Shown in pieces: positions 1-64,000 of a DNA stretch of 64,000 bases (the first letter of the stretch is position 1; each line of letters begins with the position of its first letter). Both the position numbers and the translations under genes were made by a program. A model generated the notes under the pieces. The model did not search any database. It saw only the letters and a program-made list of their open reading frames with translations, and was not told the origin of the DNA. The stretch comes from Henriciella sp. (GTDB taxonomy: Bacteria > Pseudomonadota > Alphaproteobacteria > Caulobacterales > Hyphomonadaceae): NCBI GenBank assembly GCA_017642885.1, contig JAEPOM010000006.1, forward strand, positions 62,001 to 126,000, in the 5' to 3' direction.

Positions 1-2036
1 TCATAGCGTTTACCCGATTGATCGCCGATCAAGGCTTGCGAGCTTTCACTGTAGCGCCAATATTCGTGCGAGATCCGAGACGCCGGGCAAAAGCCATCGG
101 CTCCGGTTTCATCGAGCTTGATGAACAGCCCGGACGCGGTGACGCCTGAAATGCGCCCGGAGAATTCCGCGCCTATACGATCAGCTAGGAACAGCGCAAG
201 GTAGCGATCAGTGGCCTCTCTCTCGGCAGCCATGGAGCGTCGCTCCGTCTGCACAAGATGCTGAGCGGTTTCATCAAGCTGTGCCGCTTGCTTATCGGTC
301 AGGCCTTCTGGACCCAAATCGAGTGATCGGATCAGTGCGCGGTGCACAATCAGGTCGCTATATCGGCGGATCGGGCTGGTGAAATGCGCATACTTGCTCA
401 GGTTTAGGCCGAAATGTCCGATATTGTCTGCGCTGTAGATCGCCTGGCTTTGCGTGCGTAGGACAATTTCAGAGATCGCGACGCTATTCTCCGTGTCTTC
501 AAAGTCCAACAGCAGTCGATTGAACCGTTTGGTCTGAGTTCTCTCCCCAAGCGGCCAGTCTATGTCGAGCGTTTTCAAGAACTCAGACAGAGCGGCAATC
601 TTCGAGTCTGACGGTGCATCGTGGACGCGGTAGAGGAGCCGGCTTCCGAGCTTTTCGAGCTCCTCCGCAGCACAGACGTTGGCCTGGATCATCAGCTCTT
701 CAATCAGCTTGTGCGCGTCAAACCTGGCTTTCGTTCGAATGCCGGCGACGGTTCCATCTTCAGCAATTTCAACCTTTCGCTCTGGTAGATCGAGTTCGAG
801 CGGACCTCTCTGTTCACGCGACTTGGTAAGCGCGGCATAAGCCTCCCAGAGGGGCTTCAGCACGGGCTCGAGCAATGCCCGGGCTCGATCCGTCGGATTG
901 CCGTCAATGGCCTGCTGGGCCTCTTCGTACGACAAGGCGCCGGCAGAGCGCATCGTGGCGCGTAGGAACTTGTGTGATCGCTTGGTGCCTGATTGATCAA
1001 ACTGTATCTCGACCGCCATGCACGGTCGATCCTGACCCTCTTTGAGGGAACAGGCATCCGCACTGAGGTCAAATGGGAGCATGGGGACGACCCTATCAGG
1101 GAAATATGTGGAGTTTCCTCGTTTCAGCGCCTCAACATCAAGCGCGCTGTCGGGCGTTACGTACGCGGCGACATCGGCAATTGCCACGATCACACGAAAC
1201 CCGTCTTCCAGACGCTCGGCATAGACGGCATCGTCATGATCGCGCGCATCAGCCGGATCAATCGTAATGAGCGGTGTATCGCGCAGATCCGTCCGTGGAA
1301 CCTTTTCGGGTGTGTGAGACTTGGCTTGCGCCAGAACTTCAGCCGGAAAGTCAGTTGGAATGTCGTGCGCAGCTATAGCCAGAAGGGAAGAGGCACGCGG
1401 ATCTTCGCGGCGACCAATCACTTCCGTGATTCGGGCGCGAACCGGTCCATAGCCGCGCTGCGGCATTGGCAAGGCGACCACCAGGTCACCATCTACCGCA
1501 CCGTTTACATCGGCCTCACGTACATGCAGCTCATTCTTTATCTTGCGACTTGCAGGCTTCACACGCCCGCCACGCGCGGTGCGGAGATAGACCCCGGTGA
1601 CCGGACGCTCTTCGTCGCGCTTCTCGAACAGTTTCATCAGACGCACAGACCAACCGTCCTCGGTCTGTTTGATGCGCGCAAGGCCACGGTCGCCAATTCC
1701 GGGGGCAGGGCCGCGCATCTTGCCGCTATACCCGTCAAACACGAGCTCCGGACCATACGGTCCCTCTTTACCCGTCGCTCGCGCAATCAGGTCGCCATTA
1801 GCATCGGTCTTTTCGAATACGATGACGGAAGTTGGCGGTGGTGCGTCGGCGCGAGCCCATGCGCGTTTTCCGGTTTTGGTTAGCGTACCATCTGCCTCCA
1901 ACTCCTTTAAAATGGTGCGCAGGGTTTGCCGTTCACGGCCTTTCACTTTCAAGCCGCGGGCGATGTCTTGTTTGGATGTTGCGTCTGGATTCTGTTTCAG
2001 AAAGTCCAGTACCGTCTGTCGATCAGGGAAACTCAT
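1..2036 (-). CDS. rnr: Ribonuclease R (3'-5' exoribonuclease), C-terminus beyond window
   Basis: This is a processive 3'-to-5' exoribonuclease that degrades structured RNA in the cytoplasm. I translated 678 residues from an ATG at 2036. The frame stays open to the window edge, so the C-terminal S1 part and the stop codon are missing. An N-terminal winged-helix-like segment (about residues 1-60) precedes cold-shock-like OB domains. The RNB catalytic core is recognisable by the metal-binding stretch DPADARDHDDAVYA and the following PDRVVPMLP segment. The large plus-strand reading frame at 993-1883 is a shadow of this gene. In many alphaproteobacteria rnr directly follows topA; here about 4.6 kb separates them. 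Confidence 0.95.
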   Translation of the reverse strand, partial: MSFPDRQTVLDFLKQNPDATSKQDIARGLKVKGRERQTLRTILKELEADGTLTKTGKRAWARADAPPPTSVIVFEKTDANGDLIARATGKEGPYGPELVFDGYSGKMRGPAPGIGDRGLARIKQTEDGWSVRLMKLFEKRDEERPVTGVYLRTARGGRVKPASRKIKNELHVREADVNGAVDGDLVVALPMPQRGYGPVRARITEVIGRREDPRASSLLAIAAHDIPTDFPAEVLAQAKSHTPEKVPRTDLRDTPLITIDPADARDHDDAVYAERLEDGFRVIVAIADVAAYVTPDSALDVEALKRGNSTYFPDRVVPMLPFDLSADACSLKEGQDRPCMAVEIQFDQSGTKRSHKFLRATMRSAGALSYEEAQQAIDGNPTDRARALLEPVLKPLWEAYAALTKSREQRGPLELDLPERKVEIAEDGTVAGIRTKARFDAHKLIEELMIQANVCAAEELEKLGSRLLYRVHDAPSDSKIAALSEFLKTLDIDWPLGERTQTKRFNRLLLDFEDTENSVAISEIVLRTQSQAIYSADNIGHFGLNLSKYAHFTSPIRRYSDLIVHRALIRSLDLGPEGLTDKQAAQLDETAQHLVQTERRSMAAEREATDRYLALFLADRIGAEFSGRISGVTASGLFIKLDETGADGFCPASRISHEYWRYSESSQALIGDQSGKRY

Positions 2037-2130
2037 GGCGCGCGACTTACAGGAAGTTGCGGGCTTTGGCTTGTGATAATTGTCAGGCGGCGCGTTCTTC
2101 AAGTGAAAGCGAACCGCGGCTCAAGGCGAT

Positions 2131-2601
2131 TTATTCGTCCAGATTGAGGCGCATCTCCGTAAGATACGCGCTGAACCCGGCTTTTTCATAGGCCCGCACC
2201 GCAGACGCGTTTTCCGGATAAACCGTCAGATGGATCTCCGGCAGATCATTCGCGCGCGCCCACGCGAACAAGTGGTCAAGCACACGTTGGTTGACTCCTC
2301 GTCCGCGAAAGAAGGGGTCGACATAAAGAAATCCGATAAACGCATGCTCTTCAGGCGTCAGATAATGCCGAGAAGCTTTTCGGCGGGCGTATCCAGATCC
2401 AATCAAGGTGCCTTCAGTCTCCGCAACAGCGACTTCTGCATCTGGATCAACGATCAGCGCCCCGACATCGTAGTAGCTGATCGGATTGGGTTTCAGCATT
2501 TGGTCATAGGGTCGCTCAGCTCGAATGATCCCTTGCTCAAATGTCAGGAGAGTGGGGAGGTCTTCCGGCGTTGCGGATCGGATAATGATGCCGGCGGTCA
2601 T
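2131..2601 (-). CDS. GNAT-family N-acetyltransferase
   Basis: This predicted acetyl-CoA-dependent N-acetyltransferase has 156 residues and an unknown acceptor. The GNAT fold is shown by an N-terminal IIIRSATPEDLP strand-helix, the central IGFLYVDPFFRGRGVNQRVLDHL segment carrying the acetyl-CoA loop (RGRGV in place of R/Q-x-x-G-x-G/A), and the C-terminal NASAVRAYEKAGF motif. I chose the ATG at 2601; a TTG 51 bases upstream is open but gives a non-conserved arginine-rich lead. It lies 94 bases upstream of rnr on the same strand and may be co-transcribed with it. Substrate cannot be inferred. Confidence 0.85.
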   Translation of the reverse strand: MTAGIIIRSATPEDLPTLLTFEQGIIRAERPYDQMLKPNPISYYDVGALIVDPDAEVAVAETEGTLIGSGYARRKASRHYLTPEEHAFIGFLYVDPFFRGRGVNQRVLDHLFAWARANDLPEIHLTVYPENASAVRAYEKAGFSAYLTEMRLNLDE

Positions 2602-2884
2602 TTGACGACGTAATCGGAGCGGCTGCGCGCCGTCTAGTCTGAGCGCGCCCAAACTTATACCTAACCGCCTGATTACAATCGAGAAGATATATTCACGCTA
2701 TAATTGAATTTTGAAACACTTTATTTATCAGTTGAATCAATGATCAATATCAATGCTGAGTTGTATTAGTATTGGACTGCGTAAATACAGAGTGAAGTAT
2801 AATTCGCCATCTATTCTTGGGTGGCGCATTTGTCTTCACTTCCACCGGCGGGGCAGAATCGCTCCGGTGAATTGGGTAGCGCAG
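2602..2884. other. AT-rich divergent intergenic region with three ATCAAT repeats
   Basis: This 283-base spacer separates the minus-strand acetyltransferase from the plus-strand LuxR-type gene and is visibly richer in A+T than its surroundings. It contains three consecutive ATCAAT hexamers at 2736-2741, 2743-2748 and 2749-2754, about 130 bases before the LuxR start. Several TTGAA-like elements could serve as -35 boxes, but no promoter is convincing. An open frame through the right half (from 2753) looks like non-coding run-in to the LuxR gene. Confidence 0.5.
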
Positions 2885-3742
2885 ATGAATATGCACATTG
2901 AATTGCTTCAGTTCTATAGATGTAAGACCTTGTCAGATCTTTTGGATCGTACATCGGACGTCTTCGCCAGTATTGGCTTCCCGCACCTCGTCATGAAGTG
3001 GAGCCCCGCAGCGGCGAGCTCGGGCAAAATGATTGAAAACAGTTCCATGATCTGGAACAATTTTGGTGGCCGCTTCGGCAGACAGGCTGACGATCTCGCT
3101 GAGGCGCTCAAGGACTCTATATCGATCGGGATCGAGCAAGAGCCTCAAGACACATTGGACCTGCACCGCTGGCGTCAATCTCAAGACGGTTCTTTTCAGC
3201 TATCAGGTGACGCGCCAAAACCATTCTATCTTACGCGATACCAACAATCGATCATCCAGGATTTCGGTGAGGCGGCCTGGACCGAGTTCATCGTCCTGCG
3301 GCTATCGCGAGAGCGTGAGCGATTGCTGGTCCTGGAAGCCAAAACGCAGGATCGTTTGACACTTGCCATGCTAAACGAAGCTCACGCGGTGCTTTCTGTT
3401 TTCGCATGTGTTTATCAATGCCTGAACCGCCCAATCACCGGGCCCAGTGTTGGTCCGGAGACGGGCGATGCTCAGAAAGACTTATCGAAACGGGAACTTC
3501 AGTGCCTACAATGGCTGGCGGCCGGAAAGACCTATTCTGAAGCTGCGACGATCCTGGAGGTTTTGGAGCGCACACTGCGATTTCATGTCGGCAATGCGAG
3601 ACAAAAACTTGGAGTCTCCACAACCATGCAGGCCGTCGTCGCAGCAGCGCTCCACTTTGGCTTCGATCCGATTGATCCGCGTCAGTCCCGATACTTCTTG
3701 AGCCGTGCGCCGTTTCGATCCGCCACGCAGAAAGCCGGTTGA
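2885..3742 (+). CDS. LuxR-type transcriptional regulator (orphan)
   Basis: This 285-residue regulator has a C-terminal LuxR/GerE helix-turn-helix. The signature is LSKRELQCLQWLAAGKT followed by ERTLRFHVGNARQKLGVSTTMQAV, close to the quorum-sensing LuxR subgroup. The N-terminal ~190 residues have the size and position of an acyl-homoserine-lactone-type sensor domain, but the typical Trp/Tyr/Asp ligand pattern is not clear to me, so ligand binding is inference. ATG 2885 was chosen, with a second ATG 6 bases later; the 44 residues encoded upstream look unlike coding sequence. No luxI homologue is in the window. A lux-box-like palindrome at 4382-4399, between the next two genes, is a candidate target. 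Confidence 0.85.
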   Translation: MNMHIELLQFYRCKTLSDLLDRTSDVFASIGFPHLVMKWSPAAASSGKMIENSSMIWNNFGGRFGRQADDLAEALKDSISIGIEQEPQDTLDLHRWRQSQDGSFQLSGDAPKPFYLTRYQQSIIQDFGEAAWTEFIVLRLSRERERLLVLEAKTQDRLTLAMLNEAHAVLSVFACVYQCLNRPITGPSVGPETGDAQKDLSKRELQCLQWLAAGKTYSEAATILEVLERTLRFHVGNARQKLGVSTTMQAVVAAALHFGFDPIDPRQSRYFLSRAPFRSATQKAG

Positions 3743-3744
3743 CC

Positions 3745-4320
3745 CTAGTCGGAATAAGTTATCGTCGCAGAGCCAGAAATGTGCTTCCCGTCCACGGTCA
3801 GGCCTTTCGACGGGCTGGAGTTTGAGTATGAATTGTGTGACGATTTTTGACTGTGATCGAATTTTCCGGTCCCTTTTCCGGTCCCATGATCAAAAACCCA
3901 ATTGGACGTGTACACGGTCAGGGGTTTATTGGCAGCGACCCCGCAATACTCGAAAAACTCGACGGACGGTTCATAATAGTTGTTGCACTGTTCGTTCCCG
4001 TTTCCATCGTTGTAATACGCGTAGACCTTTCCGATGGTCGGCGTGCAAGTGCCGCAGGACGGAGAGCACTTGTTGCCCGTCGGCTGCACGCCAATCGTGT
4101 CAGATGCCCCGGCCTTGATTGTATAGCTGCTGACTTCAGACTTGCCGTGCACCAGGCGCGCATGTTTGGATTGTCCGTCATGCAGGCGGAACGTGAGGTC
4201 CGTACCAGTCTCATTGGCAATGTTCAGCTCAAAAACCGACGCTTCTGCGCTAGCGGTGTTTCCCGCGCATCCAAACATCAAAGCGGCAACCGTGACGGTC
4301 GTGATCGTAGCTATCTTCAT
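3745..4320 (-). CDS. Exported cysteine-containing protein of unknown function
   Basis: I do not recognise this family. The 191-residue product starts at ATG 4320, behind a GGAGGAGA-type ribosome-binding site. It has a short N-terminal signal (MKIATITTVTVAALMF) with a Cys after FG and an ASA/E signal-peptidase-like site a few residues later, so it may be soluble or weakly lipoprotein-like. The mature part begins with a beta-rich stretch (VFELNIANETGTDLTFRL), has a CSPSCGTC cluster and two more cysteines, and ends in a Ser/Gly/His-rich region. Its stop lies 2 bases from the convergent LuxR gene. It is divergent from the next exported protein, sharing a 143-base spacer. Confidence 0.75.
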   Translation of the reverse strand: MKIATITTVTVAALMFGCAGNTASAEASVFELNIANETGTDLTFRLHDGQSKHARLVHGKSEVSSYTIKAGASDTIGVQPTGNKCSPSCGTCTPTIGKVYAYYNDGNGNEQCNNYYEPSVEFFEYCGVAANKPLTVYTSNWVFDHGTGKGTGKFDHSQKSSHNSYSNSSPSKGLTVDGKHISGSATITYSD

Positions 4321-4463
4321 ATTCTCCTCCAGATTCGAGATCAGATTCCTCAAAGGTTCGGACACGAGCGAGGCGAGGAAAACTGTCCGATGTGACAGTC
4401 GAGAGGCGTTCTTCCTTTCGGTACCAATGGCGTTCCTCAGATCATGTAAACGAAGGAAACGTC
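4321..4463. promoter_or_regulatory. Divergent promoter region with lux-box-like palindrome (4382-4399)
   Basis: This spacer must hold the promoters of both flanking exported-protein genes. At 4382-4399 it contains ACTGTC-N6-GACAGT. The 20 bases 4381-4400 keep the CTGT...GAT...ACAG layout of the Vibrio fischeri lux box with the same half-site spacing, and also satisfy the CT-N12-AG pattern known for LuxR/LasR sites. It sits about 62 bases from the leftward start codon and about 64 bases from the rightward one. A LuxR-type regulator is encoded 0.6 kb away. The palindrome is seen directly; binding is inference. Confidence 0.5.
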
Positions 4464-5009
4464 ATGAGAATTATCCCCGGTAAAGCGGTTGCAGCCAGTG
4501 TTAGCGGAATGGTCGTGGCCATTGCCGCGCTGCCAGGTGTGGCACATGCGGCGACGTCGGAAGAAGCTCGCTACACGCATCCCTCTTGCGAGAGCTCGAC
4601 TTCATGCGGCGTGATTGTGATGGGCAATGGCGGCGCTTACACGCTGGATTGGGTCGAACTCGACGCCCATTCATCGCAACCGTCGAACGCGCCCGATACG
4701 TGTTCCGACATCGACCAGAAACTCACCCGCGAGGTGCCGTCGGGCAACTATGATACGTTCGTCGTGCCTGCGAGTTGCTCCTACAAACTGAAGCTCAAAA
4801 TTCTCAGTGGAAATAGCAAAGATCAAAACCTATTCCTGACGCCAGGCTGTCAGATCATCGCCAAAGTGGCAGGCACGACAAGCTCGAACAGTTGGAAGTC
4901 ACTGGAGATATCTGCGCTCTCTTCACAGGTGCCAACAAATTCTGACAAAAAGCCCATCGACGGTCTGGGACAGAAATGCGGCAAGCTCAGCGGCGCTTAT
5001 CCAGACTAA
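4464..5009 (+). CDS. Exported six-cysteine protein of unknown function
   Basis: I do not recognise this family. The 181-residue product starts at ATG 4464, preceded by GAAGGA. It has a Sec signal peptide ending around VAHA/A (residues 15-31). The mature domain of about 150 residues carries six cysteines (CESSTSC, CSD, CSY, CQI, CGK), suggesting three periplasmic or extracellular disulfides, within alternating beta-type hydrophobic patterns. It is followed 87 bases later by a secretin gene on the same strand, so it could be that channel's substrate or a partner of the divergent exported protein. It shares general character, but no clear sequence similarity, with that neighbour. Confidence 0.8.
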   Translation: MRIIPGKAVAASVSGMVVAIAALPGVAHAATSEEARYTHPSCESSTSCGVIVMGNGGAYTLDWVELDAHSSQPSNAPDTCSDIDQKLTREVPSGNYDTFVVPASCSYKLKLKILSGNSKDQNLFLTPGCQIIAKVAGTTSSNSWKSLEISALSSQVPTNSDKKPIDGLGQKCGKLSGAYPD

Positions 5010-5096
5010 TCGGTTTCGGAGCGGCGTATCTCGGTGCGCCGCTCCGATCCGCTTATGAGCTGGAGATATCATAAAGCGAGGGCGCACGGACCACCC

Positions 5097-6593
5097 ATGT
5101 CCTTAGATCGGAAAATCGACTGGCGACGGGTCACGCGTAACGCGTTGACCTCTATTGCTGTTCCGCTCATGAGCGCTGCCTGCGTAGCTGATCCGGATTT
5201 TGTTACGGGTGGCGAAACACAGGCACTGCTGGAAGCGTTTGAGGCTCAATCGCTTGCTATCGAAGAGGCAAAAATTGAGGCTGAGCGCAGAACGATCAGC
5301 TTTCTCCGCGTCGCGCCTGACCCCGTCTCCGGATCCCCGTTGCTTTCTGTTGATCTTGATCAGGCGGACCTGGACACGGTACTCGCTCAAATCCTGCTAA
5401 GCCCACTGGTTGAGTTTAGCGGTCAAAGATCAAAGCAAGGAACGCGCGTTTCTGCGCGGTTTAGCGATCGACCGATCGTCGAGGCCATCAATACACTGTT
5501 GGAAAGCACCGACCTGTACGTCGAATGGCGCACCGGTATGTTGAGGTTCCAGACAGGTCGCCCCGTCCAGGATCAATCGAGACTGGATACTGGCTCAAGT
5601 CTGGACTGGGGTTCAACTGTAAGCCAGGAAATCGTGCTCCAGAATCTTGCGGCGCTGGATGTCGTCGAGATGATCTCCAGCCTATTCCCACCTGACGATG
5701 ACTATGAAGAGGATGGGTTTACGGTGGGAAGTTTGCCAGAACTGAACGCCGTCTATCTCTCTGGGACGCGCGCTGCCGTAACGCGCGCGACGCGAATCAT
5801 CCGACAAGCTGACCGCCCGGTTCCGCACGTAATCATAGAAGCGCTGGTGGTGAACATTGATACGTCTTCCGTGGAGTCAATCGCGATAAATCTCTCAGAC
5901 GGCTCTGCGGGAAAGTTTGACCTGACATCGCTGGTTCCAGCTCAAGCAGGCGGTAATCTCGTTGCCTCTTTCTCAGATCTTGCCGCTAACTCAGCGGCGA
6001 TCACGGCAAGCATAGATTTTCTTGCGGCTCAAAACGCAGTTGAAATCATGGCTCGGCCGTATGTGGCGACCCGCAGCACAAAAGCTGCAACGATTTCTAT
6101 TGTCGACGACCAGTTCGCAAGAGTGGACACGTCGGGTGATGATTCTTCCATTATCACGACAGATTCCATCACGGCCGGAATTTCTATGGAGATCACCCCG
6201 ATCGTCATGGCGGATGGCGGGATACGCGTGGATATAAATCTCGAGGATTCGCGCTTCTCGGCGACGGCCGGAGACATCATCATCGCTAAAGAGCGCAGCA
6301 TGGCCACGACCTCCATGATCGTTCAGTCAGGACAGACCATTGTGATTGGAGGGCTGAACTCGCGGTATCGTTTAACCGATAAATCTGGTTTCCCCTGGCT
6401 TCGGCGTGTCCCGCTACTCAACCTCCTCGGAGGAGAGCAGGGCTCGGTGGAGTCGCGGGAAGAATTGGTCGTCTATCTGACGCCTTGTATCTGGGTCCCA
6501 GGGCTCGATACGCCAATGCCGTTGCCAGGACGGCCCGCTCCGGAGTTGCCGACGCTCCTGAGCGTGGAAAATGGGGGTAGAGCCGTTGATTGA
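5097..6593 (+). CDS. Orphan secretin (outer-membrane gated channel)
   Basis: This is a secretin-family outer-membrane ring protein of 498 residues from ATG 5097; an ATG at 5055 is possible. The N-terminus has a hydrophobic signal ending in MSAAC, a possible lipidation cysteine. An STN-like domain (about residues 75-155) is followed by an N1-like fold with ELNAVYLSGTRAAVTRATRIIRQADRP. The C-terminal secretin barrel contains VIIEALVVNI, MVQSGQTIVIGGL-like and VPLLNLLGG ... REELVVYLTP elements. No ATPase, inner-membrane platform or pseudopilin gene is nearby, so it is not part of a complete local type II, III or pilus system. It sits with two small exported proteins and a LuxR regulator. Confidence 0.88.
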   Translation: MSLDRKIDWRRVTRNALTSIAVPLMSAACVADPDFVTGGETQALLEAFEAQSLAIEEAKIEAERRTISFLRVAPDPVSGSPLLSVDLDQADLDTVLAQILLSPLVEFSGQRSKQGTRVSARFSDRPIVEAINTLLESTDLYVEWRTGMLRFQTGRPVQDQSRLDTGSSLDWGSTVSQEIVLQNLAALDVVEMISSLFPPDDDYEEDGFTVGSLPELNAVYLSGTRAAVTRATRIIRQADRPVPHVIIEALVVNIDTSSVESIAINLSDGSAGKFDLTSLVPAQAGGNLVASFSDLAANSAAITASIDFLAAQNAVEIMARPYVATRSTKAATISIVDDQFARVDTSGDDSSIITTDSITAGISMEITPIVMADGGIRVDINLEDSRFSATAGDIIIAKERSMATTSMIVQSGQTIVIGGLNSRYRLTDKSGFPWLRRVPLLNLLGGEQGSVESREELVVYLTPCIWVPGLDTPMPLPGRPAPELPTLLSVENGGRAVD

Positions 6594-6602
6594 GAAAACA
6601 GG

Positions 6603-9155
6603 CTATTTCTTCTTCGCCGGAGCCTTCTTCTTTTTAGGCGCGCGTTTCTTTTTGCCGCCTTTCGCTTCTTTGGCCGCTAGGATCTCGAGCGCCTGATCGA
6701 TATTAATCTCGGTCGGCTCCGTATCCTTCGGCAAGGTCGCGTTCGTCTTCTGGTGTTTGATATACGGACCATAGCGCCCATCCAGTACTTGCACCGGATC
6801 GCCACTAGACGGATGCGCGCCAAGGTCTTTCAGCACTTTCGGAGCAGCGCGACCGCCGCGTCCACCGCCAGCGCGCTTGTCTGCGATCAGAGAGACGGCG
6901 CGATTGAGGCCGATTGTGAACATCTCTTCGACGCTCGACAGATTGGCAAACGTGCGCTGGTGCTGAACGTAGGGGCCGTAGCGTCCGAGATTGGCTAAGA
7001 TTGGCTCTTCGTCTTCCGGGTGCTTACCGACTTCGCGTGGTAGACTGATCAGCATGAGCGCTTTTTCAGGATCAAGCTCTTGTGGAGACCAACCCTTAGG
7101 CAGACTCGAGCGCTTTGGTTTGTCTTCGCCGATATCCATTTCGAGATAGGGGCCGAACCGACCCGACTTTAGCAGAACCGGTTGCCCGGTTTCAGGGTGA
7201 GTCGTAATCTCCTCGCCGTCTGGATTAATGGCGTTCTCAGCTTCTTCCTGCGTCGAGAATGGACGTGTGAACTTGCATTCCGGATAATTCGAGCAACCGA
7301 CAAAGGCTCCGTGGCGACCGAGCTTCAGGCTAAGATCGCCCGCGTTGCAAAGTGGACAAAGGCGCGGCTTCTCTTTGACATTGCCGTTTTCATCCAATGG
7401 CGGAAACACATGGTGGCCGAGCGAGTCGTTCAGAACATCGAGAACCGCTGAAACTCGTAGGTCTTTGGTCTCATCAATCGACGCTGTGAACTGCGTCCAA
7501 AATTCGCGCAGGAAGGCTTTCCAGTCGAGCTTTCCGTCGGAAATGACGTCGAGTTTCTCTTCGAGGTTCGCTGTATAATCGTACTGAACGTACCGTTGGA
7601 AGAAATTCTCCAGGAAAGACGTAACCAGGATGCCTTTGTCTTCGGGAACCAATTGCTTTTTCTCGATCCGGACATAGTCGCGGTCGACGAGCGTCGACAT
7701 GGTCGACGCATAGGTGGACGGACGCCCAATGCCGAGTTCTTCCAGTCGCTTGACGAGGCTGGCTTCAGTATATCGCGGAGGAGGGGTGGTGAAGTGCTGC
7801 TCGCTTTTCGCTTCCAGGAGGTCAGCGTGCTCACCTTCATTTAGCTTAGGCAGGCGGGCTTCAGCGTCTTCATCCTTGTCCGTATCATCCCGCCCTTCAG
7901 TGTAGAGCTTGATGAAACCATCAAAAACCAGAACCTGTCCCGTTGCGCGAAGCATCGCGGACTTGTCTTTGTTGTGCAGGTCGATCGTCGTGCGCTCAAA
8001 TTTGGCGGGTTCCATCTGAGACGCCACGGCGCGGCGCCAAATCAGCGCATAGAGCTTCCAGAGATCGCCATCTGATTGCTTATAATCGTCTGGTCGGAGG
8101 CTGAAACTCGTCGGCCGGATGGCTTCGTGAGCCTCCTGAGCATTCTTTTGCTTTGACGAATAGCGTCTTGGTTTTTCCGGTAGGTAGTTTGCGCCATAGT
8201 CACTTTTGATGTGATCACGGGCGGCGTGGTACGCCTCCTCGGCCATATTCACGCCGTCGGTCCGCATATAAGTGATGCGCCCCTCTTCATACAGCTTCTG
8301 AGCCGCCTGCATGGTGCGCTTGGCTGAGAATCCCAGGCGACGCGACGCGTCTTGCTGAAGGGTGGAAGTAATGAATGGCGGAGGCGGATTCCGTTTGACC
8401 GGCTTGGCCTCAACGCTGCTGACGGAGTAGCCGCCAATCTTGACTTTATCGAGCGCAGTTTGTGCCGCCGCTGCATCGGGTAGGTCGAATTTCTTCAGGG
8501 CTTTTCCATCGAGCGAGTGCAGGCGAGCTTGGAAATCTGTGCCGCCCGGCGCGCGGAGGTTCGCTCCGATGGTCCAATACTCCTCCGGTTTGAATTTTTC
8601 GATCTCTAGCTCGCGATCGACAACGATCCGGAGCGCTACTGACTGAACCCGTCCAGCCGAGCGCGACCCCGGGAGTTTGCGCCAGAGCACCGGAGAGAGA
8701 TTAAATCCAACCAGATAGTCAAGCGCCCGACGTGCGAGATAGGCGTCGACGAGTTCTTGATCAATCTCGCGTGGGTTTTCCATCGCGCTCGTGACAGCCG
8801 TTTTGGTAATGGCGTTGAACACAACGCGCTCAATCGGCGTATCCTTTTTGATGGCGCGGCGCTTTTTGAGCGCGTCCAGAAGGTGCCAGGAAATCGCCTC
8901 ACCCTCACGATCGGGGTCGGTTGCAAGGATGAGTTTGCTGCCCGATTTGATCGCTTCTGCAATTTCTCGAATCCGCGCCTGACTCTTGGAGTCAGCCTGC
9001 CACACCATCTCGAAATCATTGTCAGGATCTACAGAGCCGTCTTTTGATGGGAGATCTCGGATGTGACCGTAAGAGGCGAATACTTTGTAATCGCTTCCGA
9101 GATACTTGTTGATCGTCTTCGCTTTGGCGGGGGACTCAACAACAACAATTTTCAT
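6603..9155 (-). CDS. topA: DNA topoisomerase I
   Basis: This type IA topoisomerase relaxes negative supercoils. The 850-residue protein begins with the Toprim domain (MKIVVVESPAKAKTINKYLG; metal motif DPDREGE near residue 80). The catalytic tyrosine is Tyr296 in EGRITYMRTD. One intact four-cysteine zinc element (CPLC...CSNYPEC) follows the core. Three further GRFGPY/GRYGPY repeats have lost their cysteines, as is usual in alphaproteobacteria, and a Lys/Ala-rich tail ends the protein. It lies downstream of lptF-lptG on the minus strand, with a 78-base gap. Confidence 0.98.
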   Translation of the reverse strand: MKIVVVESPAKAKTINKYLGSDYKVFASYGHIRDLPSKDGSVDPDNDFEMVWQADSKSQARIREIAEAIKSGSKLILATDPDREGEAISWHLLDALKKRRAIKKDTPIERVVFNAITKTAVTSAMENPREIDQELVDAYLARRALDYLVGFNLSPVLWRKLPGSRSAGRVQSVALRIVVDRELEIEKFKPEEYWTIGANLRAPGGTDFQARLHSLDGKALKKFDLPDAAAAQTALDKVKIGGYSVSSVEAKPVKRNPPPPFITSTLQQDASRRLGFSAKRTMQAAQKLYEEGRITYMRTDGVNMAEEAYHAARDHIKSDYGANYLPEKPRRYSSKQKNAQEAHEAIRPTSFSLRPDDYKQSDGDLWKLYALIWRRAVASQMEPAKFERTTIDLHNKDKSAMLRATGQVLVFDGFIKLYTEGRDDTDKDEDAEARLPKLNEGEHADLLEAKSEQHFTTPPPRYTEASLVKRLEELGIGRPSTYASTMSTLVDRDYVRIEKKQLVPEDKGILVTSFLENFFQRYVQYDYTANLEEKLDVISDGKLDWKAFLREFWTQFTASIDETKDLRVSAVLDVLNDSLGHHVFPPLDENGNVKEKPRLCPLCNAGDLSLKLGRHGAFVGCSNYPECKFTRPFSTQEEAENAINPDGEEITTHPETGQPVLLKSGRFGPYLEMDIGEDKPKRSSLPKGWSPQELDPEKALMLISLPREVGKHPEDEEPILANLGRYGPYVQHQRTFANLSSVEEMFTIGLNRAVSLIADKRAGGGRGGRAAPKVLKDLGAHPSSGDPVQVLDGRYGPYIKHQKTNATLPKDTEPTEINIDQALEILAAKEAKGGKKKRAPKKKKAPAKKK

Positions 9156-9233
9156 GGGAGGGCGGCTCCTGATTGGGCTTCAAGGCGCCGGAAACTGGTT
9201 GCGCCCGCGCCCTCTGTCAAGAGCGCATAGGTA

Positions 9234-10352
9234 TTAGCCGTCTTCCTGATAGGCGAGAACGGTAAGGGATATGAATAATGCACAAAGCGCCGGGGACCAC
9301 GCTGCGATGATCGCGGGGATCGCGCCCGAGGAGCCGAAGCTTGAGGCAATTTGCGTGACGAAAAACAAGGCCACCGCTGCGCCCGCGCCGGTCGCGATCA
9401 GTCGGCTTGTTCCACCAAGTCTGGACAAACGAAGGCATACAATTGCGCCGATGAGTGCCATAGCTGTGAAGAGCACAGGAAGTGACGTCAGCCCGAACCA
9501 GCGCATTGAGAACCTGGACGTATCGAGGCCCGCTCGTCCGGTCTGGTTGATGAAACCAGGTAGTCCCCAGAAACCGATCGTATCGGGAGATGTGAACCGC
9601 GAGAGGAGGGTATTTGGGTCGAGGTCGGTCTCGATCGCAAGGCTCTCGAGGTGAAGCGGTGCCCCGTCAGGCGTGTTTTCCACGAGGTTGGTGAGCTGCC
9701 AAAACCCTTCCGATATCGTCGCAGTCTCAGCATCAATTCGGCGAATGAACCGGAACCTGGAGGTCGGACGCGCGCCTTCATAGACACGGCCTTCTTCCAG
9801 AAACCGCACCTTGGTGAAGATTTGCCCTGTACTGTCGACCGACGCCGCGTGAATAACGATTTGGCTGTCATCGTTGCCCTGGCGCAGCCAAACGTCCGTC
9901 CGGACCCGATCTACGACTTGACCGCCTTCTTGCAACAGATTTGCTCGTGTTTCTTCGAACCGTTCCGACAGTAGAGCGCCAAGCGGGTTCAAGATAACCA
10001 TTGCGAACACGCCGAGCCCCGCTGCGAGGATGATCACGGGCGCTAAGAATTGCCAGGCCGATTGCCCCATAGAACGGATGACCGAAAGCTCAGAGCTCTT
10101 GGAGAGTTGATTGTATGCAATCATCGCCGCAACCAGGATCGCGAAAGCGAGCGTTTCCTCTATGAGACCAGGCAGCTTCATCAATGATAGCTGGACGGCG
10201 CCCCAAGGGGATAGTTCAACGTCTTCACCAACAGTTCGTAATTGCTCGACAATATCTACAAGCATGATGGTGATCGCGAACAGCCCGAGCACGAGGGTGA
10301 GCGCAAAGAGGCAGCGCAAGAAAATGTAGCGTTGGATGCGCGATCCGATCAT
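9234..10352 (-). CDS. lptG: LPS export ABC transporter permease LptG
   Basis: This inner-membrane permease of the LptB2FG complex extracts lipopolysaccharide for transport to the outer membrane. The 372-residue protein has two N-terminal and one adjacent membrane helix, the YjgP/YjgQ coupling segment AYNQLSKSSELSVIRSMGQS, a periplasmic beta-jellyroll region in the middle (about residues 120-270) and three C-terminal helices. The start overlaps the lptF stop by 4 bases, so the two are translationally coupled. The lptB and lptC genes are not in the window. Confidence 0.95.
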   Translation of the reverse strand: MIGSRIQRYIFLRCLFALTLVLGLFAITIMLVDIVEQLRTVGEDVELSPWGAVQLSLMKLPGLIEETLAFAILVAAMIAYNQLSKSSELSVIRSMGQSAWQFLAPVIILAAGLGVFAMVILNPLGALLSERFEETRANLLQEGGQVVDRVRTDVWLRQGNDDSQIVIHAASVDSTGQIFTKVRFLEEGRVYEGARPTSRFRFIRRIDAETATISEGFWQLTNLVENTPDGAPLHLESLAIETDLDPNTLLSRFTSPDTIGFWGLPGFINQTGRAGLDTSRFSMRWFGLTSLPVLFTAMALIGAIVCLRLSRLGGTSRLIATGAGAAVALFFVTQIASSFGSSGAIPAIIAAWSPALCALFISLTVLAYQEDG

Positions 10353-11452
10353 TTCGAAGGCGCTCCTTTAATCCGTTCACCGCGATTGAAGAGAACGTAG
10401 GACAGGATCGCAATCGCAGCTATCGGGACGATCCACTGCACGATATTTATGGATGGAGAGCTTCCGCTACTCGACTGAACCGAGAGTTGGATGATGATCA
10501 GCAGCAGAGCGCCCCCTGAGGCGATGACGATCCGTCGCGAATAACCTCGACGACTAAAGTTTCCGCCCATTACTGCGAGTATGGCCATCATCGCCATAGC
10601 GATTCCAATCAACGGAGATGACAGCCTTGAATTGGCTTCCGAAAGGTATTCGAGCTCGTTCTTTCGTTCGTTATAACTGGATCGATCGATGAACAGGAGC
10701 TCGTGCAGGTAGCGATCCGAGGCCTTGTAGATCAGTTTTCGATCTTCATTCACGAACGGAGAAAGGTCGAAGGTCGATTGTTCAAAGTTTAGAATGTTGA
10801 TCGCGCCATTCTGATCGAGTTGATGGATCTGACCATTGAACATCACGATGGCAGGCTGGCCGTCGACTTCGATGAACCGCCCTCGTTCGGCGAGGTAATC
10901 CCGCGCGTCCGGTTGTCCGATTCGCTCTGCGATTTGTACTCCAATCAGATCTTGGCCTTGCTGATCGCGCGCGAACACTGTGAGGTTTGCGTCCGGGGTC
11001 GTGAATTGTCCGGGGCGAACAAGCGACGAGGCCAGATCTGCGCGGGCCTCATTTACCGTTGTCCGCATCTCTCTTTGCGCTGACGGTTGCACCCAGAGAT
11101 TGACCCCAAGATGTATAACAGCGCCCAGTACGGCGAGACGTAGGATTGGAGAAGCAACTTGCCAACGTGTCATACCCGCGGCTTGGGCTACAACAATTTC
11201 ACTATCGCGGTGCAACCGGTTCAGCGCCCAAATCGTCGCGACGAACATTGCCATCGGCGTCAACAGCGCAACAATTTGTGGGACTCCCAAAGCGACAATC
11301 TTGAAGAAGGTCAGGGCCCCCTGACGGTTCTCGACGATAATATCCGTCTGGGACAGGCCCTGCGCTAGAATAGCAAGCAGGGTCAAACCGCCGACAATAA
11401 TCAGCACAGACCGCAACACGCGGCTAAAAAGATAACGCTGAACCCGGTTCAT
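10349..11452 (-). CDS. lptF: LPS export ABC transporter permease LptF
   Basis: This is the partner permease of LptG in the LptB2FG lipopolysaccharide extractor. The 367-residue protein begins MNRVQRYLFSRVLRSVLIIVGG, has the coupling-helix region ALNRLHRDSEIVVAQAAGMT, a periplasmic beta domain, and C-terminal helices including GIAMAMMAILAVMGG. It is the first gene of the lptF-lptG pair and is divergent from pepA across 94 bases, which must hold both promoters. topA could be co-transcribed behind lptG. Confidence 0.95.
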   Translation of the reverse strand: MNRVQRYLFSRVLRSVLIIVGGLTLLAILAQGLSQTDIIVENRQGALTFFKIVALGVPQIVALLTPMAMFVATIWALNRLHRDSEIVVAQAAGMTRWQVASPILRLAVLGAVIHLGVNLWVQPSAQREMRTTVNEARADLASSLVRPGQFTTPDANLTVFARDQQGQDLIGVQIAERIGQPDARDYLAERGRFIEVDGQPAIVMFNGQIHQLDQNGAINILNFEQSTFDLSPFVNEDRKLIYKASDRYLHELLFIDRSSYNERKNELEYLSEANSRLSSPLIGIAMAMMAILAVMGGNFSRRGYSRRIVIASGGALLLIIIQLSVQSSSGSSPSINIVQWIVPIAAIAILSYVLFNRGERIKGAPSK

Positions 11453-11546
11453 AGTTGAATTTGTTCGTTTTCCTGTCTGTTTTCCTGACTAGCGAGTTGC
11501 GTCGCGCGCGTCGATGCTTACTTTGCGCCTCAAATGGAGTTGTTGC

Positions 11547-13013
11547 ATGAAAATTACATTCACCGAGGGTTCTAAGTCGGAAATCGTCGGATTTATGGTC
11601 GATGAAGGTGGAAAATTGCCATCGTCGGCAGAAGCATTGGATAAAGATGCCGGAGGCTTGTTGACGGAGGCGAGCGCTTCGGGACGTTTTTCCGGCAAGA
11701 CCGGCCAGCAGGCCTTTGTCGTACTGCCCAAAGGAAGTAGCGCGAAACGCGCAGCTTTGATTGGCGCAGGCAAAGTGAAAGATCGCGACGATCGCGCTTG
11801 GGAACGAATTGGTGCGAGCACCTACAAAGCCCACGCCAATAGTGGCTTCAAGTCTCTCGACCTATATATCGATAATCCCGAAAACGCTGCGCGGGCTGCG
11901 CTTGGCGCCAAGCTCGCAGCTTATCGGTTCGACAATTATCGCACGAAAATGAAGGCCGAGGACAAACCGAGCCTCGGAGCCATTAATTTCATCACGACGG
12001 ATAGCAAAGCCGCCAAGACTGCGTTCAAGCCACTCGATGCGGGCGCTGACGGAACCTATCTGGCGCGCGACCTCGTCAATTTGCCGCCGAATGATCTGTA
12101 TCCCGGAAGCTACGCCGCCAAAATTGAAGAGCTTGCCGAACATGGCCTGGAAATCGAAATTCTCGGCGAGAAAGAGCTGAAAAAACTTGGCATGCACTCG
12201 ATGCTGGGTGTCGGGCAGGGCAGCGTCAAAGAATCAAAGCTCGGTATCATGCGCTGGATGGGTGGCAAAGACGGGGAAGCTCCAGTCGCGCTCGTCGGTA
12301 AAGGCGTTTGTTTCGACACGGGTGGCATCTCTCTGAAGCCAGGTGCGGGCATGGAAGACATGCGCGGCGATATGGGCGGTTCAGCTGCTGTTGTCGGTGC
12401 GATGCTCGCGCTCGCCAAACGCAAAGCCAAAGCCAATGTGGTTGGCCTGGTCGGCCTGGTCGAGAATATGCCCGACGGTGACGCCATTCGCCCCGGTGAT
12501 ATCCTTACTTCAGCGTCCGGTCAGACCATCGAAGTTCAAAACACGGATGCCGAAGGGCGTCTCGTTCTGTGTGATGTGCTCTGGTATGCGCAGGAGCATT
12601 ACAAGCCGACGGCAATTGTCGACTTAGCAACGCTCACGGGTGCAATCGTGATCGGGCTCGGTCATCACCATGCCGGTTTGTTCACCAATGATGACAAGCT
12701 TGCAGGTCAGCTTACCGATGCGGGCCTGTCAGAGGGCGAACGCGTTTGGCGTCTGCCGCTCGGATCAGAGTATGACCGTCAGCTCAAATCCAAGTTCGCG
12801 GATATGCGAAACATTGGCGGCCGAGCTGCTGGCTCTATCACAGCTGCGCAGTTCCTTCAGCGCTTCATCAAAAAGGGACAGACCTGGGCGCATCTCGATA
12901 TCGCTGGCGTCGCCTGGGTAGAAGGCGAAAAAGCGCCGACAGATCCGAGTTGGGCGAGTGGATTTGGTCCACGACTTCTCGATCGTTGGATTGCCGACAA
13001 TTACGAAAGCTAA
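11547..13013 (+). CDS. pepA: Leucyl aminopeptidase (M17)
   Basis: This cytosolic di-metal aminopeptidase of 488 residues removes N-terminal residues from peptides. The C-terminal M17 catalytic domain shows GKGVCFDTGGISLKP (Lys and metal-binding Asp), MRGDMGGSAAV and the signature NTDAEGRLVL. I chose ATG 11547, preceded by TGGAGT, over an upstream start at 11514 that adds 11 uncharacteristic residues. It is followed 3 bases later by holC, an adjacency common in proteobacteria. Some PepA proteins also bind DNA; nothing here shows that. Confidence 0.96.
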   Translation: MKITFTEGSKSEIVGFMVDEGGKLPSSAEALDKDAGGLLTEASASGRFSGKTGQQAFVVLPKGSSAKRAALIGAGKVKDRDDRAWERIGASTYKAHANSGFKSLDLYIDNPENAARAALGAKLAAYRFDNYRTKMKAEDKPSLGAINFITTDSKAAKTAFKPLDAGADGTYLARDLVNLPPNDLYPGSYAAKIEELAEHGLEIEILGEKELKKLGMHSMLGVGQGSVKESKLGIMRWMGGKDGEAPVALVGKGVCFDTGGISLKPGAGMEDMRGDMGGSAAVVGAMLALAKRKAKANVVGLVGLVENMPDGDAIRPGDILTSASGQTIEVQNTDAEGRLVLCDVLWYAQEHYKPTAIVDLATLTGAIVIGLGHHHAGLFTNDDKLAGQLTDAGLSEGERVWRLPLGSEYDRQLKSKFADMRNIGGRAAGSITAAQFLQRFIKKGQTWAHLDIAGVAWVEGEKAPTDPSWASGFGPRLLDRWIADNYES

Positions 13014-13016
13014 AAC

Positions 13017-13487
13017 ATGAGCGAGGCCCAGAAGCCCGAATGGTGGTTCTATCACCTGCAGCGCACAACGCTGGAACGGGCGGTTGGGCCTTTGCTCGAG
13101 AAGTGTCTCGAACGGGGTTGGCGCGTGCTTGCGGTCAGCCCCGAGGTGACTCGTCGCGCTACGCTAGATGAAGCGCTCTGGACCTTTGACGATCAGAGCT
13201 TCCTGCCACACGGCCAGTCTGAAGCGGAAGGGCTTGATCCTGCTGATCAGCCCATCCTGATCAGCAGCGCAGCCGATAATCTGAATCAAGCTTCTGTTGC
13301 CTTGCTAATGGACGGCGTCGATTTGCCGGTCGACGCGGACTATGAGCGGTGCATGGTTATGTTCGATGATGGCGACTCCAAAGCGCGCCAAAAAGCAAGA
13401 GAACAATTCAAAGCAGCAAAGGATGCGGGCCTCTCGGCGCGGTATTTCCAACAGGCAGAGCGCGGATGGAAAGAGGCGGGCAAATGA
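13017..13487 (+). CDS. holC: DNA polymerase III chi subunit
   Basis: This clamp-loader accessory subunit links the replicase to single-strand binding protein. The 156-residue product has the HolC fold pattern: WWFYHLQRTTLERAVGPLLEKCLERGWRVLAV, an LDEALWTFDDQSFLPHG segment, then PILIS and the MFDDGDSKARQKAREQFKAAKDAG helix. It sits between pepA and a glutathione transferase, overlapping the latter by 4 bases (ATGA). Confidence 0.95.
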   Translation: MSEAQKPEWWFYHLQRTTLERAVGPLLEKCLERGWRVLAVSPEVTRRATLDEALWTFDDQSFLPHGQSEAEGLDPADQPILISSAADNLNQASVALLMDGVDLPVDADYERCMVMFDDGDSKARQKAREQFKAAKDAGLSARYFQQAERGWKEAGK

Positions 13488-14149
13488 CGACACTCTATCT
13501 CGGGAACAAGAATTATTCATCCTGGTCGATCCGGACGCTGCTCGTAGCGCGCGCGTCAGGGCTCGATATCGAGGAGCATGTATTACCGCTCGGTCCTGAG
13601 GAAACCTATGAGATCTTGCTCCGGGAAACCGATCAGCATCGCGTTCCGGTCCTCGTAACAGGCAGTCTTGTCATTCATGATAGTCTGGCGATCGTCGAAT
13701 GGCTTGCCGAGAAAGCCGGGCCGGGCAAGGTCTGGCCAGTAGATGAGATCAAACGCGCCAAAGCCCGCAGCTTATGCGCTGAAATGCATGCAAGCTTTAT
13801 CGATCTACGCAGCGACATGGGCGTCGACATTCGGTCCTCTCACCCGACCCCGACAATGACGGGCGGACTGAAGTGGGACATCAACCGCGTCCTCGAGATC
13901 TGGACCAACGCCCGCGCTGAATACAAGACGGACGGTCCTTATCTGTTTGGCGAATGGTCTGCCGCGGATGCGTTCTTCATGCCCGTAGCGACACGTTTTC
14001 GAACCTACGGCATCAAGTTGGAAGGGGCGCACGAAACGTACGCGCAAGCGGTCCTATCGCACCCACTCTCAGCTCAGTTGATCGAAGAAGCGAAAGCTGA
14101 GCCTTGGACGGTCGATCTTTCCAAATTTCGCCCGAAGAGCGCGGACTAG
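13484..14149 (+). CDS. Glutathione S-transferase family protein
   Basis: This 221-residue cytosolic GST-fold protein has an N-terminal thioredoxin-like domain (MTTLYLGNKNYSSWSIRTLLVAR) with the glutathione-binding motif VPVLV...VIHDSLAIVEWL, and an all-helical C-terminal domain ending in PYLFGEWSAADAFFMPVATR. The Ser-Ser-Trp-Ser N-terminal motif suggests a serine or cysteine-free GST active site. Its start overlaps the holC stop, so it probably belongs to the pepA-holC transcript. Substrate is unknown. Confidence 0.9.
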   Translation: MTTLYLGNKNYSSWSIRTLLVARASGLDIEEHVLPLGPEETYEILLRETDQHRVPVLVTGSLVIHDSLAIVEWLAEKAGPGKVWPVDEIKRAKARSLCAEMHASFIDLRSDMGVDIRSSHPTPTMTGGLKWDINRVLEIWTNARAEYKTDGPYLFGEWSAADAFFMPVATRFRTYGIKLEGAHETYAQAVLSHPLSAQLIEEAKAEPWTVDLSKFRPKSAD

Positions 14150-14150
14150 T

Positions 14151-14336
14151 TCAGTGCTTCTCGCCCGCGGGTTTGGTGATCACCGTAATGACAAAAACGA
14201 TCAGGGTCAGGATGCCATAGCTTCCAGCGACTTTCAGCGTGTGCGGCGGAAGCGTTCCCGTCCACAAGAAATACAACCCATATCCGGCGGCGATTAAAAC
14301 CGCGAAGGCCAGCATCATTCTGAGTGTTCCACCCAT
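14151..14336 (-). CDS. Small two-helix membrane protein
   Basis: This is a 61-residue hypothetical protein with two predicted transmembrane segments (about residues 5-24 and 35-54) joined by a short LWTGTLPPHTLKVAG loop, and a charged tail. ATG 14336 was chosen because GGAGA lies at a good distance upstream. It ends one base from the convergent GST stop. I recognise no family and cannot suggest a function. Confidence 0.6.
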   Translation of the reverse strand: MGGTLRMMLAFAVLIAAGYGLYFLWTGTLPPHTLKVAGSYGILTLIVFVITVITKPAGEKH

Positions 14337-14485
14337 AATCGTCTCCTGCATTCAGCTCCGACCGTATCAGACTCGCTCAGGCTTATGAAGATTGGATATT
14401 CCGGTGCAGACTTCGGTTGCCGCCATTGAATTGCGTCGCTATAGGCGCGCCAAGTTCTCTTACATTTTGACTACAGGAGCCTGAC

Positions 14486-14908
14486 ATGGCTGGAACGCGT
14501 ACATTCTCAATCATCAAACCGGATGCGACTGCTCGCAATCTGACCGGTGCCGTCAACAAAGTCATCGAAGAAGGTGGCCTACGCATTGTTGCTCAACGCC
14601 GCATCCAAATGACACAGGCACAAGCTGAGCGCTTTTATGGCGTTCACAGCGAGCGCCCATTCTTTGGTGAGCTTGTCGAGTTCATGACATCAGCTCCTGT
14701 CGTTGTGCAGGTTCTGGAAGGCGAAAACGCTGTTGCGCGCTACCGTGACGTGATGGGTGCAACCAACCCAGCAGAAGCCGCAGATGGTACGATCCGCAAA
14801 CTGTTCGCCAAGTCTATCGGTGAAAACTCAGCTCATGGTTCTGATAGCGACGAGAATGCTGCGCTCGAAATCGCGCAGTTCTTCAGCGAAGCGGACATTG
14901 TCGGCTAA
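14486..14908 (+). CDS. ndk: Nucleoside diphosphate kinase
   Basis: This enzyme transfers the gamma phosphate between nucleoside triphosphates and diphosphates, balancing NTP pools. The 140-residue product has the usual length. It begins [15 protein letters not shown], and the phosphorylated active-site histidine is His117 in NSAHGSDS. A good ribosome-binding site (CAGGAG) precedes ATG 14486. A hairpin terminator follows at 14931. Confidence 0.98.
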
Positions 14909-14930
14909 GCTGGTCTCAAATCGGATTTGG

Positions 14931-14963
14931 AAAGCCGTTCTCAGACCGAGAGCGGCTTTTTCT
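14931..14963. terminator. Hairpin terminator shared by ndk and purN
   Basis: A 12-base stem (AAAGCCGTTCTC / GAGAGCGGCTTT, one G-T pair) with a 5-base loop is followed by a T run on the plus strand, giving a rho-independent terminator for ndk. On the minus strand it overlaps the 3' end of purN. Confidence 0.8.
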
Positions 14964-15546
14964 TTGAGCGGATTTGTTCTGCGGCTAGGGCAACCGCTTT
15001 AGGGTACAGCTTATGCTCCTCGCCCAGAACGCGGTCGGCCAAGGTATCAGCCGTGTCGTTGGCCAGTACAGAGACGCGGGCCTGAGCGATCACGCCTCCC
15101 TCATCGACACCTTCTGTGACCCAATGAACTGAGCAGCCGGCTTCAGCGTCGCCGGAATCGAGGGCACGCTGGTGTGTATGCAAGCCGGGATATTTGGGAA
15201 GCAGCGAAGGATGGATATTGATCATTCGACCGGTCCATTGGCTCACAAACCAAGGTGTCAGGATGCGCATGAAACCCGCCAGGACCACCATTTCAATCTG
15301 ATGCTCGATCAGGACTGATTGCAACGCGCGTTCGAAGGATTCGCGGTCCTTGCCATACGCTTTGTGATCGACAGAAACTGCCGATAGTCCTGCATTGGCA
15401 GCTGTTTCAAGACCTTGTGCTTCGGGTCTGTTTGATAGGACGAGGACTGGTCGGGCCGGATAATCGTCGGCTTCCGCGGCTCGCAGGATCGCTTCCATAT
15501 TGGTGCCGCGACCAGAAATCAGTATCGCGAGCCGGAGCGGGGTCAT
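14941..15546 (-). CDS. purN: Phosphoribosylglycinamide formyltransferase
   Basis: This enzyme catalyses the third step of de novo purine synthesis, formylating GAR with 10-formyl-THF. The 201-residue protein has the phosphate loop ISGRGTNMEA, the folate/catalytic region LAGFMRILTPWFV, and the catalytic motif INIHPSLLPKYPGLHTHQRAL (Asn and His), with Asp in GVDEGGVIAQ. It overlaps the purM stop by 4 bases and is translationally coupled to it. Confidence 0.97.
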   Translation of the reverse strand: MTPLRLAILISGRGTNMEAILRAAEADDYPARPVLVLSNRPEAQGLETAANAGLSAVSVDHKAYGKDRESFERALQSVLIEHQIEMVVLAGFMRILTPWFVSQWTGRMINIHPSLLPKYPGLHTHQRALDSGDAEAGCSVHWVTEGVDEGGVIAQARVSVLANDTADTLADRVLGEEHKLYPKAVALAAEQIRSKKKPLSV

Positions 15547-16571
15547 TTCTCGACGAGATCGCCAATCACGACGGGTGTTTCGCCGAGGGCTTTGAGTTCA
15601 GTCATAACCGTATCTGCGTCGTCCTTGGCCACTGCAAAGACCAAACCGATGCCCATGTTAAACGTCCGGTGCATCTCGTCTTCGACGATATTTCCTTCCG
15701 CTCGCAACCAGTCGAACACAGGGGGCGCGACCCATGCTTTTCGATCTATCCGCGGCGACAAGTGATCCGGACACATTCGCGGGGTATTCTCTGTTAGCCC
15801 TCCGCCCGTTATGTGGGCGAGGCCTTTGATGTTTCCCGTCTTGATCAATGGCAGGGCCGCAGCGGAATAAAGCCGTGTTGGTCTAAGTAAAGCCCGTCCC
15901 AGCGTTTCTGAATTCGAGAACGGTGCAGCGTCTTCGTAAGATAGACCTGTGCGCTCAACCACTTTGCGGATGAGCGAGTATCCGTTCGAGTGCGGCCCGC
16001 TCGAATGGATCCCGATGAGGACGTCCCCGGCCTGCATTTCGTCCATGCGGGGAAGTATGTCTGCTCTTTCAACGGCGCCAACGACGAATCCGGCGAGGTC
16101 ATAATGTCCAGGCGGATACATGCCGGGCATTTCAGCCGTTTCGCCACCAATCAGGGCGCACCCAGCTTGTTTGCAGCCATCCGCAATTCCGGCAATCACT
16201 TGCTCGGCAATTCCGTTCTCGAGCTTTCCAGTGGCAAAATAGTCCAGGAAAAACAGTGGCTCAGCGCCTTGGGCGAGAACGTCGTTCGCGCACATAGCGA
16301 CGAGGTCGATCCCAACCGTATCATGAATACCGGTTTCGAAGGCGAGCATCAGCTTGGTGCCCACGCCATCGGTGCCAGAAACGAGGACAGGGTCCTGCCA
16401 TCCGTCCTTCTTGAGGTCAAAAAGGGCGCCGAAGCCGCCAAGTCCGCCCATTACCCCCGCACGGCGAGTGGCTTTGGCGAGAGGCCCGATGGCTTTTACA
16501 AGTTCATCGCCTGCCTCAATATCGACACCAGCGTCGCGGTAGGACAGGGAATCAGAAGCGTTTTTCGTCAT
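15543..16571 (-). CDS. purM: Phosphoribosylformylglycinamidine cyclo-ligase (AIR synthetase)
   Basis: This enzyme catalyses the fifth step of purine synthesis, the ATP-dependent cyclisation of FGAM to AIR. The 342-residue protein has the family-typical SYRDAGVDIEAGDELV start, the FGALFDL and DGVGTKLMLA ATP-site segments, IDLVAMCANDVLAQGAEPLFFLDY, and GGETAEMPGMY. It is the promoter-proximal gene of the purM-purN pair and is divergent from the DUF2066-like gene across 104 bases. Confidence 0.98.
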   Translation of the reverse strand: MTKNASDSLSYRDAGVDIEAGDELVKAIGPLAKATRRAGVMGGLGGFGALFDLKKDGWQDPVLVSGTDGVGTKLMLAFETGIHDTVGIDLVAMCANDVLAQGAEPLFFLDYFATGKLENGIAEQVIAGIADGCKQAGCALIGGETAEMPGMYPPGHYDLAGFVVGAVERADILPRMDEMQAGDVLIGIHSSGPHSNGYSLIRKVVERTGLSYEDAAPFSNSETLGRALLRPTRLYSAAALPLIKTGNIKGLAHITGGGLTENTPRMCPDHLSPRIDRKAWVAPPVFDWLRAEGNIVEDEMHRTFNMGIGLVFAVAKDDADTVMTELKALGETPVVIGDLVEK

Positions 16572-16675
16572 GGCGCGCGCGTTAGCATGGCCTCTGGCTG
16601 CTGACCAGCACGCATCAACGGTTCACGCGCGCCAAGACTGTTGATAGAACAGTTTCGAGTTTAGAGGACTGCCAC

Positions 16676-17686
16676 ATGATTCGCCTGATCCTGATTGCCT
16701 TCGCGTTTGCATCCATGTCTCTGATGAGTGCTCAAGGTCAGAGCCGAGAGGTCTATACGATCCACGGAATTGCGGTGGACGAGCGTGCGCCAACCGTTGG
16801 CGAAGCGCAGCAAAAAGCTTTCGCCTATGCCAAACGGGTTGGAGCGCAGCGCCTGATTGAGCGATTTACGCTGCCAGAGGACCGCGCGGCAGCGACAGAT
16901 CTCATCATTGATCAAGCGCTTGCAGATCGTATCGCTGCGGCGGTCGACGTGGAAGAAGAAATCGCGGGCGCGGGGCGATATCGCGGTAGCCTGGCGGTCG
17001 TCTACAATCCAAGCCAGCTTCGACTGGCGCTGACGCAAGTCGGACTGCCATTTACAGACAGCCTGGGTCCGAGAGCTGTCTTGTTCACCACCACATCGAA
17101 CGGTATGGATTTCGCCTGGAAACTGGCCTGGGACGAAACTCCGAAAGAAAGTCTGGTGCCACTCCTCGTCAGTGACACTTCGGGATATCGCCCCGATACG
17201 GACTGGCAGATCCTTCAAGACGAATTCTCGCTTTATGGCGCTCAGCGTGGCATGTTTGCCAACCTACGCGGCGGTCAGGGCGGCTACTTGGTTGATCTGG
17301 TCTCCGTGACGGCCTCGGGGTCTCGCACGATTGGCACAACACGCCGTGCATCGACGCTGGAAGGCGCGAAGACCGCAGTTGTCGAACTCCTCAACGAAGA
17401 ATGGAAACGCACCTCGATTGTACGCGATACCAGTCGAACGCTTATTGAAGCGACAGTTCGTTATACATCGTTGGCCGAGTGGAACACATTACGGGGCGCG
17501 CTGGTACGGTCGCCGCTGGTTTCGAACTTCCAGACCCGCGCGATCTCTACCGATGGGGCATTCATAGCCTTTGCATTCGCTGGAAACGGCCAACGTCTCA
17601 CCTCTGACCTTCGCGATCGAGGGGTTGTCATCAATGCCGAAGAGATCGGTTGGGTGATGACGTCCGCGATCAGTGGCGGGCAATAG
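16676..17686 (+). CDS. Exported DUF2066-like protein
   Basis: This 336-residue protein has a Sec signal peptide (MIRLILIAFAFASMSLMSAQG). The body resembles DUF2066 proteins: an N-terminal YTIHGIAVDERAPTVGEAQQKAFAYAKRVGAQRLIERF segment with repeated Ala-rich helices, then a sugar- or peptide-fold-like middle region. Function is unknown. In several alphaproteobacteria a similar gene lies between purMN and hdaA, which is the arrangement here. It is followed 18 bases later by hdaA and is probably the first gene of that transcript. Confidence 0.75.
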   Translation: MIRLILIAFAFASMSLMSAQGQSREVYTIHGIAVDERAPTVGEAQQKAFAYAKRVGAQRLIERFTLPEDRAAATDLIIDQALADRIAAAVDVEEEIAGAGRYRGSLAVVYNPSQLRLALTQVGLPFTDSLGPRAVLFTTTSNGMDFAWKLAWDETPKESLVPLLVSDTSGYRPDTDWQILQDEFSLYGAQRGMFANLRGGQGGYLVDLVSVTASGSRTIGTTRRASTLEGAKTAVVELLNEEWKRTSIVRDTSRTLIEATVRYTSLAEWNTLRGALVRSPLVSNFQTRAISTDGAFIAFAFAGNGQRLTSDLRDRGVVINAEEIGWVMTSAISGGQ

Positions 17687-17704
17687 ACCAGAGGGCGAAC
17701 CTAA

Positions 17705-18373
17705 ATGCCGCCGTCGAGGCAGATTCCAATCCAATTTCCGGAAGCCAGCCTCAGCTTTGACGATATGGCCATCACCGCGGCCAATCGCGCTGTTTGTGCT
17801 GCGATCCGAAACACCGACAGATGGCCCTATCACGCATTCTGCTTGATTGGCGCTTCTGGAAGCGGGGTCTCAACTCTCGCCACAGCTTGGGCACAAGAGC
17901 GCAGCGCAGATTATCTATCAGGCGTGGCGCTTTCTAAATTGAGTGACAAGGCGCTGGAGGCGCTTAGTCAATCGGATGTCGTGATAGATGATGTTGACCA
18001 GATGAAGCAGGCGGAGCGCCTTCTCATCCTGCTCAGCGCGGTCAAGCGCAACGGCAATCGCATCTTGCTGGCTTCCCATAGCGCGCCTGCATCCTGGCAT
18101 TTCCAGTCACCAGATCTGAACTCGCGCCTGCATGCCGCTCCGCTCGCCGAGATACCGGCTCCGGACGAGGAATTGATGCGCACGCGGCTCAAACGGGCAT
18201 TTGCGCGATCCGTGTTAAAGCTTCCCAAACCGGTTGAAGACTACCTTGTCACGCGATTGGGCCTGGATTACTCGCTCATCGAACACTCCGTGGAAATCCT
18301 TGCAGGCGCCAGTGGCGAACGTCCGCTGACCATTCCGCTCGCGAGAGAAATCCTGGAGGAAGAGAATTCGTAG
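17705..18373 (+). CDS. hdaA: DnaA-inactivating AAA+ protein HdaA, degenerate Walker A
   Basis: HdaA stimulates ATP hydrolysis by DnaA together with the DNA clamp, limiting replication initiation. The 222-residue protein has an N-terminal clamp-binding motif QIPIQF (residues 6-11), Walker B VVIDDVDQ (92-99) and a box VII arginine (Arg141 in DLNSRL). The P-loop is GASGSGVST (49-57), so the usual lysine is Val55. The short DnaA-like C-terminal lid follows. The absence of a DnaA DNA-binding domain fits HdaA. The gene sits upstream of ppk-ppx, as in Caulobacter relatives. Confidence 0.9.
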   Translation: MPPSRQIPIQFPEASLSFDDMAITAANRAVCAAIRNTDRWPYHAFCLIGASGSGVSTLATAWAQERSADYLSGVALSKLSDKALEALSQSDVVIDDVDQMKQAERLLILLSAVKRNGNRILLASHSAPASWHFQSPDLNSRLHAAPLAEIPAPDEELMRTRLKRAFARSVLKLPKPVEDYLVTRLGLDYSLIEHSVEILAGASGERPLTIPLAREILEEENS

Positions 18374-18397
18374 TGCTGTCAGAGCAGGTGAAGCTAA

Positions 18398-20572
18398 ATG
18401 ACCAGTCGGGTAAAGGCGCCAACGGATGCGTCCGAACGATACATAAACCGGGAGCTCTCCTGGCTTAAGTTCAACGAACGCGTTCTGGAGGAGGCCCGAA
18501 ACGTTTCGCACCCCTTGCTCGAACGGCTTCGGTTCCTGTCTATCTCAGCGAACAATCTCGATGAGTTTTTTATGGTCCGTTATGCGGGCCTTCGCGAGCA
18601 AGCGCGCGCGGGCATTCAGAAGCTAAGCCTGGAGGGACGCACGCCGGCGGACCAAATCCATGAGATCGAGGCTGCCGCTGAAACGCTGATGAAAGATCAA
18701 CAGGACTGTTGGGGTGAACTGCGATCTGAACTGAAAGAAGAGCAAATTGAAGTGCTCGCAATGTCAGAGCTCAAACGCTCCGACACAGTCTGGCTGAAAG
18801 AACGGTTTGAAAGCCACATCTTCCCGATCCTGACCCCTCAGGCGGTCGACCCGGCGCATCCATTTCCTTTCATTCCAAATCTTGGCTTTGCCGTCGCGTT
18901 CCAACTCAATCCAGCAAACGGTCGATCGGGCGAACCCATGGTCGGCCTCGTGCCGATGCCTGCCTTCTCGGCCCGTTTCATTAGGTTGCCAGATAAGAAG
19001 TCTGGCGTTGTGCGGTTTGTGCGTCTCGAGAGTGTCATCGCGCACTATCAGAGCATGCTGTTTCCAGGCTTTGTCGCCAAAGGGCACTGCGTGTTCCGAA
19101 TTGTTCGCGACAGCGATATCGAGATCGAAGAAGAAGCCGAAGACCTTATTGCCGAGTTTGAGATCCTTCTGAAACAACGCCGCCGGGGCAGAATCGTCCG
19201 GATACACATCGATTCAGACGGCCCCAAATCGTTGCGAGATTTTGTTGCAAGGGAAATCGGAGCGGAAGCCAGGGATATCATGCTGCTCGACGGGCTTCTC
19301 GGCATGAAGGACCTGTCCGGCTTGGTCATGAATGATCGCCCAGATCTACTGTTCAAGCCGTTCGAAGCTCGGTTCCCTGAGCGAATTCGGGAAATGGGCG
19401 GAGATTGTTTCGAGGCGATCCGGGCCAAAGATATCCTCGTCCATCACCCATATGAATCCTTCGATGTGGTCGTCCAATTCATCCGGCAGGCGGCGCGAGA
19501 TCCGAACGTAGTTGCGATCAAGCAAACCCTATACCGCACAACGCTGAACTCACCGATTGTTTCGGCATTGATAGAGGCTGCGGAAGAGGGGAAGAACGTC
19601 ACCGCCCTGGTTGAGATCAAGGCGCGTTTTGACGAAGAAACCAATCTCCGGCTGGCGCGCGATTTGGAACGCGCGGGCGTGCAAGTTGTATACGGCTTCA
19701 TTGACCACAAGACCCATGCGAAGGTCTCGCTCATATTACGCCGTGAAGGTGCAGGGTTGCAGACCTATACGCATTTTGGAACCGGCAACTATCACCCGGT
19801 GACAGCCAAGATTTATACCGACCTTTCGCTGTTTACAGCAGACCCGATCATGGGCCGGGATGCGGGGCGACTATTTAACTACATCACCGCCTACAGGGAC
19901 CCTCCCGAAGAAGGGCCAGAGCTCGAAAAGCTGGTCATGTCACCTTTCGCCATGGAGACCTTTCTGATCGACAAGATCAACGCTGAGGCGCGCGCAGCCA
20001 AAGCTGGCAAACCGTCCGGGATATGGGCGAAAATGAACTCCGTCGTGGATAAGGACGTTATCGACGCGCTCTATAAAGCTAGCCAAGCGGGCGTACCCAT
20101 TCGATTGGTTGTTCGCGGGATCTGTTGCTTGCGCCCAGGTGTTCCAGGCCTTTCCGAGACCATTCAGGTTAAGAGCCTTGTTGGGCGTTTTCTAGAACAC
20201 TCTCGGATCGTTTGTTTTGCCAATGGCGAGACGCTGCCGTCCGAAAAAGCCAAGATTTATATGTCGTCCGCCGACTGGATGGATCGCAATCTGAAACGCC
20301 GAGTGGAAGCACTGGTGCCGATCGAAGTCCCCACCGTGCATCGCCAGGTGCTCCACCAGATTATGGTTGCGAATCTCAATGATGACGAGCAGAGCTGGGA
20401 AATGGGCGCTGATGGGAATTATACACGGATCGTCCCAAGTGGTCCGGAGGGCGGGTTTAGCGCGCACAATTACTTCATGGACAATCCAAGCCTGTCAGGT
20501 CGCGGCTCCGCGCTGGTGGTGAGTGAACCGCCGCGTCTCGCACCGCGCAAACGTGAGCGAAAATCGAAATGA
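18398..20572 (+). CDS. ppk: Polyphosphate kinase 1
   Basis: PPK1 reversibly polymerises the gamma phosphate of ATP into polyphosphate. The 724-residue protein begins with [19 protein letters not shown] and contains the catalytic HxK-type motifs, including [11 protein letters not shown] and [21 protein letters not shown], and a second phospholipase-D-like part with [19 protein letters not shown]. Length and domain order are complete. Its stop overlaps the ppx start (ATGA), coupling synthesis and degradation of polyphosphate. Confidence 0.97.
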
Positions 20573-22026
20573 TTTCCGTCAGCAAAATTGCCATCATCGA
20601 TATCGGGTCGAACTCGTGTCGGATGGTGATTTACGAGCAATCCGACGGGGCCTTGATCCCGTACTTCAACGAAAAAGCCATGGCGGGCCTTGGTCGCGAC
20701 TTGGCGGAAACGGGACGCTTGTCTCCAGCGGGTAAGGAGCTGGCGCTTCAGACGTTTCACCGGTTCCGCGCAATTACGGCGAGTCTAAATATTACGGATG
20801 TCCGCGCCGTCGCGACAGCTGCAGTACGCGAAGCCATCGACGGTGATGAGTTCAAGGATGTGGCAGAGCGTATCTTGGGTGTAGAAATTCAAGTGCTTAC
20901 GGGCGCTGATGAAGGGCGGTTGTCAGCGGTTGGGGTCAAAGCTGGCTTTATCAATCCGAAGGGGCTAGTCGCGGACCTCGGTGGCACGAGCATGGAATTG
21001 CTACCGCTCTCCGCCGACACGACGGGGGAGACATTCCTCCTAGGCCCCCTCGCACGGAGCATGGATACTGAACTCAGCCCAGAGAAACGCGCCAAAGCCA
21101 TGCGCAAGATCCTGGGCAGTAGCAACCTCGTCGAAGGTCATCAGGGTGAAAAGCTATATGCGGTCGGAGGGGCCTGGCGAAACGTAGCGGCGGTTCACAT
21201 GATGCTGTGCAACTATCCGCTAAAGGTCGCGCATGGATACACGATGTCGCGGACGGACGTTCGCAATGTGATCGATGCAGCAGATCTCGCGAAGTCCGAC
21301 AAACTGACCCGTGAGCAATTACAGGGCGTTTCGAAGCGCCGGTTCGACACTTTGCTACATGCAGCCATCTTATTGGACACGCTGATGCACCGGCTAGAGA
21401 CAGACAAGGCCGTGATTTCTTCATTCGGGCTGCGCGATGGTGTGGCTGCTGATACGCTCGACGTCGACGGGGCCAACGGCCTTCTGGATGCGATCCCGCT
21501 GTTTTTACGCTCCACTCAGGAGTCGGTTCTTTTTGGGCGCGAGCTGTTCAGCTTCATCTACCCGATTTCTGAGCAATTTAAGCAATCTGAAACAGTGTTG
21601 CGCGCGATCTGCATGATGGCGGATGCTGGTGCTCGGATGCATCCGGACCACCGCGCCAATCTTGTTTATGAACAAGTCCTGCGTGCGCCTGTTCCAGCGT
21701 TGTCTCATAACCAGCGCCTCTTCGCGGCCTATGCGGCTGCATCGCGATACACGTTCAAGTTCATCGAGGAACCGGGTTACGCTGGAATGTTGAAGCTCAG
21801 CATGAAGCGGCGTGCGAAAATCCTTGGCTGTGCTATGCGGCTGGCGAGTGTGTATTCAGGGCGGTCTGGTCCGATCCTCGCCACGGCACGTCTGAAAGTT
21901 TCAGACGGCGCGCTCTGCATGCATGTGGATCGAAACTACAGCGATCTGATTTCTGAAACGGTAGAGCGACGGTTGGCGCAATTGTCCGGTCTGATGAAGC
22001 TTCATCCGCGACTGATCGTGGACTAA
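20569..22026 (+). CDS. ppx: Exopolyphosphatase / Ppx-GppA phosphatase
   Basis: This enzyme hydrolyses terminal phosphates from polyphosphate, and may also act on pppGpp. The 485-residue protein shows the ASKHA phosphate-binding segments [18 protein letters not shown] and [16 protein letters not shown], the catalytic region [12 protein letters not shown], and a C-terminal HD-like helical domain of the Ppx type. The start overlaps the ppk stop by 4 bases. Its stop is one base from the convergent rnd gene. Confidence 0.94.
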
Positions 22027-22027
22027 A

Positions 22028-23194
22028 TCAAAGTTCGAAGAGCCGAACCTGACCGTCCTGGAATGACAAAGCGAGCTTTCCGGAAAGCAAGGCTAGCGCT
22101 TTCTTGCCGAACAGTTCGTACCGCCAGCCTTTCATGGCCGCGATGTCATCGCCTGTTTCGCCGCGCGCCAAACGTTCGACATCTGCTGCGTTGGCAATCA
22201 AGCGAGGCACGACATTGGCTTCTTCGCTCACAGCTTTGAGCAAGACTTTCAGCATTTCCGGGGCGCCGGCCGGCATTTCCGGGTTCTGTTGGCGCTTCGG
22301 CAATTTTGGGGCGTACGCATCGGGATCTTCAATCGCGACACGGATCGCATCCATAAGGCCATCCGCATACTTTGACCGGATAAACCCTTTTGGAACAGCG
22401 CGCAGACGATCAAATGCGTTTTCAGATTGAGGTTTCTGACCCGCAATCTCCTGGATGGCGTCATCCTTTAAGATACGTCGTCGCGGTTTATTCAGTGCTT
22501 GCGCCTTTTCTTCGCGCCAGGCCGCAACAGACGCGAAGATCGATGTATAGTCTTTCTGCGGCTTGCGAATTTTTAGGCGTTTCCATGCATTCTCTGGCGA
22601 TGTGTCGTATACGGCAGGATCCGTAAGGTCTGCCATTTCCGCTTCGACCCATTCGAGACGTCCCTGTTCTTCGAGCCGAGCAACCATCTTGACGTAAGCA
22701 TCCCGCAAGTGGGTGACATCACCGAGCGCATAGACCAGTTGTTTTTCTGTCAGCGGACGGCGTTTCCAGTCAGTAAACTGGCTGGATTTATCGATCCGAC
22801 GTTTCAGTATTCGCTGGATAAGGTTGTCGTACGACACCGAATCCCCGATCCCGAGGGCCATCGCGGCAATCTGCGTATCGAATACCGGGGCAGGGGGGTA
22901 ACCAATCAAGCGATTGAAAATCTCAATATCCTGTCGCGCTGCGTGAAACACTTTCGGCCGGGTTGGATCGGCTAGAAGTTGCAGAAACGGTCCAATGTCG
23001 AGGTCGTCAGACATCGGGTCGATCATGACCTCATAATCTTCGCAGGAGGCCTGAATCAAACAGAGCTCAGGCCAATAGGTCGTTTCGCGATGAAACTCGG
23101 TATCTACACACAGGAAGCTGCCTTCAGCGAGGCGCTCGCACGCCGCTGCTAAGTCATCCTGATCCGTGATGGGAATTAATGGGTCACCAGACAT
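22028..23194 (-). CDS. rnd: Ribonuclease D
   Basis: This 3'-5' exoribonuclease trims tRNA precursors and other stable RNAs. The 388-residue protein has the DEDDy exonuclease motifs: CVDTEFHRE, FHAARQDIEIFNRL and ALGDVTHL with the preceding Tyr. Two HRDC-like helical domains follow (for example PQSENAFDRLRAVPKGF). The conserved ppk-ppx-rnd grouping of alphaproteobacteria is kept, with rnd on the opposite strand. Confidence 0.96.
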   Translation of the reverse strand: MSGDPLIPITDQDDLAAACERLAEGSFLCVDTEFHRETTYWPELCLIQASCEDYEVMIDPMSDDLDIGPFLQLLADPTRPKVFHAARQDIEIFNRLIGYPPAPVFDTQIAAMALGIGDSVSYDNLIQRILKRRIDKSSQFTDWKRRPLTEKQLVYALGDVTHLRDAYVKMVARLEEQGRLEWVEAEMADLTDPAVYDTSPENAWKRLKIRKPQKDYTSIFASVAAWREEKAQALNKPRRRILKDDAIQEIAGQKPQSENAFDRLRAVPKGFIRSKYADGLMDAIRVAIEDPDAYAPKLPKRQQNPEMPAGAPEMLKVLLKAVSEEANVVPRLIANAADVERLARGETGDDIAAMKGWRYELFGKKALALLSGKLALSFQDGQVRLFEL

Positions 23195-23254
23195 GGCAAC
23201 GCCCCTAGAGCAAGCCGCGACGTTTTTCGAGTGGGAATCTGCAAAATGCGGCGA

Positions 23255-25036
23255 CTAGCCTGTTTTTCGTCGCAGCAGTGAACGCGGCTTGACTGTCTGT
23301 TCAGCGACTTGATCGGGGACAGTCAGTTCTTGCGGAAATGCTTCAGCATCGTCGCGCACAACCCATTCATCTGACTCTTCGATCTCGTCATGCCCGTTGG
23401 TACCGCGCAGCGATGCAACAATCTCAGTCAGGCTGGTGTGTGCTTCGGCGGCTGTACCACTTTCGTCCGAAACATTCTGACTGGATGGACGCGCACTTGC
23501 AGCAAGGTTTCGGAACCGCATCCGCATCGGCGTCGAAATCGCGCTTCCGAATGCGATGCACTCTCGGTCTGCCAGAGATGACAGGAAGGCCAGGGTCGAA
23601 CGAGAGCCATTGGCAATCGCTTTGCGCATGACATCCTGGTCGGCATCGTTACCGAGGCGAAGCGAGAAGATTGTATTGCACTGAGAGAGAATGGTCGGAT
23701 CAAGCTCATTTGGTCGCTGCGTGATGATGGCGAGCGAAACGCCATACTTACGGCCTTCCTTGGCGATCCGCGCAATCGCCGAGCGCGTGGGGGCGAACCC
23801 GGTTTTGGTATCGGCCGGAATGTAGCGGTGGGCTTCCTCGCAAACGACCAGCGTCTTGACCTTTGAATTACTCGCGAGCGCAATATCGAACGCCATTCGG
23901 CACAGGACCGATGCCACAGAGTTCACGACCTCTGAGGGAATGCCGGACATCTGGAAGACGGTGATCGGTTTACCGCCAATCGGGACGCGGTAAATATTGC
24001 CGAGAACATCCTCAATGCGGTCGGTCGCATTGTGCGAGCCGAACAGGAAGCCAAAGCGTGGATCGTTGATTGCGGCTTCAATCCGGGCCTTGAGCCTACG
24101 CAAGGTGAGCCGGCGAAGGGCGCCGTCAAGAGAGCCGATCTCTTCCTCGATCAGTTTCAGCAAGTCCGCCAGACGATAAGGGACCGGCGTGTCCGCCGTG
24201 AACGCGGAACTCGCGCTTGATTTGCGCCGAACACCTTGAACGCCATGTTTGTAAACGATCTTGGCCTTGGGGATGAACTCCCGCAAGGCGTCTACTTCCT
24301 CATCGGATCCTTCTCGGCCGCGGAAGATAACCTGTTGAAACTCTTCGAGATTGAGGAGCCAGAACGGAAGATCCAGCGTGTCGGCAGTGATCGTATTCGC
24401 TTTGGCGCCAAACGCGCTGGTATATTCGTTGTGCGGGTCAAGGATCAGAATGCGCTGGTTGAGCTTGTGCTTGGCAATCAGGTGCAGGATCAGCGTTACA
24501 GCGGTCGACTTACCGGTACCAGTGGTTCCCACGACCGAGAAATGCCGCGACAGCAGCGCATCGACCGAAACAACGGCCGGAATATCTGGGGCCTGACTAA
24601 GTGAGCCGACTGTCACCGCTGAGGGATCACTCGATTTATAAATCGTGATGAGATCATGCTTGCGGATCCGATGGGCGACCGCACCGACATGAGGATATTG
24701 CGAAATACCACCAGAGAAGATCGCGCCGCGTCGTTCATCCTGGCGAACTTCTCCCGACAGTTCGACAAACAAGGTCACCCGGCGTTTTTCAGGTTGATCC
24801 CAGCCGATCTCACCGTTCTCAACTTTGTAAAGAAGGCCAACGACGCGATTCCTCCCGACCTGGATAGATATGAGCTGGCCAACGGCCCAATAGTTCTCAG
24901 CGTCTGCACCCGTCCCAGCGAGCGCGGAGACCCTAGCTTCGGTCCCGTCACATTCGATGACATGTCCCTCAGCGCGGTCGCGATCGAGCGCTTCTGAGTC
25001 TTGATCGGTGGCAGTCTGCGGCAATTGATTCGTCAT
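23255..25036 (-). CDS. HerA-like hexameric ATPase (DUF87/HAS-barrel)
   Basis: This predicted ring-shaped DNA translocase has 593 residues. The N-terminal ~150 residues form a HAS-barrel-like beta domain. The FtsK/HerA ATPase core has Walker A in VVGTTGTGKSTAVTLILHLI, Walker B TLVVCEEAHRYIP, and a sensor/arginine region SLAIITQRPNELDPTILSQCNTIFSLRLGND typical of HerA. A 90-residue polar tail is likely disordered. No NurA nuclease or SIR2 partner lies beside it, so it is an orphan of the type found in many bacterial chromosomes. It lies upstream of rnd and divergent from aspS. Confidence 0.85.
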   Translation of the reverse strand: MTNQLPQTATDQDSEALDRDRAEGHVIECDGTEARVSALAGTGADAENYWAVGQLISIQVGRNRVVGLLYKVENGEIGWDQPEKRRVTLFVELSGEVRQDERRGAIFSGGISQYPHVGAVAHRIRKHDLITIYKSSDPSAVTVGSLSQAPDIPAVVSVDALLSRHFSVVGTTGTGKSTAVTLILHLIAKHKLNQRILILDPHNEYTSAFGAKANTITADTLDLPFWLLNLEEFQQVIFRGREGSDEEVDALREFIPKAKIVYKHGVQGVRRKSSASSAFTADTPVPYRLADLLKLIEEEIGSLDGALRRLTLRRLKARIEAAINDPRFGFLFGSHNATDRIEDVLGNIYRVPIGGKPITVFQMSGIPSEVVNSVASVLCRMAFDIALASNSKVKTLVVCEEAHRYIPADTKTGFAPTRSAIARIAKEGRKYGVSLAIITQRPNELDPTILSQCNTIFSLRLGNDADQDVMRKAIANGSRSTLAFLSSLADRECIAFGSAISTPMRMRFRNLAASARPSSQNVSDESGTAAEAHTSLTEIVASLRGTNGHDEIEESDEWVVRDDAEAFPQELTVPDQVAEQTVKPRSLLRRKTG

Positions 25037-25172
25037 GCGCTCAATTTGTGCGAGAGGCCTGAAAAACAGGTTAATCTGATTGATCGGCTTTCAACGTGCT
25101 GCCAGCCCTTGACTTTCGGGCTCGACCGGAGCCAAAAGCCGCCTTTATTTCTCCTCCCAAACGGAGCGTATC

Positions 25173-27008
25173 ATGCACGCGTATCGTAGCCACACCTGCG
25201 GCGAACTTCGCAAGACCGATGTCGGTCAAACGGTCAAACTCTCGGGCTGGCTACATCGCCGCCGCGACCATGGCGGCGTTATGTTCATCGATCTGCGCGA
25301 TCATTACGGTTTGACGCAGTGCGTCTTCGATCCTGATTTCTTGGCATTTGCTGTTGTTGAACGTCTGCGCACGGAAAGCGTCATAACGATTGAGGGTGAA
25401 GTCCTCGCCCGCGACGCGGATCTGGTGAACCCGAACCTTGCCAGCGGTGAGATCGAGGTGCGCGTCAAGGAAGCCAGCGTCCAGTCAGAAGCGGCTGAGC
25501 TGCCTTTGCCTGTGTTTGGTGAGCCTGATTATCCGGAAGACATTCGTCTCAAGCACCGCTATCTCGATTTGCGCCGAGAAACCTTGCACGCGAACATGAT
25601 CCTGCGCGCTGAGGTTATCGCGTCGATCCGGCGTCGTATGGTGGAGCAGGGCTTCACCGAGTATCAAACCCCAATCCTTACAGCGTCGTCGCCAGAAGGT
25701 GCGCGCGATTTCCTGGTGCCGTCTCGACTGCACCCGGGCGAGTTTTACGCGCTTCCGCAAGCACCGCAGCAATTTAAGCAATTGCTGATGGTGTCTGGCT
25801 TTGATCGCTACTTCCAGATCGCGGCTTGTTTCCGCGACGAGGATGCGCGTGCCGATCGCTCTCCTGGCGAGTTCTATCAGCTCGATATCGAGATGAGTTT
25901 TGTTACGCAGGAAGATGTTTTCCAGGCCATCGAGCCAGTTATGCACGGCGTGTTTGCGGAATTTGCCGACTGGAAGGGAAAAGGTCGAAAAATTCCCGAA
26001 GGCCCGTTCCCGCGCATTCCTTACAAGGAAGCGATGGCCAAATACGGTTCCGATAAGCCAGACCTTCGCAACCCAATTGAATTGGTCGACGTCACTGAAT
26101 TCTTCGAAGATGACAGCAAGACCGGCTTTTCAATCTTCGCTAAGATTATCAAAGGCGGCGGTAAGGTCATCGCGGTGCCGGCACCAAAGGCCACCGAAAC
26201 CCAGTCACGCAAGTTCTTCGATGAGATGGACAAGTGGGCAAAAAAAGAAATGCAGGCCCCAGGCCTCGGCTATGCTCGCCTGCGCGTCGGTGACGATGGC
26301 GCAGTCGTAAGTCAGGATCCTGTGCTCAAGAATTTTGAGGCCGATCACCTGAAAGCCTTCCTGGAGCATACCGGGCTGGGCGACGGCGACGGTATCTTCT
26401 TTTCCGCTGGAAAGCCCTCCGATGCTTATAAGCTGGCAGGTGCGGCGCGTATCAAAGTTGGCGAAGATCTGGATCTGGTCGAGCAGGGTGTATTCCGCTT
26501 CTGCTGGATCGTCGATTTCCCGATGTACGAGTGGGACGAGGACAACAAGAAAGTCGACTTCAGCCACAACCCGTTCTCTATGCCTCAGGGCGGCCTCGAA
26601 GTGTTGGAAGCCGCTTCTTCCGATGAAGAGCTACTCGATATCAAGGCGTTTCAGTATGACATTGTTTGTAACGGCATCGAGCTTTCATCAGGTGCGATCC
26701 GGAACCACCGTCCAGACCTCATGCTGAAAGCCTTCGAGAAGGCCGGTTATGGTCCGGAAGTCGTCGAGGCTGAGTTTGGCGGCATGCTAAACGCGTTCCG
26801 CTATGGCGCCCCTCCACATGGCGGGATTGCGCCAGGTGTGGACCGCATGGTGATGCTGTTGGCGGATGCTGAGAACATTCGCGACGTGACGCTGTTCCCG
26901 ATGAACCAGCAGGCCCGTGACCTGATGATGCAGGCCCCGAGCCCGGTGCGTGACGAGCAGCTCCGTGAGCTACACGTTCGCTTGGCACCGCAGGTTAAAG
27001 ACAAGTAG
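25173..27008 (+). CDS. aspS: Aspartyl-tRNA synthetase, predicted non-discriminating
   Basis: This 611-residue bacterial class IIb synthetase charges tRNA-Asp. The OB anticodon domain opens with [20 protein letters not shown]. Class II motif 2 is [19 protein letters not shown] and motif 3 is [14 protein letters not shown]. His33 matches the histidine of the Pseudomonas non-discriminating enzyme, so it probably also makes Asp-tRNA(Asn) for the GatCAB amidation route; this follows from the family, not from an assay. An A/G-rich site precedes ATG 25173. Confidence 0.97.
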
Positions 27009-27013
27009 GCGAA

Positions 27014-27032
27014 GAGGGCGCTGGACGCCCTC
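27014..27032 (+). terminator. Weak hairpin after aspS
   Basis: GAGGGCG-ctgga-CGCCCTC forms a 7-base perfect stem directly after the aspS stop. No T tract follows, so it may only partly terminate transcription or act as a 3' stabiliser before serS, which starts 47 bases later. Confidence 0.4.
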
Positions 27033-27078
27033 GACGCATCATTCTAAACGCTAGCCCGACGAAAGATGAGGCGAGCCC

Positions 27079-28404
27079 ATGTTCGATATCCGCGCCATTC
27101 GCGACAATCCAGACGCCTTCCGTGCTGCCCTTGAGCGCAAACAGAACGGGCTGGGCGGGGTCGTGTCCCATATGCTGGATCATGACACTGCCGTACGCAA
27201 AGCGGTCGCGGACAAGCAAGAAGCGGAAGCCGCCCGGAATGCTAAATCCAAGGAAATCGGTAAGGCTAAGGCGAGCGGTGACGACGCGCTGTTTGAACAG
27301 TTGCGCCAGGAAGTTGCTGCCGCGAAAGACGTAATAGAAGCCGCCGGTGAGCAAGAAGATGCTGCACGCACAGAACTGAACAAACTGCTTTATGGAACGC
27401 CGAATGTCCCGATGTCTGATGTTCCCGAAGGCGATGACGAAGCGGGCAATGTCGAGCAGCATAAATGGGGTGACCCAAATGCTCGACAGGGCGGCCGGAA
27501 CAATGTTCAGGATCACGCCGATCTGGGTGCTTCACTGACCAACGCCATAGGGCAGCCTATGATGGACTTTGAAGCCGCGGCAGCGATGAGCGGTGCCCGG
27601 TTTGTGGCGCTTCGAGGCCAGCTGGCTCGGCTGGAGCGCGCATTGGCGAGCTTCATGCTCGACACGCAGACGCTCGAGAACGGGTATGAGGAGACCAATC
27701 CACCCCTTCTGGTTCGCGAAGAAGCCCTGATCGGAACCGGACAACTGCCTAAGTTCGGCGAGGATTCATTCCAGACGACCGATGGACATTGGTTGATAGC
27801 GACATCAGAGATTTCACTCACCAATCTCGTGCGTGAACAAATCCTGCCAGCCGAAAATCTCCCCATCCGGATGACCGGCCACACCCCGTGCTTCCGCTCT
27901 GAAGCGGGCAGCGCAGGGCGCGATACCAAAGGCATGATCCGTCTACACCAGTTCAACAAGGTCGAGATGGTCTCCATCGTCCAGGACGAACACGAGGGGC
28001 TCGCAGAATTAGAGCGCATGACCAAATGCGCCGAAGGCATTCTGGAAGCCCTGGATCTCCCGTACCGGCGGATGCTGCTTTGCGCAGGCGATATGGGCTT
28101 TGGCGCACGCAAGACCTACGACTTGGAAGTGTGGCTGCCCAGCCAGAACACCTACCGTGAGATCAGCTCATGCTCGTATTGCGGAGACTTCCAGGCTCGG
28201 CGGATGAATGCCCGCTGGCGCCCCGCACCGAGTGAGGATAATCCAAAGCCGAAACCAGAATTCGTTCACACGCTGAATGGCTCAGGGCTCGCCGTCGGTC
28301 GGACGCTGGTCGCGGTGCTTGAGAATTACCAGAACGAAGACGGCTCGATCACGGTGCCTGACGTGCTGCGTCCTTACATGGGCGGCCTTGAGGTGATCTC
28401 GTGA
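27079..28404 (+). CDS. serS: Seryl-tRNA synthetase
   Basis: This enzyme charges tRNA-Ser. The 441-residue protein has the N-terminal antiparallel coiled-coil arm (about residues 30-105, rich in Lys/Glu/Ala) and the class II core with [55 protein letters not shown] and a C-terminal motif 3 [17 protein letters not shown]. Its stop overlaps the GTG start of the next small membrane protein. Confidence 0.98.
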
Positions 28405-28781
28405 AGCTTTGGCTCAATATGAGCTTGGTGATCACTCTGGCCTTGTTCGCAACGCATGAAATGGATGCGATCACCCACGCAGAGTGGAAACTGCTTCCCA
28501 TCCTGAGCGGAATGGAAGACGCGTTGGCTCGTAATGTATTTGTGCTTTTGCACATTCCATTATTTGCAGGCGCATTTTGGGCTGTATTCTTGGCGCCCTG
28601 GCGTCGCCGAGCAGCTCAAATCCTATCGGCGCTCACGGTTCTACACGCGATCGTGCATTTCGCTTTATCCGATCACGCTCTTTATACGTTCACCGCACCA
28701 GTTGAGACAATTACAGTGTATGGCGCCGCTGTGTCAGCGGCGGCCTATCTGTTCCTTTCGAAGAAAGAGACCTCAGAATGA
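28401..28781 (+). CDS. Small four-helix membrane protein (DUF6713-like)
   Basis: This 126-residue integral membrane protein starts at GTG 28401, overlapping the serS stop, and ends overlapping the surE start (ATGA). Four hydrophobic segments are visible. The first is followed by [19 protein letters not shown], a pattern I associate with the DUF6713 family; the His, Asp and Glu there and two histidines near HAIVHF could lie in a membrane site. Tight coupling suggests co-translation with serS and surE. Function is unknown. Confidence 0.75.
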
Positions 28782-29539
28782 GAATTCTCCTCACCAATGA
28801 TGATGGTATCAACGCACCGGGCCTTGAGGTGCTGGAGCATATCGCGCGGCAATTAGCGGATGATATCTGGATCGTTGCGCCCGAACTCGAGCAATCGGGC
28901 AAGGGCAGGGCGATCTCACTCACCGAGTTCGTGCGGGTGCGAGAAACAGGGCCACAGCGCTATGCCGTCAATGGCACCCCGAGTGATTGTGTCTTGCTCG
29001 CTTTGGACGAGTTAATGCCAGAGCGCCCGGACCTGATCCTATCCGGGGTTAATGCGGGCCAGAACATTGCAGAGGACACGACATTCTCGGGCACGATCGC
29101 AGCGGCCCTGTTCGGCATGCAGCACGGCGTTCCGAGTATCGCGCTGAGCCAATCGAAAGGGTTTCAGAACCCACACTCCTGTCCCTGGGAGACGCCGATG
29201 GTTTGGGGCGCTCAGGTACTGCGTCCGATCATTGAAAAGGGGTGGCCGAACGATTTGGTCATGAATGTCAATTTCCCCGACCGCGATCCAGAAGATGTTG
29301 CCGGTATCCGGTATACAAGCCAGGGTCTGCGCGATGAGCGAATCATTCGGACAGAAGCACGGGAAGATCTGCGCGGAAACGCCTATTACTGGATCGGATA
29401 TAGGGGAAAACTCTCTAATCCGGACGAAGGCACCGATCTTCGTGCGATCTATGACGGTTACATCTCTGTAAGCCCCTTACATGTGGATTTGACGCATGAT
29501 GCGTTTCTCGCTGAGATGCGTGAGACATGGCAGACTTGA
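28778..29539 (+). CDS. surE: 5'/3'-nucleotidase SurE
   Basis: This metal-dependent nucleotidase is linked to stationary-phase survival. The 253-residue protein begins [20 protein letters not shown] with the metal-binding Asp-Asp pair. SGKGRAISLT, VNGTPSDCVLLAL and SGVNAGQNIAEDTTFSGTIAAA complete the family signature. The pcm start lies 13 bases inside its 3' end, giving the classic surE-pcm pair. Confidence 0.97.
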   Translation: MRILLTNDDGINAPGLEVLEHIARQLADDIWIVAPELEQSGKGRAISLTEFVRVRETGPQRYAVNGTPSDCVLLALDELMPERPDLILSGVNAGQNIAEDTTFSGTIAAALFGMQHGVPSIALSQSKGFQNPHSCPWETPMVWGAQVLRPIIEKGWPNDLVMNVNFPDRDPEDVAGIRYTSQGLRDERIIRTEAREDLRGNAYYWIGYRGKLSNPDEGTDLRAIYDGYISVSPLHVDLTHDAFLAEMRETWQT

Positions 29540-30180
29540 TTCCTGATCCCATGCGAGCTGCGCGGCTCGTGCTTTCGCTGAGGCGTCAGGGGGTAACGGA
29601 CGACGGGGTTCTGACAGCTCTGGAAACCGTAGATCGCGGCGTTTTTGTTGCGCCTCACCTGTCGAGCATGGTGGCCGAAGATTGCGCGTTGCCGATCCCA
29701 TGCGGACAGAGCATCCCCCGGCCAATTGTAACTGCGAAACTGTTGCGGGCACTACAGGTCTCACCGGGGAAGCAGGAGCGTGTTCTGCTCATTGGCTCAG
29801 GCTCCGGATATACGGCAGCCTTGCTCAGCCAGATCAGTCGCCATGTCTATGGAATCGAACGCTATGAGCGCCTGGTGGAGCAATCAAGGCAACGCCTAAG
29901 CGATCTTGCTGTGGAGAATGTCTCCATTCGGCACGGCAATGGTTTAACGGGTCTTCAAGAGCACGGACCCTACGATCGGATCCTGCTGACGGGTGCGGTT
30001 AAAACCATCCCAGCTGTCCTGATTGAACAGCTTGGTAAGGGCGGTTTGCTTGTCACGCCTATCGAGACAAGCTCGGGGCCTCAGATCCTGCGAACCGTGA
30101 GCAAGTCAAAAGACGTCATCGACGAACCTATGCCCGATCGTCTTGCGCTTCTGTCTGAAGGGATCTCTCAGCGTCTCTGA
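29527..30180 (+). CDS. pcm: Protein-L-isoaspartate O-methyltransferase
   Basis: This SAM-dependent enzyme repairs isoaspartyl residues in aged proteins. The 217-residue product has the substrate/active-site motif CALPIPCGQSIPRPIVTAKLL, the SAM loop VLLIGSGSGYTAALLS (GSGSGY in place of the usual GTGSGY) and the post-I acidic VYGIERYERLVEQS. It overlaps surE by 13 bases. In many relatives the next gene is a LysM/M23 peptidase; here a lipoprotein on the other strand follows instead. Confidence 0.94.
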   Translation: MADLIPDPMRAARLVLSLRRQGVTDDGVLTALETVDRGVFVAPHLSSMVAEDCALPIPCGQSIPRPIVTAKLLRALQVSPGKQERVLLIGSGSGYTAALLSQISRHVYGIERYERLVEQSRQRLSDLAVENVSIRHGNGLTGLQEHGPYDRILLTGAVKTIPAVLIEQLGKGGLLVTPIETSSGPQILRTVSKSKDVIDEPMPDRLALLSEGISQRL

Positions 30181-30184
30181 GGGG

Positions 30185-30571
30185 TTATTGCAGGTCCGGG
30201 CTCTCGCATTCGCCTTCAATGGCCACACTGGCGCCCGCCGCCGCTGCTTCACACGCATTTCCGTAAGTCTGACCATCACAGCCACAGACTGGCAGGTATT
30301 CGCGAGTGCAGATTTCAGGACGCGGCTGACACGTGCCCGCACCATCCAGAATTTCCAGACACTGTCCCGGCTCTTGTCGGCAGTAGAAACCAGCGGGGCA
30401 TTCGAGACCGGCAATTCCGCCGCAAGCTTCGCCGGTTGGGTCAATCGCGGGGAGGGTTTCTTCGATAATCGTCTCGACAATTTCGGGCTCGGAGGCCTCG
30501 GTCTCCGGCGTATCGCCGCCGCCGCATGCGGCCAGCAAAACGGCGCTGAGTGATAAGATTAGCACACGCAT
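30185..30571 (-). CDS. Kazal-domain lipoprotein (putative protease inhibitor)
   Basis: This 128-residue exported protein has a signal peptide ending in the lipobox LLAAC (Cys16). An acidic linker (about residues 20-45) leads to a cysteine-rich module (CGGIAGLECPAGFYCRQEPGQC), then a Kazal-like domain with ICTREYLPVCGCDGQTYGNACEAAAAG and a final Cys. Kazal domains inhibit serine proteases in eukaryotes; bacterial versions have been annotated, but their targets are mostly unknown. The location is probably the periplasmic face or outer membrane. It is convergent with pcm. Confidence 0.85.
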   Translation of the reverse strand: MRVLILSLSAVLLAACGGGDTPETEASEPEIVETIIEETLPAIDPTGEACGGIAGLECPAGFYCRQEPGQCLEILDGAGTCQPRPEICTREYLPVCGCDGQTYGNACEAAAAGASVAIEGECESPDLQ

Positions 30572-30614
30572 CGGGCACTCCCCTTCAGTCCCATTTCCCT
30601 GCGCAGCATAGAAA

Positions 30615-30652
30615 AGAAAAACCGGCGAGGCCAGAGGCCGCCGCCGGTTTCC
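30615..30652 (-). terminator. Intrinsic terminator of the SDR gene
   Basis: AAACCGGCG pairs with CGCCGGTTT around a 15-base loop, and on the minus strand the stem is followed by a T-rich run. It sits between the SDR stop at 30680 and the Kazal lipoprotein start, separating the two transcripts. Confidence 0.75.
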
Positions 30653-30679
30653 CGTGTTTTGTAATGAATTGCCTATAAA

Positions 30680-31597
30680 TCAGGCTTTTGCAGCAGCTTC
30701 CTGCAGGCGCGCAAAGATGTTTTGGCCGTGGCCCGAGCCTGATTCAAAGTGGGTTTGTACAGATGTATCGGTGATTTCGTCCCATTTTGCTGCAACGGCC
30801 TCGGCCGTCAGAGCCTCGCCTTGTCCGACAAATGCACCGTTTGTTTCGACGATTTGGGCCATCGAGAACGCTCCCGCGCCGGCGGAGAGGATCATCCCAG
30901 TTGGGGCGTCTTCTTTAACCAGGTTCATCACGCCGGGCGTGACGTATTCAGGCTTCAGATTGTCGAGCATCGCCTGCGGCATCAGGCCTTCGGTCATCCG
31001 TGTCGCCGCGATGGGGCATACTGTGTTGATTTTGATGTTGTTCTTGGCGCCTTCAATTTTCAACGTGTTCATCATACCGACAACGCCGAGCTTGCCAGCG
31101 CCGTAGTTGGCCTGACCAAAGTTGCCATAAAGACCAGTAGAAGAGGTGGTGACGACGATACGGCCGTAATTCTGCTCTTTCATAATGTTCCAGGCGGCGT
31201 GAACCGGCTTGAACGTGCCGCGCAGGTGGACGTCTAGAACCAGGTTGATGTCTTCGGTGGTCATCTTGGAGAAAGATTTGTCACGAAGGATACCTGCATT
31301 CGCGATGATGATGTCGATCCGGCCAAATGCCTCCATCGTGTCATCGATCATCTTCTTCACGCCAGCGTCATCGGCCACAGAAGAACCATTTGCGATGGCT
31401 TCGCCGCCCATGGCCTTGATTTCAGCAACAACGGCTTCCGCAGCCTCAGAGTTGCCGCCTGTTCCATCCATAGAGCCACCAAGATCGTTGATAACGACTT
31501 TAGCGCCGCGTCGGGCGAGCTCCAACGCATGCTGACGGCCAAGGCCGCCGCCGGCGCCAGTTACAATAGCAACGCGATCATCAAAACGAATGGACAT
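30680..31597 (-). CDS. SDR family dehydrogenase, 3-hydroxyacyl-CoA type
   Basis: This NAD(P)-dependent short-chain dehydrogenase has 305 residues. The cofactor loop is TGAGGGLGRQHALELA, NAGIL follows, and the catalytic Ser-Tyr-Lys is in TTSSTGLYGNFGQANYGAGKLG. Length and the INDLGG segment resemble the dehydrogenase part of peroxisomal multifunctional enzyme 2, so 3-hydroxyacyl-CoA is the likely substrate, but this is inference. A pair of palindromes at 31657-31682 in its upstream region could be an operator. Confidence 0.85.
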   Translation of the reverse strand: MSIRFDDRVAIVTGAGGGLGRQHALELARRGAKVVINDLGGSMDGTGGNSEAAEAVVAEIKAMGGEAIANGSSVADDAGVKKMIDDTMEAFGRIDIIIANAGILRDKSFSKMTTEDINLVLDVHLRGTFKPVHAAWNIMKEQNYGRIVVTTSSTGLYGNFGQANYGAGKLGVVGMMNTLKIEGAKNNIKINTVCPIAATRMTEGLMPQAMLDNLKPEYVTPGVMNLVKEDAPTGMILSAGAGAFSMAQIVETNGAFVGQGEALTAEAVAAKWDEITDTSVQTHFESGSGHGQNIFARLQEAAAKA

Positions 31598-31656
31598 GGG
31601 TGTGCCTCCTAGAACCTTTACTCATTGTGCGAGTGCGAAGGCCTTGCACCATCCGC

Positions 31657-31682
31657 TGACGTAAACGTCAAGCGTCGACGCT
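31657..31682. promoter_or_regulatory. Two adjacent palindromes between SDR and VOC genes (candidate operator)
   Basis: TGACGTAAACGTCA (31657-31670) and AGCGTCGACGCT (31671-31682) are perfect palindromes lying back to back in the spacer of a divergent gene pair, about 60 bases from the SDR start. The first resembles, from memory, the ACGT-nn-ACGT sites of MerR-type regulators of acyl-CoA and branched-chain degradation. Regulator identity is inference. Confidence 0.45.
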
Positions 31683-31749
31683 GCGTTACCTCTTGTCAGA
31701 CCGGAAGCGGCATGGTCGCTAGGCTCAAACAAACCCACAGGAGTCTCCC

Positions 31750-32118
31750 ATGCTTGCTTACGTTACCCTCGGATCGAACAACTCCGAAAAAGCTGTTGAA
31801 TTTTATGACGCTGTCCTCGCCGAAATGGGCGCAAAGCGTTTCTTCGACAATGGGCGTCTCCACTTCTACGGCACCGAACCAGGTCAGGCGATGTTGGCGA
31901 TTGGCGGCCCTTATGACGAAGGAACTGCGACGAACGGTAACGGGGTAATGCCGGCAATTGGTGTTGCAGATCGTGAAACCGTCGACCGCGTCTACGCAAA
32001 GGCGATTGAGCTCGGTGCGCCAAGCGAAGGAGAGCCTGGCGAACGTATGCCGACCTTCTATGGCGGCTACTTTCGTGATCCGGATGGCCACAAGATTTGC
32101 ATCTGCAAACTCGGATAG
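31750..32118 (+). CDS. VOC-family (glyoxalase-like) protein
   Basis: This 122-residue protein has two beta-alpha-beta-beta-beta modules of the vicinal-oxygen-chelate fold: MLAYVTLGSNNSEKAVEFYDAVLAEMG at the start and YFRDPDGHKICICKL at the end. Such proteins include glyoxalases, isomerases and resistance proteins; single-domain versions are often uncharacterised. The likely metal ligands are the first-module His-equivalent position and the final Glu/His region, which I cannot assign with confidence. It is divergent from the SDR and upstream of nupC. Confidence 0.85.
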   Translation: MLAYVTLGSNNSEKAVEFYDAVLAEMGAKRFFDNGRLHFYGTEPGQAMLAIGGPYDEGTATNGNGVMPAIGVADRETVDRVYAKAIELGAPSEGEPGERMPTFYGGYFRDPDGHKICICKLG

Positions 32119-32143
32119 ATCACATTGCTGACAACAATACTGG

Positions 32144-32170
32144 CCCGCTCGGCAAGAGCGGGTTAGTCCT
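32144..32170 (+). terminator. Short hairpin after the VOC gene
   Basis: CCCGCTC-ggcaa-GAGCGGG is a 7-base perfect stem followed by a T-containing stretch, consistent with a modest intrinsic terminator 26 bases after the stop codon. Confidence 0.55.
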
Positions 32171-32203
32171 TTCTCAGGGAAACGACCAAGTGAGGATCTG
32201 CTG

Positions 32204-33481
32204 ATGGAATGGGGCTGGGATAACGCACGGGCTTTGCTCGGAATTGTGATGATTTTTGGCATCGCCTGGGGCCTGTCCGAGAACAGGAAGGCTTTTCCGT
32301 GGAAGATCGCTCTTGGCGCAGTTGGCATCCAGTTCGCGTTTGCTCTTATCCTGTTCGGTATTCCAATTATTCGTGAAGCGCTCTTTGCCGCCAACATCGT
32401 CGTCGACAGCCTGATCAGTGCGACGGCCTATGGCACTCAATTCGTGTTTGGACCGACATTCGGAACTCAGGCTGGTTGGGAAGAGTTCACGGGACAACCG
32501 GGACCGATTTTTGCGGTTCATTTGCTCCCTTTGATTATCGTTGTGGCAGCGCTATCTGCGATTTTGTGGCACTGGCACATCCTGCGCTGGGTCACCAAGG
32601 GCTTCGCATTCGTCTTTCGTAAAGGCATGGGCCTCGGCGGTGCAACGTCGCTGGCGGTTTCTGCCAACGTCTTCATGGGCATGACGGAAGCACCGGTTCT
32701 GGTGAAACCCTACCTGAAAGGCATGTCGCGATCTGAGATCTTCATCCTGATGGTCGCGGGGTTTGCAACAGTCGCCGGCAGCGTGCTCGTCCTCTATGGA
32801 GTGTTCTTGAAAGAGGCCTTGCCGAACGCGCTTGGTCAGCTTCTCGCTGCATCCTTGATCGCAGCGCCTGCGGCCGTCGCATTAGCACTCGTCATGGTTC
32901 CTGAGAGCGTCGATTCGAAGCTTCGCGCGCATGAGCCTGATTTTGAATATGAATCCACCATGGATGCCTTTGCGACCGGGGCATCCGATGGCCTGAAAAT
33001 CCTGGCAAATATCGTGACGATGCTCATCGCGGCCTTCGCGCTCCTCTTCCTCGTCAATTCAGGGCTCAGCGCATTGCCTGATTTCAACGGAGCGCCGCTC
33101 TCCATAGAACGCGTGCTCGGGTGGGTCTTTGCCCCGATCATGTACATGGTCGGTGTTCCAATGTCAGAAGCTGCGCAATCAGGATCCCTGATCGGTATCA
33201 AGACGGTTTTGACTGAATTTGTCGCGTTCCTGCAGCTCGCGGGAGAAGGTGGCGAGGGTCTGTCTGAGCGCACGACAATGATCACCGCGCACGCTATTTG
33301 CGGTTTCGCCAATTTCGGCTCTATCGGTATCCTGATTGGCGGCTTATCAATTATTGAACCGAACCGCCGGACAACGTTCCTCGAACTCGCCTGGAAGACG
33401 TTGGTAGCGGGGACGCTGGCAACGTGTCTGTCAGGCGCCGTCGTCGGGGCTTTGCCGCAAGCCTTGTTCTTCGGGAGTTAG
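32204..33481 (+). CDS. nupC: Concentrative nucleoside transporter NupC
   Basis: This inner-membrane nucleoside/cation symporter of 425 residues has about ten hydrophobic segments. The family signatures include GLGGATSLAVSANVFMGMTEAPVLVKPYL (nucleoside-binding repeat) and the C-terminal ICGFANFGSIGILIGGL. It is followed 9 bases later by a TonB-dependent receptor and then a GST, suggesting an uptake operon in which the receptor carries the substrate through the outer membrane. Confidence 0.94.
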   Translation: MEWGWDNARALLGIVMIFGIAWGLSENRKAFPWKIALGAVGIQFAFALILFGIPIIREALFAANIVVDSLISATAYGTQFVFGPTFGTQAGWEEFTGQPGPIFAVHLLPLIIVVAALSAILWHWHILRWVTKGFAFVFRKGMGLGGATSLAVSANVFMGMTEAPVLVKPYLKGMSRSEIFILMVAGFATVAGSVLVLYGVFLKEALPNALGQLLAASLIAAPAAVALALVMVPESVDSKLRAHEPDFEYESTMDAFATGASDGLKILANIVTMLIAAFALLFLVNSGLSALPDFNGAPLSIERVLGWVFAPIMYMVGVPMSEAAQSGSLIGIKTVLTEFVAFLQLAGEGGEGLSERTTMITAHAICGFANFGSIGILIGGLSIIEPNRRTTFLELAWKTLVAGTLATCLSGAVVGALPQALFFGS

Positions 33482-33490
33482 CCGGACCTT

Positions 33491-35620
33491 ATGATCAGAA
33501 CGATCTTGTTGACCACCGCCGCTTTTGGCGTCGCCATGACGGCGAATGCGCAATTTGCATTTGAAGATGATCAAAAAGCGCTGCGTGAAGACGTTGCGGA
33601 ATGCATGCTCGAACGAGGACTGGATCCGGATGGTCCTGTTTCTCCGTTCTGCGTCGGCCGCAAGAACCGCGTCTTGTCCACAATCGTCACTTTCGGCGAT
33701 CGTAGCCCGCTTAGCGCCGGATCGATCTCGATCCTTGATGCGGAGAGCATTGAGCGCGTGTCGGCCGATCATCCCGCCGAAGTCCTGAATACACTTCCGG
33801 GCGTGAACATTCACATCAATTCCGGGCAGGAACACCTGCTGGCAATTCGATCTCCAGTCCTCACGGGAGGCGCGGGGCAGGGGAGTTTTCTCATTCTGGA
33901 AAACGGCGTTCCAACCCGCTCACCAGCCTTTGGCAACGTCAACAGCTTGTTGGAGCCTCACCACGAAACCGCAGAGGCGATCGAGATTGTCCGTGGGCCA
34001 GGATCAGCCAAATACGGCTCGAACGCCGTCCACGGCCTTGTAAATGTCTTCCTCGCCGATCCAAGCGGGGAGGCGTTAAAACAGCTAAATGCGTCCTACG
34101 GATCTCTCGGTCGGTACAAGGGCGATATCATCTTTGATCAGGGCTATCTCGGCCGCGCATCATTATCCGCACAAAAAGATGTCGGCTGGCGCGATGATAC
34201 GGATGTCTTGCAGTTAAAAGGATCGGGTGTCGCGGAGACGGTTTTCAAAGGGTGGAATGTCACTGCGTGGGGGTCTGCATCTTATCTCGAGCAGGAAACA
34301 GCTGATTTCATCCAGGGGACCGATGCTTATGAGGATCGCGACCTCGCACGTGCGAATGATGACCCGCTGGCCTATCGCGACGCTTGGTCGGCGCGCGGCG
34401 CTATCCGACTGGAGAGGGAGCAATACGGTGGAACTCTCTCGTTTACGCCGTTCGGACGCATCCAGCAGATGGATTTTCGCCAGCACTTCCTTCCGTATCG
34501 TGGATTCGAAGAAAACGGTCACAAGGCCATTGGCTTGATGACCCGATATGACCGCGAATTGAGCGAGACTGTCACTTTTCGGACGGGTTTGGATATCGAT
34601 CTCGCGAGCGGATATCTGGAGGAGTTCCAACCCGAACCGTTCGGTTTCTTCCCCGGCGATTCGCGCTTCCCAGCCGGTGTTCACTATGACTACACCGTCG
34701 TGACCCAAGTTGGCGCACTTTGGAGTGAAGTTGATCTGAAACTGTCAGAACAACTGACCGTGTTCGGGGGTCTGCGCGGAGAAGTTCATGCCTACGACTA
34801 CGAGACGGACGCGCCGGTTGGTATCAACGGACGCTTCAATGTTCCCGCAGATCGTACGGATGATTTTGATTTCATTACGCCCAAGCTAGGTGTCGTTTAT
34901 GAGGCCTCAGACACGCTCTCGCTATACGCCAATTATGCCCGCGGCAGCCGTGCGCCGCAGGCGAGCGATCTCTACAGGCTGCAATCCAGGCAAGGCACGG
35001 CGGAAGCCGACGTTGAAACACTAGACAGTTTCGAAGTCGGACTGCGTGGACGCGCGCTCGGTGGAAACCTTGTCTTCGACGTTGCTGCGTACACCGCGGA
35101 CAAGGACAATTTCTTCTTCCGGGATTCAGACGGCTTGAACGTGACGGATGGATCCACACGGCATCAGGGCATCGAACTCGCAGCGAACTGGAGTTTGAGC
35201 GATCAGTTTACACTTGGCGGGAATGTCAGCTGGTCTGACCAGACCTATACGTTTAACCGGTTCGGTGAAACTGGAAATGAGATCATCAGAGATGGCAATC
35301 AGATCGATACGGCCCCTGAATGGCTGGCCAATATTGCGCTAACCTGGTCGCCGAACGAAGCGGCATCCGTGCAATTATCTGCAGATTATGTCGGAGAGTA
35401 TTTCACCAATGCAGCGAACACGCAGGACTATCCCGGCCATCTCATAACGAACCTGCGCGGCAACTATTCGGTCAACGACGCGCTCGAAGCTTTTGTGATT
35501 GTGCGTAATCTAACCGATAAAGTGTACGCTGATCGTGCCGATTTCGCGTTCGGAGACGAACGCTATTTCCCTGGCGAGCCGCTAAACGTCACCTTCGGGA
35601 TCCGCAAGACATTCAAATAA
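33491..35620 (+). CDS. TonB-dependent receptor, likely nucleoside-related
   Basis: This 709-residue outer-membrane beta-barrel has a signal peptide ending TANA/Q. A TonB-box-like STIVTFG occurs near residue 63. The plug domain (about 70-185) contains the typical AIEIVRGPGSAKYGSNAVHGLVNVFL segment. The barrel ends in GIRKTFK. Before the plug is an unusual 40-residue acidic, cysteine-containing segment. Location 9 bases after nupC suggests transport of nucleosides or a related compound; substrate specificity is inference. Confidence 0.9.
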   Translation: MIRTILLTTAAFGVAMTANAQFAFEDDQKALREDVAECMLERGLDPDGPVSPFCVGRKNRVLSTIVTFGDRSPLSAGSISILDAESIERVSADHPAEVLNTLPGVNIHINSGQEHLLAIRSPVLTGGAGQGSFLILENGVPTRSPAFGNVNSLLEPHHETAEAIEIVRGPGSAKYGSNAVHGLVNVFLADPSGEALKQLNASYGSLGRYKGDIIFDQGYLGRASLSAQKDVGWRDDTDVLQLKGSGVAETVFKGWNVTAWGSASYLEQETADFIQGTDAYEDRDLARANDDPLAYRDAWSARGAIRLEREQYGGTLSFTPFGRIQQMDFRQHFLPYRGFEENGHKAIGLMTRYDRELSETVTFRTGLDIDLASGYLEEFQPEPFGFFPGDSRFPAGVHYDYTVVTQVGALWSEVDLKLSEQLTVFGGLRGEVHAYDYETDAPVGINGRFNVPADRTDDFDFITPKLGVVYEASDTLSLYANYARGSRAPQASDLYRLQSRQGTAEADVETLDSFEVGLRGRALGGNLVFDVAAYTADKDNFFFRDSDGLNVTDGSTRHQGIELAANWSLSDQFTLGGNVSWSDQTYTFNRFGETGNEIIRDGNQIDTAPEWLANIALTWSPNEAASVQLSADYVGEYFTNAANTQDYPGHLITNLRGNYSVNDALEAFVIVRNLTDKVYADRADFAFGDERYFPGEPLNVTFGIRKTFK

Positions 35621-35640
35621 ACCCAATCAAGGTCACCCCC

Positions 35641-36249
35641 ATGAAGCTTTATCACGCCCCTCAAGCCGTCAATCCGGAACGAACCTTCAATTTCCTGAAA
35701 GCAAAGGGAAAACTGGATGCGGTCGAAATTGTAGAGATCTCGATCATGAAGGACGAACACAAACAGCCTGAGTATCGCGAACTCTCACCGTTTTCGCAGG
35801 TACCGGTATTGGTGCTCGATGACGGGACAACAATAACGGAAAGCCGGGCAATCTGCAGCTTCTTCGAGCACATGTTCCCGGACCCCAACCTGATGGGATC
35901 TGATGCGCTCGAGAAAGGTTTGATCGAAATGTGGGACCGCCGTGTGGAGTTCATGATGATGATGCAATTCGCGACCTGGTTCCGAAACGCGCATCCGATT
36001 ATGGCGCCGCTGGAAAACCCTCAACTTCCCGAAGCCGCTGCAAAAGCCGAGAAGAGCGTGAAGAAGTTTGCGGAACGTCTCGACAAGCATCTGGCCGGTA
36101 AGGATTGGATCGCCGCAGATCGGTTCTCAATCGCGGATATTACGTTGTTCCTGACATGTGGGTTCTGCGGCGTCATGCGCTGGAAGCCGCACAAAGACTA
36201 CGAAAACATTGGTCGCCATTTTGGGAACGTCGCCGCGCGTTTAAGCTAA
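35641..36249 (+). CDS. Glutathione S-transferase family protein
   Basis: This 202-residue GST-fold protein has an N-terminal thioredoxin-like half (MKLYHAPQAVNPERTFNFLKAKG) with the cis-proline VPVLVLDDG and ESRAIC motifs, and a helical C-terminal half ending LAGKDWIAADRFSIADITLFLTCGF. It follows the TonB receptor by 20 bases, so is probably the last gene of the nupC operon. Its stop overlaps the convergent NAD(P)HX dehydratase stop by 9 bases. Substrate unknown. Confidence 0.9.
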   Translation: MKLYHAPQAVNPERTFNFLKAKGKLDAVEIVEISIMKDEHKQPEYRELSPFSQVPVLVLDDGTTITESRAICSFFEHMFPDPNLMGSDALEKGLIEMWDRRVEFMMMMQFATWFRNAHPIMAPLENPQLPEAAAKAEKSVKKFAERLDKHLAGKDWIAADRFSIADITLFLTCGFCGVMRWKPHKDYENIGRHFGNVAARLS

Positions 36250-37017
36250 CAGGTCCGCCAGAACTGGGCGCAATTCGTTCAGTAGGTCCTGCGGGATAAG
36301 ACCTGGGCCCACGCGTAGACTGGCGTCGCCATGCAACCAAACGCCCGCGCAAGCTGCATCGAACGCAGGCATCGCTTGCGCGAGTAATCCAGCGATCATG
36401 CCTGCAAGCACGTCACCGGTTCCGGCTTTGGCGAGATATGGAGACGCGTGACGGTTCTCGGCCAAGCGCCCGTCGGGCGCGGCGATGAGCGTTCGCGATC
36501 CCTTTAATACGACCACCATGTTTAATTGCTTCGCAACGTCCGTGACTCTTTGCGCAGGGTCGTCGCCAATCTTTCCAAAATATCGCTCAAACTCGCCAGC
36601 ATGCGGTGTGATCACCTGAGTCGCGTGCTTGAGCTCACCGCAGAGCCGGATCGCGTCCGCATCCAACACCAACCCTAGCGCCCGATGGGATGCCTTAATC
36701 ATCTCGGCGGATAGAGAATCGCAGCCGCCTGGTCCTGCCAGGATCACGCTCGGGCGATTGATCGCCTCTAGTCCTTCTTCGCGCACCATGATGTCGGCAG
36801 GCAGCGTTGCGCGATAGACTAGGGCTTGTTCGGCGCTCAATACGGTGACGAGGCCGCTGCCAACGCGCGAACTCGCCTCGGCCGCGAGACGCGTTGCACC
36901 CGTGTATGCCGTCGCTCCCATAAGGACGGTATGTCCGCGTGAATATTTATGGTCGTCCGCACGCGGTCGCAGCAAGGCACCGCGCCAGAGGTCAGGAGTG
37001 TTGGATAGAGTCTTCAC
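36241..37017 (-). CDS. ADP-dependent NAD(P)H-hydrate dehydratase (dehydratase domain only)
   Basis: This enzyme repairs damaged NAD(P)HX using ADP. The 258-residue protein has the ribokinase-like fold with HTVLMGATAYTGATRLAAEASSRVGSGLVTVL, the TPHAGEFERYFG segment and the catalytic GTGDVLAGMIAGLLAQ. In most bacteria this domain is fused to an N-terminal epimerase; here that domain is absent, with only 57 bases separating the start from the upstream trmFO stop. The epimerase may be elsewhere. It is downstream of trmFO on the same strand. Confidence 0.9.
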   Translation of the reverse strand: MKTLSNTPDLWRGALLRPRADDHKYSRGHTVLMGATAYTGATRLAAEASSRVGSGLVTVLSAEQALVYRATLPADIMVREEGLEAINRPSVILAGPGGCDSLSAEMIKASHRALGLVLDADAIRLCGELKHATQVITPHAGEFERYFGKIGDDPAQRVTDVAKQLNMVVVLKGSRTLIAAPDGRLAENRHASPYLAKAGTGDVLAGMIAGLLAQAMPAFDAACAGVWLHGDASLRVGPGLIPQDLLNELRPVLADLLA

Positions 37018-37074
37018 CCCAGATATATGCGGCCGAGAAATGTCGAACGCTAGCAGTTTCCACTAAAAACCTGC

Positions 37075-38490
37075 TTAGGCGGGAACTGAATCCATCTGGT
37101 CCGCCAGCCATGCATCCACATCGGTCAGCGCGCGAGCGGCCTGCGAACGCTTCTTCGCACGGCCTTTGTCTTTGCCTCGGAGGCGTTTACCGGTTTCGGG
37201 ATCCTTGGTTTGGACCGTATCCGGGTCAGCTGGCGGAAAGAGGCCGAAATTGATGTTCATCGGTTGGAACGTCGCTTTGCCTTCTAGGTGACCACCCGTA
37301 ATATGTTTCACGAGCGCGCCCAGTGCGGTGGTTTCGGGAGGATTGCTCACGTCTCTGCCTAGCCGCTCAGCTGCAGCGAACCGACCTGCGAGCAGCCCCA
37401 TTGCTGCGCTTTCGACATACCCTTCAACGCCCGTGACTTGCCCGGCGAAGCGTATACGCGGCAAGGACTTCAGACGAAGTCGTTCGTCGAGCAGTTTGGG
37501 TGAATTCAGGAACGTATTTCGGTGAATACCGCCTAGCCGCGCAAATTGCGCGTTTTCCAAGCCCGGAATGGCACGGAAGATCTCAGACTGCGCGCCGTAT
37601 TTCAATTTGGTCTGGAACCCGACCATATTCCACAAGGTGCCCAGAGCGTTGTCCTGTCGAAGCTGTACAATAGCGTGAGCCTTCACTTCCGGATTGTGCG
37701 GATTAGTGAGCCCGACAGGTTTCATCGGTCCAAACCGAAGCGTTTCGCGTCCCCGCTCAGCCATGACTTCAATCGGAAGGCATCCCTCGAAATAGGGGGT
37801 GTCCTTTTCCCAATCCTTGAACTCGGTTTTCTCGCCTTCAATCAGCGCATCAATGAAGGCATTGTATTGCGCTTCATCCATCGGGCAGTTGATGTAGGCA
37901 GCAGTGTCGCCGTGTGGTCCTGGTTTGTCATAGCGCGACTGACGCCACGCTTTGTCCATGTCGATGCTGTCCAAGTAGACGATCGGCGCAATGGCATCAA
38001 AGAATGCGAGATCCTCTACTCCCGTATGCGCACGAATTGCTTCAGCCAGGGGCAGCGAAGTCAGAGGTCCAGTCGCGATGATCACACTATCCCAATCTTC
38101 AGGCGGCAGACCAGCGATCTCTTCCCGCACGATGGTTATCATCGGGTGGGCTTCGAGCTGCGCCGTGACGGCCTCGGCAAAGCCTTCGCGATCGACTGCT
38201 AGCGCACTCCCGGCTGGAACCTGGTGTTTATCAGCGGTTGGTATGATTATGCCATTAGCGCGGCGCATTTCTTCATGCAGGACGCCCACCGCATTCAGTT
38301 CATGATCGTCAGAGCGAAATGAGTTTGAGCAGACCAGTTCCGCGAGCTTGTCGGTCTGATGTGCATCCGTCCCTTTGACCCCGCGCATTTCGTGCAAAAT
38401 GACAGGTACGCCCATATTCGCAGCTTGCCAGGCGGCTTCGGAGCCAGCCATGCCGCCGCCGATAATGTGGATAGGTTTGATCTCGCTCAT
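37075..38490 (-). CDS. trmFO: Folate/FAD-dependent tRNA uridine-54 methyltransferase
   Basis: TrmFO makes ribothymidine at position 54 of tRNA using methylenetetrahydrofolate and FAD. The 471-residue protein starts with [21 protein letters not shown] (FAD-binding GxGxxG-like loop) and contains the family stretches [38 protein letters not shown] and [11 protein letters not shown] Lys/Arg-rich C-terminal tail is typical for this group. It is divergent from pmbA over 83 bases. Confidence 0.97.
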
Positions 38491-38573
38491 TTGGGCGATT
38501 TGCGTCTGATCACCTGCGACGTCAAGCGCAAGGGCGCAGACTGGGGGTAGGCAATCCGAAAGGCGCTCTCTAA

Positions 38574-39929
38574 ATGAGGCGCATGACGACTGATCAACTA
38601 TCCCCCGAATCGATCCTTTCCAATCTGCTCGAGACCTGCAGCAAGGCCGGTGCGACTGGCGCTGATGTGTCCTATGGTCGTTCAGACGGCGTCAGCGTCG
38701 ATGTAAGGGAAGGCAAGCTGGAGGGCATTGAACGCTCCGAAGCGCAAGGCGTTTCTCTGCGTTGCATGTTTGGTCAGAGACAAGCCTCCGTTTCTGGCTC
38801 GGACGTATCCGAAGCCGGCCTGATCGCGCTCGCGGAACGCTGCGTTGCGATGGCGAAAGTCGTCCCCGAAGATCCGTATTGCGGTCTCGCCCCAGTAGAA
38901 GACCTCGCTAAGGATCTTCCTGATCTTGATGTCTCAGGCGATGGCGAAATTCCAACGGATACCTTGGAACGCGACGCAATTGCGGCCGAAGCCGCCGCAC
39001 TCGCAGTTCCAGGCGTTCAACAAGTATCGGGTTGCGGCAATGGCTGGAGCACCAGCGAACGCTGGGTGGCCACTTCAAATGGGTTCTCTTCCTATCGGTT
39101 GAGTGGATCGACCGGTCTTGGACTGGCCGCCGTGGCCGAGAAAGATGGTGCGATGGAGCGCGATTATGAAAGTCGTTCTGTCAGACGTCTGGAAGACCGA
39201 CCCTCGGCGGAAGAGATCGGACGCATTGCCGGGGAACGCACTGTCGCGCGTCTGGGCTCGCGTAAAGTCAAAACACAGACCGGTACGGTCATTTATGATC
39301 GCCGTGTCGCTGGCAGCCTTATTGGCGCGTACCTATCCGCAATTAGCGGACCGAGCGTCGCGCGCGGAGTGTCCTTCCTGAAAGACTCTCTGGGAAAGCA
39401 AGTGTTCGCTTCCGGTGTGAACCTCATCGATGACCCGCTCAGAAGGCGTGGAATGGGCAGCCGGGTGCATGACGGCGAAGGTCGCGCCGTATCCAGAGCG
39501 AAACTGGTTGAAAATGGCGTCCTCACACGCTGGTTGTTGAACGGCTCTTCGGCCAAGCAGCTGGGTGTGGCACCGAACGGATATGCTAGCGGCGGTTTTG
39601 GATCAACGCCGGGCGTAGGCGTCTCCAACGCCTATATCGAAGCGGGCTCACAAACTCCTGAAGAGATGATGCGAAGCTCAGGCGAGGGCCTTCTGGTCAC
39701 CGACATGTTCGGGCCGTCAATCAATCCAAACACGGGCGATTACTCTGTCGGCGTCGCGGGTTTTTGGTTCGAAGGCGGTGAGATCCAGTATCCCGTCTCC
39801 GAGGTGACCATCGCTGGGGATCTACCCGGCATGTTCGCTCGCTTGGCGCCTGCGTCCGATCTGGAGTTTCGAGGGTCTCGAGATGCGCCATCGCTTTTGA
39901 TTGAGGGTATGTCGATTGCCGGTGAGTGA
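38574..39929 (+). CDS. pmbA: PmbA/TldE-family metalloprotease subunit
   Basis: TldE/PmbA is the partner of the TldD protease that processes small peptides such as microcins and antitoxins. The 451-residue protein has the N-terminal [31 protein letters not shown] and the C-terminal [27 protein letters not shown]...[14 protein letters not shown] typical of the family. It lacks an HExxH motif, as TldE proteins do. tldD is not in the window. ATG 38574 was used; ATG 38583 is equally open. It overlaps the next gene by 8 bases. Confidence 0.94.
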
Positions 39930-41031
39930 TCTCGACCGAGAAGATCTTGAGATATTGAGATCAGTAGCCCGTGAAGCGGCCGAACTCGCTGTCGATTATT
40001 TTGAACGTTCTGACGTTCGGTTCTGGGATAAGTCGAAAGGTAACCCTGTGACCGAGGCCGATCTTGCGGTCAACAATCTGATCCAGGAACGATTGATGAG
40101 CGCCCGCCCGGATTATGGCTGGCTCTCCGAAGAAACGGCTATCAACAATGATACGCGCACCGCAAAGCGTGTCTGGATCGTGGACCCGATTGATGGAACC
40201 CGCGCATTCATGCGTCAGGAGCCATATTGGTGCATCGGGCTCGGTGTCCTTGACGAGGGTCTTCCGCGCGCCGCAGTGGTCCGTGCACCTATGCTTGGTG
40301 AAACCTATTCGGCCCTACGTGGCGGTGGCGCCTGGCTCAACGGCAAGCCCATCGAGGTGACAGATTGCGCTCAGGAAAGTGGCTGCAGCATCATCACCAA
40401 TGAAGGCATGCTGACTCATCCAGCCTGGCCCGTCCCGTGGCCTGCTGTCGATCTCGTTCGTCCCAAACCTAACGCGACGCTTATCCGCATGTGTTGGGTG
40501 GCCGCCGGAAAGGCAGATGCAGCGCTCACTCTTTGGCGCAAATCCGACTGGGATCTGGCTGCGGGAACGCTGATCGTAGAGGAGGCAGGTGGCGTCGCGA
40601 CAACCCACCTTGGTGAACCCTACCTTTTCAATCGGGGCGAACCTGCACAAAGAAGTCTGTTGGCGGCTGGAAAGGCCCTGCATTCCCTGTTATCAGCGCG
40701 AGTCAAAGGCGTCAGACTGCCAGATCCAAACTGGACCGTGCGCCCTTATGATCAGACACAGACGACGGAGCGCCAGGCCATGGGCGAAACTGCTACTTCA
40801 AAACAACTCCTTCACCTCGTCATTGGAGGTGAACTGAAAGACGTCACCGACGTGCAGTTCGAAGACCTTTCAAAAATCGACTTTGTTGGGGCCTTTGCCA
40901 GCTACAAAGAAGCGTATGATGCCTGGAAAGGCGCGGCGCAAAGAACGGTAGACAGCGCGGAGACGCGTTACTTCATTCTGCATGCGCACAAGCTGCTCGA
41001 TCCAGAGACAGGTGATCATCATCACATCTAG
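39922..41031 (+). CDS. Inositol-monophosphatase-family enzyme fused to a DUF4170 domain
   Basis: This 369-residue protein starts at GTG 39922, inside the pmbA 3' end. Residues 1-285 are an Mg-dependent IMPase/CysQ-type phosphatase: GNPVTEADLAVN, WLSEET, VDPIDGTRAFMR and the C-terminal KSDWDLAAGTLIVEEAGG. Residues from about 287 on match DUF4170 (KQLLHLVIGGELKDVTDVQFED...). In relatives these are usually two genes; here one frame joins them. An internal ATG at 40780, with GGAG nine bases upstream, could also give the DUF4170 part separately. Confidence 0.9.
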   Translation: MSDLDREDLEILRSVAREAAELAVDYFERSDVRFWDKSKGNPVTEADLAVNNLIQERLMSARPDYGWLSEETAINNDTRTAKRVWIVDPIDGTRAFMRQEPYWCIGLGVLDEGLPRAAVVRAPMLGETYSALRGGGAWLNGKPIEVTDCAQESGCSIITNEGMLTHPAWPVPWPAVDLVRPKPNATLIRMCWVAAGKADAALTLWRKSDWDLAAGTLIVEEAGGVATTHLGEPYLFNRGEPAQRSLLAAGKALHSLLSARVKGVRLPDPNWTVRPYDQTQTTERQAMGETATSKQLLHLVIGGELKDVTDVQFEDLSKIDFVGAFASYKEAYDAWKGAAQRTVDSAETRYFILHAHKLLDPETGDHHHI

Positions 41032-42838
41032 TCCCGCCAAAGAACGCAACAGGCGGTCTTTGGCCCGATTATTGGGCAAACATTTCTGGCCGCATCGCAA
41101 CTGGTTCATTGCTGGAACCCTGTTTGCTGTTTTGACGTCAATCTGCGCTGTCGGATATGGCGCTGTATTGGGATATGTCGGTAATTCTATCCAATGTCAG
41201 ATTGAAGGTGGCACCGGAGACGCCTGCGATTCGGTGCAGACGATCGCGCAAAGCGTCGGCCTGACCGCATCAAGCGGCTGGATCTGGTTCGGGATCTACG
41301 CCATCATCGCGCTGACCGCCGTTCGGGCGATATCCATGTATGCGATGAATATGCTGAACAATACCGGCGTACAGCGCGGTCTGGTATCCATTCAAAGCGT
41401 TCAGTTCGATGCGCTCACGGATGGCGATTATGCCCGTGTGGCGGGGGATAATTCCGGAGGATTTGTCTCTCGTTTCATCAACGATGTGACCGCGATCCGA
41501 GATGCAGCTCTCCGATTTGCGAATAACTTCACGAAAAGCCTCGTAACGATTATCGGCGTGCTTGTGGTGCTGTTGATCGTCGACTGGCAATTGGCAGTCA
41601 TCATCCTGGTCGTTTACCCGCTTGCGCTAGGACCGGTAATTGCGCTTGGGAACTCCATTCGCGCGCGTTCCAAGAAAGCGCAGCATCAGATCGGCGAAGT
41701 CACGGCGTTGGTATCGGAAGGTCTGCAATCTGCGCGGGTCGTAAAGGCCTACGGGTTGGAGGGATACCAGAAGGAGCGCGGTAAGAACGGTTTTGCCGAG
41801 CGATCCCGGCTTTTTCTCCGCGTGCTGTCGCAACGTGCCGCTGTCGATCCGGTGCTAGAAGTCGTTGGCGGGATTGCGATCGCCGCTCTGCTTGGTTTTG
41901 TGTCCTTCCGAATCGCCGAAGGCACCAACACGCTCGGGGATTTGCTCGCAATCATCGCTCTAATCGGCGTTGCGTCACCTGAAGTGCGTGCACTCGGATC
42001 CATTACAGCGGTGGCTCAAGAAGGCGCGGCCGCAGCGGACCGGGTCTATGAGATCATAGACGCCCCGGCGACCGTGACAGACAAGCCAGAAGCGCAAAAA
42101 ATCGCCAATGCCAACGGCGAGATAGCGTTTGAAGATGTGCATTTTTCCTATCCGGACGGAACCGAAGCACTCAAGGGATTGAGTTTTGCGACCCGACCCG
42201 GAGAAACAGTCGCGATAGTCGGGCCAAGTGGTGCTGGAAAGTCCACCATCTTCAATTTGATCCTCAGGCTTTATGACGCAACGACGGGAAGCGTGAAGGT
42301 CGATGGGCTTGATGTTCGCGAATTGGATTCGAATTCCCTGCGCGGGGCGACAGCGCTCGTATCGCAGGATACCGCCTTGTTCGACGATACGATTGCTTCA
42401 AATATCGCTTTAGGGCGCTTGGGCGCCGATGCTTCCGAGATCGAAGCCGCCGCGCGTGCGGCTAACGCGAACGATTTCATCCTGGAGTTGCCTGATGGTT
42501 ACGCGTCACAAGCAGGGGAGATGGGGCGCAACCTGTCTGGAGGTCAAAGGCAGCGCGTCGCGCTGGCCCGCGCCATCCTGCGCGATGCGCCTATTCTGAT
42601 GCTGGACGAAGCCACTTCGGCGCTGGATGCGGAAAGCGAGGCCAAGGTTCAGGCTGCACTCGCGGAATTCGCCGTGAACCGGACAACTCTCATCATCGCG
42701 CACCGACTATCAACCGTTCGCGCGGCCGATCGCATCATCGTCGTCGACGATGGTCGCGTTGTTGAAACGGGTCCGCATGATGAGTTGATGGAGCGGAACG
42801 GCGTCTACCGGAAACTGGTAGAGTTGCAGCTCAGCTAG
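41012..42838 (+). CDS. ABC exporter, MsbA-like half-transporter
   Basis: This half-transporter of about 608 residues combines six transmembrane helices and an ATPase domain. GTG 41012 was chosen; the frame runs further upstream into the previous gene. Walker A is GPSGAGKST, the signature LSGGQRQRVALARAIL and Walker B ILMLDEATSALDAESE, followed by the H-loop IIAHRLSTV. It resembles the MsbA/lipid A exporter family, and the pmbA-IMPase-DUF4170 context fits a LPS-related locus in other alphaproteobacteria, but the cargo is not proven. A 25-residue cysteine-containing extracellular loop lies between helices 1 and 2. Confidence 0.9.
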   Translation: MIIITSSPAKERNRRSLARLLGKHFWPHRNWFIAGTLFAVLTSICAVGYGAVLGYVGNSIQCQIEGGTGDACDSVQTIAQSVGLTASSGWIWFGIYAIIALTAVRAISMYAMNMLNNTGVQRGLVSIQSVQFDALTDGDYARVAGDNSGGFVSRFINDVTAIRDAALRFANNFTKSLVTIIGVLVVLLIVDWQLAVIILVVYPLALGPVIALGNSIRARSKKAQHQIGEVTALVSEGLQSARVVKAYGLEGYQKERGKNGFAERSRLFLRVLSQRAAVDPVLEVVGGIAIAALLGFVSFRIAEGTNTLGDLLAIIALIGVASPEVRALGSITAVAQEGAAAADRVYEIIDAPATVTDKPEAQKIANANGEIAFEDVHFSYPDGTEALKGLSFATRPGETVAIVGPSGAGKSTIFNLILRLYDATTGSVKVDGLDVRELDSNSLRGATALVSQDTALFDDTIASNIALGRLGADASEIEAAARAANANDFILELPDGYASQAGEMGRNLSGGQRQRVALARAILRDAPILMLDEATSALDAESEAKVQAALAEFAVNRTTLIIAHRLSTVRAADRIIVVDDGRVVETGPHDELMERNGVYRKLVELQLS

Positions 42839-43506
42839 ACGCCAGCCAGCGGGCGCTCCTGCGGAACTTGAGAAGCTGCGCTCTTTAGGAATCGGGCGAG
42901 TTTTTCAGAACTTTCCGCCCCTTGCACCGCGAGCTGCCGCATCGCGATAAAGGTTGGCACACCCGAAACGCCCATTTGTCGGAACAGATTCTGTTCGCCT
43001 TTAACAGTATCGACATCCGCATCGCTGGCGAGCAGGTCTGAGACGATGTTTGGGTCGAGACCAATCTCAGACGCAATCGTCACCAGGACTTCATGATCGC
43101 CAATATCCAGACCTTTGGAGAAATACGCATCAAAGAGCGCTTCCTTAGCGTCCATGCCGCGCGACTGGCCTTGCGCCCAATGCACCAGACGGTGCGCGTT
43201 AAAGCTATTGGGTCGCCAAGAGATCTTCTCGAAATCGAACGGAATGCCTTCTTCCTGGCCGTATTGAATGAGGGCATCGCGCATCGAATTTGTGCGGTCC
43301 CGGTTTTGATCCGATCCAAATCGCGCTTTCATATAGGCCTTGTAGTCTGTACCGCCGGGGGGGATGGACGGATCCAACTCAAACGGGCGAAACAGAATTT
43401 CGACGTCAAGATCAGGCTCTAGATCCATAGCTCCTTTGAGGCGGCGCAATCCGACCCAACACCAGGGGCAAACCAGATCAGAAACCATTTCGATATGTAG
43501 CGTCAT
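42835..43506 (-). CDS. DsbA-family (FrnE-like) thiol oxidoreductase
   Basis: This 223-residue cytoplasmic thioredoxin-fold protein has no signal peptide. The redox motif is CPWC in EMVSDLVCPWCWVGLRRL. A helical insertion follows, and the cis-proline is in GVSGVPTFIAMRQLAVQGAES, typical of FrnE/DsbA-like 2-hydroxychromene isomerase relatives. It overlaps the DUF2237 gene upstream (ATGA) and the convergent ABC transporter stop by 4 bases. Confidence 0.9.
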   Translation of the reverse strand: MTLHIEMVSDLVCPWCWVGLRRLKGAMDLEPDLDVEILFRPFELDPSIPPGGTDYKAYMKARFGSDQNRDRTNSMRDALIQYGQEEGIPFDFEKISWRPNSFNAHRLVHWAQGQSRGMDAKEALFDAYFSKGLDIGDHEVLVTIASEIGLDPNIVSDLLASDADVDTVKGEQNLFRQMGVSGVPTFIAMRQLAVQGAESSEKLARFLKSAASQVPQERPLAGV

Positions 43507-43892
43507 GGGATAGATCCTTTTTCCGCGTGGGCTTTGAGGTGCGCCAGATCCACAATGGAAAGCGTCTTGTAATGTGTTGCGCTCAGGTCAACCGGCGGCG
43601 CGACGCCCATTTGTCGAGCTTCTTCCCATCTCGATGCGCAAAGACACCATTTGTCACCCGGCTTGAGGCCGGGAAACTGAAATTCGGGTCGGGGTGTGAT
43701 CAAATCATTCCCGCGATTGAAGCTGTATTGAAGGAACTCGGCTGTGACGGTCACGCAGACAGTGTGCATCCCGTGATCCATCGGCCCGGTATTGCAGCAA
43801 CCGTCACGGAAGAAGCCCGTCAAAGGCGATTGACTACATGACGCGAGTTCATTCCCCAGCACGTTCTTCGCTGTTTTGACAACATTAGTCAT
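43503..43892 (-). CDS. DUF2237 family protein
   Basis: This 129-residue protein matches DUF2237: NVLGNELASCSQSPLTGFFRDGCCNTGPMDHGMHTVCVTVTAEFLQYSFNRGNDLITPRPEFQFPGLKPGDKWCLCASRW. Several conserved cysteines suggest metal or redox chemistry; the family function is unknown. ATG 43892 overlaps the desaturase stop, and its own stop overlaps the DsbA start, forming a coupled three-gene unit. Confidence 0.9.
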   Translation of the reverse strand: MTNVVKTAKNVLGNELASCSQSPLTGFFRDGCCNTGPMDHGMHTVCVTVTAEFLQYSFNRGNDLITPRPEFQFPGLKPGDKWCLCASRWEEARQMGVAPPVDLSATHYKTLSIVDLAHLKAHAEKGSIP

Positions 43893-44845
43893 GTCGCAGG
43901 AACGCTTTGAGGCTTGTTCGCTGCAGACCGTAGAACGCCCCAATATCCGCGCTGGACCTCCATTTGGGCCGTTACGCCTTTCTGATCCAACATCCGGTGA
44001 GCTTCGGCCAGGCGATAGAAGGGAAGGTGCATGAACATATGATGCTCACAATGATAGTTCACCCAGTAAGGGGCTATGAACACTCGTTCGAGCAGGCTCG
44101 CTCGCGTGGTGCGCGCATGCCGCATCGGATCATCATGATCTGGAACGACCGCATGCTCGGCTATGTTGCGAAGCCGCGTGATCATCATGTTCCAAGTCGC
44201 CATGGGCAAGATCCAGAGGACAAAGAACGCCCACCAATGCCCCAGGAGCGTCAGAATCGCCAATATGGCTGCATTCGTAACCAGAAACGGGATAACCGCC
44301 TCTCGCGCGTTCTGAGAGCGGTTTTCAGCGCCTTTTTTATTGCGAATGCCTATGCCCAGCGCATTCGATAACTGATTGACGCGCTGCTTGTAAAAAGTCT
44401 GCCCGGTTAAATCGCGAATGATCTTGCGACGAAGCGAGGATGTAGTGATCGGGAAGGGCGCCGATAGTATGAGATCCGGATCTTCCGGCTGTTGCGCGAA
44501 TTTATGGTGTTGCAGGTGATACGGACGATATGCTTTCAGACTGCCCCCAATCGGGGCGCCCGAAAGCCAGTGTCCAAAGAAATGATTCAGCGTTTTATTC
44601 TGAGAAAGGCCGCCATGGGCAGCCTCATGCATTAGAACGGCCAGTCCGAGCTGCCGCGCGCCAATAACTGGAACGGCGAGTATGATCAGCCACGGTTGCC
44701 AGATCGCCGCCGCCATAGCGAGGCCGATCACGACCCAGGCGTGGACAACCATTCCAAGCCCCAAAAGGTCTGATCGACGGGACACATGGTCCCATTCTTC
44801 TCGGCTGAACAGATCAAGCGGGCGGATTCGTTTCGCAGCGGCCAT
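43889..44845 (-). CDS. Membrane fatty acid desaturase
   Basis: This di-iron membrane desaturase has about 318 residues. Three histidine boxes are visible: HEAAHGG, HLQHHKF and HCEHHMF, separated by hydrophobic helices. Membrane fatty acids, or carotenoid-type substrates in related proteins, are possible. ATG 44845 was preferred over a TTG 36 bases upstream. It heads the desaturase-DUF2237-DsbA run. It lies 44 bases downstream of ubiA on the same strand. Confidence 0.92.
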   Translation of the reverse strand: MAAAKRIRPLDLFSREEWDHVSRRSDLLGLGMVVHAWVVIGLAMAAAIWQPWLIILAVPVIGARQLGLAVLMHEAAHGGLSQNKTLNHFFGHWLSGAPIGGSLKAYRPYHLQHHKFAQQPEDPDLILSAPFPITTSSLRRKIIRDLTGQTFYKQRVNQLSNALGIGIRNKKGAENRSQNAREAVIPFLVTNAAILAILTLLGHWWAFFVLWILPMATWNMMITRLRNIAEHAVVPDHDDPMRHARTTRASLLERVFIAPYWVNYHCEHHMFMHLPFYRLAEAHRMLDQKGVTAQMEVQRGYWGVLRSAANKPQSVPAT

Positions 44846-44888
44846 ATCTCGATAATACAGCCTTTTCCTAAGGGCAGACAAGCATGTC

Positions 44889-45830
44889 CTAGAGCAATGC
44901 CGCGATTGTCAGGCCGGCTAGGATGATTGCGCCGGCCCAGACATTCGACTTGAACATAGCAAGAGAGAATGCTTCGCGGTCTTTGGAGAGGGTCGACACC
45001 TGCCAAATGCCATGCGCCAGGAAGGCGAGAGCCAGAAGCGCCCCAATACGACCGGCACCCGCAAAGTATGCTCCAAGGAAGATCAGCGCCGTCGCCGCCA
45101 TGTGAAAGACGAAAATCCCGGTCAGAACCTTGTCTCCAAACAGTCGAGCGGTCGATTTCACGCCAACCAGTTCATCGTCATTTCGATCTTGCAGAGCATA
45201 AATCGTGTCATATGCGACGGTCCAGCAAACTAGACCGAGATAGAAGACCACAGTTGCGCCTGTGACGCTGGTCGCCGTCGCGGCCCCTACCAGAACGCCA
45301 AAATTGAACGTGAAGCCTAGCCAGGCCTGTGGCCACCAGGTGATGCGCTTCATGTACGGATAGGCTGCGACCAGCGGTATCGCGAGCAGCGCGACTATTT
45401 TGGCATCAAACGGGAGGAAAGCCCATACGAAGAAGCCAACCGCGAGCTGCGCCCCGAGGAACACGTAAGCCTGGGATAAGGTCAAATCTCCTGCAGGAAG
45501 TGGCCTTTCTGCTGTTCGGGCGACTTCGGCATCCACATCGCGATCTCGAATATCGTTCCATGTGCAACCGGCGCCTCGCATCGCGATAGCACCAATGGCG
45601 AACAGGATGATCCACACCAGATCCATCCATGCAAATCCACCCGGAACCCGCATGAGAGCGAGGCCAATCCAGCAAGGCAGCAGCAACAACCATATGCCGA
45701 CTGGGCGATCCCAGCGCGCAAGCGCCACATATGGACGACTCTCTTCTTGCAACTGACGCAACCAACCGGGCAGGGCGCTGTCTAGCGGAATGCCACGACG
45801 TTCGTCCTCGTGGGAATCAAACTCAGTCAT
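44889..45830 (-). CDS. ubiA: 4-hydroxybenzoate polyprenyltransferase
   Basis: UbiA attaches the polyprenyl tail to 4-hydroxybenzoate in ubiquinone synthesis. The 313-residue membrane protein has about eight helices and both aspartate-rich prenyl-diphosphate motifs: NDIRDRDVDAEVARTAERPLPAG and LQDRNDDELVGVKSTARLFG. It is divergent from rsmE over 74 bases. Confidence 0.96.
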   Translation of the reverse strand: MTEFDSHEDERRGIPLDSALPGWLRQLQEESRPYVALARWDRPVGIWLLLLPCWIGLALMRVPGGFAWMDLVWIILFAIGAIAMRGAGCTWNDIRDRDVDAEVARTAERPLPAGDLTLSQAYVFLGAQLAVGFFVWAFLPFDAKIVALLAIPLVAAYPYMKRITWWPQAWLGFTFNFGVLVGAATATSVTGATVVFYLGLVCWTVAYDTIYALQDRNDDELVGVKSTARLFGDKVLTGIFVFHMAATALIFLGAYFAGAGRIGALLALAFLAHGIWQVSTLSKDREAFSLAMFKSNVWAGAIILAGLTIAALL

Positions 45831-45904
45831 GCGCTCTCTATAGCGGTTTTTATTTGTCGCGCCATGACTTAACGCGGCAATCAGAGCGGCCTATAGACCG
45901 CTGG

Positions 45905-46657
45905 ATGAGCCATATCGCCCGCGTCTTCATAGAGCAGCCCCTTAGGCTGGATCACCCGGTTGTGCTGCCGGAAGGGCAGAGCAAGTACTTGCTGAGGGTC
46001 ATGCGCCTAACAGACGGGGCCTTGGTCCGAGTTTTCAATGGCCAAGACGGCGAGTGGGCCTGCTCCCTTTCGGTTGATAGAAAAGTCGCCGTCCTCACTC
46101 CAACAAAGAACCTAAGGCCGCAGGAGAACGGCCCCGAGCTCACCCTGCTATTCGCGCCCGTCAAAAAAGCGCGGACCGACTTTATCGTTGAAAAGGCCAC
46201 CGAACTCGGAGTGTCGGATATTCGGCCGATATTGACCGACTATACCCAAAGCCAACGCGTTCGAACCGATCGAATGCGCCTTTTGGCGATCGAAGCAGCA
46301 GAACAGACCGAGCGAATGGATCTGCCAGATATTCAAGAAGCCCTGTCTCTGCCAAGGGCGCTCGCCGAATGGGATAAAACGATCCCACTTATCTTTTGCG
46401 ACGAGGGTGGTCGATCTGCGCCACTGGCGGACTTTGCGAATCAACTCACCGGCAAAACCGCAGGCATATTGATTGGTCCAGAAGGCGGATTTTCACCAAA
46501 AGAGCGAGATATGCTCCACGCTCTCGATTTCGTGATCCCCATTACGCTGGGTCCGCGCATCCTTCGCGCAGAGACAGCGGTTGTGTCCGCGCTCACCCTT
46601 TGGCAATCGTTGTTTGGAGATTGGCAAAAGGCACCCTATCTGCCTGAAGCAGAATAA
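45905..46657 (+). CDS. rsmE: 16S rRNA m3U1498 methyltransferase
   Basis: This SPOUT-class enzyme methylates N3 of U1498 in 16S rRNA. The 250-residue protein begins with a PUA-like domain (ARVFIEQPLRLDHPVVLPEGQSKYLLRVMRLTDG). The knot domain has KKARTDFIVEKATELGVSDIRPILTDYTQ and the SAM loop GILIGPEGGFSPKERD plus LGPRILRAETAVVSAL. ATG 45905 was chosen; the frame upstream reads through the ubiA 5' end on the other strand. gshA follows 19 bases later. Confidence 0.96.
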   Translation: MSHIARVFIEQPLRLDHPVVLPEGQSKYLLRVMRLTDGALVRVFNGQDGEWACSLSVDRKVAVLTPTKNLRPQENGPELTLLFAPVKKARTDFIVEKATELGVSDIRPILTDYTQSQRVRTDRMRLLAIEAAEQTERMDLPDIQEALSLPRALAEWDKTIPLIFCDEGGRSAPLADFANQLTGKTAGILIGPEGGFSPKERDMLHALDFVIPITLGPRILRAETAVVSALTLWQSLFGDWQKAPYLPEAE

Positions 46658-46676
46658 GTGCCGGGAGGGCAGGGGC

Positions 46677-48056
46677 GTGACAACTCCAACGACAGATATT
46701 GACGAAAACGCACCGCGCATCTCCGGAAAGACGGAACTGGTGGAATGGTTCGAAGTCGGCAGCAAACCGAAAGCAGATTGGCGCATCGGTACCGAGCATG
46801 AAAAGTTTGGATTCACCTGGAATGACCTGAAACCGCTACCTTATGACGGTGCGGCGTCGATAAAGGCGATGCTCGAAGGCTTGCGCGACCGATTCGACTG
46901 GTCACCGATCGAAGAAAATGGCTATCTTATTGGTCTGAAAAAGAACGGCGCCAGCGTGAGCTTGGAACCGGGCGGACAGTTCGAACTGTCAGGCGCTCCG
47001 CTCGAGCACATCCACCAAACTTGTAACGAAGTTGGTCAGCACCTGAGTGAAGTTCGCGAAATAGCAGAACCGCTTGGCATCGGTTTTATCGGGCTCGGCG
47101 CCAGCCCGATCTGGTCCATGGAAGAGACCCCGATCATGCCGAAAGGCCGCTATAAGATTATGCGCGCCTATATGGAGAAAGTCGGTCGTCTAGGACGGCA
47201 AATGATGTTCCGCACCTGCACCGTGCAAAGCAATCTCGATTACGGCTCAGAAGCGGACATGGTGAAAAAGTTCCGTGTTTCGTTAGCGCTGCAGCCGCTG
47301 GGAACCGCCCTGTTCGCCAATTCTCCATTCCTGGAGGGACGTCCTAACGGCTTTTTATCTTACCGGTCTCAGATCTGGACCGATACCGACCCCGATCGCA
47401 CGGGCATGCTGCCTTTTGTCTTCGAGGATGGGTTCGGATTTGAGCGTTATGTCGATTATGCGCTGGATGTTCCCATGTATTTCGTTCGCCGCGGCGGAAA
47501 ATATCTGGATGCTTCGGGCTTAAGCTTTCGGGATTTCATGGACGGCAAGCTCCCAATCCTTCCAGGCGAAAAACCTGCAATTGATGACTTTGAAGATCAT
47601 CTCTCGACGATCTTTCCTGAAGTTCGCTTGAAACGTTTCCTCGAGATGCGGGGGAGCGACTCCGGGCCATGGTCACGCCTCTGCGCGTTCTCTGCTTTCT
47701 GGACGGGTTTGCTCTACGACGAAGACGCGCTGGACGCGGCTTGGGAGCTGGTAAAGTCCTGGACCGCAGGTGATCGTGAAGCCCTCCGTCAGACCGTGCG
47801 AACGATCGGTCTAAAAGCTCCAGTGCCTGGAGGGCGAACACTGCAAGACCTGGGGGCAGAGGTCCTAGAGATTGCGCGGGAGGGGCTCCGTTCAAGGGCG
47901 AAACTTTCCGTGTCCGGAGACGATGAAACTGGATTTCTTCAAGAGCTAGATCGCACAATTGAAACCGGGATCACGCCGGCTGAAGAACTGCTGAATCAGT
48001 ATCACTCTGATTGGAACTCCGACGCGCGTCGAGTATTCAAATCTCTCGCGTACTGA
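46677..48056 (+). CDS. gshA: Glutamate-cysteine ligase, plant type
   Basis: This enzyme catalyses the first step of glutathione synthesis. The 459-residue protein, starting at GTG 46677 behind GGGAGGGC, has the plant/alphaproteobacterial-type signatures WRIGTEHEKFGF, SVSLEPGGQFELSGAPL, MMFRTCTVQSNLDYGSEADMVKKFRVSLALQPL and NGFLSYRSQIWTDTDPDRTG. The class II/plant type is usual in alphaproteobacteria. It is downstream of rsmE. Confidence 0.96.
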   Translation: MTTPTTDIDENAPRISGKTELVEWFEVGSKPKADWRIGTEHEKFGFTWNDLKPLPYDGAASIKAMLEGLRDRFDWSPIEENGYLIGLKKNGASVSLEPGGQFELSGAPLEHIHQTCNEVGQHLSEVREIAEPLGIGFIGLGASPIWSMEETPIMPKGRYKIMRAYMEKVGRLGRQMMFRTCTVQSNLDYGSEADMVKKFRVSLALQPLGTALFANSPFLEGRPNGFLSYRSQIWTDTDPDRTGMLPFVFEDGFGFERYVDYALDVPMYFVRRGGKYLDASGLSFRDFMDGKLPILPGEKPAIDDFEDHLSTIFPEVRLKRFLEMRGSDSGPWSRLCAFSAFWTGLLYDEDALDAAWELVKSWTAGDREALRQTVRTIGLKAPVPGGRTLQDLGAEVLEIAREGLRSRAKLSVSGDDETGFLQELDRTIETGITPAEELLNQYHSDWNSDARRVFKSLAY

Positions 48057-48160
48057 CGCGATTCCTAATCGCACCGGAGCCCAACCCAAATTCGAATTTC
48101 TTCGATATATGTGTAACATCGAAATTCAGAGCATTCGCATTCGAAGAAGAAGGCGGCAAC

Positions 48161-48682
48161 TTACTTTATGCGTTTGACTCTAAAAGAACGCCCGCCGTCC
48201 AGCTTCATTTTGAAACTTCCAAATGCAGCTCGCTTGATTGCAGCTGTTTCGGCGCCCCGTTTCTCGCTGAATACTATTTGCTTACCGTCTGTTTGCTCCC
48301 AGACTTGGCCATTTTCGAGCGTGATGCGTAAGTTTTCAAAACGCAAACGTGTAACCTGAGAGACGGGCTCCAAGATCTCATCCAAATCGGCTGATTCACT
48401 CTTACCAAATTTGGGGAGGATATTCTTGGGAATAGACGGCAAGGATAATCCAAAAGATTCTCGATTGAGTTGTTCGACATCAGACTTATCGATGATGGCG
48501 AGCTGACCGGACGCTTCTGCAGCTTGGAACCTGCTGACGGCATCGTCATAGCAAGTGAGCCGCTCGGCGTCGGAATCGATATTGGCGCACTCATAAATCA
48601 TCTCTGTTGAAACATCGGTTTGGGCCAACGCAGCTGCGGGAACCATGATCATCAAGCCCAATGACACAAAAATTGCTCGCAT
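48161..48682 (-). CDS. Exported protein with a conserved CYDD-type motif
   Basis: This 173-residue product starts at ATG 48682 and has a Sec signal ending AAALA/Q. After the signal lies MIYECANIDSDAERLTCYDDAVSRF, the Cys-x(n)-D-x-x-RL-x-CYD pattern seen in many small periplasmic proteins of unknown role; the two cysteines probably pair. A C-terminal half (TRLRFENLRITLENGQVWEQTDGKQIVF) looks beta-rich. It is downstream of the methyltransferase on the same strand. Function unknown. Confidence 0.8.
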   Translation of the reverse strand: MRAIFVSLGLMIMVPAAALAQTDVSTEMIYECANIDSDAERLTCYDDAVSRFQAAEASGQLAIIDKSDVEQLNRESFGLSLPSIPKNILPKFGKSESADLDEILEPVSQVTRLRFENLRITLENGQVWEQTDGKQIVFSEKRGAETAAIKRAAFGSFKMKLDGGRSFRVKRIK

Positions 48683-48755
48683 GTTGAATTCCTTTGTTTG
48701 AGCCGATCGTAAGCACCATCGTCTAATGTGAATCTCAATAGTCACTGGCATGACC

Positions 48756-49694
48756 TTAAACCGCACCTCGTTTGGCTTTAAGGATCCAGCCGACAATATC
48801 GGAGTCCATTTTAAATGGTGCCATATGGCAGTCTTCGTCAACGCCTATCGTATTCAAGAGTTCGAGCGCTTCACTTTCTGTTAGAGCTGCATTGATCATG
48901 CTTTCCATACGCCCTCTATAGGCGCTGACCTCGAGTTGCATGCCGTCCAACCAGCCCTCTATGTCTTTGTATTCATAAGAGGATCTGCGTTCAAATAGTT
49001 GTTTGGTGCCCGTGTACAGATGCGTAGCAATCCGGTTGGTTTCGGCAAGAGATACCAACGTGGTTTGCGCCTCGGAAAAGTCGTCTATCAGCGGCGTCAA
49101 GTCTTCCCGACTCTGATTCGACTGTCCTCGCTCAAACGCAATTATTTGAGCGATCATCACCTTCGCCCTCTCGACGAACTTGCTATCTTCAATTTTGACC
49201 AGACCCGCTAAGCGGCTTTTGCATTCTTGTTCGATCGCGCTGTTCTTCATGTGCGCCACCGCGATGAACATGCCGCCAGGTTTTAAGAGGCGCGCGATTT
49301 CTGAAGCGCAGTCTTTGCCCGCGTATTCGAACCCAAACTGACTAACCACCAGGTCGGCACTCTGACTGGCGAGCGGAACATTGGTAGCGCTGGCGACTAT
49401 TCCGCGAAGACCAGAAACGTTAGCTACAGCAATATCGATGGCCGCTTGGGAAATATCGACCCCGATAAGCTCTTTTGTGTTGGGATCACCGACATGCTGG
49501 AGCACCGAGCCCGCTCCACACGCTAGATCTATAACTTTGTTTGCCGGATAGTCCTCGAAGACTGACCGCCAAAATGAAGCCAGATCATCGTTGGTTTCTA
49601 CTTCAATGAGTCCAAAGACTTCGCCGGTCTCGGACGCCGTACGCCCGTTCCAGTAATTGGACCAGTCGTGGTTTTTCTGCTCGATCGAATCCAT
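48756..49694 (-). CDS. SAM-dependent class I methyltransferase
   Basis: This 312-residue predicted methyltransferase has a Rossmann core with motif I VIDLACGAGSVLQHVG, acidic LIGVDISQAAIDIA and a motif IV-like SQSADLVVSQFGFEYAG...EIARLLKPGGMFIAVAH. A long C-terminal helical extension is family-specific. ATG 49694 was chosen; a TTG 108 bases upstream would overlap the divergent gene. Only 43 bases separate it from the TPR-oxygenase gene, so they share a tiny promoter region. Substrate unknown. Confidence 0.85.
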   Translation of the reverse strand: MDSIEQKNHDWSNYWNGRTASETGEVFGLIEVETNDDLASFWRSVFEDYPANKVIDLACGAGSVLQHVGDPNTKELIGVDISQAAIDIAVANVSGLRGIVASATNVPLASQSADLVVSQFGFEYAGKDCASEIARLLKPGGMFIAVAHMKNSAIEQECKSRLAGLVKIEDSKFVERAKVMIAQIIAFERGQSNQSREDLTPLIDDFSEAQTTLVSLAETNRIATHLYTGTKQLFERRSSYEYKDIEGWLDGMQLEVSAYRGRMESMINAALTESEALELLNTIGVDEDCHMAPFKMDSDIVGWILKAKRGAV

Positions 49695-49737
49695 TCTTAT
49701 GTTTCCAGTGACCGCGTTTTGCATTAGCTGCCATGAC

Positions 49738-51414
49738 ATGACTAAGCAAAATGGAAAGTTTTCCCAGAAGACAATACAGCTGGGTTTAGATGCATTTCGC
49801 AAGCAAGATTTCGAGAATGCCTATCTAGTTCTTTCTACCCAGGACCACCCGGTTGCCCTAAATGCAGCCGGCGTCAGCGCCCAACGTTTATCGCGATTTG
49901 ACGACGCCTCAAACTGTTTTGAACGCGCGTCGACTTTGGCTCCCAAAGACGCAAATGTTCTAAACAATTGGGGGCACTTTGAACTGGAGCGAGGAGAGAT
50001 CTTATCAGCGCGCGACAAGTTTCAAGCAGCGCTATCATTCTCACCCGATCTGACAGCGGCGCGGATCGGTCTTGCGAAAACGCTTATGGCGGAGGAAGAG
50101 TGGGGGCAGGCGAAAATCGCTTGGTCTGATATCCTCGCGGCGACCCCTAACAGCCGGGTTGCATTCTATGGTCTAGCTACTTGTTTTTTGGAACTAGGGG
50201 ATACTCACCAGGCGATTGAGGGCTTCGAAAAGCTAATATCCGCCGGGCGTCAGCCTGAAATCGCGTTTATGCTTGGAAGAGCGCTCTTAGAACTCGGCGA
50301 GTTCGGAAAAGCAGAACCCGAACTGCTGTTTGCACACGCATCCACGCCAAGTGAATACACGTTACGGACTCTAGCCAGCCTCTATTGGATGACTGATCGA
50401 CGTGAGAAATTTGATCAGCTGTTGAGCGCGAGTCCCAATGAACTGATCGCAGAACGAATCAAGTTGCTTCTTGAAGCTGATCTCGTGCCAGACGCTGACG
50501 CGACATGGAGAGAAAGTTCCGCGCTATTGTCTCAAAGTTCAAATGGGCAGGTCCTAAGGTCTTTGATCGCCCAGAAACTCGATCAAATACCTTTGGCACA
50601 GGATGCCGCGAGGAAGGCAATCTCGCTCGATCAAGGCAATGACGCTGCATGGGACGCGCTCATAATTTCTGAGTTGATGTCGGGCAACGCGCAGAGAGTC
50701 TTCGAGATGGTGACACCGTTGCGAAAAAGTAGGCCGGTCGCACAAAACTGGATCGCATATTCTGCTGACGCAGAACGCCTACTGGATCGAGACCTTGAAA
50801 ATCCATTGGCATGCAAAAGTCCGTGGATTCAGGCGCATCAAATCCCCGTTCCTAACGGTTACAAAACGCTGAGCGATTTTAACGCCGCATTCTCTGAATA
50901 TTTGCTCGCACAGCATAAGCTTGAACGGCGCCCCCTCGAGCAATCGTTGCGGGGCGGGACCCAAACGACGCGGAGTTTGCTAGCGGATAAAAGCGAGATT
51001 GTAAGGGCATACATTGAAGCGTTGGATAAACCGATACAAGATTATTTGTTTTCTATAGGGACGTCGAATGATCACCCAACATCCGCTCGTAATCGCGGAG
51101 AGTATTCATTTTCAGGTATGTGGTCTGTGCGCTTGTTGGAGCAGGGATATCATGAAAGTCACATTCATCCGGAAGGGTGGATTAGTTCGGCTTACTATAT
51201 AAAGGTCCCGGACTTTGGGGCCGATTCCAAGGCGGGATGGATCTACTTCGGCAAGCCACCGTATCAAACGTCACCTTCACTTGAGCCTTTGAAGTGGATA
51301 AAGCCTGAGGCTGGACGATTGGTGCTGTTTCCATCCTTCATGTGGCATGGGACTGTACCGATAGAAGGCCCGGTTGAGCGAATTACCGCTCCATTCGATT
51401 TGATGCCGGGATAA
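49738..51414 (+). CDS. TPR protein with C-terminal 2OG-Fe(II) oxygenase domain
   Basis: This 558-residue protein has about ten tetratricopeptide-like helix pairs in residues 15-340 (for example DANVLNNWGHFELERGEILSARDKFQAAL), then a region resembling 2OG-FeII_Oxy_5: HESHIHPEGWISSAYYIKVPDF, GWIYFGKPPYQ, RLVLFPSFMWHGTVPI...ERITAPFDLMPG. The HIHPE, WHG and ERIT residues are candidate iron and 2-oxoglutarate ligands. This architecture is often encoded next to TonB receptors in alphaproteobacteria, as here. The start is uncertain; ATG 49699 is also open. The gene looks lower in GC than its flanks. Confidence 0.85.
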   Translation: MTKQNGKFSQKTIQLGLDAFRKQDFENAYLVLSTQDHPVALNAAGVSAQRLSRFDDASNCFERASTLAPKDANVLNNWGHFELERGEILSARDKFQAALSFSPDLTAARIGLAKTLMAEEEWGQAKIAWSDILAATPNSRVAFYGLATCFLELGDTHQAIEGFEKLISAGRQPEIAFMLGRALLELGEFGKAEPELLFAHASTPSEYTLRTLASLYWMTDRREKFDQLLSASPNELIAERIKLLLEADLVPDADATWRESSALLSQSSNGQVLRSLIAQKLDQIPLAQDAARKAISLDQGNDAAWDALIISELMSGNAQRVFEMVTPLRKSRPVAQNWIAYSADAERLLDRDLENPLACKSPWIQAHQIPVPNGYKTLSDFNAAFSEYLLAQHKLERRPLEQSLRGGTQTTRSLLADKSEIVRAYIEALDKPIQDYLFSIGTSNDHPTSARNRGEYSFSGMWSVRLLEQGYHESHIHPEGWISSAYYIKVPDFGADSKAGWIYFGKPPYQTSPSLEPLKWIKPEAGRLVLFPSFMWHGTVPIEGPVERITAPFDLMPG

Positions 51415-51415
51415 G

Positions 51416-51448
51416 AAAAACGGGCTCCCATTTGGGAGCCCGTTTCGA
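51416..51448. terminator. Strong bidirectional terminator
   Basis: AAACGGGCTCCCA and TGGGAGCCCGTTT form a 13-base perfect stem with a minimal loop between convergent genes. T-rich bases follow on both strands, so it can end both the TPR-oxygenase transcript and the TonB receptor transcript. Confidence 0.9.
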
Positions 51449-51472
51449 TTTCTAAAAGGATTGGATCCGTTT

Positions 51473-54385
51473 TTAGAAGGATGCAGTGACCCGTGCGAAC
51501 CATGTACGACCCAGAGTGTCGTAAGTCGCAGGATATGTGTTCGACTGCTCTGCAGAATCGTCACCGATTATGACGAAGTCTTCGTCGAGAAGATTCTCAA
51601 CACCCACCGTCAGTGAGACGTTATCCGTCACATCCCAGAAGCCGGTCAGATCGAACTGGTCGTAAGCATCCACACCCGTGATGAACAGGTCTGGTGTTCC
51701 GCCATTTGCGAACAGATCGTCTTCAACAGAAGAGATACGCGTCCAACGCAGACGTGCGCCGTAATCACCAAGAGCCCAGTCAAAGCGAGTGTTGAAGCTC
51801 CATTCTGGAGTAGGCTCGCCTACAGTCGCTCCGTAGAAGCCAACCGCTTCGATTGGATCTTCACCTGGCAACGGGATGAAATTGCTTTCGTCTGTATAGG
51901 TGACCAGCGAGTAGACCCCGAAGGTTCCGTAGCTATCAGTGTCGAAAGAGTAATCGACGCTAATGTCTATACCTTTAGTGCTCAACTCAGCCGCGTTCCG
52001 AGAGAACGAATCAAAGTTGAGAACCGTACCGTCTGGATTACGACGGATCGCATTACAGAACTCTGGCAGGCCATCGATGTAGCAGAAGTCGAAGATCCGC
52101 TGTGACGGCACACCTGCAACGACGTCTTCGATTTGAATGTCGAAGTAGTCAACGGTGACTGCGAGATTATCGATGAACGATGGCTCCCAGATTGCACCCA
52201 AGGTAAGCGTTTCAGCAGTTTCTTCCTGCAGAGTTGGGTTCCCGCCAAACAGACCTTCGATCTGTGCGTTAACTTGGATCGGCGTACCGGTCGCTCCAGT
52301 AGGAACGTTAGCCAGTGCCGCTGGGTTGCTCTCACAGTTCGCAGTAATTACGGCTGCGTTCGCAGGATCAAACCCACCAAGTGTTCCACCAGAACAGGGG
52401 TCAGCGATGTTCGGGAAGCCATTGGTTTGTGGCGAGAACAATTCACCGATGTTTGGCGCACGAACAGCTTGTTGGAACTGACCACGCAGACGGAGTTCTG
52501 GAATTGGTGTCCAGCTAAGACCGGCAGCGTAAGAGCTGACCTGTCCAACACCCTCAGTTGAGTAGTCAGATACACGATACGCACCGGTGAAGGTAATTTC
52601 TTCAGCCATTGGCGCGTTCTCAACGAGAGGTGCGTTGATCTCGACGAATAGTTCTTTTACGTCGAAATCGCCAAAAATGTCTGGAGCTTGGTTAAAGCCA
52701 CGAACATCTGGGCCAAGACCTGCACCTCGAGTGGACAGGTTCTCTTCACGGTACTCACCACCGAAAGCAACCATGATTGGGTTTTCGGCAGCTGGAGATG
52801 TCAGACCAAACAGGTCGCCGCTTGCAGACGCTGATGCAACGAACTGTTCTGTTTGACCCGTGATGATGCCCGTTACAGAGATCGCATCAACAACGTCCTG
52901 CGTCAGACCATTCTCTTGGAAGATATTGGCCGTACCGTTTGCGACAGCAGCGGTGTAAGCAGAGAACGAAATGTTACCAGTCTGGCTAACCGCAGTTTCG
53001 GCTTGACCGAACGATGCAAAAGCTTCCCAGGTCCATGTATCTGTAAGAGATCCGCGCAGACCGCCATTCACTTGGAAACTGTCATTGCGAATGTCAGATA
53101 GACGACCACCAGTTTCCTGGAAACGGCGACCGGCAGAGAAGGTTGCATCTGGCACACCGTTTCCATCAGCGTCAGCAAGTGTTCCACCGCCATTGCCCAG
53201 AGAAATTGCGTTCAGTGCAGCAAGCGCTTCGGTATCACCGGCTAGGAACGGGTTGTCCAAGTTCACGGTGATCGCGCCGAAGATCGGCGTTGGTGCCAGA
53301 AGCTGCTCAGTTTGGCTGGTTACAAATACGGCTTGAGCGTATGCTTCCAAATTCTCAGTGATGTCGTAAGAGACATTTGTGTACATAGAGTAACGCTCTT
53401 GCGGAATCTGCAAGTAGTTCTCTGGAGCATAGTTATAACGGTTGGTGTTTGGACCAGCGTTGATAAATGGCAGAATGCCAGGGCCACTTGGGTTAAAGAT
53501 GAAACCGAAGCTGTCTGTCGTACAAACGCCAGTACCATCATCCACCGTACCTTCGACGCCACATGGTGCGTTGATGCCCAGGATCGAGGTGTAGTCGACG
53601 TCGAAATCAAGTGCGAAGGTCGACGGGATGTTGACCGAACCGGTTTCCTGAAGGCCCGCGGCAACACCATTGTCAGCCAGCGTGAAGAATGAACCAGCGC
53701 GATCGCCCTGAAGGACAGATTCGCGTTGTGTGTACTCGATGCTGAGTACTGCGTTACCGCGGCCGCTATCAAAATTACCGCCCATGGTTGCAGCGGCTGT
53801 GTAGATCGCGCCGTCACCTTCTTCGGTAGACTCATAACCAGCAGACACTTCGAGACCTTCGAAGTCATCTTTCATAATGAAGTTTACAACACCTGCGACA
53901 GCGTCTGAGCCATACACTGCGGACGCACCACCCGTCAGAATGTCTACACGCTCTACGAGAGCGGCAGGGATGGTGTTCAAGTCAACTGCACCAGGGTTTT
54001 GGTTGGAGGTTACATAACGACGACCGTTTACCAATACGAGCGTACGGTTTGCACCAAGACCACGAAGGTCGACTGTGGCTTCACCAATACCAGGGTTGTT
54101 GGAAGTCGAATCGAAGCCCGGAATAACTTGCGGGAGCTGGTTAAGAAACTGCTCTGCATTCACGGTGTTCGAAAGTGTAAGATCAGCCGCGTTCACGTTC
54201 GTGATAGGGCTACTTGAAGTTAGGTTGCTGTTTTGAATGCGAGAACCAGTAACCGTAATCGTTTCTTGTACTGATTCTGTATCATCGCCTTCTTGAGCAA
54301 TTGCGACATGCGACAAAAGAGGTGCGGCGAGACCCGCAATTACAGTTGTACGCACCAAATGACGTCGAAGTTTCGACTTCGCCAT
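51473..54385 (-). CDS. Large TonB-dependent receptor
   Basis: This 970-residue outer-membrane receptor has a signal peptide (to about HVAIA/Q), a TonB-box-like ETITVTGSRI, a plug with VDLRGLGANRTLVLVNGRRYV and VERVDILTGGASAVYGSDAVAGVVNFIMKDDFEG, and a 22-strand-type barrel. It ends WFARVTASF, the usual aromatic terminus. This plug type (NGRRYV...GGASAVYG) is the one expanded in Caulobacterales and sphingomonads for complex organic substrates. A good ribosome-binding site (GGAGAG) precedes the start. The TPR-oxygenase gene is convergent downstream. Substrate unknown. Confidence 0.95.
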   Translation of the reverse strand: MAKSKLRRHLVRTTVIAGLAAPLLSHVAIAQEGDDTESVQETITVTGSRIQNSNLTSSSPITNVNAADLTLSNTVNAEQFLNQLPQVIPGFDSTSNNPGIGEATVDLRGLGANRTLVLVNGRRYVTSNQNPGAVDLNTIPAALVERVDILTGGASAVYGSDAVAGVVNFIMKDDFEGLEVSAGYESTEEGDGAIYTAAATMGGNFDSGRGNAVLSIEYTQRESVLQGDRAGSFFTLADNGVAAGLQETGSVNIPSTFALDFDVDYTSILGINAPCGVEGTVDDGTGVCTTDSFGFIFNPSGPGILPFINAGPNTNRYNYAPENYLQIPQERYSMYTNVSYDITENLEAYAQAVFVTSQTEQLLAPTPIFGAITVNLDNPFLAGDTEALAALNAISLGNGGGTLADADGNGVPDATFSAGRRFQETGGRLSDIRNDSFQVNGGLRGSLTDTWTWEAFASFGQAETAVSQTGNISFSAYTAAVANGTANIFQENGLTQDVVDAISVTGIITGQTEQFVASASASGDLFGLTSPAAENPIMVAFGGEYREENLSTRGAGLGPDVRGFNQAPDIFGDFDVKELFVEINAPLVENAPMAEEITFTGAYRVSDYSTEGVGQVSSYAAGLSWTPIPELRLRGQFQQAVRAPNIGELFSPQTNGFPNIADPCSGGTLGGFDPANAAVITANCESNPAALANVPTGATGTPIQVNAQIEGLFGGNPTLQEETAETLTLGAIWEPSFIDNLAVTVDYFDIQIEDVVAGVPSQRIFDFCYIDGLPEFCNAIRRNPDGTVLNFDSFSRNAAELSTKGIDISVDYSFDTDSYGTFGVYSLVTYTDESNFIPLPGEDPIEAVGFYGATVGEPTPEWSFNTRFDWALGDYGARLRWTRISSVEDDLFANGGTPDLFITGVDAYDQFDLTGFWDVTDNVSLTVGVENLLDEDFVIIGDDSAEQSNTYPATYDTLGRTWFARVTASF

Positions 54386-54792
54386 TGTGTTCTCTCCTTT
54401 TTACCAAGCTACGCAGGGCAGCTTCTAGAAATCCACGGTTCTCCTGACCGAAGATGGGGGTCACAAAAGTGCCACTTTTCATTTCCGTCAATTGTTGACA
54501 CTGCAACCGTCAGCAGAATTGGATGATTTGTTCGAGCACTGCGTCATAAATACAACGCGAGAAGCGGCGATACGAGTAAAAAAATCCAACATTGTATTGA
54601 TTTCCGGAGAATTCTCTCTCTGACGGAAATGGCAGGCGAACCTGACCGAATACCACACTCTAGTACGAAATCTCGCAGAATATGGGACTGTTCGGGTTCG
54701 CAAATCGGTGGATTCGGGGGCAAAATTCCACGCTCCGAATAGTCACTCCAGATTTCCGGGTTAAACATATCAACGAGCGCAAGACGCGCGCC
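54386..54792. other. Gene-free region upstream of the TonB receptor
   Basis: This 407-base spacer, the longest in the window, separates the TonB receptor start from the 3' end of soxA. Short open frames in it show no coding character. Near the receptor end it carries the exact inverted pair ATTTCCGTCA (54481-54490) and TGACGGAAAT (54621-54630), and a TTGACG candidate -35 box for the receptor on the minus strand. I see no riboswitch or RNA gene. Confidence 0.5.
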
Positions 54793-55572
54793 TCAACGTC
54801 GAACAGCCGGGCTTTCCATTTCGAGACCATTCGACCGGGCTGCGAGAAAGAGTTCCACCGCGACGTAGAGCGGATCGCCGTAGGGGAGGGGCTCTGCTCG
54901 AACACCCAAATCGCAGTCGCGAAGACGTCGGTGCAGGGAGCCGAGAGACTCCCATTCGAGCCGGTAAGCCGGGAATCCGTTTCCGTGGCCTTGGCTTAGC
55001 GTATCGCCGCGCAGACGTTTGCCCCAATTTTCCGTATGGCATTGCTGGCAGGACAGATTGAATTGCCCGCGGCGAGTCTGGAAATAGTCTCTCCCAGCTT
55101 CGTATATGTCTTGAGCTGGCCCGCTGACGTCCACGGACACCGGAGCGCCGAGAGATTGATTTGCGACAAAGGCGGTGACGGATAGGAGTTCCTCAGATTC
55201 GTATTCCCATGCTGGTTCGCTCTGATGCGTAACGCGGCACTGGTTGATGCGGCCCTCCAGGTTGAGAACCCTGCCGGCTTTCTCGTCATAGGCGGGATAC
55301 GTCGCTGCGACGCCGGATAATCCTGCTTCGTGGCACGTTATACAGGCCTCGCCCGACGCAGGTGCTTTGGAAAATAGAGCCTCTCCACGATCGACCCATA
55401 AATAGCCCGGATTGGCGAAATTATCCTCCTGAAGATCGCGTGTTTCTGCGGTTAGGAATATAGATCCAGAAACAATATCTTCTGCGGCGATTTCAGTAGC
55501 ATTTTCTGCCGCAGGTGGTGCGCTGCATGCCGGTATCAGCGCGATCAACGTGGCGCCAGCGAAGCGCTTCAT
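54793..55572 (-). CDS. soxA: Sulfur-oxidation diheme cytochrome SoxA, lipoprotein-like
   Basis: SoxA pairs with SoxX to couple thiosulfate onto SoxY in the periplasm. The 259-residue protein has two c-type heme motifs, CITCH (Cys77-His81) and CQQCH (175-179), and the characteristic active-site heme ligand Cys220 in RRLRDCDLGVRAEPLPYGDPLYVAVELFLAARSNG. The signal peptide ends IPAC (Cys16), a possible lipobox; most SoxA proteins are soluble. The start overlaps the soxZ stop (ATGA). No soxB follows; the next feature is a 407-base spacer. Confidence 0.93.
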   Translation of the reverse strand: MKRFAGATLIALIPACSAPPAAENATEIAAEDIVSGSIFLTAETRDLQEDNFANPGYLWVDRGEALFSKAPASGEACITCHEAGLSGVAATYPAYDEKAGRVLNLEGRINQCRVTHQSEPAWEYESEELLSVTAFVANQSLGAPVSVDVSGPAQDIYEAGRDYFQTRRGQFNLSCQQCHTENWGKRLRGDTLSQGHGNGFPAYRLEWESLGSLHRRLRDCDLGVRAEPLPYGDPLYVAVELFLAARSNGLEMESPAVRR

Positions 55573-55889
55573 GTGACCGTCAGCGCAGACGTTTCGGACC
55601 AAGCAGTGCCATGCTGATCGGTCCACGTGAAATCAAGAGTTCCACTATTCGAAGCTCTCACATAGAATGTCAGCAACGGATTTGCGGCTATCCCCGGATG
55701 GAAGTCAGCGGCAAAGACCAATTCATCCAAATAGCGGCACTCGAACCGGGTAATGATGTCTCGCTCGATGACTTCACCGCGCGCGCCGCGCCGATGGCCG
55801 CTCTCCATAGGGTGTCGGATAAGGGCTTTAATCTCGATCACTTCACCAACGTTTGCGGCATCTGGAACGGCAAGACGAATACTAGCCAT
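55569..55889 (-). CDS. soxZ: Sulfur carrier partner SoxZ
   Basis: SoxZ is the partner of SoxY in the periplasmic sulfur carrier complex. The 106-residue protein matches the family throughout: VGEVIEIKALIRHPMESGHRRGARGEVIERDIITRFEC, DLHP-like FHPGIAANPLLTFYV and SGTLDFTWTDQHG. It has no signal peptide, as expected, because SoxZ is exported with SoxY by the Tat route. ATG 55889 follows a GGGGGAAG site. Confidence 0.95.
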   Translation of the reverse strand: MASIRLAVPDAANVGEVIEIKALIRHPMESGHRRGARGEVIERDIITRFECRYLDELVFAADFHPGIAANPLLTFYVRASNSGTLDFTWTDQHGTAWSETSALTVT

Positions 55890-55897
55890 GCTTCCCC

Positions 55898-56365
55898 CTA
55901 CAACACCACGCACGCAGCGAGCGTGACAACAGTTTCGCGGCTACCCGACCATAGCGAGCCATCATTCATTTCGGCGATGGCCTGAATGCTCTGTGTGCCC
56001 GACATTCGAATGCGCGCATCGACCTTGGCGCGACCCGAGCCAGGTGAGAAGTAGAATTGCGAGATCAGGGGCAGGGGGTTTCGTGGCGACAAGATCGCGA
56101 CGCGTTTAACAAAGTCCTCTTTCGTCATCGGGCTGTCGACCTCGACGGAGAGAGGCACTGAATATCCGTTCTCGGCAATTGGCGGCAGTTTGATCGTTAC
56201 GCGCCCTTCGGTAACAGGTCGCATGCCAAACAGCTCCCGGCGCGCTTGGTCGAGATCGGCCTGTTCGGCGTGGCTACTCAGCGGCGATGCTGCAATCAAC
56301 ACGGTCCCGGTCCCCAAAGCGAGGAGGTCTCTCCGGTTAAGGTCCAACCTCGTATTATGCGTCAT
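55898..56365 (-). CDS. soxY: Sulfur carrier SoxY with atypical C-terminus
   Basis: SoxY carries sulfur intermediates on a C-terminal cysteine. The 155-residue protein has a Tat-like signal (LNRRDLLALGTG), then the family core GRVTIKLPPIAENGYSVPLSVEVDSPMT and SQFYFSPGSGRAKVDARIRMSGTQSIQAIAEMNDGSLW. In place of the canonical GGCGG tail it ends VTLAACVVL: the cysteine (Cys152) is kept but all four glycines are lost. The other frames at this point do not restore a GGCGG tail. It overlaps soxX by 11 bases. Confidence 0.93.
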   Translation of the reverse strand: MTHNTRLDLNRRDLLALGTGTVLIAASPLSSHAEQADLDQARRELFGMRPVTEGRVTIKLPPIAENGYSVPLSVEVDSPMTKEDFVKRVAILSPRNPLPLISQFYFSPGSGRAKVDARIRMSGTQSIQAIAEMNDGSLWSGSRETVVTLAACVVL

Positions 56366-56813
56366 CACCAGAGGCCCTCCGCTCAACCAGATAGGCAACT
56401 ATATCTTCGACTTGCTGAGCCGACAAAACAGACTCTCCCGAATAGGCTTCACCAACCTGATGTAGGTCATGAATGCGATAATAGGAGGGCATCAATGCGC
56501 CGGGTTGTACCAATTGATAATCCGCGATCCGCAATCGCAATTGTCCAGCGCTCAATCGATCACCGACCAAAGTTAGATCCGGACCGACATCACCCTGAAA
56601 CTCTGCATCCAATCCATCGACCTGATGGCAGAGAATACAATGCCCCTCATTGCGCGAGACGAACAGCTGTTCCCCGCGGATCGTGTCTCCGGCCGTTTCT
56701 GTCAGCGGCTGGGTGATCGCGTCGCCTAAAATTGTGTTGGCACGAATAAGCGGCGCTTCTTGTGCCCCGCAGGCGGATATAATGAGAACCGCGAGTATAC
56801 CCACTCGACTCAC
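56355..56813 (-). CDS. soxX: Sulfur-oxidation monoheme cytochrome SoxX, lipoprotein
   Basis: SoxX is the electron-transfer partner of SoxA. The 152-residue protein has the heme motif CILCH (Cys59-His63) and axial Met108 in PGALMPSYY, with DVGPDLTLVGDRLSAGQLRLRI typical of SoxX. The signal ends in ISAC (Cys15), a good lipobox, so this SoxX is predicted to be lipid-anchored. It overlaps fccB by 4 bases. Confidence 0.92.
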   Translation of the reverse strand: MSRVGILAVLIISACGAQEAPLIRANTILGDAITQPLTETAGDTIRGEQLFVSRNEGHCILCHQVDGLDAEFQGDVGPDLTLVGDRLSAGQLRLRIADYQLVQPGALMPSYYRIHDLHQVGEAYSGESVLSAQQVEDIVAYLVERRASGDDA

Positions 56814-58081
56814 CCGAACGTCTCGCTTGTAATCGTTTCAAACCAAGATCTGGCCTGATCGGCTTCCTGGTTTCGGATAGATTTAACAGCGCTCAACGAG
56901 CTTACGCCACCAGCCTCCGAGACACTCATCAAGATATTGTTTTCATTGGAATAAACGCCTGCAATGGAGATGGCTTCATCGGGCGTGGTAAACGAGTAGC
57001 AGGTATTGGAGAGAATGGTCGCTTGCGGCTCAAGACCAGAGACGAGGCGGGCGACACCCATAGCGCAGACCTTGGCTTGAAGGTTAGCTGAAAATGCTGA
57101 TTTCGGCATTGGAGCGGCGATGGTTGCGTCCCCGATAACGTGGATATTCGCCTGCTGCGTTGATTCGAAAGCGAGCGGATCAATCGGGCACCATCCTGTG
57201 CCGTCACTCACACCAGCACGATCGGCTATAGATCCAGCCTTTTGTGGAGGGATAATGTTGATCACTGATGCATCGAACGATTCAAAATCCGTTTCGATTG
57301 TCTCTGTCGCGGCATCAACCCGGGAAACAGTCCCATCGTCGCTTGCGCCGCGCCACTCCAGATGATCAGGATAGTGTTCGTCCCACGCTTCCTGAAACAG
57401 TGCCTTTTTTGAGAAACTGTCTTTCGCGTCGAGGACGATCAGTTTGGAGCGAGGTTTCCGAGTTTTCAGATAGTGCGCAATCATGCTTGCCCGCTCATAT
57501 GGCCCCGGAGGACATCGGAAGGGCGCTGTCGGGACGCTCATGATGACGGGTTGGCCGTCCTCTAGCGCGTCGAGCTTCTGCCGCAACAATAGAGTTTGCG
57601 GACCTGCTTTCCAGGCATGGGGAAAGATCTGCGCAGCCGCTTCATCATAGCCCTCGAGGGCGTTCCAGCGCATGTCGATCCCGGGTGAGAGGATCAGCCG
57701 GTCGTAGCCGATCGTTTCCGCGTCCGAAACGGTCACCGTCTGAGCCACCGGATCCACGTCGAGGGCCAACGTGTTCAATACGGTTACTCCCAGTCTCCGC
57801 AGGCCATCGTAACCAAACTGCTGCGCCGATAGTGCGCGATCTGTTCCAAGCACGAGGTTGCTAAATGGGCACGCCGTATAGGTTGCGTTGGCGTCTATGA
57901 GGGTAATGTTTGAAGAGGGGAGGACCGTCGCTAGCGTCTGGGCTGCACTGGCCCCGCCAAAGCCGCCTCCAATGATCACAATTCTCGCCTTTGCGCGCGC
58001 GAAAGCTGGAGTCGGAAGCGCCAGGGATGCTGTACCCAATCCCATGGCCTTAAGCAGAAAGCGGCGATCCAGCTGCGTCAT
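56810..58081 (-). CDS. fccB: Flavocytochrome c sulfide dehydrogenase flavoprotein subunit (FccB/SoxF)
   Basis: This FAD enzyme oxidises sulfide to sulfur and reduces a cytochrome c. The 423-residue protein has a Tat signal (LDRRFLLKAMG...AFA), the FAD loop RIVIIGGGFGGASAAQTL, Cys71 in TACPFSN (covalent flavin site in FCSD) and the redox pair Cys190 (FRCPPGPYERA) and Cys361 (SNTCYSF). It is coupled to soxX and to the cytochrome gene on either side by 4-base overlaps. Confidence 0.92.
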   Translation of the reverse strand: MTQLDRRFLLKAMGLGTASLALPTPAFARAKARIVIIGGGFGGASAAQTLATVLPSSNITLIDANATYTACPFSNLVLGTDRALSAQQFGYDGLRRLGVTVLNTLALDVDPVAQTVTVSDAETIGYDRLILSPGIDMRWNALEGYDEAAAQIFPHAWKAGPQTLLLRQKLDALEDGQPVIMSVPTAPFRCPPGPYERASMIAHYLKTRKPRSKLIVLDAKDSFSKKALFQEAWDEHYPDHLEWRGASDDGTVSRVDAATETIETDFESFDASVINIIPPQKAGSIADRAGVSDGTGWCPIDPLAFESTQQANIHVIGDATIAAPMPKSAFSANLQAKVCAMGVARLVSGLEPQATILSNTCYSFTTPDEAISIAGVYSNENNILMSVSEAGGVSSLSAVKSIRNQEADQARSWFETITSETFG

Positions 58082-58425
58082 CGCTCACCCTTGTCTTGAT
58101 CAAAGTAATTAGCGAGCAACTCGATGTCGTCGTCTGAGTACCCTCGTGCCAAGCGGTGCATGACCGTGATGCCATCCGTCTCCGCTCTATACCGCAACAA
58201 CGAGTCGCGCAGAGCCTCGGCTCCGTAACCTTTGAGAGAAACGACAGCCGTGCTGGTTTCCGAATGGCACCCAGCGCACGCCAATGCGAGCGACGCCGAA
58301 CGGTTCGTCAGCTGCGCGATGCTGGTGTTCTTTACATCGTCATGGTCAGTGACCGAGCCGCCGCACGCTGCTAACCCAAGAAAGGCCAGAAGCAATGCGG
58401 CGCCAAGGGAATGCGATTTAGACAT
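58078..58425 (-). CDS. Monoheme c-type cytochrome, lipoprotein (FccA-like)
   Basis: This 115-residue cytochrome has a lipobox LAAC (Cys21), one heme motif CAGCH and a C-terminal MHRLARGYSDDDIELLANYF with a likely axial Met. The pattern is that of the FCSD cytochrome subunit and cytochrome c553-type class I proteins. It overlaps the molybdoenzyme gene upstream and fccB downstream, so it can accept electrons from either; this is inference from position. Confidence 0.88.
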   Translation of the reverse strand: MSKSHSLGAALLLAFLGLAACGGSVTDHDDVKNTSIAQLTNRSASLALACAGCHSETSTAVVSLKGYGAEALRDSLLRYRAETDGITVMHRLARGYSDDDIELLANYFDQDKGER

Positions 58426-60664
58426 CCCGTAAGTTCTGATCCTTGATTGGAAGCTGACGCACTCGTTTCCCGGTCGCCGCATAGATCGCATTCAGAACTG
58501 ACGGCGCTGCCACAGCAATCGTCGGCTCACCGACGCCGCCCCAGAAACCACCGCTCGGCATGATAATCGTCTCGACTTCGGGCATGGCTGCAATTCGCAT
58601 TGAATCGAACGTGTCAAAGTTCTGTTCTTGAGCGACGCCGTCGACGAACGTAATCTCTCCGTACAGCATGGCGGAGAGACCATAGACGAAGGAGCCTTCC
58701 ACCTGGGCTTCAATCTGCTGCGGGTTCACAGCATGACCAGGATCCGTCGCCGCGACGATACGATCAATTGAGAGCGCGCCGTCATCATCCACAGTGACTT
58801 CTGCACAGGCGGCAACATAAGCCCCAAAGCCATACATCACGCAAAGACCGCGATGCTTCCCATCATCCTGACCCCAGCCGGATCGATCGGCAGCTGCTTC
58901 CAAAACGGCTGCAGCTTGTGGACTGTCCTGCAGGTGTGCGAGGCGGAATTCGAGCGGATCACGGCCTGCTGCGTGCGCCATCTCGTCCATGAAGCATTCT
59001 AGATAGATCGCGTTCTGGTTCAGGTTCACGCCGCGCCAGAACCCCGGTCGGACGGGCGGATTTCGCATCGCGTGATCGACCAGGAAGTTATCGAAAGAGT
59101 ATTTTAGAGTCTGGTCTTCCAACCGCTCGTCCACGCCGGACGGTAACAAGCCCTGGAAGGTCGCATAGTCGACCCCGTCTTGTAGCGCTTGAGGAATAAG
59201 CGCGGCAAGAATAGATTGTCCTGAAATACGTAGATGCATTCCAGTCATGTTGCCATCGGCATCCAAGGCGCCGCGCACTCGCCCTTTGGTGGTCGGGTGA
59301 AAGAAGCCATGCTTCATGTCTTCTTCGCGCGTCCAGAGCAATTTGACTGGCGTACCTGGCATTTCCATTGCGAGCATAACGGCTTGCTGAACGTAATCAG
59401 GCGCCCCGCGTCGACCGAAACCACCGCCAAGATGAATCTTGTAGACCTCACAATCTTCAATCGGCAGACCAGACGCTTCGGATACAGCCGCCAGCGCAGC
59501 CTCACCATTCTGGGTCGGACACCAAATCTCGCAACGATCGCCTGTAAAGAGCGCCGTTGTGTTCATTGGCTCCATACAAGCATGGTTCTGAAACGGCATA
59601 TTATACGTGGCTTCGACAATTTGTGCGGCATTCGCAAAAGCGCCGGCAAGATCACCGCCGCCATTACCAACAAAGGCGTCGTCTGAAGTCAGGCCATCAT
59701 CGAGCTCGGCTTCAAAGGCTTCTGTCGAGAAGTCGACGCCGCCTTCCCAAACAATCGGGAGGGCATCCAATGCCGTGTTCGCTTGCCACCAGGTGTCTGC
59801 GATCACAGCGACCGCGTTTTGACCCTCGCCAAACGGATTGTTCAGGGCGACGACTTTTTGAACGCCGGGCATGCCTTCGACCGCGGCTGCATCAAACGAT
59901 GCAACAGTGGCTCCAATTTTTGGAGATTGGCGGATCGACGCGCTGAGCAGTTTGTCAGGCGTGGCATCGGTATCCTTGAGCACGTCCTCGAGACCAATAT
60001 CGGCCCCATAGACTTGCTTGCCGATGAGCTTGTCCGCGGTGTCGAGGCGTTTCTTAGCGGCTCCGATGATCTTCCATTCGCTGGGATCCTTGACCGTAAC
60101 TTCTAGCGGCGGAGCAAGTTGGGAAGCGGCCTCAGCAACCGCGCCGTAGGTCGTGGTTCGACCAGACTGGCCGTGCGTCACGATGCTGTTTTCCGAGCTA
60201 CACTCAGAAGCAGGCACTTCCCATGCGCTCGCAGCAGCTTCAATCAGCATTGCTTTAGCGGCAGCGGCGCCTTCGCGCACATAATCCTGCGAGCCTCGAA
60301 TGCCTTGGCTTCCGCCAGTTGAATAGCTGCGCCATACCCGTTCGCGAGCGAGGTTCTCGCCAGGTGTTGGGTAAACTGTCGTAACTTTGTCCCAATCGGC
60401 ATCCAGCTCGTCAGCAACCAATTGCGCGAGCCCCGTCAGGGTGCCTTGGCCCATTTCTGACCTCGCGATGCGAACGGTAACCGTGTCGTCAGTATCGATG
60501 TGGACCCATGCATTGATCTCATCGATCGAAGACGGATCCGCAGTTGCATCCTGATCTGCGCCAGACCCACCGGGGGCGCAGCTTGCAAGGATACCAATCG
60601 TCAGGCCGGTAGCACCGGTACCAACAATGAATCCTCGGCGGGAGAGCATTCCTGTATCAGCCAT
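58418..60664 (-). CDS. Molybdenum hydroxylase large subunit (IorB/xanthine dehydrogenase family), Tat lipoprotein
   Basis: This is the molybdopterin-binding subunit of a periplasmic hydroxylase of the isoquinoline 1-oxidoreductase/nicotinate dehydrogenase type. The 748-residue protein has a Tat signal SRRGFIVG and a lipobox LASC (Cys29). Moco-domain signatures include RIARSEMGQGTLTGLAQLVADELD, PFQNHACMEPMNTTA and GGGFGRRG, with catalytic Glu713 in FWGGVGEPTIAVAAPSVLNAIYAATG. The 2Fe-2S subunit gene is 12 bases upstream. The substrate, which could be an aldehyde, N-heterocycle or other compound, is not known. Confidence 0.9.
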   Translation of the reverse strand: MADTGMLSRRGFIVGTGATGLTIGILASCAPGGSGADQDATADPSSIDEINAWVHIDTDDTVTVRIARSEMGQGTLTGLAQLVADELDADWDKVTTVYPTPGENLARERVWRSYSTGGSQGIRGSQDYVREGAAAAKAMLIEAAASAWEVPASECSSENSIVTHGQSGRTTTYGAVAEAASQLAPPLEVTVKDPSEWKIIGAAKKRLDTADKLIGKQVYGADIGLEDVLKDTDATPDKLLSASIRQSPKIGATVASFDAAAVEGMPGVQKVVALNNPFGEGQNAVAVIADTWWQANTALDALPIVWEGGVDFSTEAFEAELDDGLTSDDAFVGNGGGDLAGAFANAAQIVEATYNMPFQNHACMEPMNTTALFTGDRCEIWCPTQNGEAALAAVSEASGLPIEDCEVYKIHLGGGFGRRGAPDYVQQAVMLAMEMPGTPVKLLWTREEDMKHGFFHPTTKGRVRGALDADGNMTGMHLRISGQSILAALIPQALQDGVDYATFQGLLPSGVDERLEDQTLKYSFDNFLVDHAMRNPPVRPGFWRGVNLNQNAIYLECFMDEMAHAAGRDPLEFRLAHLQDSPQAAAVLEAAADRSGWGQDDGKHRGLCVMYGFGAYVAACAEVTVDDDGALSIDRIVAATDPGHAVNPQQIEAQVEGSFVYGLSAMLYGEITFVDGVAQEQNFDTFDSMRIAAMPEVETIIMPSGGFWGGVGEPTIAVAAPSVLNAIYAATGKRVRQLPIKDQNLRDV

Positions 60665-60676
60665 GTCTCGTATCCC

Positions 60677-61129
60677 TTATGATTTATCGACGGCGAGCTT
60701 GATGCCCTTGCGGACGCGCGCCAGCGTTCCACAGCGACAGATATTGGTGATTTCAGCATCAATATCTTCGTCCGTGGGATTCGGATTGTCGTTCAGCATT
60801 CCAGCAACCGCCATGATCATACCTGGCTGGCAGTAGCCACATTGAGGAATATCCAGCTCCGCCCAGGCTTCCTGTACGGGGTGGCTGGCATTCTCCGACA
60901 AGCCTTCAATAGTTGTAATTTCTTCCTCACCGGACAGTGCTCCGACTGGATAGACGCATGAGCGAACCGGGCTTCCGTCAATGTGAATGGTGCAGGTTCC
61001 GCATTGGGCGATGCCGCAGCCATATTTTGCTCCGGTCAATCCAACCTGTTCGCGAATTACCCAGAGCAGGGGGGTGTCATCCGCCACATCCACCGTCTTT
61101 TTTTCGCCATTGATCTTGAGTGTCGCCAT
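60677..61129 (-). CDS. 2Fe-2S subunit of molybdenum hydroxylase (IorA-like)
   Basis: This 150-residue protein carries two [2Fe-2S] clusters for electron transfer from the Moco subunit. The plant-ferredoxin-type cluster uses Cys38, Cys43, Cys46 and Cys58 (CGIAQCGTC). The second uses Cys97, Cys100, Cys131 and Cys133 (QCGYCQPGM, ICRCGTL). No signal peptide is visible; in relatives it is exported with the Tat-bearing large subunit. It starts the hydroxylase-sox transcript, preceded by a candidate promoter at 61195. Confidence 0.95.
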   Translation of the reverse strand: MATLKINGEKKTVDVADDTPLLWVIREQVGLTGAKYGCGIAQCGTCTIHIDGSPVRSCVYPVGALSGEEEITTIEGLSENASHPVQEAWAELDIPQCGYCQPGMIMAVAGMLNDNPNPTDEDIDAEITNICRCGTLARVRKGIKLAVDKS

Positions 61130-61194
61130 ACTGTGCATCCTCCAGCACTTGGACGCGGGGACCCCTATAGGTCTCTCCTTCACGCATTGGAGTG

Positions 61195-61223
61195 AATAAT
61201 GAGCCAATCGTTTACCGAGTAAA
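61195..61223 (-). promoter_or_regulatory. Candidate sigma-70-type promoter upstream of the hydroxylase-sox operon
   Basis: On the minus strand TTTACT and ATTATT are separated by exactly 17 bases, about 65 bases before the 2Fe-2S subunit start codon. Both boxes match the consensus only in part. The 158-base spacer between moaE and this gene is the natural place for a promoter. Confidence 0.3.
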
Positions 61224-61287
61224 GGCTTGAGCAAAAGAAAATCGGAGAAAACGAACGCCCTGGCCGATTATGGGGTCGTTGTGTCGG

Positions 61288-61734
61288 CTAGCGCCACCTT
61301 TCGGCATCGGCATAGTCCGAATCGCCCGGCTCGATCCAGGCGTCACCCCGATCCGTCTTTTCCCGTTTCCAGAACACCGCTTTGGTCTTCAGATAGTCCA
61401 TTAGAAAGTCCGCGGCCTCGAAAGATGCGCGTCGATGTGCAGAGGCTGTGGCAACAAACACAATTGTTTCGCCTGCCTTGATTTCGCCGACGCGGTGTTG
61501 GACCAGAGCATTCACGATCGGCCACCGGGATTGGGCCTCGTCCATCGCGGCTTGAATGCCGTCTTCCGTCATCGGTGAATAGGCCTGGAGAAACAGGTGC
61601 TCGACCCCGCCACTCGTTGCCTTGGAACGAACTATCCCGGAAAAGCTCACGATTGCGCCAGCCCCAGCCGCTTCAGTTTCGAATGCCTTTAGCAGAGCAC
61701 TCGCATCGATCGGATCCTCTGATACTTTGAGCAT
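61288..61734 (-). CDS. moaE: Molybdopterin synthase catalytic subunit MoaE
   Basis: MoaE, with MoaD, inserts dithiolene sulfur into precursor Z. The 148-residue protein has the family order GAIVSFSGIVRSKATSGGVEHLFLQAYSPMTEDGIQ, HRVGEIKAGETIVFVATASAHRRASFEAADFLMDYLKTKAVFWKRE with the catalytic lysines. Its start lies directly at the moaD stop. Confidence 0.95.
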   Translation of the reverse strand: MLKVSEDPIDASALLKAFETEAAGAGAIVSFSGIVRSKATSGGVEHLFLQAYSPMTEDGIQAAMDEAQSRWPIVNALVQHRVGEIKAGETIVFVATASAHRRASFEAADFLMDYLKTKAVFWKREKTDRGDAWIEPGDSDYADAERWR

Positions 61735-61983
61735 TTATCCGCCCCCAACCGGCGGCATGAACGCTATCTCGTCAGTTTCTGAAATGGAGGTTGCGTCAAA
61801 ACAGAGCTCATTGTTTACGGCAATCCGCACGGTCGGCTCGAGCAGCGCGCCTTGTGCGTCAAAGCGCAGATCGAGGAAGTGGCGTAACTCACCAGCGGTC
61901 GATATCGTATCCGGAAGCGTCAACGATTCCTCGGCTGCTCCTGTGATATCGCTCAGGCGACCAAAATAGAGAAGTTTCGCCAT
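61735..61983 (-). CDS. moaD: Molybdopterin synthase sulfur carrier MoaD
   Basis: MoaD delivers sulfur as a C-terminal thiocarboxylate. The 82-residue ubiquitin-like protein begins LLYFGRLSDITG and ends in PPVGGG, with the C-terminal Gly-Gly needed for adenylation. It shares one base with the moaA stop and abuts moaE. Confidence 0.94.
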   Translation of the reverse strand: MAKLLYFGRLSDITGAAEESLTLPDTISTAGELRHFLDLRFDAQGALLEPTVRIAVNNELCFDATSISETDEIAFMPPVGGG

Positions 61984-63014
61984 TATCCGCCCGTAACAGA
62001 CATATGCCGCGGAAGAGCAGGGGCCTCACCGCGGGTATTGATACTGAAATCATGGCGTTCAGGCTTTTTGAACAGTGCCTGATCGAGGCACTCATCAAGC
62101 GCGCGAACTGGGTCTGCAGACTCTCTGAGCGCGGCGCGAAGATCAATATGATCGTCCTGACCCAGGCACATATAGATACGTCCCGTGCAGGTGACGCGGA
62201 CGCGATTGCACCCAGCGCAGAAATTATTCGTCAGCGGCGTGATAAAGCCAAGCTTGCCGCCGGTCTCTTTCACCCGCGCATATCTCGACGGCCCGGCATT
62301 CGCATCAGTTGCCGGAATGTCATTCAACGTCCAGTTTACTTCGAGTTGGTCGCGCACCATGGGCAGCGGAATGTACTGATCGATTCGATCTTCGCCGGTA
62401 TCGCCGAGCGGCATGACTTCGATCAAAGTCAGATCCATATCCTTGCCATGCGCCCATTCAATCATTGTTGGGAGCTCGGACAGATTCCCGTGTTTCATTG
62501 CGACGGTGTTGATCTTTATCTTAAGCCCGGCATCGAGCGCGGCATCGATCCCAGCGAGTACCTGCTCCAGCTTACCCCGCCGCGTGATCGCTTCGAATCC
62601 CTGCGGGTCAAGGGAATCGAGTGAGACGTTGATCCGCTTAACGCCGTTCTCCACGAGCAGGTCCGCAAATTGTTCCAGCAGCGTTCCATTTGTGGTGAGC
62701 GTTAGCTCATCCAATCCGTGCCCCAGATATCCGCCGAGACGCTTGATCAGTTCCGGCATCCCACGCCGAACCAGTGGCTCTCCTCCCGTGATCCGGATTT
62801 TCTGGACACCGCGACGAATAAACGAGGACGCAACTTGATCCAGCTCTTCAATCGTCAGCAGTTCCTGTTTGGGCAAAAACTGCATCCGTTCAGCCATGCA
62901 ATAGGTGCAGCGTAGGTCGCAACGATCGGTCACAGACATCCGCAAATATGTCACCTGACGACCAAACTGATCGACGAGTGGCTTGTGGCTTGGATTGGCA
63001 AGTCCGTCAGGCAT
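61983..63014 (-). CDS. moaA: GTP 3',8-cyclase MoaA
   Basis: MoaA is the radical-SAM enzyme starting molybdenum cofactor synthesis. The 343-residue protein from ATG 63014 has CDLRCTYC (Cys32, 36, 39) in an N-terminal SAM cluster, the GGEP motif of radical SAM proteins, the C-terminal second cluster [16 protein letters not shown] and the terminal Gly-Gly. It overlaps the downstream XdhC-MobA gene's stop by 8 bases. moaC and the activating genes are not in the window. Confidence 0.95.
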
Positions 63015-64000
63015 CTGTGAACTCCATTGCGCGATCAAGATCGGCGATAACATCGATATCGACAGCGGACTGAGGTGCCAAGTCTACGGTACGATTTCCG
63101 TGTTCCAGCGAAAGGAACACCGCTTTCGCGCCGCGATCGCCGGAGAGCGCCTCGAGCGCTTCGAAATGCTGGCGTTTGAACAAAGCGGGCGGCGACAAGA
63201 CACCGGCGCTATTGGACATCACGCTCGACACTCCCGGGATATCTGCGCAAACACGAAGCGCTTCGATATGCGACGGTTCAACACACGGCATGTCTGCAAG
63301 GACGACAATCACCTGGTCGAACGAGGACAAATCTTTGAGCGCTTGAATGCCCAGGCGTAGCGTAGTCGACTGCCCTAGATCGGCTTTAGGGTTTTCGATG
63401 ACCTGCCACCCGGTTCGCTCCAAGACGCTTTTTCGCCTCGGGGCATTTGTAGGGACCGCGGCTAGTTTCGTCAGGTTTGGATCGTCAGGAATGTTCGTTG
63501 CTGCGCGTTCAAGGATCGAACGCCCAGACAGCTCTGCTAACAATTTGTCTCCGCTCTCAAACCGACTGGATGCACCCGCAGCCAACATGAGAATGGCCGT
63601 GTGTGGCCGACGGCTAGTGGACTTCGCCGGAAAGAACCCGACAATCTCAGCCATCACGGACAAAGCGAGCATGGACGCATTCCGAAGCGAGGGCACCAGC
63701 CCAATAGGACCTTTTACCCGCGCGATCTCGGCATCTTCGCAACCGGCGTCTTTCAGAGCCGCACACCGCACCGAATGAGTCCTGGCGCTGCCGACGGCTC
63801 CTACATAGAATGCAGGACCGAACAGCGCCTGACGCAAGAGCGGGATCTCCCAATCTTGATCGTGAAATAACAGGACGAAGGCGGTCCAGGCGTCGTCCGA
63901 GTTTGCCGACAGGTCCGACGGCGCCCGAAGTTGCTCGATAGAGGAAAAACCTGCTGCGTGGGCTGTCGCAATATCTTCTTCATCGACGAGTTGAAGATGC
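63007..64000 (-). CDS. XdhC-like / MobA-like NTP-transferase fusion, 5' end beyond window
   Basis: This frame is open to the window edge, so the N-terminus is missing. The visible first part, about 115 residues, matches the C-terminal XdhC Rossmann domain ([38 protein letters not shown]). A linker joins a MobA-like nucleotidyltransferase domain beginning [34 protein letters not shown] and including [16 protein letters not shown]. XdhC proteins protect and sulfurate Moco for xanthine-dehydrogenase-family enzymes, and MobA-like domains build the cytidylyl form (MCD). The fusion, together with moaADE, serves the hydroxylase downstream. Confidence 0.85.

Follow-up and report, generated by a model that had tools for sequence, protein, structure and literature searches.

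A SoxY Paralog with an AAC-Type C-Terminal Arm Is Paired with a Xanthine-Oxidase-Family Molybdenum Enzyme in Hyphomonadaceae

The sox Gene Cluster of Henriciella

The stretch of DNA analysed here, called the window in what follows, covers 64,000 nucleotides of a Henriciella contig and contains a tightly packed series of genes in the order IorA-IorB-cytochrome-SoxF-X-Y-Z-A, separated by successive gaps of 12, -8, -4, -4, -11, 8, and -4 bases; all the features described below lie on the minus strand. The gene of most concern is that of a SoxY paralog (55898..56365), whose ORF, running from 56365 to 55898, encodes 155 residues with a Tat-type N-terminus (RRDLLALG) and a C-terminus that reads ETVVTLAACVVL before the stop. 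Its SoxY core is recognised by the Pfam model PF13501 with 103.2 bits against a gathering cut-off of 28.4, confirming the view of an earlier note on this DNA that the core is intact. On one side lies SoxZ (55569..55889; TIGR04490, 89.1 bits, cut-off 76), followed by SoxA (54793..55572; TIGR04484, 223 bits, cut-off 110; PDB 1h31, E 1.2e-56), a dihaem protein that has two CxxCH motifs as well as the two cysteines aligned with haem-ligand positions. On the other side is the SoxX cytochrome c (56355..56813; TIGR04485, 74.8 bits, cut-off 61), which has a CILCH motif and a Met within MPSY. SoxA and SoxX both exceed their equivalog cut-offs and possess the Cys and Met residues that we take to be haem ligands, features which together suggest a SoxXA-type loading enzyme.

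Beyond soxX are the genes for SoxF, the flavoprotein of flavocytochrome c sulfide dehydrogenase (56810..58081; PF21706, PF09242; PDB 5n1t, E 4.3e-126), and for a small c-type cytochrome, c551-like with a CAGCH motif (58078..58425), which has no Pfam match and a weak hit to NF045774 (22 bits, cut-off 118) but a conserved place in the cluster. Then comes the IorB-like large subunit of a xanthine-oxidase-family molybdenum hydroxylase (58418..60664; PF02738, PF20256), which bears a Tat signal (TIGR01409, 19.2 bits, cut-off 16.7) and finds its nearest solved relative in the large subunit of a bacterial aldehyde dehydrogenase (PDB 8gy3, E 3.4e-74). Its membership of the family is indicated by the molybdenum-cofactor-binding domains, GGGFG, and the glutamate of GVGE(P); the two motifs and this glutamate presumably play the roles that we ascribe to them in carbon-hydroxylating relatives. 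The IorA-like [2Fe-2S] small subunit (60677..61132; PF01799, PF00111) precedes IorB, and upstream of it are genes for the molybdenum cofactor (61288..63837), namely MoaE, MoaD (ThiS family), MoaA, and an XdhC-MobA fusion, the frame of which continues to the window end.

At the opposite end of the cluster, soxA is adjoined by a gene for a TonB-dependent receptor (51473-54385). Such a receptor gene shares the strand of soxA in the window and in locus L051 and runs opposite to it in L053-L056, but none was seen nearby in most other loci; it is possible that it serves in cargo uptake.

The C-Terminal Arm of SoxY

The tail of the protein is VTLAACVVL (55901..55927), without the GGCGG of the family and with its cysteine, Cys152, as the fourth residue from the C-terminus, exactly as the earlier note had described it. 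Of 46 matches in other genomes of the family, the 30 with the highest scores all carry the VTLAAC arm, followed by a short and mostly hydrophobic end. In an alignment of 41 sequences drawn from several orders, three arm positions (V147, A151, and C152) never vary, and conservation reaches at least 90% at T148, L149, and A150.

A wider view comes from a scan of named genomes with the family AAC alignment as query, which found 81 relatives, 80 loci of which were kept. The closest belong to Hyphomonas, Henriciella, and unclassified Hyphomonadaceae, with Ponticaulis slightly further away. Cultured relatives in which the cluster occurs include Hyphomonas polymorpha (L066) and Henriciella pelagia (L062). 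By their tails these loci divide into 48 of AAC type (46 AAC, one GAC, and one SAC), 30 of GGC type (26 with GGCGG), sampled as those nearest to the AAC type, and two others. Alanine stands directly before the cysteine in 48/48 AAC loci and two residues before it in 46/48; V, I, or L follows directly in 47/48, with E at the next position in 8/48, and between two and six residues lie C-terminal of the cysteine. All 30 GGC loci have a Gly-Gly pair directly before the cysteine, and 26 of them, versus none of the 48 AAC loci, have a Lys six residues before it. The mean hydropathy of the xxCxx segment is 2.53 in the AAC loci versus 0.22 in the GGC loci. Variants of the arm occur in L121, L123, L125, L126, and L143 (G348:C25), comprising GGCSA (two), GGCGAG, GGCTGSG, and GGCSN; SoxB was not detected by tblastn in the first four of these loci, some of which are short.

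Does the loss of glycines shorten the reach of the arm? In AlphaFold models of single chains the last strand ends at residue 148 in the AAC type, where the cysteine is Cys152, and at residue 154 in the GGC type, where it is Cys158, placing the cysteine four residues past the predicted end of the strand in both. The visible change therefore lies in the chemistry of the arm rather than in its length before the cysteine, and the models lend no support to the idea, raised by the earlier note, that the altered arm could not reach its partners. An ordered arm as the difference between the types was also considered and rejected, for the single-chain models fail to separate AAC from GGC; model confidence for the last block is 47 (residues 151-155) and 68 (residues 151-160), over different spans that make the figures not comparable. 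The closest PDB matches of the AAC-type model are SoxY chains, with a Foldseek TM to target of 0.89 for 2nnc_A. Judged by its sequence, AAC SoxY is a conserved side branch of SoxY in which the tail cysteine is set in a different motif of water-repelling character.

Relationships to Known SoxY Systems

NCBIfam distinguishes true SoxY with the GGCGG arm (TIGR04488) from a paralog whose arm reads AACIE (TIGR04487, SoxY_para_1). The window SoxY scores 148.8 bits with TIGR04487 and 104.7 bits with TIGR04488, below the respective cut-offs of 172 and 125. Like the SoxY-related AACIE arm protein of TIGR04487, it combines the SoxY fold with a cysteine arm of AAC kind, although it has AACVVL in place of the literal AACIE. 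The score alone was rejected as a classifier of type, because the GGCGG SoxY of L091 reaches 165.6 bits with TIGR04487 (148.1 with TIGR04488) and thereby outscores the window SoxY on the paralog model, so that a score below the cut-off cannot tell the arm types apart. It is the arm, the neighbours, and the tree that separate them, not the raw TIGR04487 score.

With the classical SoxY of the SoxXAYZ-B-CD system (TIGR04488; PDB 2oxg, 2nnc, 4uwq) the window protein shares the fold, the C-terminal cysteine arm, and the partners SoxXA and SoxZ; it differs in lacking GGCGG, the function of which is discussed in passages of PMC6067878, and in the genome around it, where neither SoxB nor SoxC has a match. 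A second comparison is offered by TIGR04557, a SoxYZ-like carrier that also stands by a periplasmic carbon-oxidising dehydrogenase and, according to portions of PMC12997753, adjoins quinoprotein dehydrogenases. In that case SoxY and SoxZ are fused and the enzyme is of PQQ type, and the window SoxY scores 66.9 bits, below the cut-off of 140.

A published counterpart is the second sox cluster of Starkeya novella (Snov_1975-1982), presented in the available text of PMC3797975 as soxX2Y2Z2A2F2 with a xanthine-oxidase-family molybdenum enzyme and without SoxB or SoxCD. This is a single organism, in which a full Sox cluster is present as well; the likeness lies in gene make-up, and the text makes no mention of the SoxY arm. 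It describes very low expression under the conditions tested, with SoxAX and SoxYZ undetected and one SoxF-like subunit low; its authors suggest no functional significance in S. novella, while allowing for other growth conditions. Excerpts of PMC4782131 report an isoquinoline oxidoreductase and a flavocytochrome-SoxYZ locus of SAR324 separately. In the partial texts covered by our literature search, no paper was found that names the AACIE arm, and one was found on a molybdenum-linked cluster (PMC3797975). Such a cluster has thus been in print since 2013 for S. novella, without a function; the portions of the literature covered gave no account of it as a general feature or of a connection with the arm.

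Distribution of AAC SoxY and Its Partners in Hyphomonadaceae

TIGR04487 has a match (E up to 0.001) in 47 of the 105 genomes of the family, ten of which (L001-L010, all with the same gene order) exceed the cut-off. The IorB of the window finds a counterpart of more than 900 bits in each of these 47 genomes, whereas the remaining 58 have none; next in score come a fragment of 387 bits in one of the 47 and then a match of 350 bits at 36% identity. SoxY and IorB lie on one contig in 45 of the 47, with no more than 4367 bases between their low ends, and on separate contigs in G014 and G025. The model for MoaA is exceeded in 45/47 AAC genomes versus 33/58 other genomes of the family, which makes molybdenum cofactor synthesis no more than a suggestive marker of AAC genomes. 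Within an order-wide sample of 299 genomes, TIGR04487 matches 34, of which 33 belong to the family of the window and one to another; AAC SoxY is rare outside the family in this sample.

The possibility that SoxB is encoded elsewhere in the Henriciella genome, which is 100% complete, was dismissed after a genome search that found no match for it, nor for SoxC. Across the family, neither SoxB nor true SoxY (TIGR04488) exceeds its cut-off in any of the 105 genomes; the SoxB model gives weak matches below the cut-off in 14 of them, none AAC, and also matches, again below the cut-off, 10 of 14 control genomes. SoxC exceeds its cut-off in three of the 105, none of them AAC. These three (G097, G102, and G103, of one genus) have a SoxC-type sulfite dehydrogenase without a match to TIGR04487 or TIGR04488.

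Partners of the Two Arm Types across Named Loci

The same division holds over the named loci when partners are counted by tblastn: IorB is present in 45/48 AAC loci and 0/30 GGC loci, and SoxB within the locus in 0/48 and 24/30, respectively, counts that are not independent, since the AAC rows belong to one lineage and the family and named sets overlap in genomes and include near-copies; the Fisher values calculated for the pairing are accordingly too favourable. The three AAC loci without IorB begin at a contig end within the cluster, L065 and L081 in SoxF and L128 in SoxY. It is IorAB, and not SoxB, that accompanies the AAC arm. L128 itself, a contig titled as a Klebsiella pneumoniae MAG that holds a fragment of AAC SoxY with SoxZ and SoxA, is probably misbinned.

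SoxB was then sought in 48 whole genomes of the named set, namely those behind 17 AAC loci (L079, L083, L086, L089, L093, L097, L100, L104, L110, L111, L112, L115, L118, L120, L059, L065, and L068), those behind the 30 GGC loci, and that of L119. It exceeds the cut-off in 6/17 AAC genomes, in 24/30 GGC genomes, which serve as positive control, and not in the L119 genome. All six AAC genomes with SoxB have a second SoxY of GGCGG type, on the SoxB contig in five, so that the AAC copy is a paralog with company of its own and not as a substitute inside the classical set. By their coordinates, the AAC SoxY, the GGCGG SoxY, and SoxB of G354 (the genome of L115) apparently share a contig, at a separation of about 66 kb. 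Two other genomes, G348 and G349, have two SoxY matches each and no SoxB; the second match ends in GGCSN in G348, and no such tail occurs in the frames read in G349.

One locus stands apart. L119, from a Rhodocyclaceae MAG, has IorAB (within 4495-8650) beside SoxZ and a SoxY ending in VTNAGCGL, with SoxX and SoxA not found there by tblastn; its genome holds another SoxY (L168), ending in GGCAG, beside SoxX and SoxA, and gives no SoxB match. Possibly the L119 protein is an intermediate or represents a third arm type.

Conservation of the Cluster and Origin of the AAC Type

All 30 short loci of the family keep the order SoxF-X-Y-Z-A, with IorB ahead of it in 20/20 of the longer stretches. Residues are conserved as well. 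The CxxCH motifs of SoxA and both haem-ligand-aligned cysteines, including Cys220, are found in 48/48 AAC loci, CxxCH and Met108 of SoxX in 47/47 rows, Cys71, Cys190, and Cys361 of SoxF in 40/40, and GGGFG of IorB in 44/44, with GVGEP (Glu713) in 43/44 and one gap, rows of less than 60% length being excluded from these counts. In six AAC loci (L097, L100, L104, L112, L115, and L120) IorAB is followed by SoxX-Y-Z-A, with neither SoxF nor the small cytochrome detected between IorB and SoxX; these two proteins are therefore not core, and to judge from gene content the core looks like IorAB plus SoxXYZA. ORF clusters holding the XdhC-MobA, MoaA, and MoaE of the window include 20, 16, and 14 of the 48 AAC loci and 0/30 GGC loci, figures obtained by a clustering that under-counted genes in GC-rich loci, which is why tblastn was used instead for the partner counts.

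In a tree built without the arm, a single branch with SH-aLRT support of 85 separates the AAC rows from all others. The support is moderate, and the analysis was a quick one with long branches, comprising 79 rows of which 48 are AAC (window included, L128 left out). A single origin of the AAC type is thus likely. If so, its link with IorAB would constitute one old and lasting association, not many independent ones.

Possible Function and Alternative Explanations

What, then, does the AAC arm carry, and for which enzyme? We consider it highly probable (about 0.85) that AAC SoxY is the carrier of a dedicated Sox system that operates without SoxB, and gene content points to a separate oxidation pathway, distinct from classical Sox. 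The earlier note had suggested that the tail signals altered chemistry or loss of the thiosulfate cycle; the first part and the absence of the classical cycle agree with the lack of SoxB and SoxC matches in the genome and of SoxB above cut-off in the family, whereas decay was rejected. A classical SoxY that degenerates once thiosulfate oxidation is lost would explain the missing glycines and the missing SoxB and SoxC, yet the AAC arm is itself conserved over many genera, the checked residues of SoxA, SoxX, and SoxF and the molybdenum enzyme are intact, and in six genomes the AAC copy coexists with SoxB and a GGCGG SoxY; on the strength of the conserved arm and intact partners we have discarded this explanation as very improbable. 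Even less can be said for a sequencing or assembly error at the 3′ end of SoxY, since a base error concealing GGCGG would have had to recur in the 30 best-scoring loci from other genomes of the family and throughout the alignment of 41 sequences; its chance is practically nil.

In the pathway that we envisage, SoxXA would load Cys152 oxidatively with a sulfur compound, in the manner of classical SoxAX, a role supported by homology and by the residues kept. The parts of PMC4423706 bearing on this point support loading of SoxAX type and are silent on the present cluster. The loaded AAC arm would then pass to the periplasmic molybdenum hydroxylase IorAB instead of SoxB or SoxCD, a step that we infer from the strict pairing of AAC SoxY with IorAB; IorAB may oxidise the group bound to the arm, with electrons going to cytochrome c, and SoxF, where present, may remove the persulfide left behind. 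That IorAB acts in the same pathway on the cargo of SoxYZ seems probable, with a good deal less assurance than the existence of the dedicated system. The nature of the cargo is another matter. Supposing that IorAB does act on SoxYZ, an organic thiol is our best guess, though a tentative one: the carbon next to sulfur in the mixed disulfide would be hydroxylated, an aldehyde freed, and a persulfide left on SoxY, so that no hydrolase of SoxB type would be needed and each component of the cluster would have a task. An inorganic cargo is, on the same supposition, slightly less likely again. The complete scheme of a Sox-molybdenum hydroxylase pathway for organic sulfur, with thiol loading by SoxXA, hydroxylation of carbon on the carrier by IorAB, and clearing of persulfide by SoxF, is accordingly speculative and has the odds against it. 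Moreover, with an aldehyde dehydrogenase as the nearest solved relative, IorB might simply oxidise free aldehydes.

Two further explanations retain the cluster as a functional unit. In the place of SoxCD, IorAB could use water to oxidise inorganic sulfane sulfur attached to the AAC arm, as the molybdenum enzyme of a lithotrophic pathway that sulfide enters through SoxF and SoxXA; this amounts to the pathway envisaged above with another cargo. It is favoured by the homology of SoxF and SoxXA to enzymes of inorganic sulfur, by the restriction of SoxC to three genomes of the family that are not AAC, and by the fact that water is the oxygen source for both classes of molybdenum enzyme. We know, however, of no release of a sulfonate end product without SoxB and of no sulfur-oxidising enzyme in the xanthine oxidase family, while IorB keeps the GGGFG and GVGEP that we associate with carbon-hydroxylating relatives, and we regard such a replacement of SoxCD as unlikely. 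Alternatively, SoxXYZA may be accessory to the molybdenum enzyme, supplying or protecting sulfur or the redox state for IorAB, for example its Mo=S ligand, on the model of the SoxYZ-like carriers that accompany PQQ alcohol dehydrogenases. The existence of the TIGR04557 family beside quinoprotein dehydrogenases (PMC12997753, in part) lends it credit. So do the molybdenum cofactor genes, XdhC fusion included, that adjoin the operon, and the absence of SoxF from the cluster in six AAC loci. A SoxXA pair with complete haem ligation would nevertheless be more than such a task requires. Furthermore, sulfuration of XdhC type presumably takes place in the cytoplasm, ahead of Tat export, and most IorAB-like enzymes, to our knowledge, do without genes of SoxXYZA type; an accessory role therefore strikes us as improbable.

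Implications for the Biology of Sox Carriers

The GGCGG arm has been taken as defining the textbook SoxYZ, and the second arm type described here is tied to a different partner enzyme, suggesting that the sequence of the arm reports the partner. Genomes that are called Sox thiosulfate oxidisers from soxXAYZ alone could thus be misread. For a group of uncharacterised periplasmic molybdenum enzymes, the pairing poses a concrete question of substrate. If the pathway that we envisage for organic sulfur is true, oxidation of carbon bound to a Sox carrier would be widespread among Hyphomonadaceae, with a scattered occurrence in other Proteobacteria.
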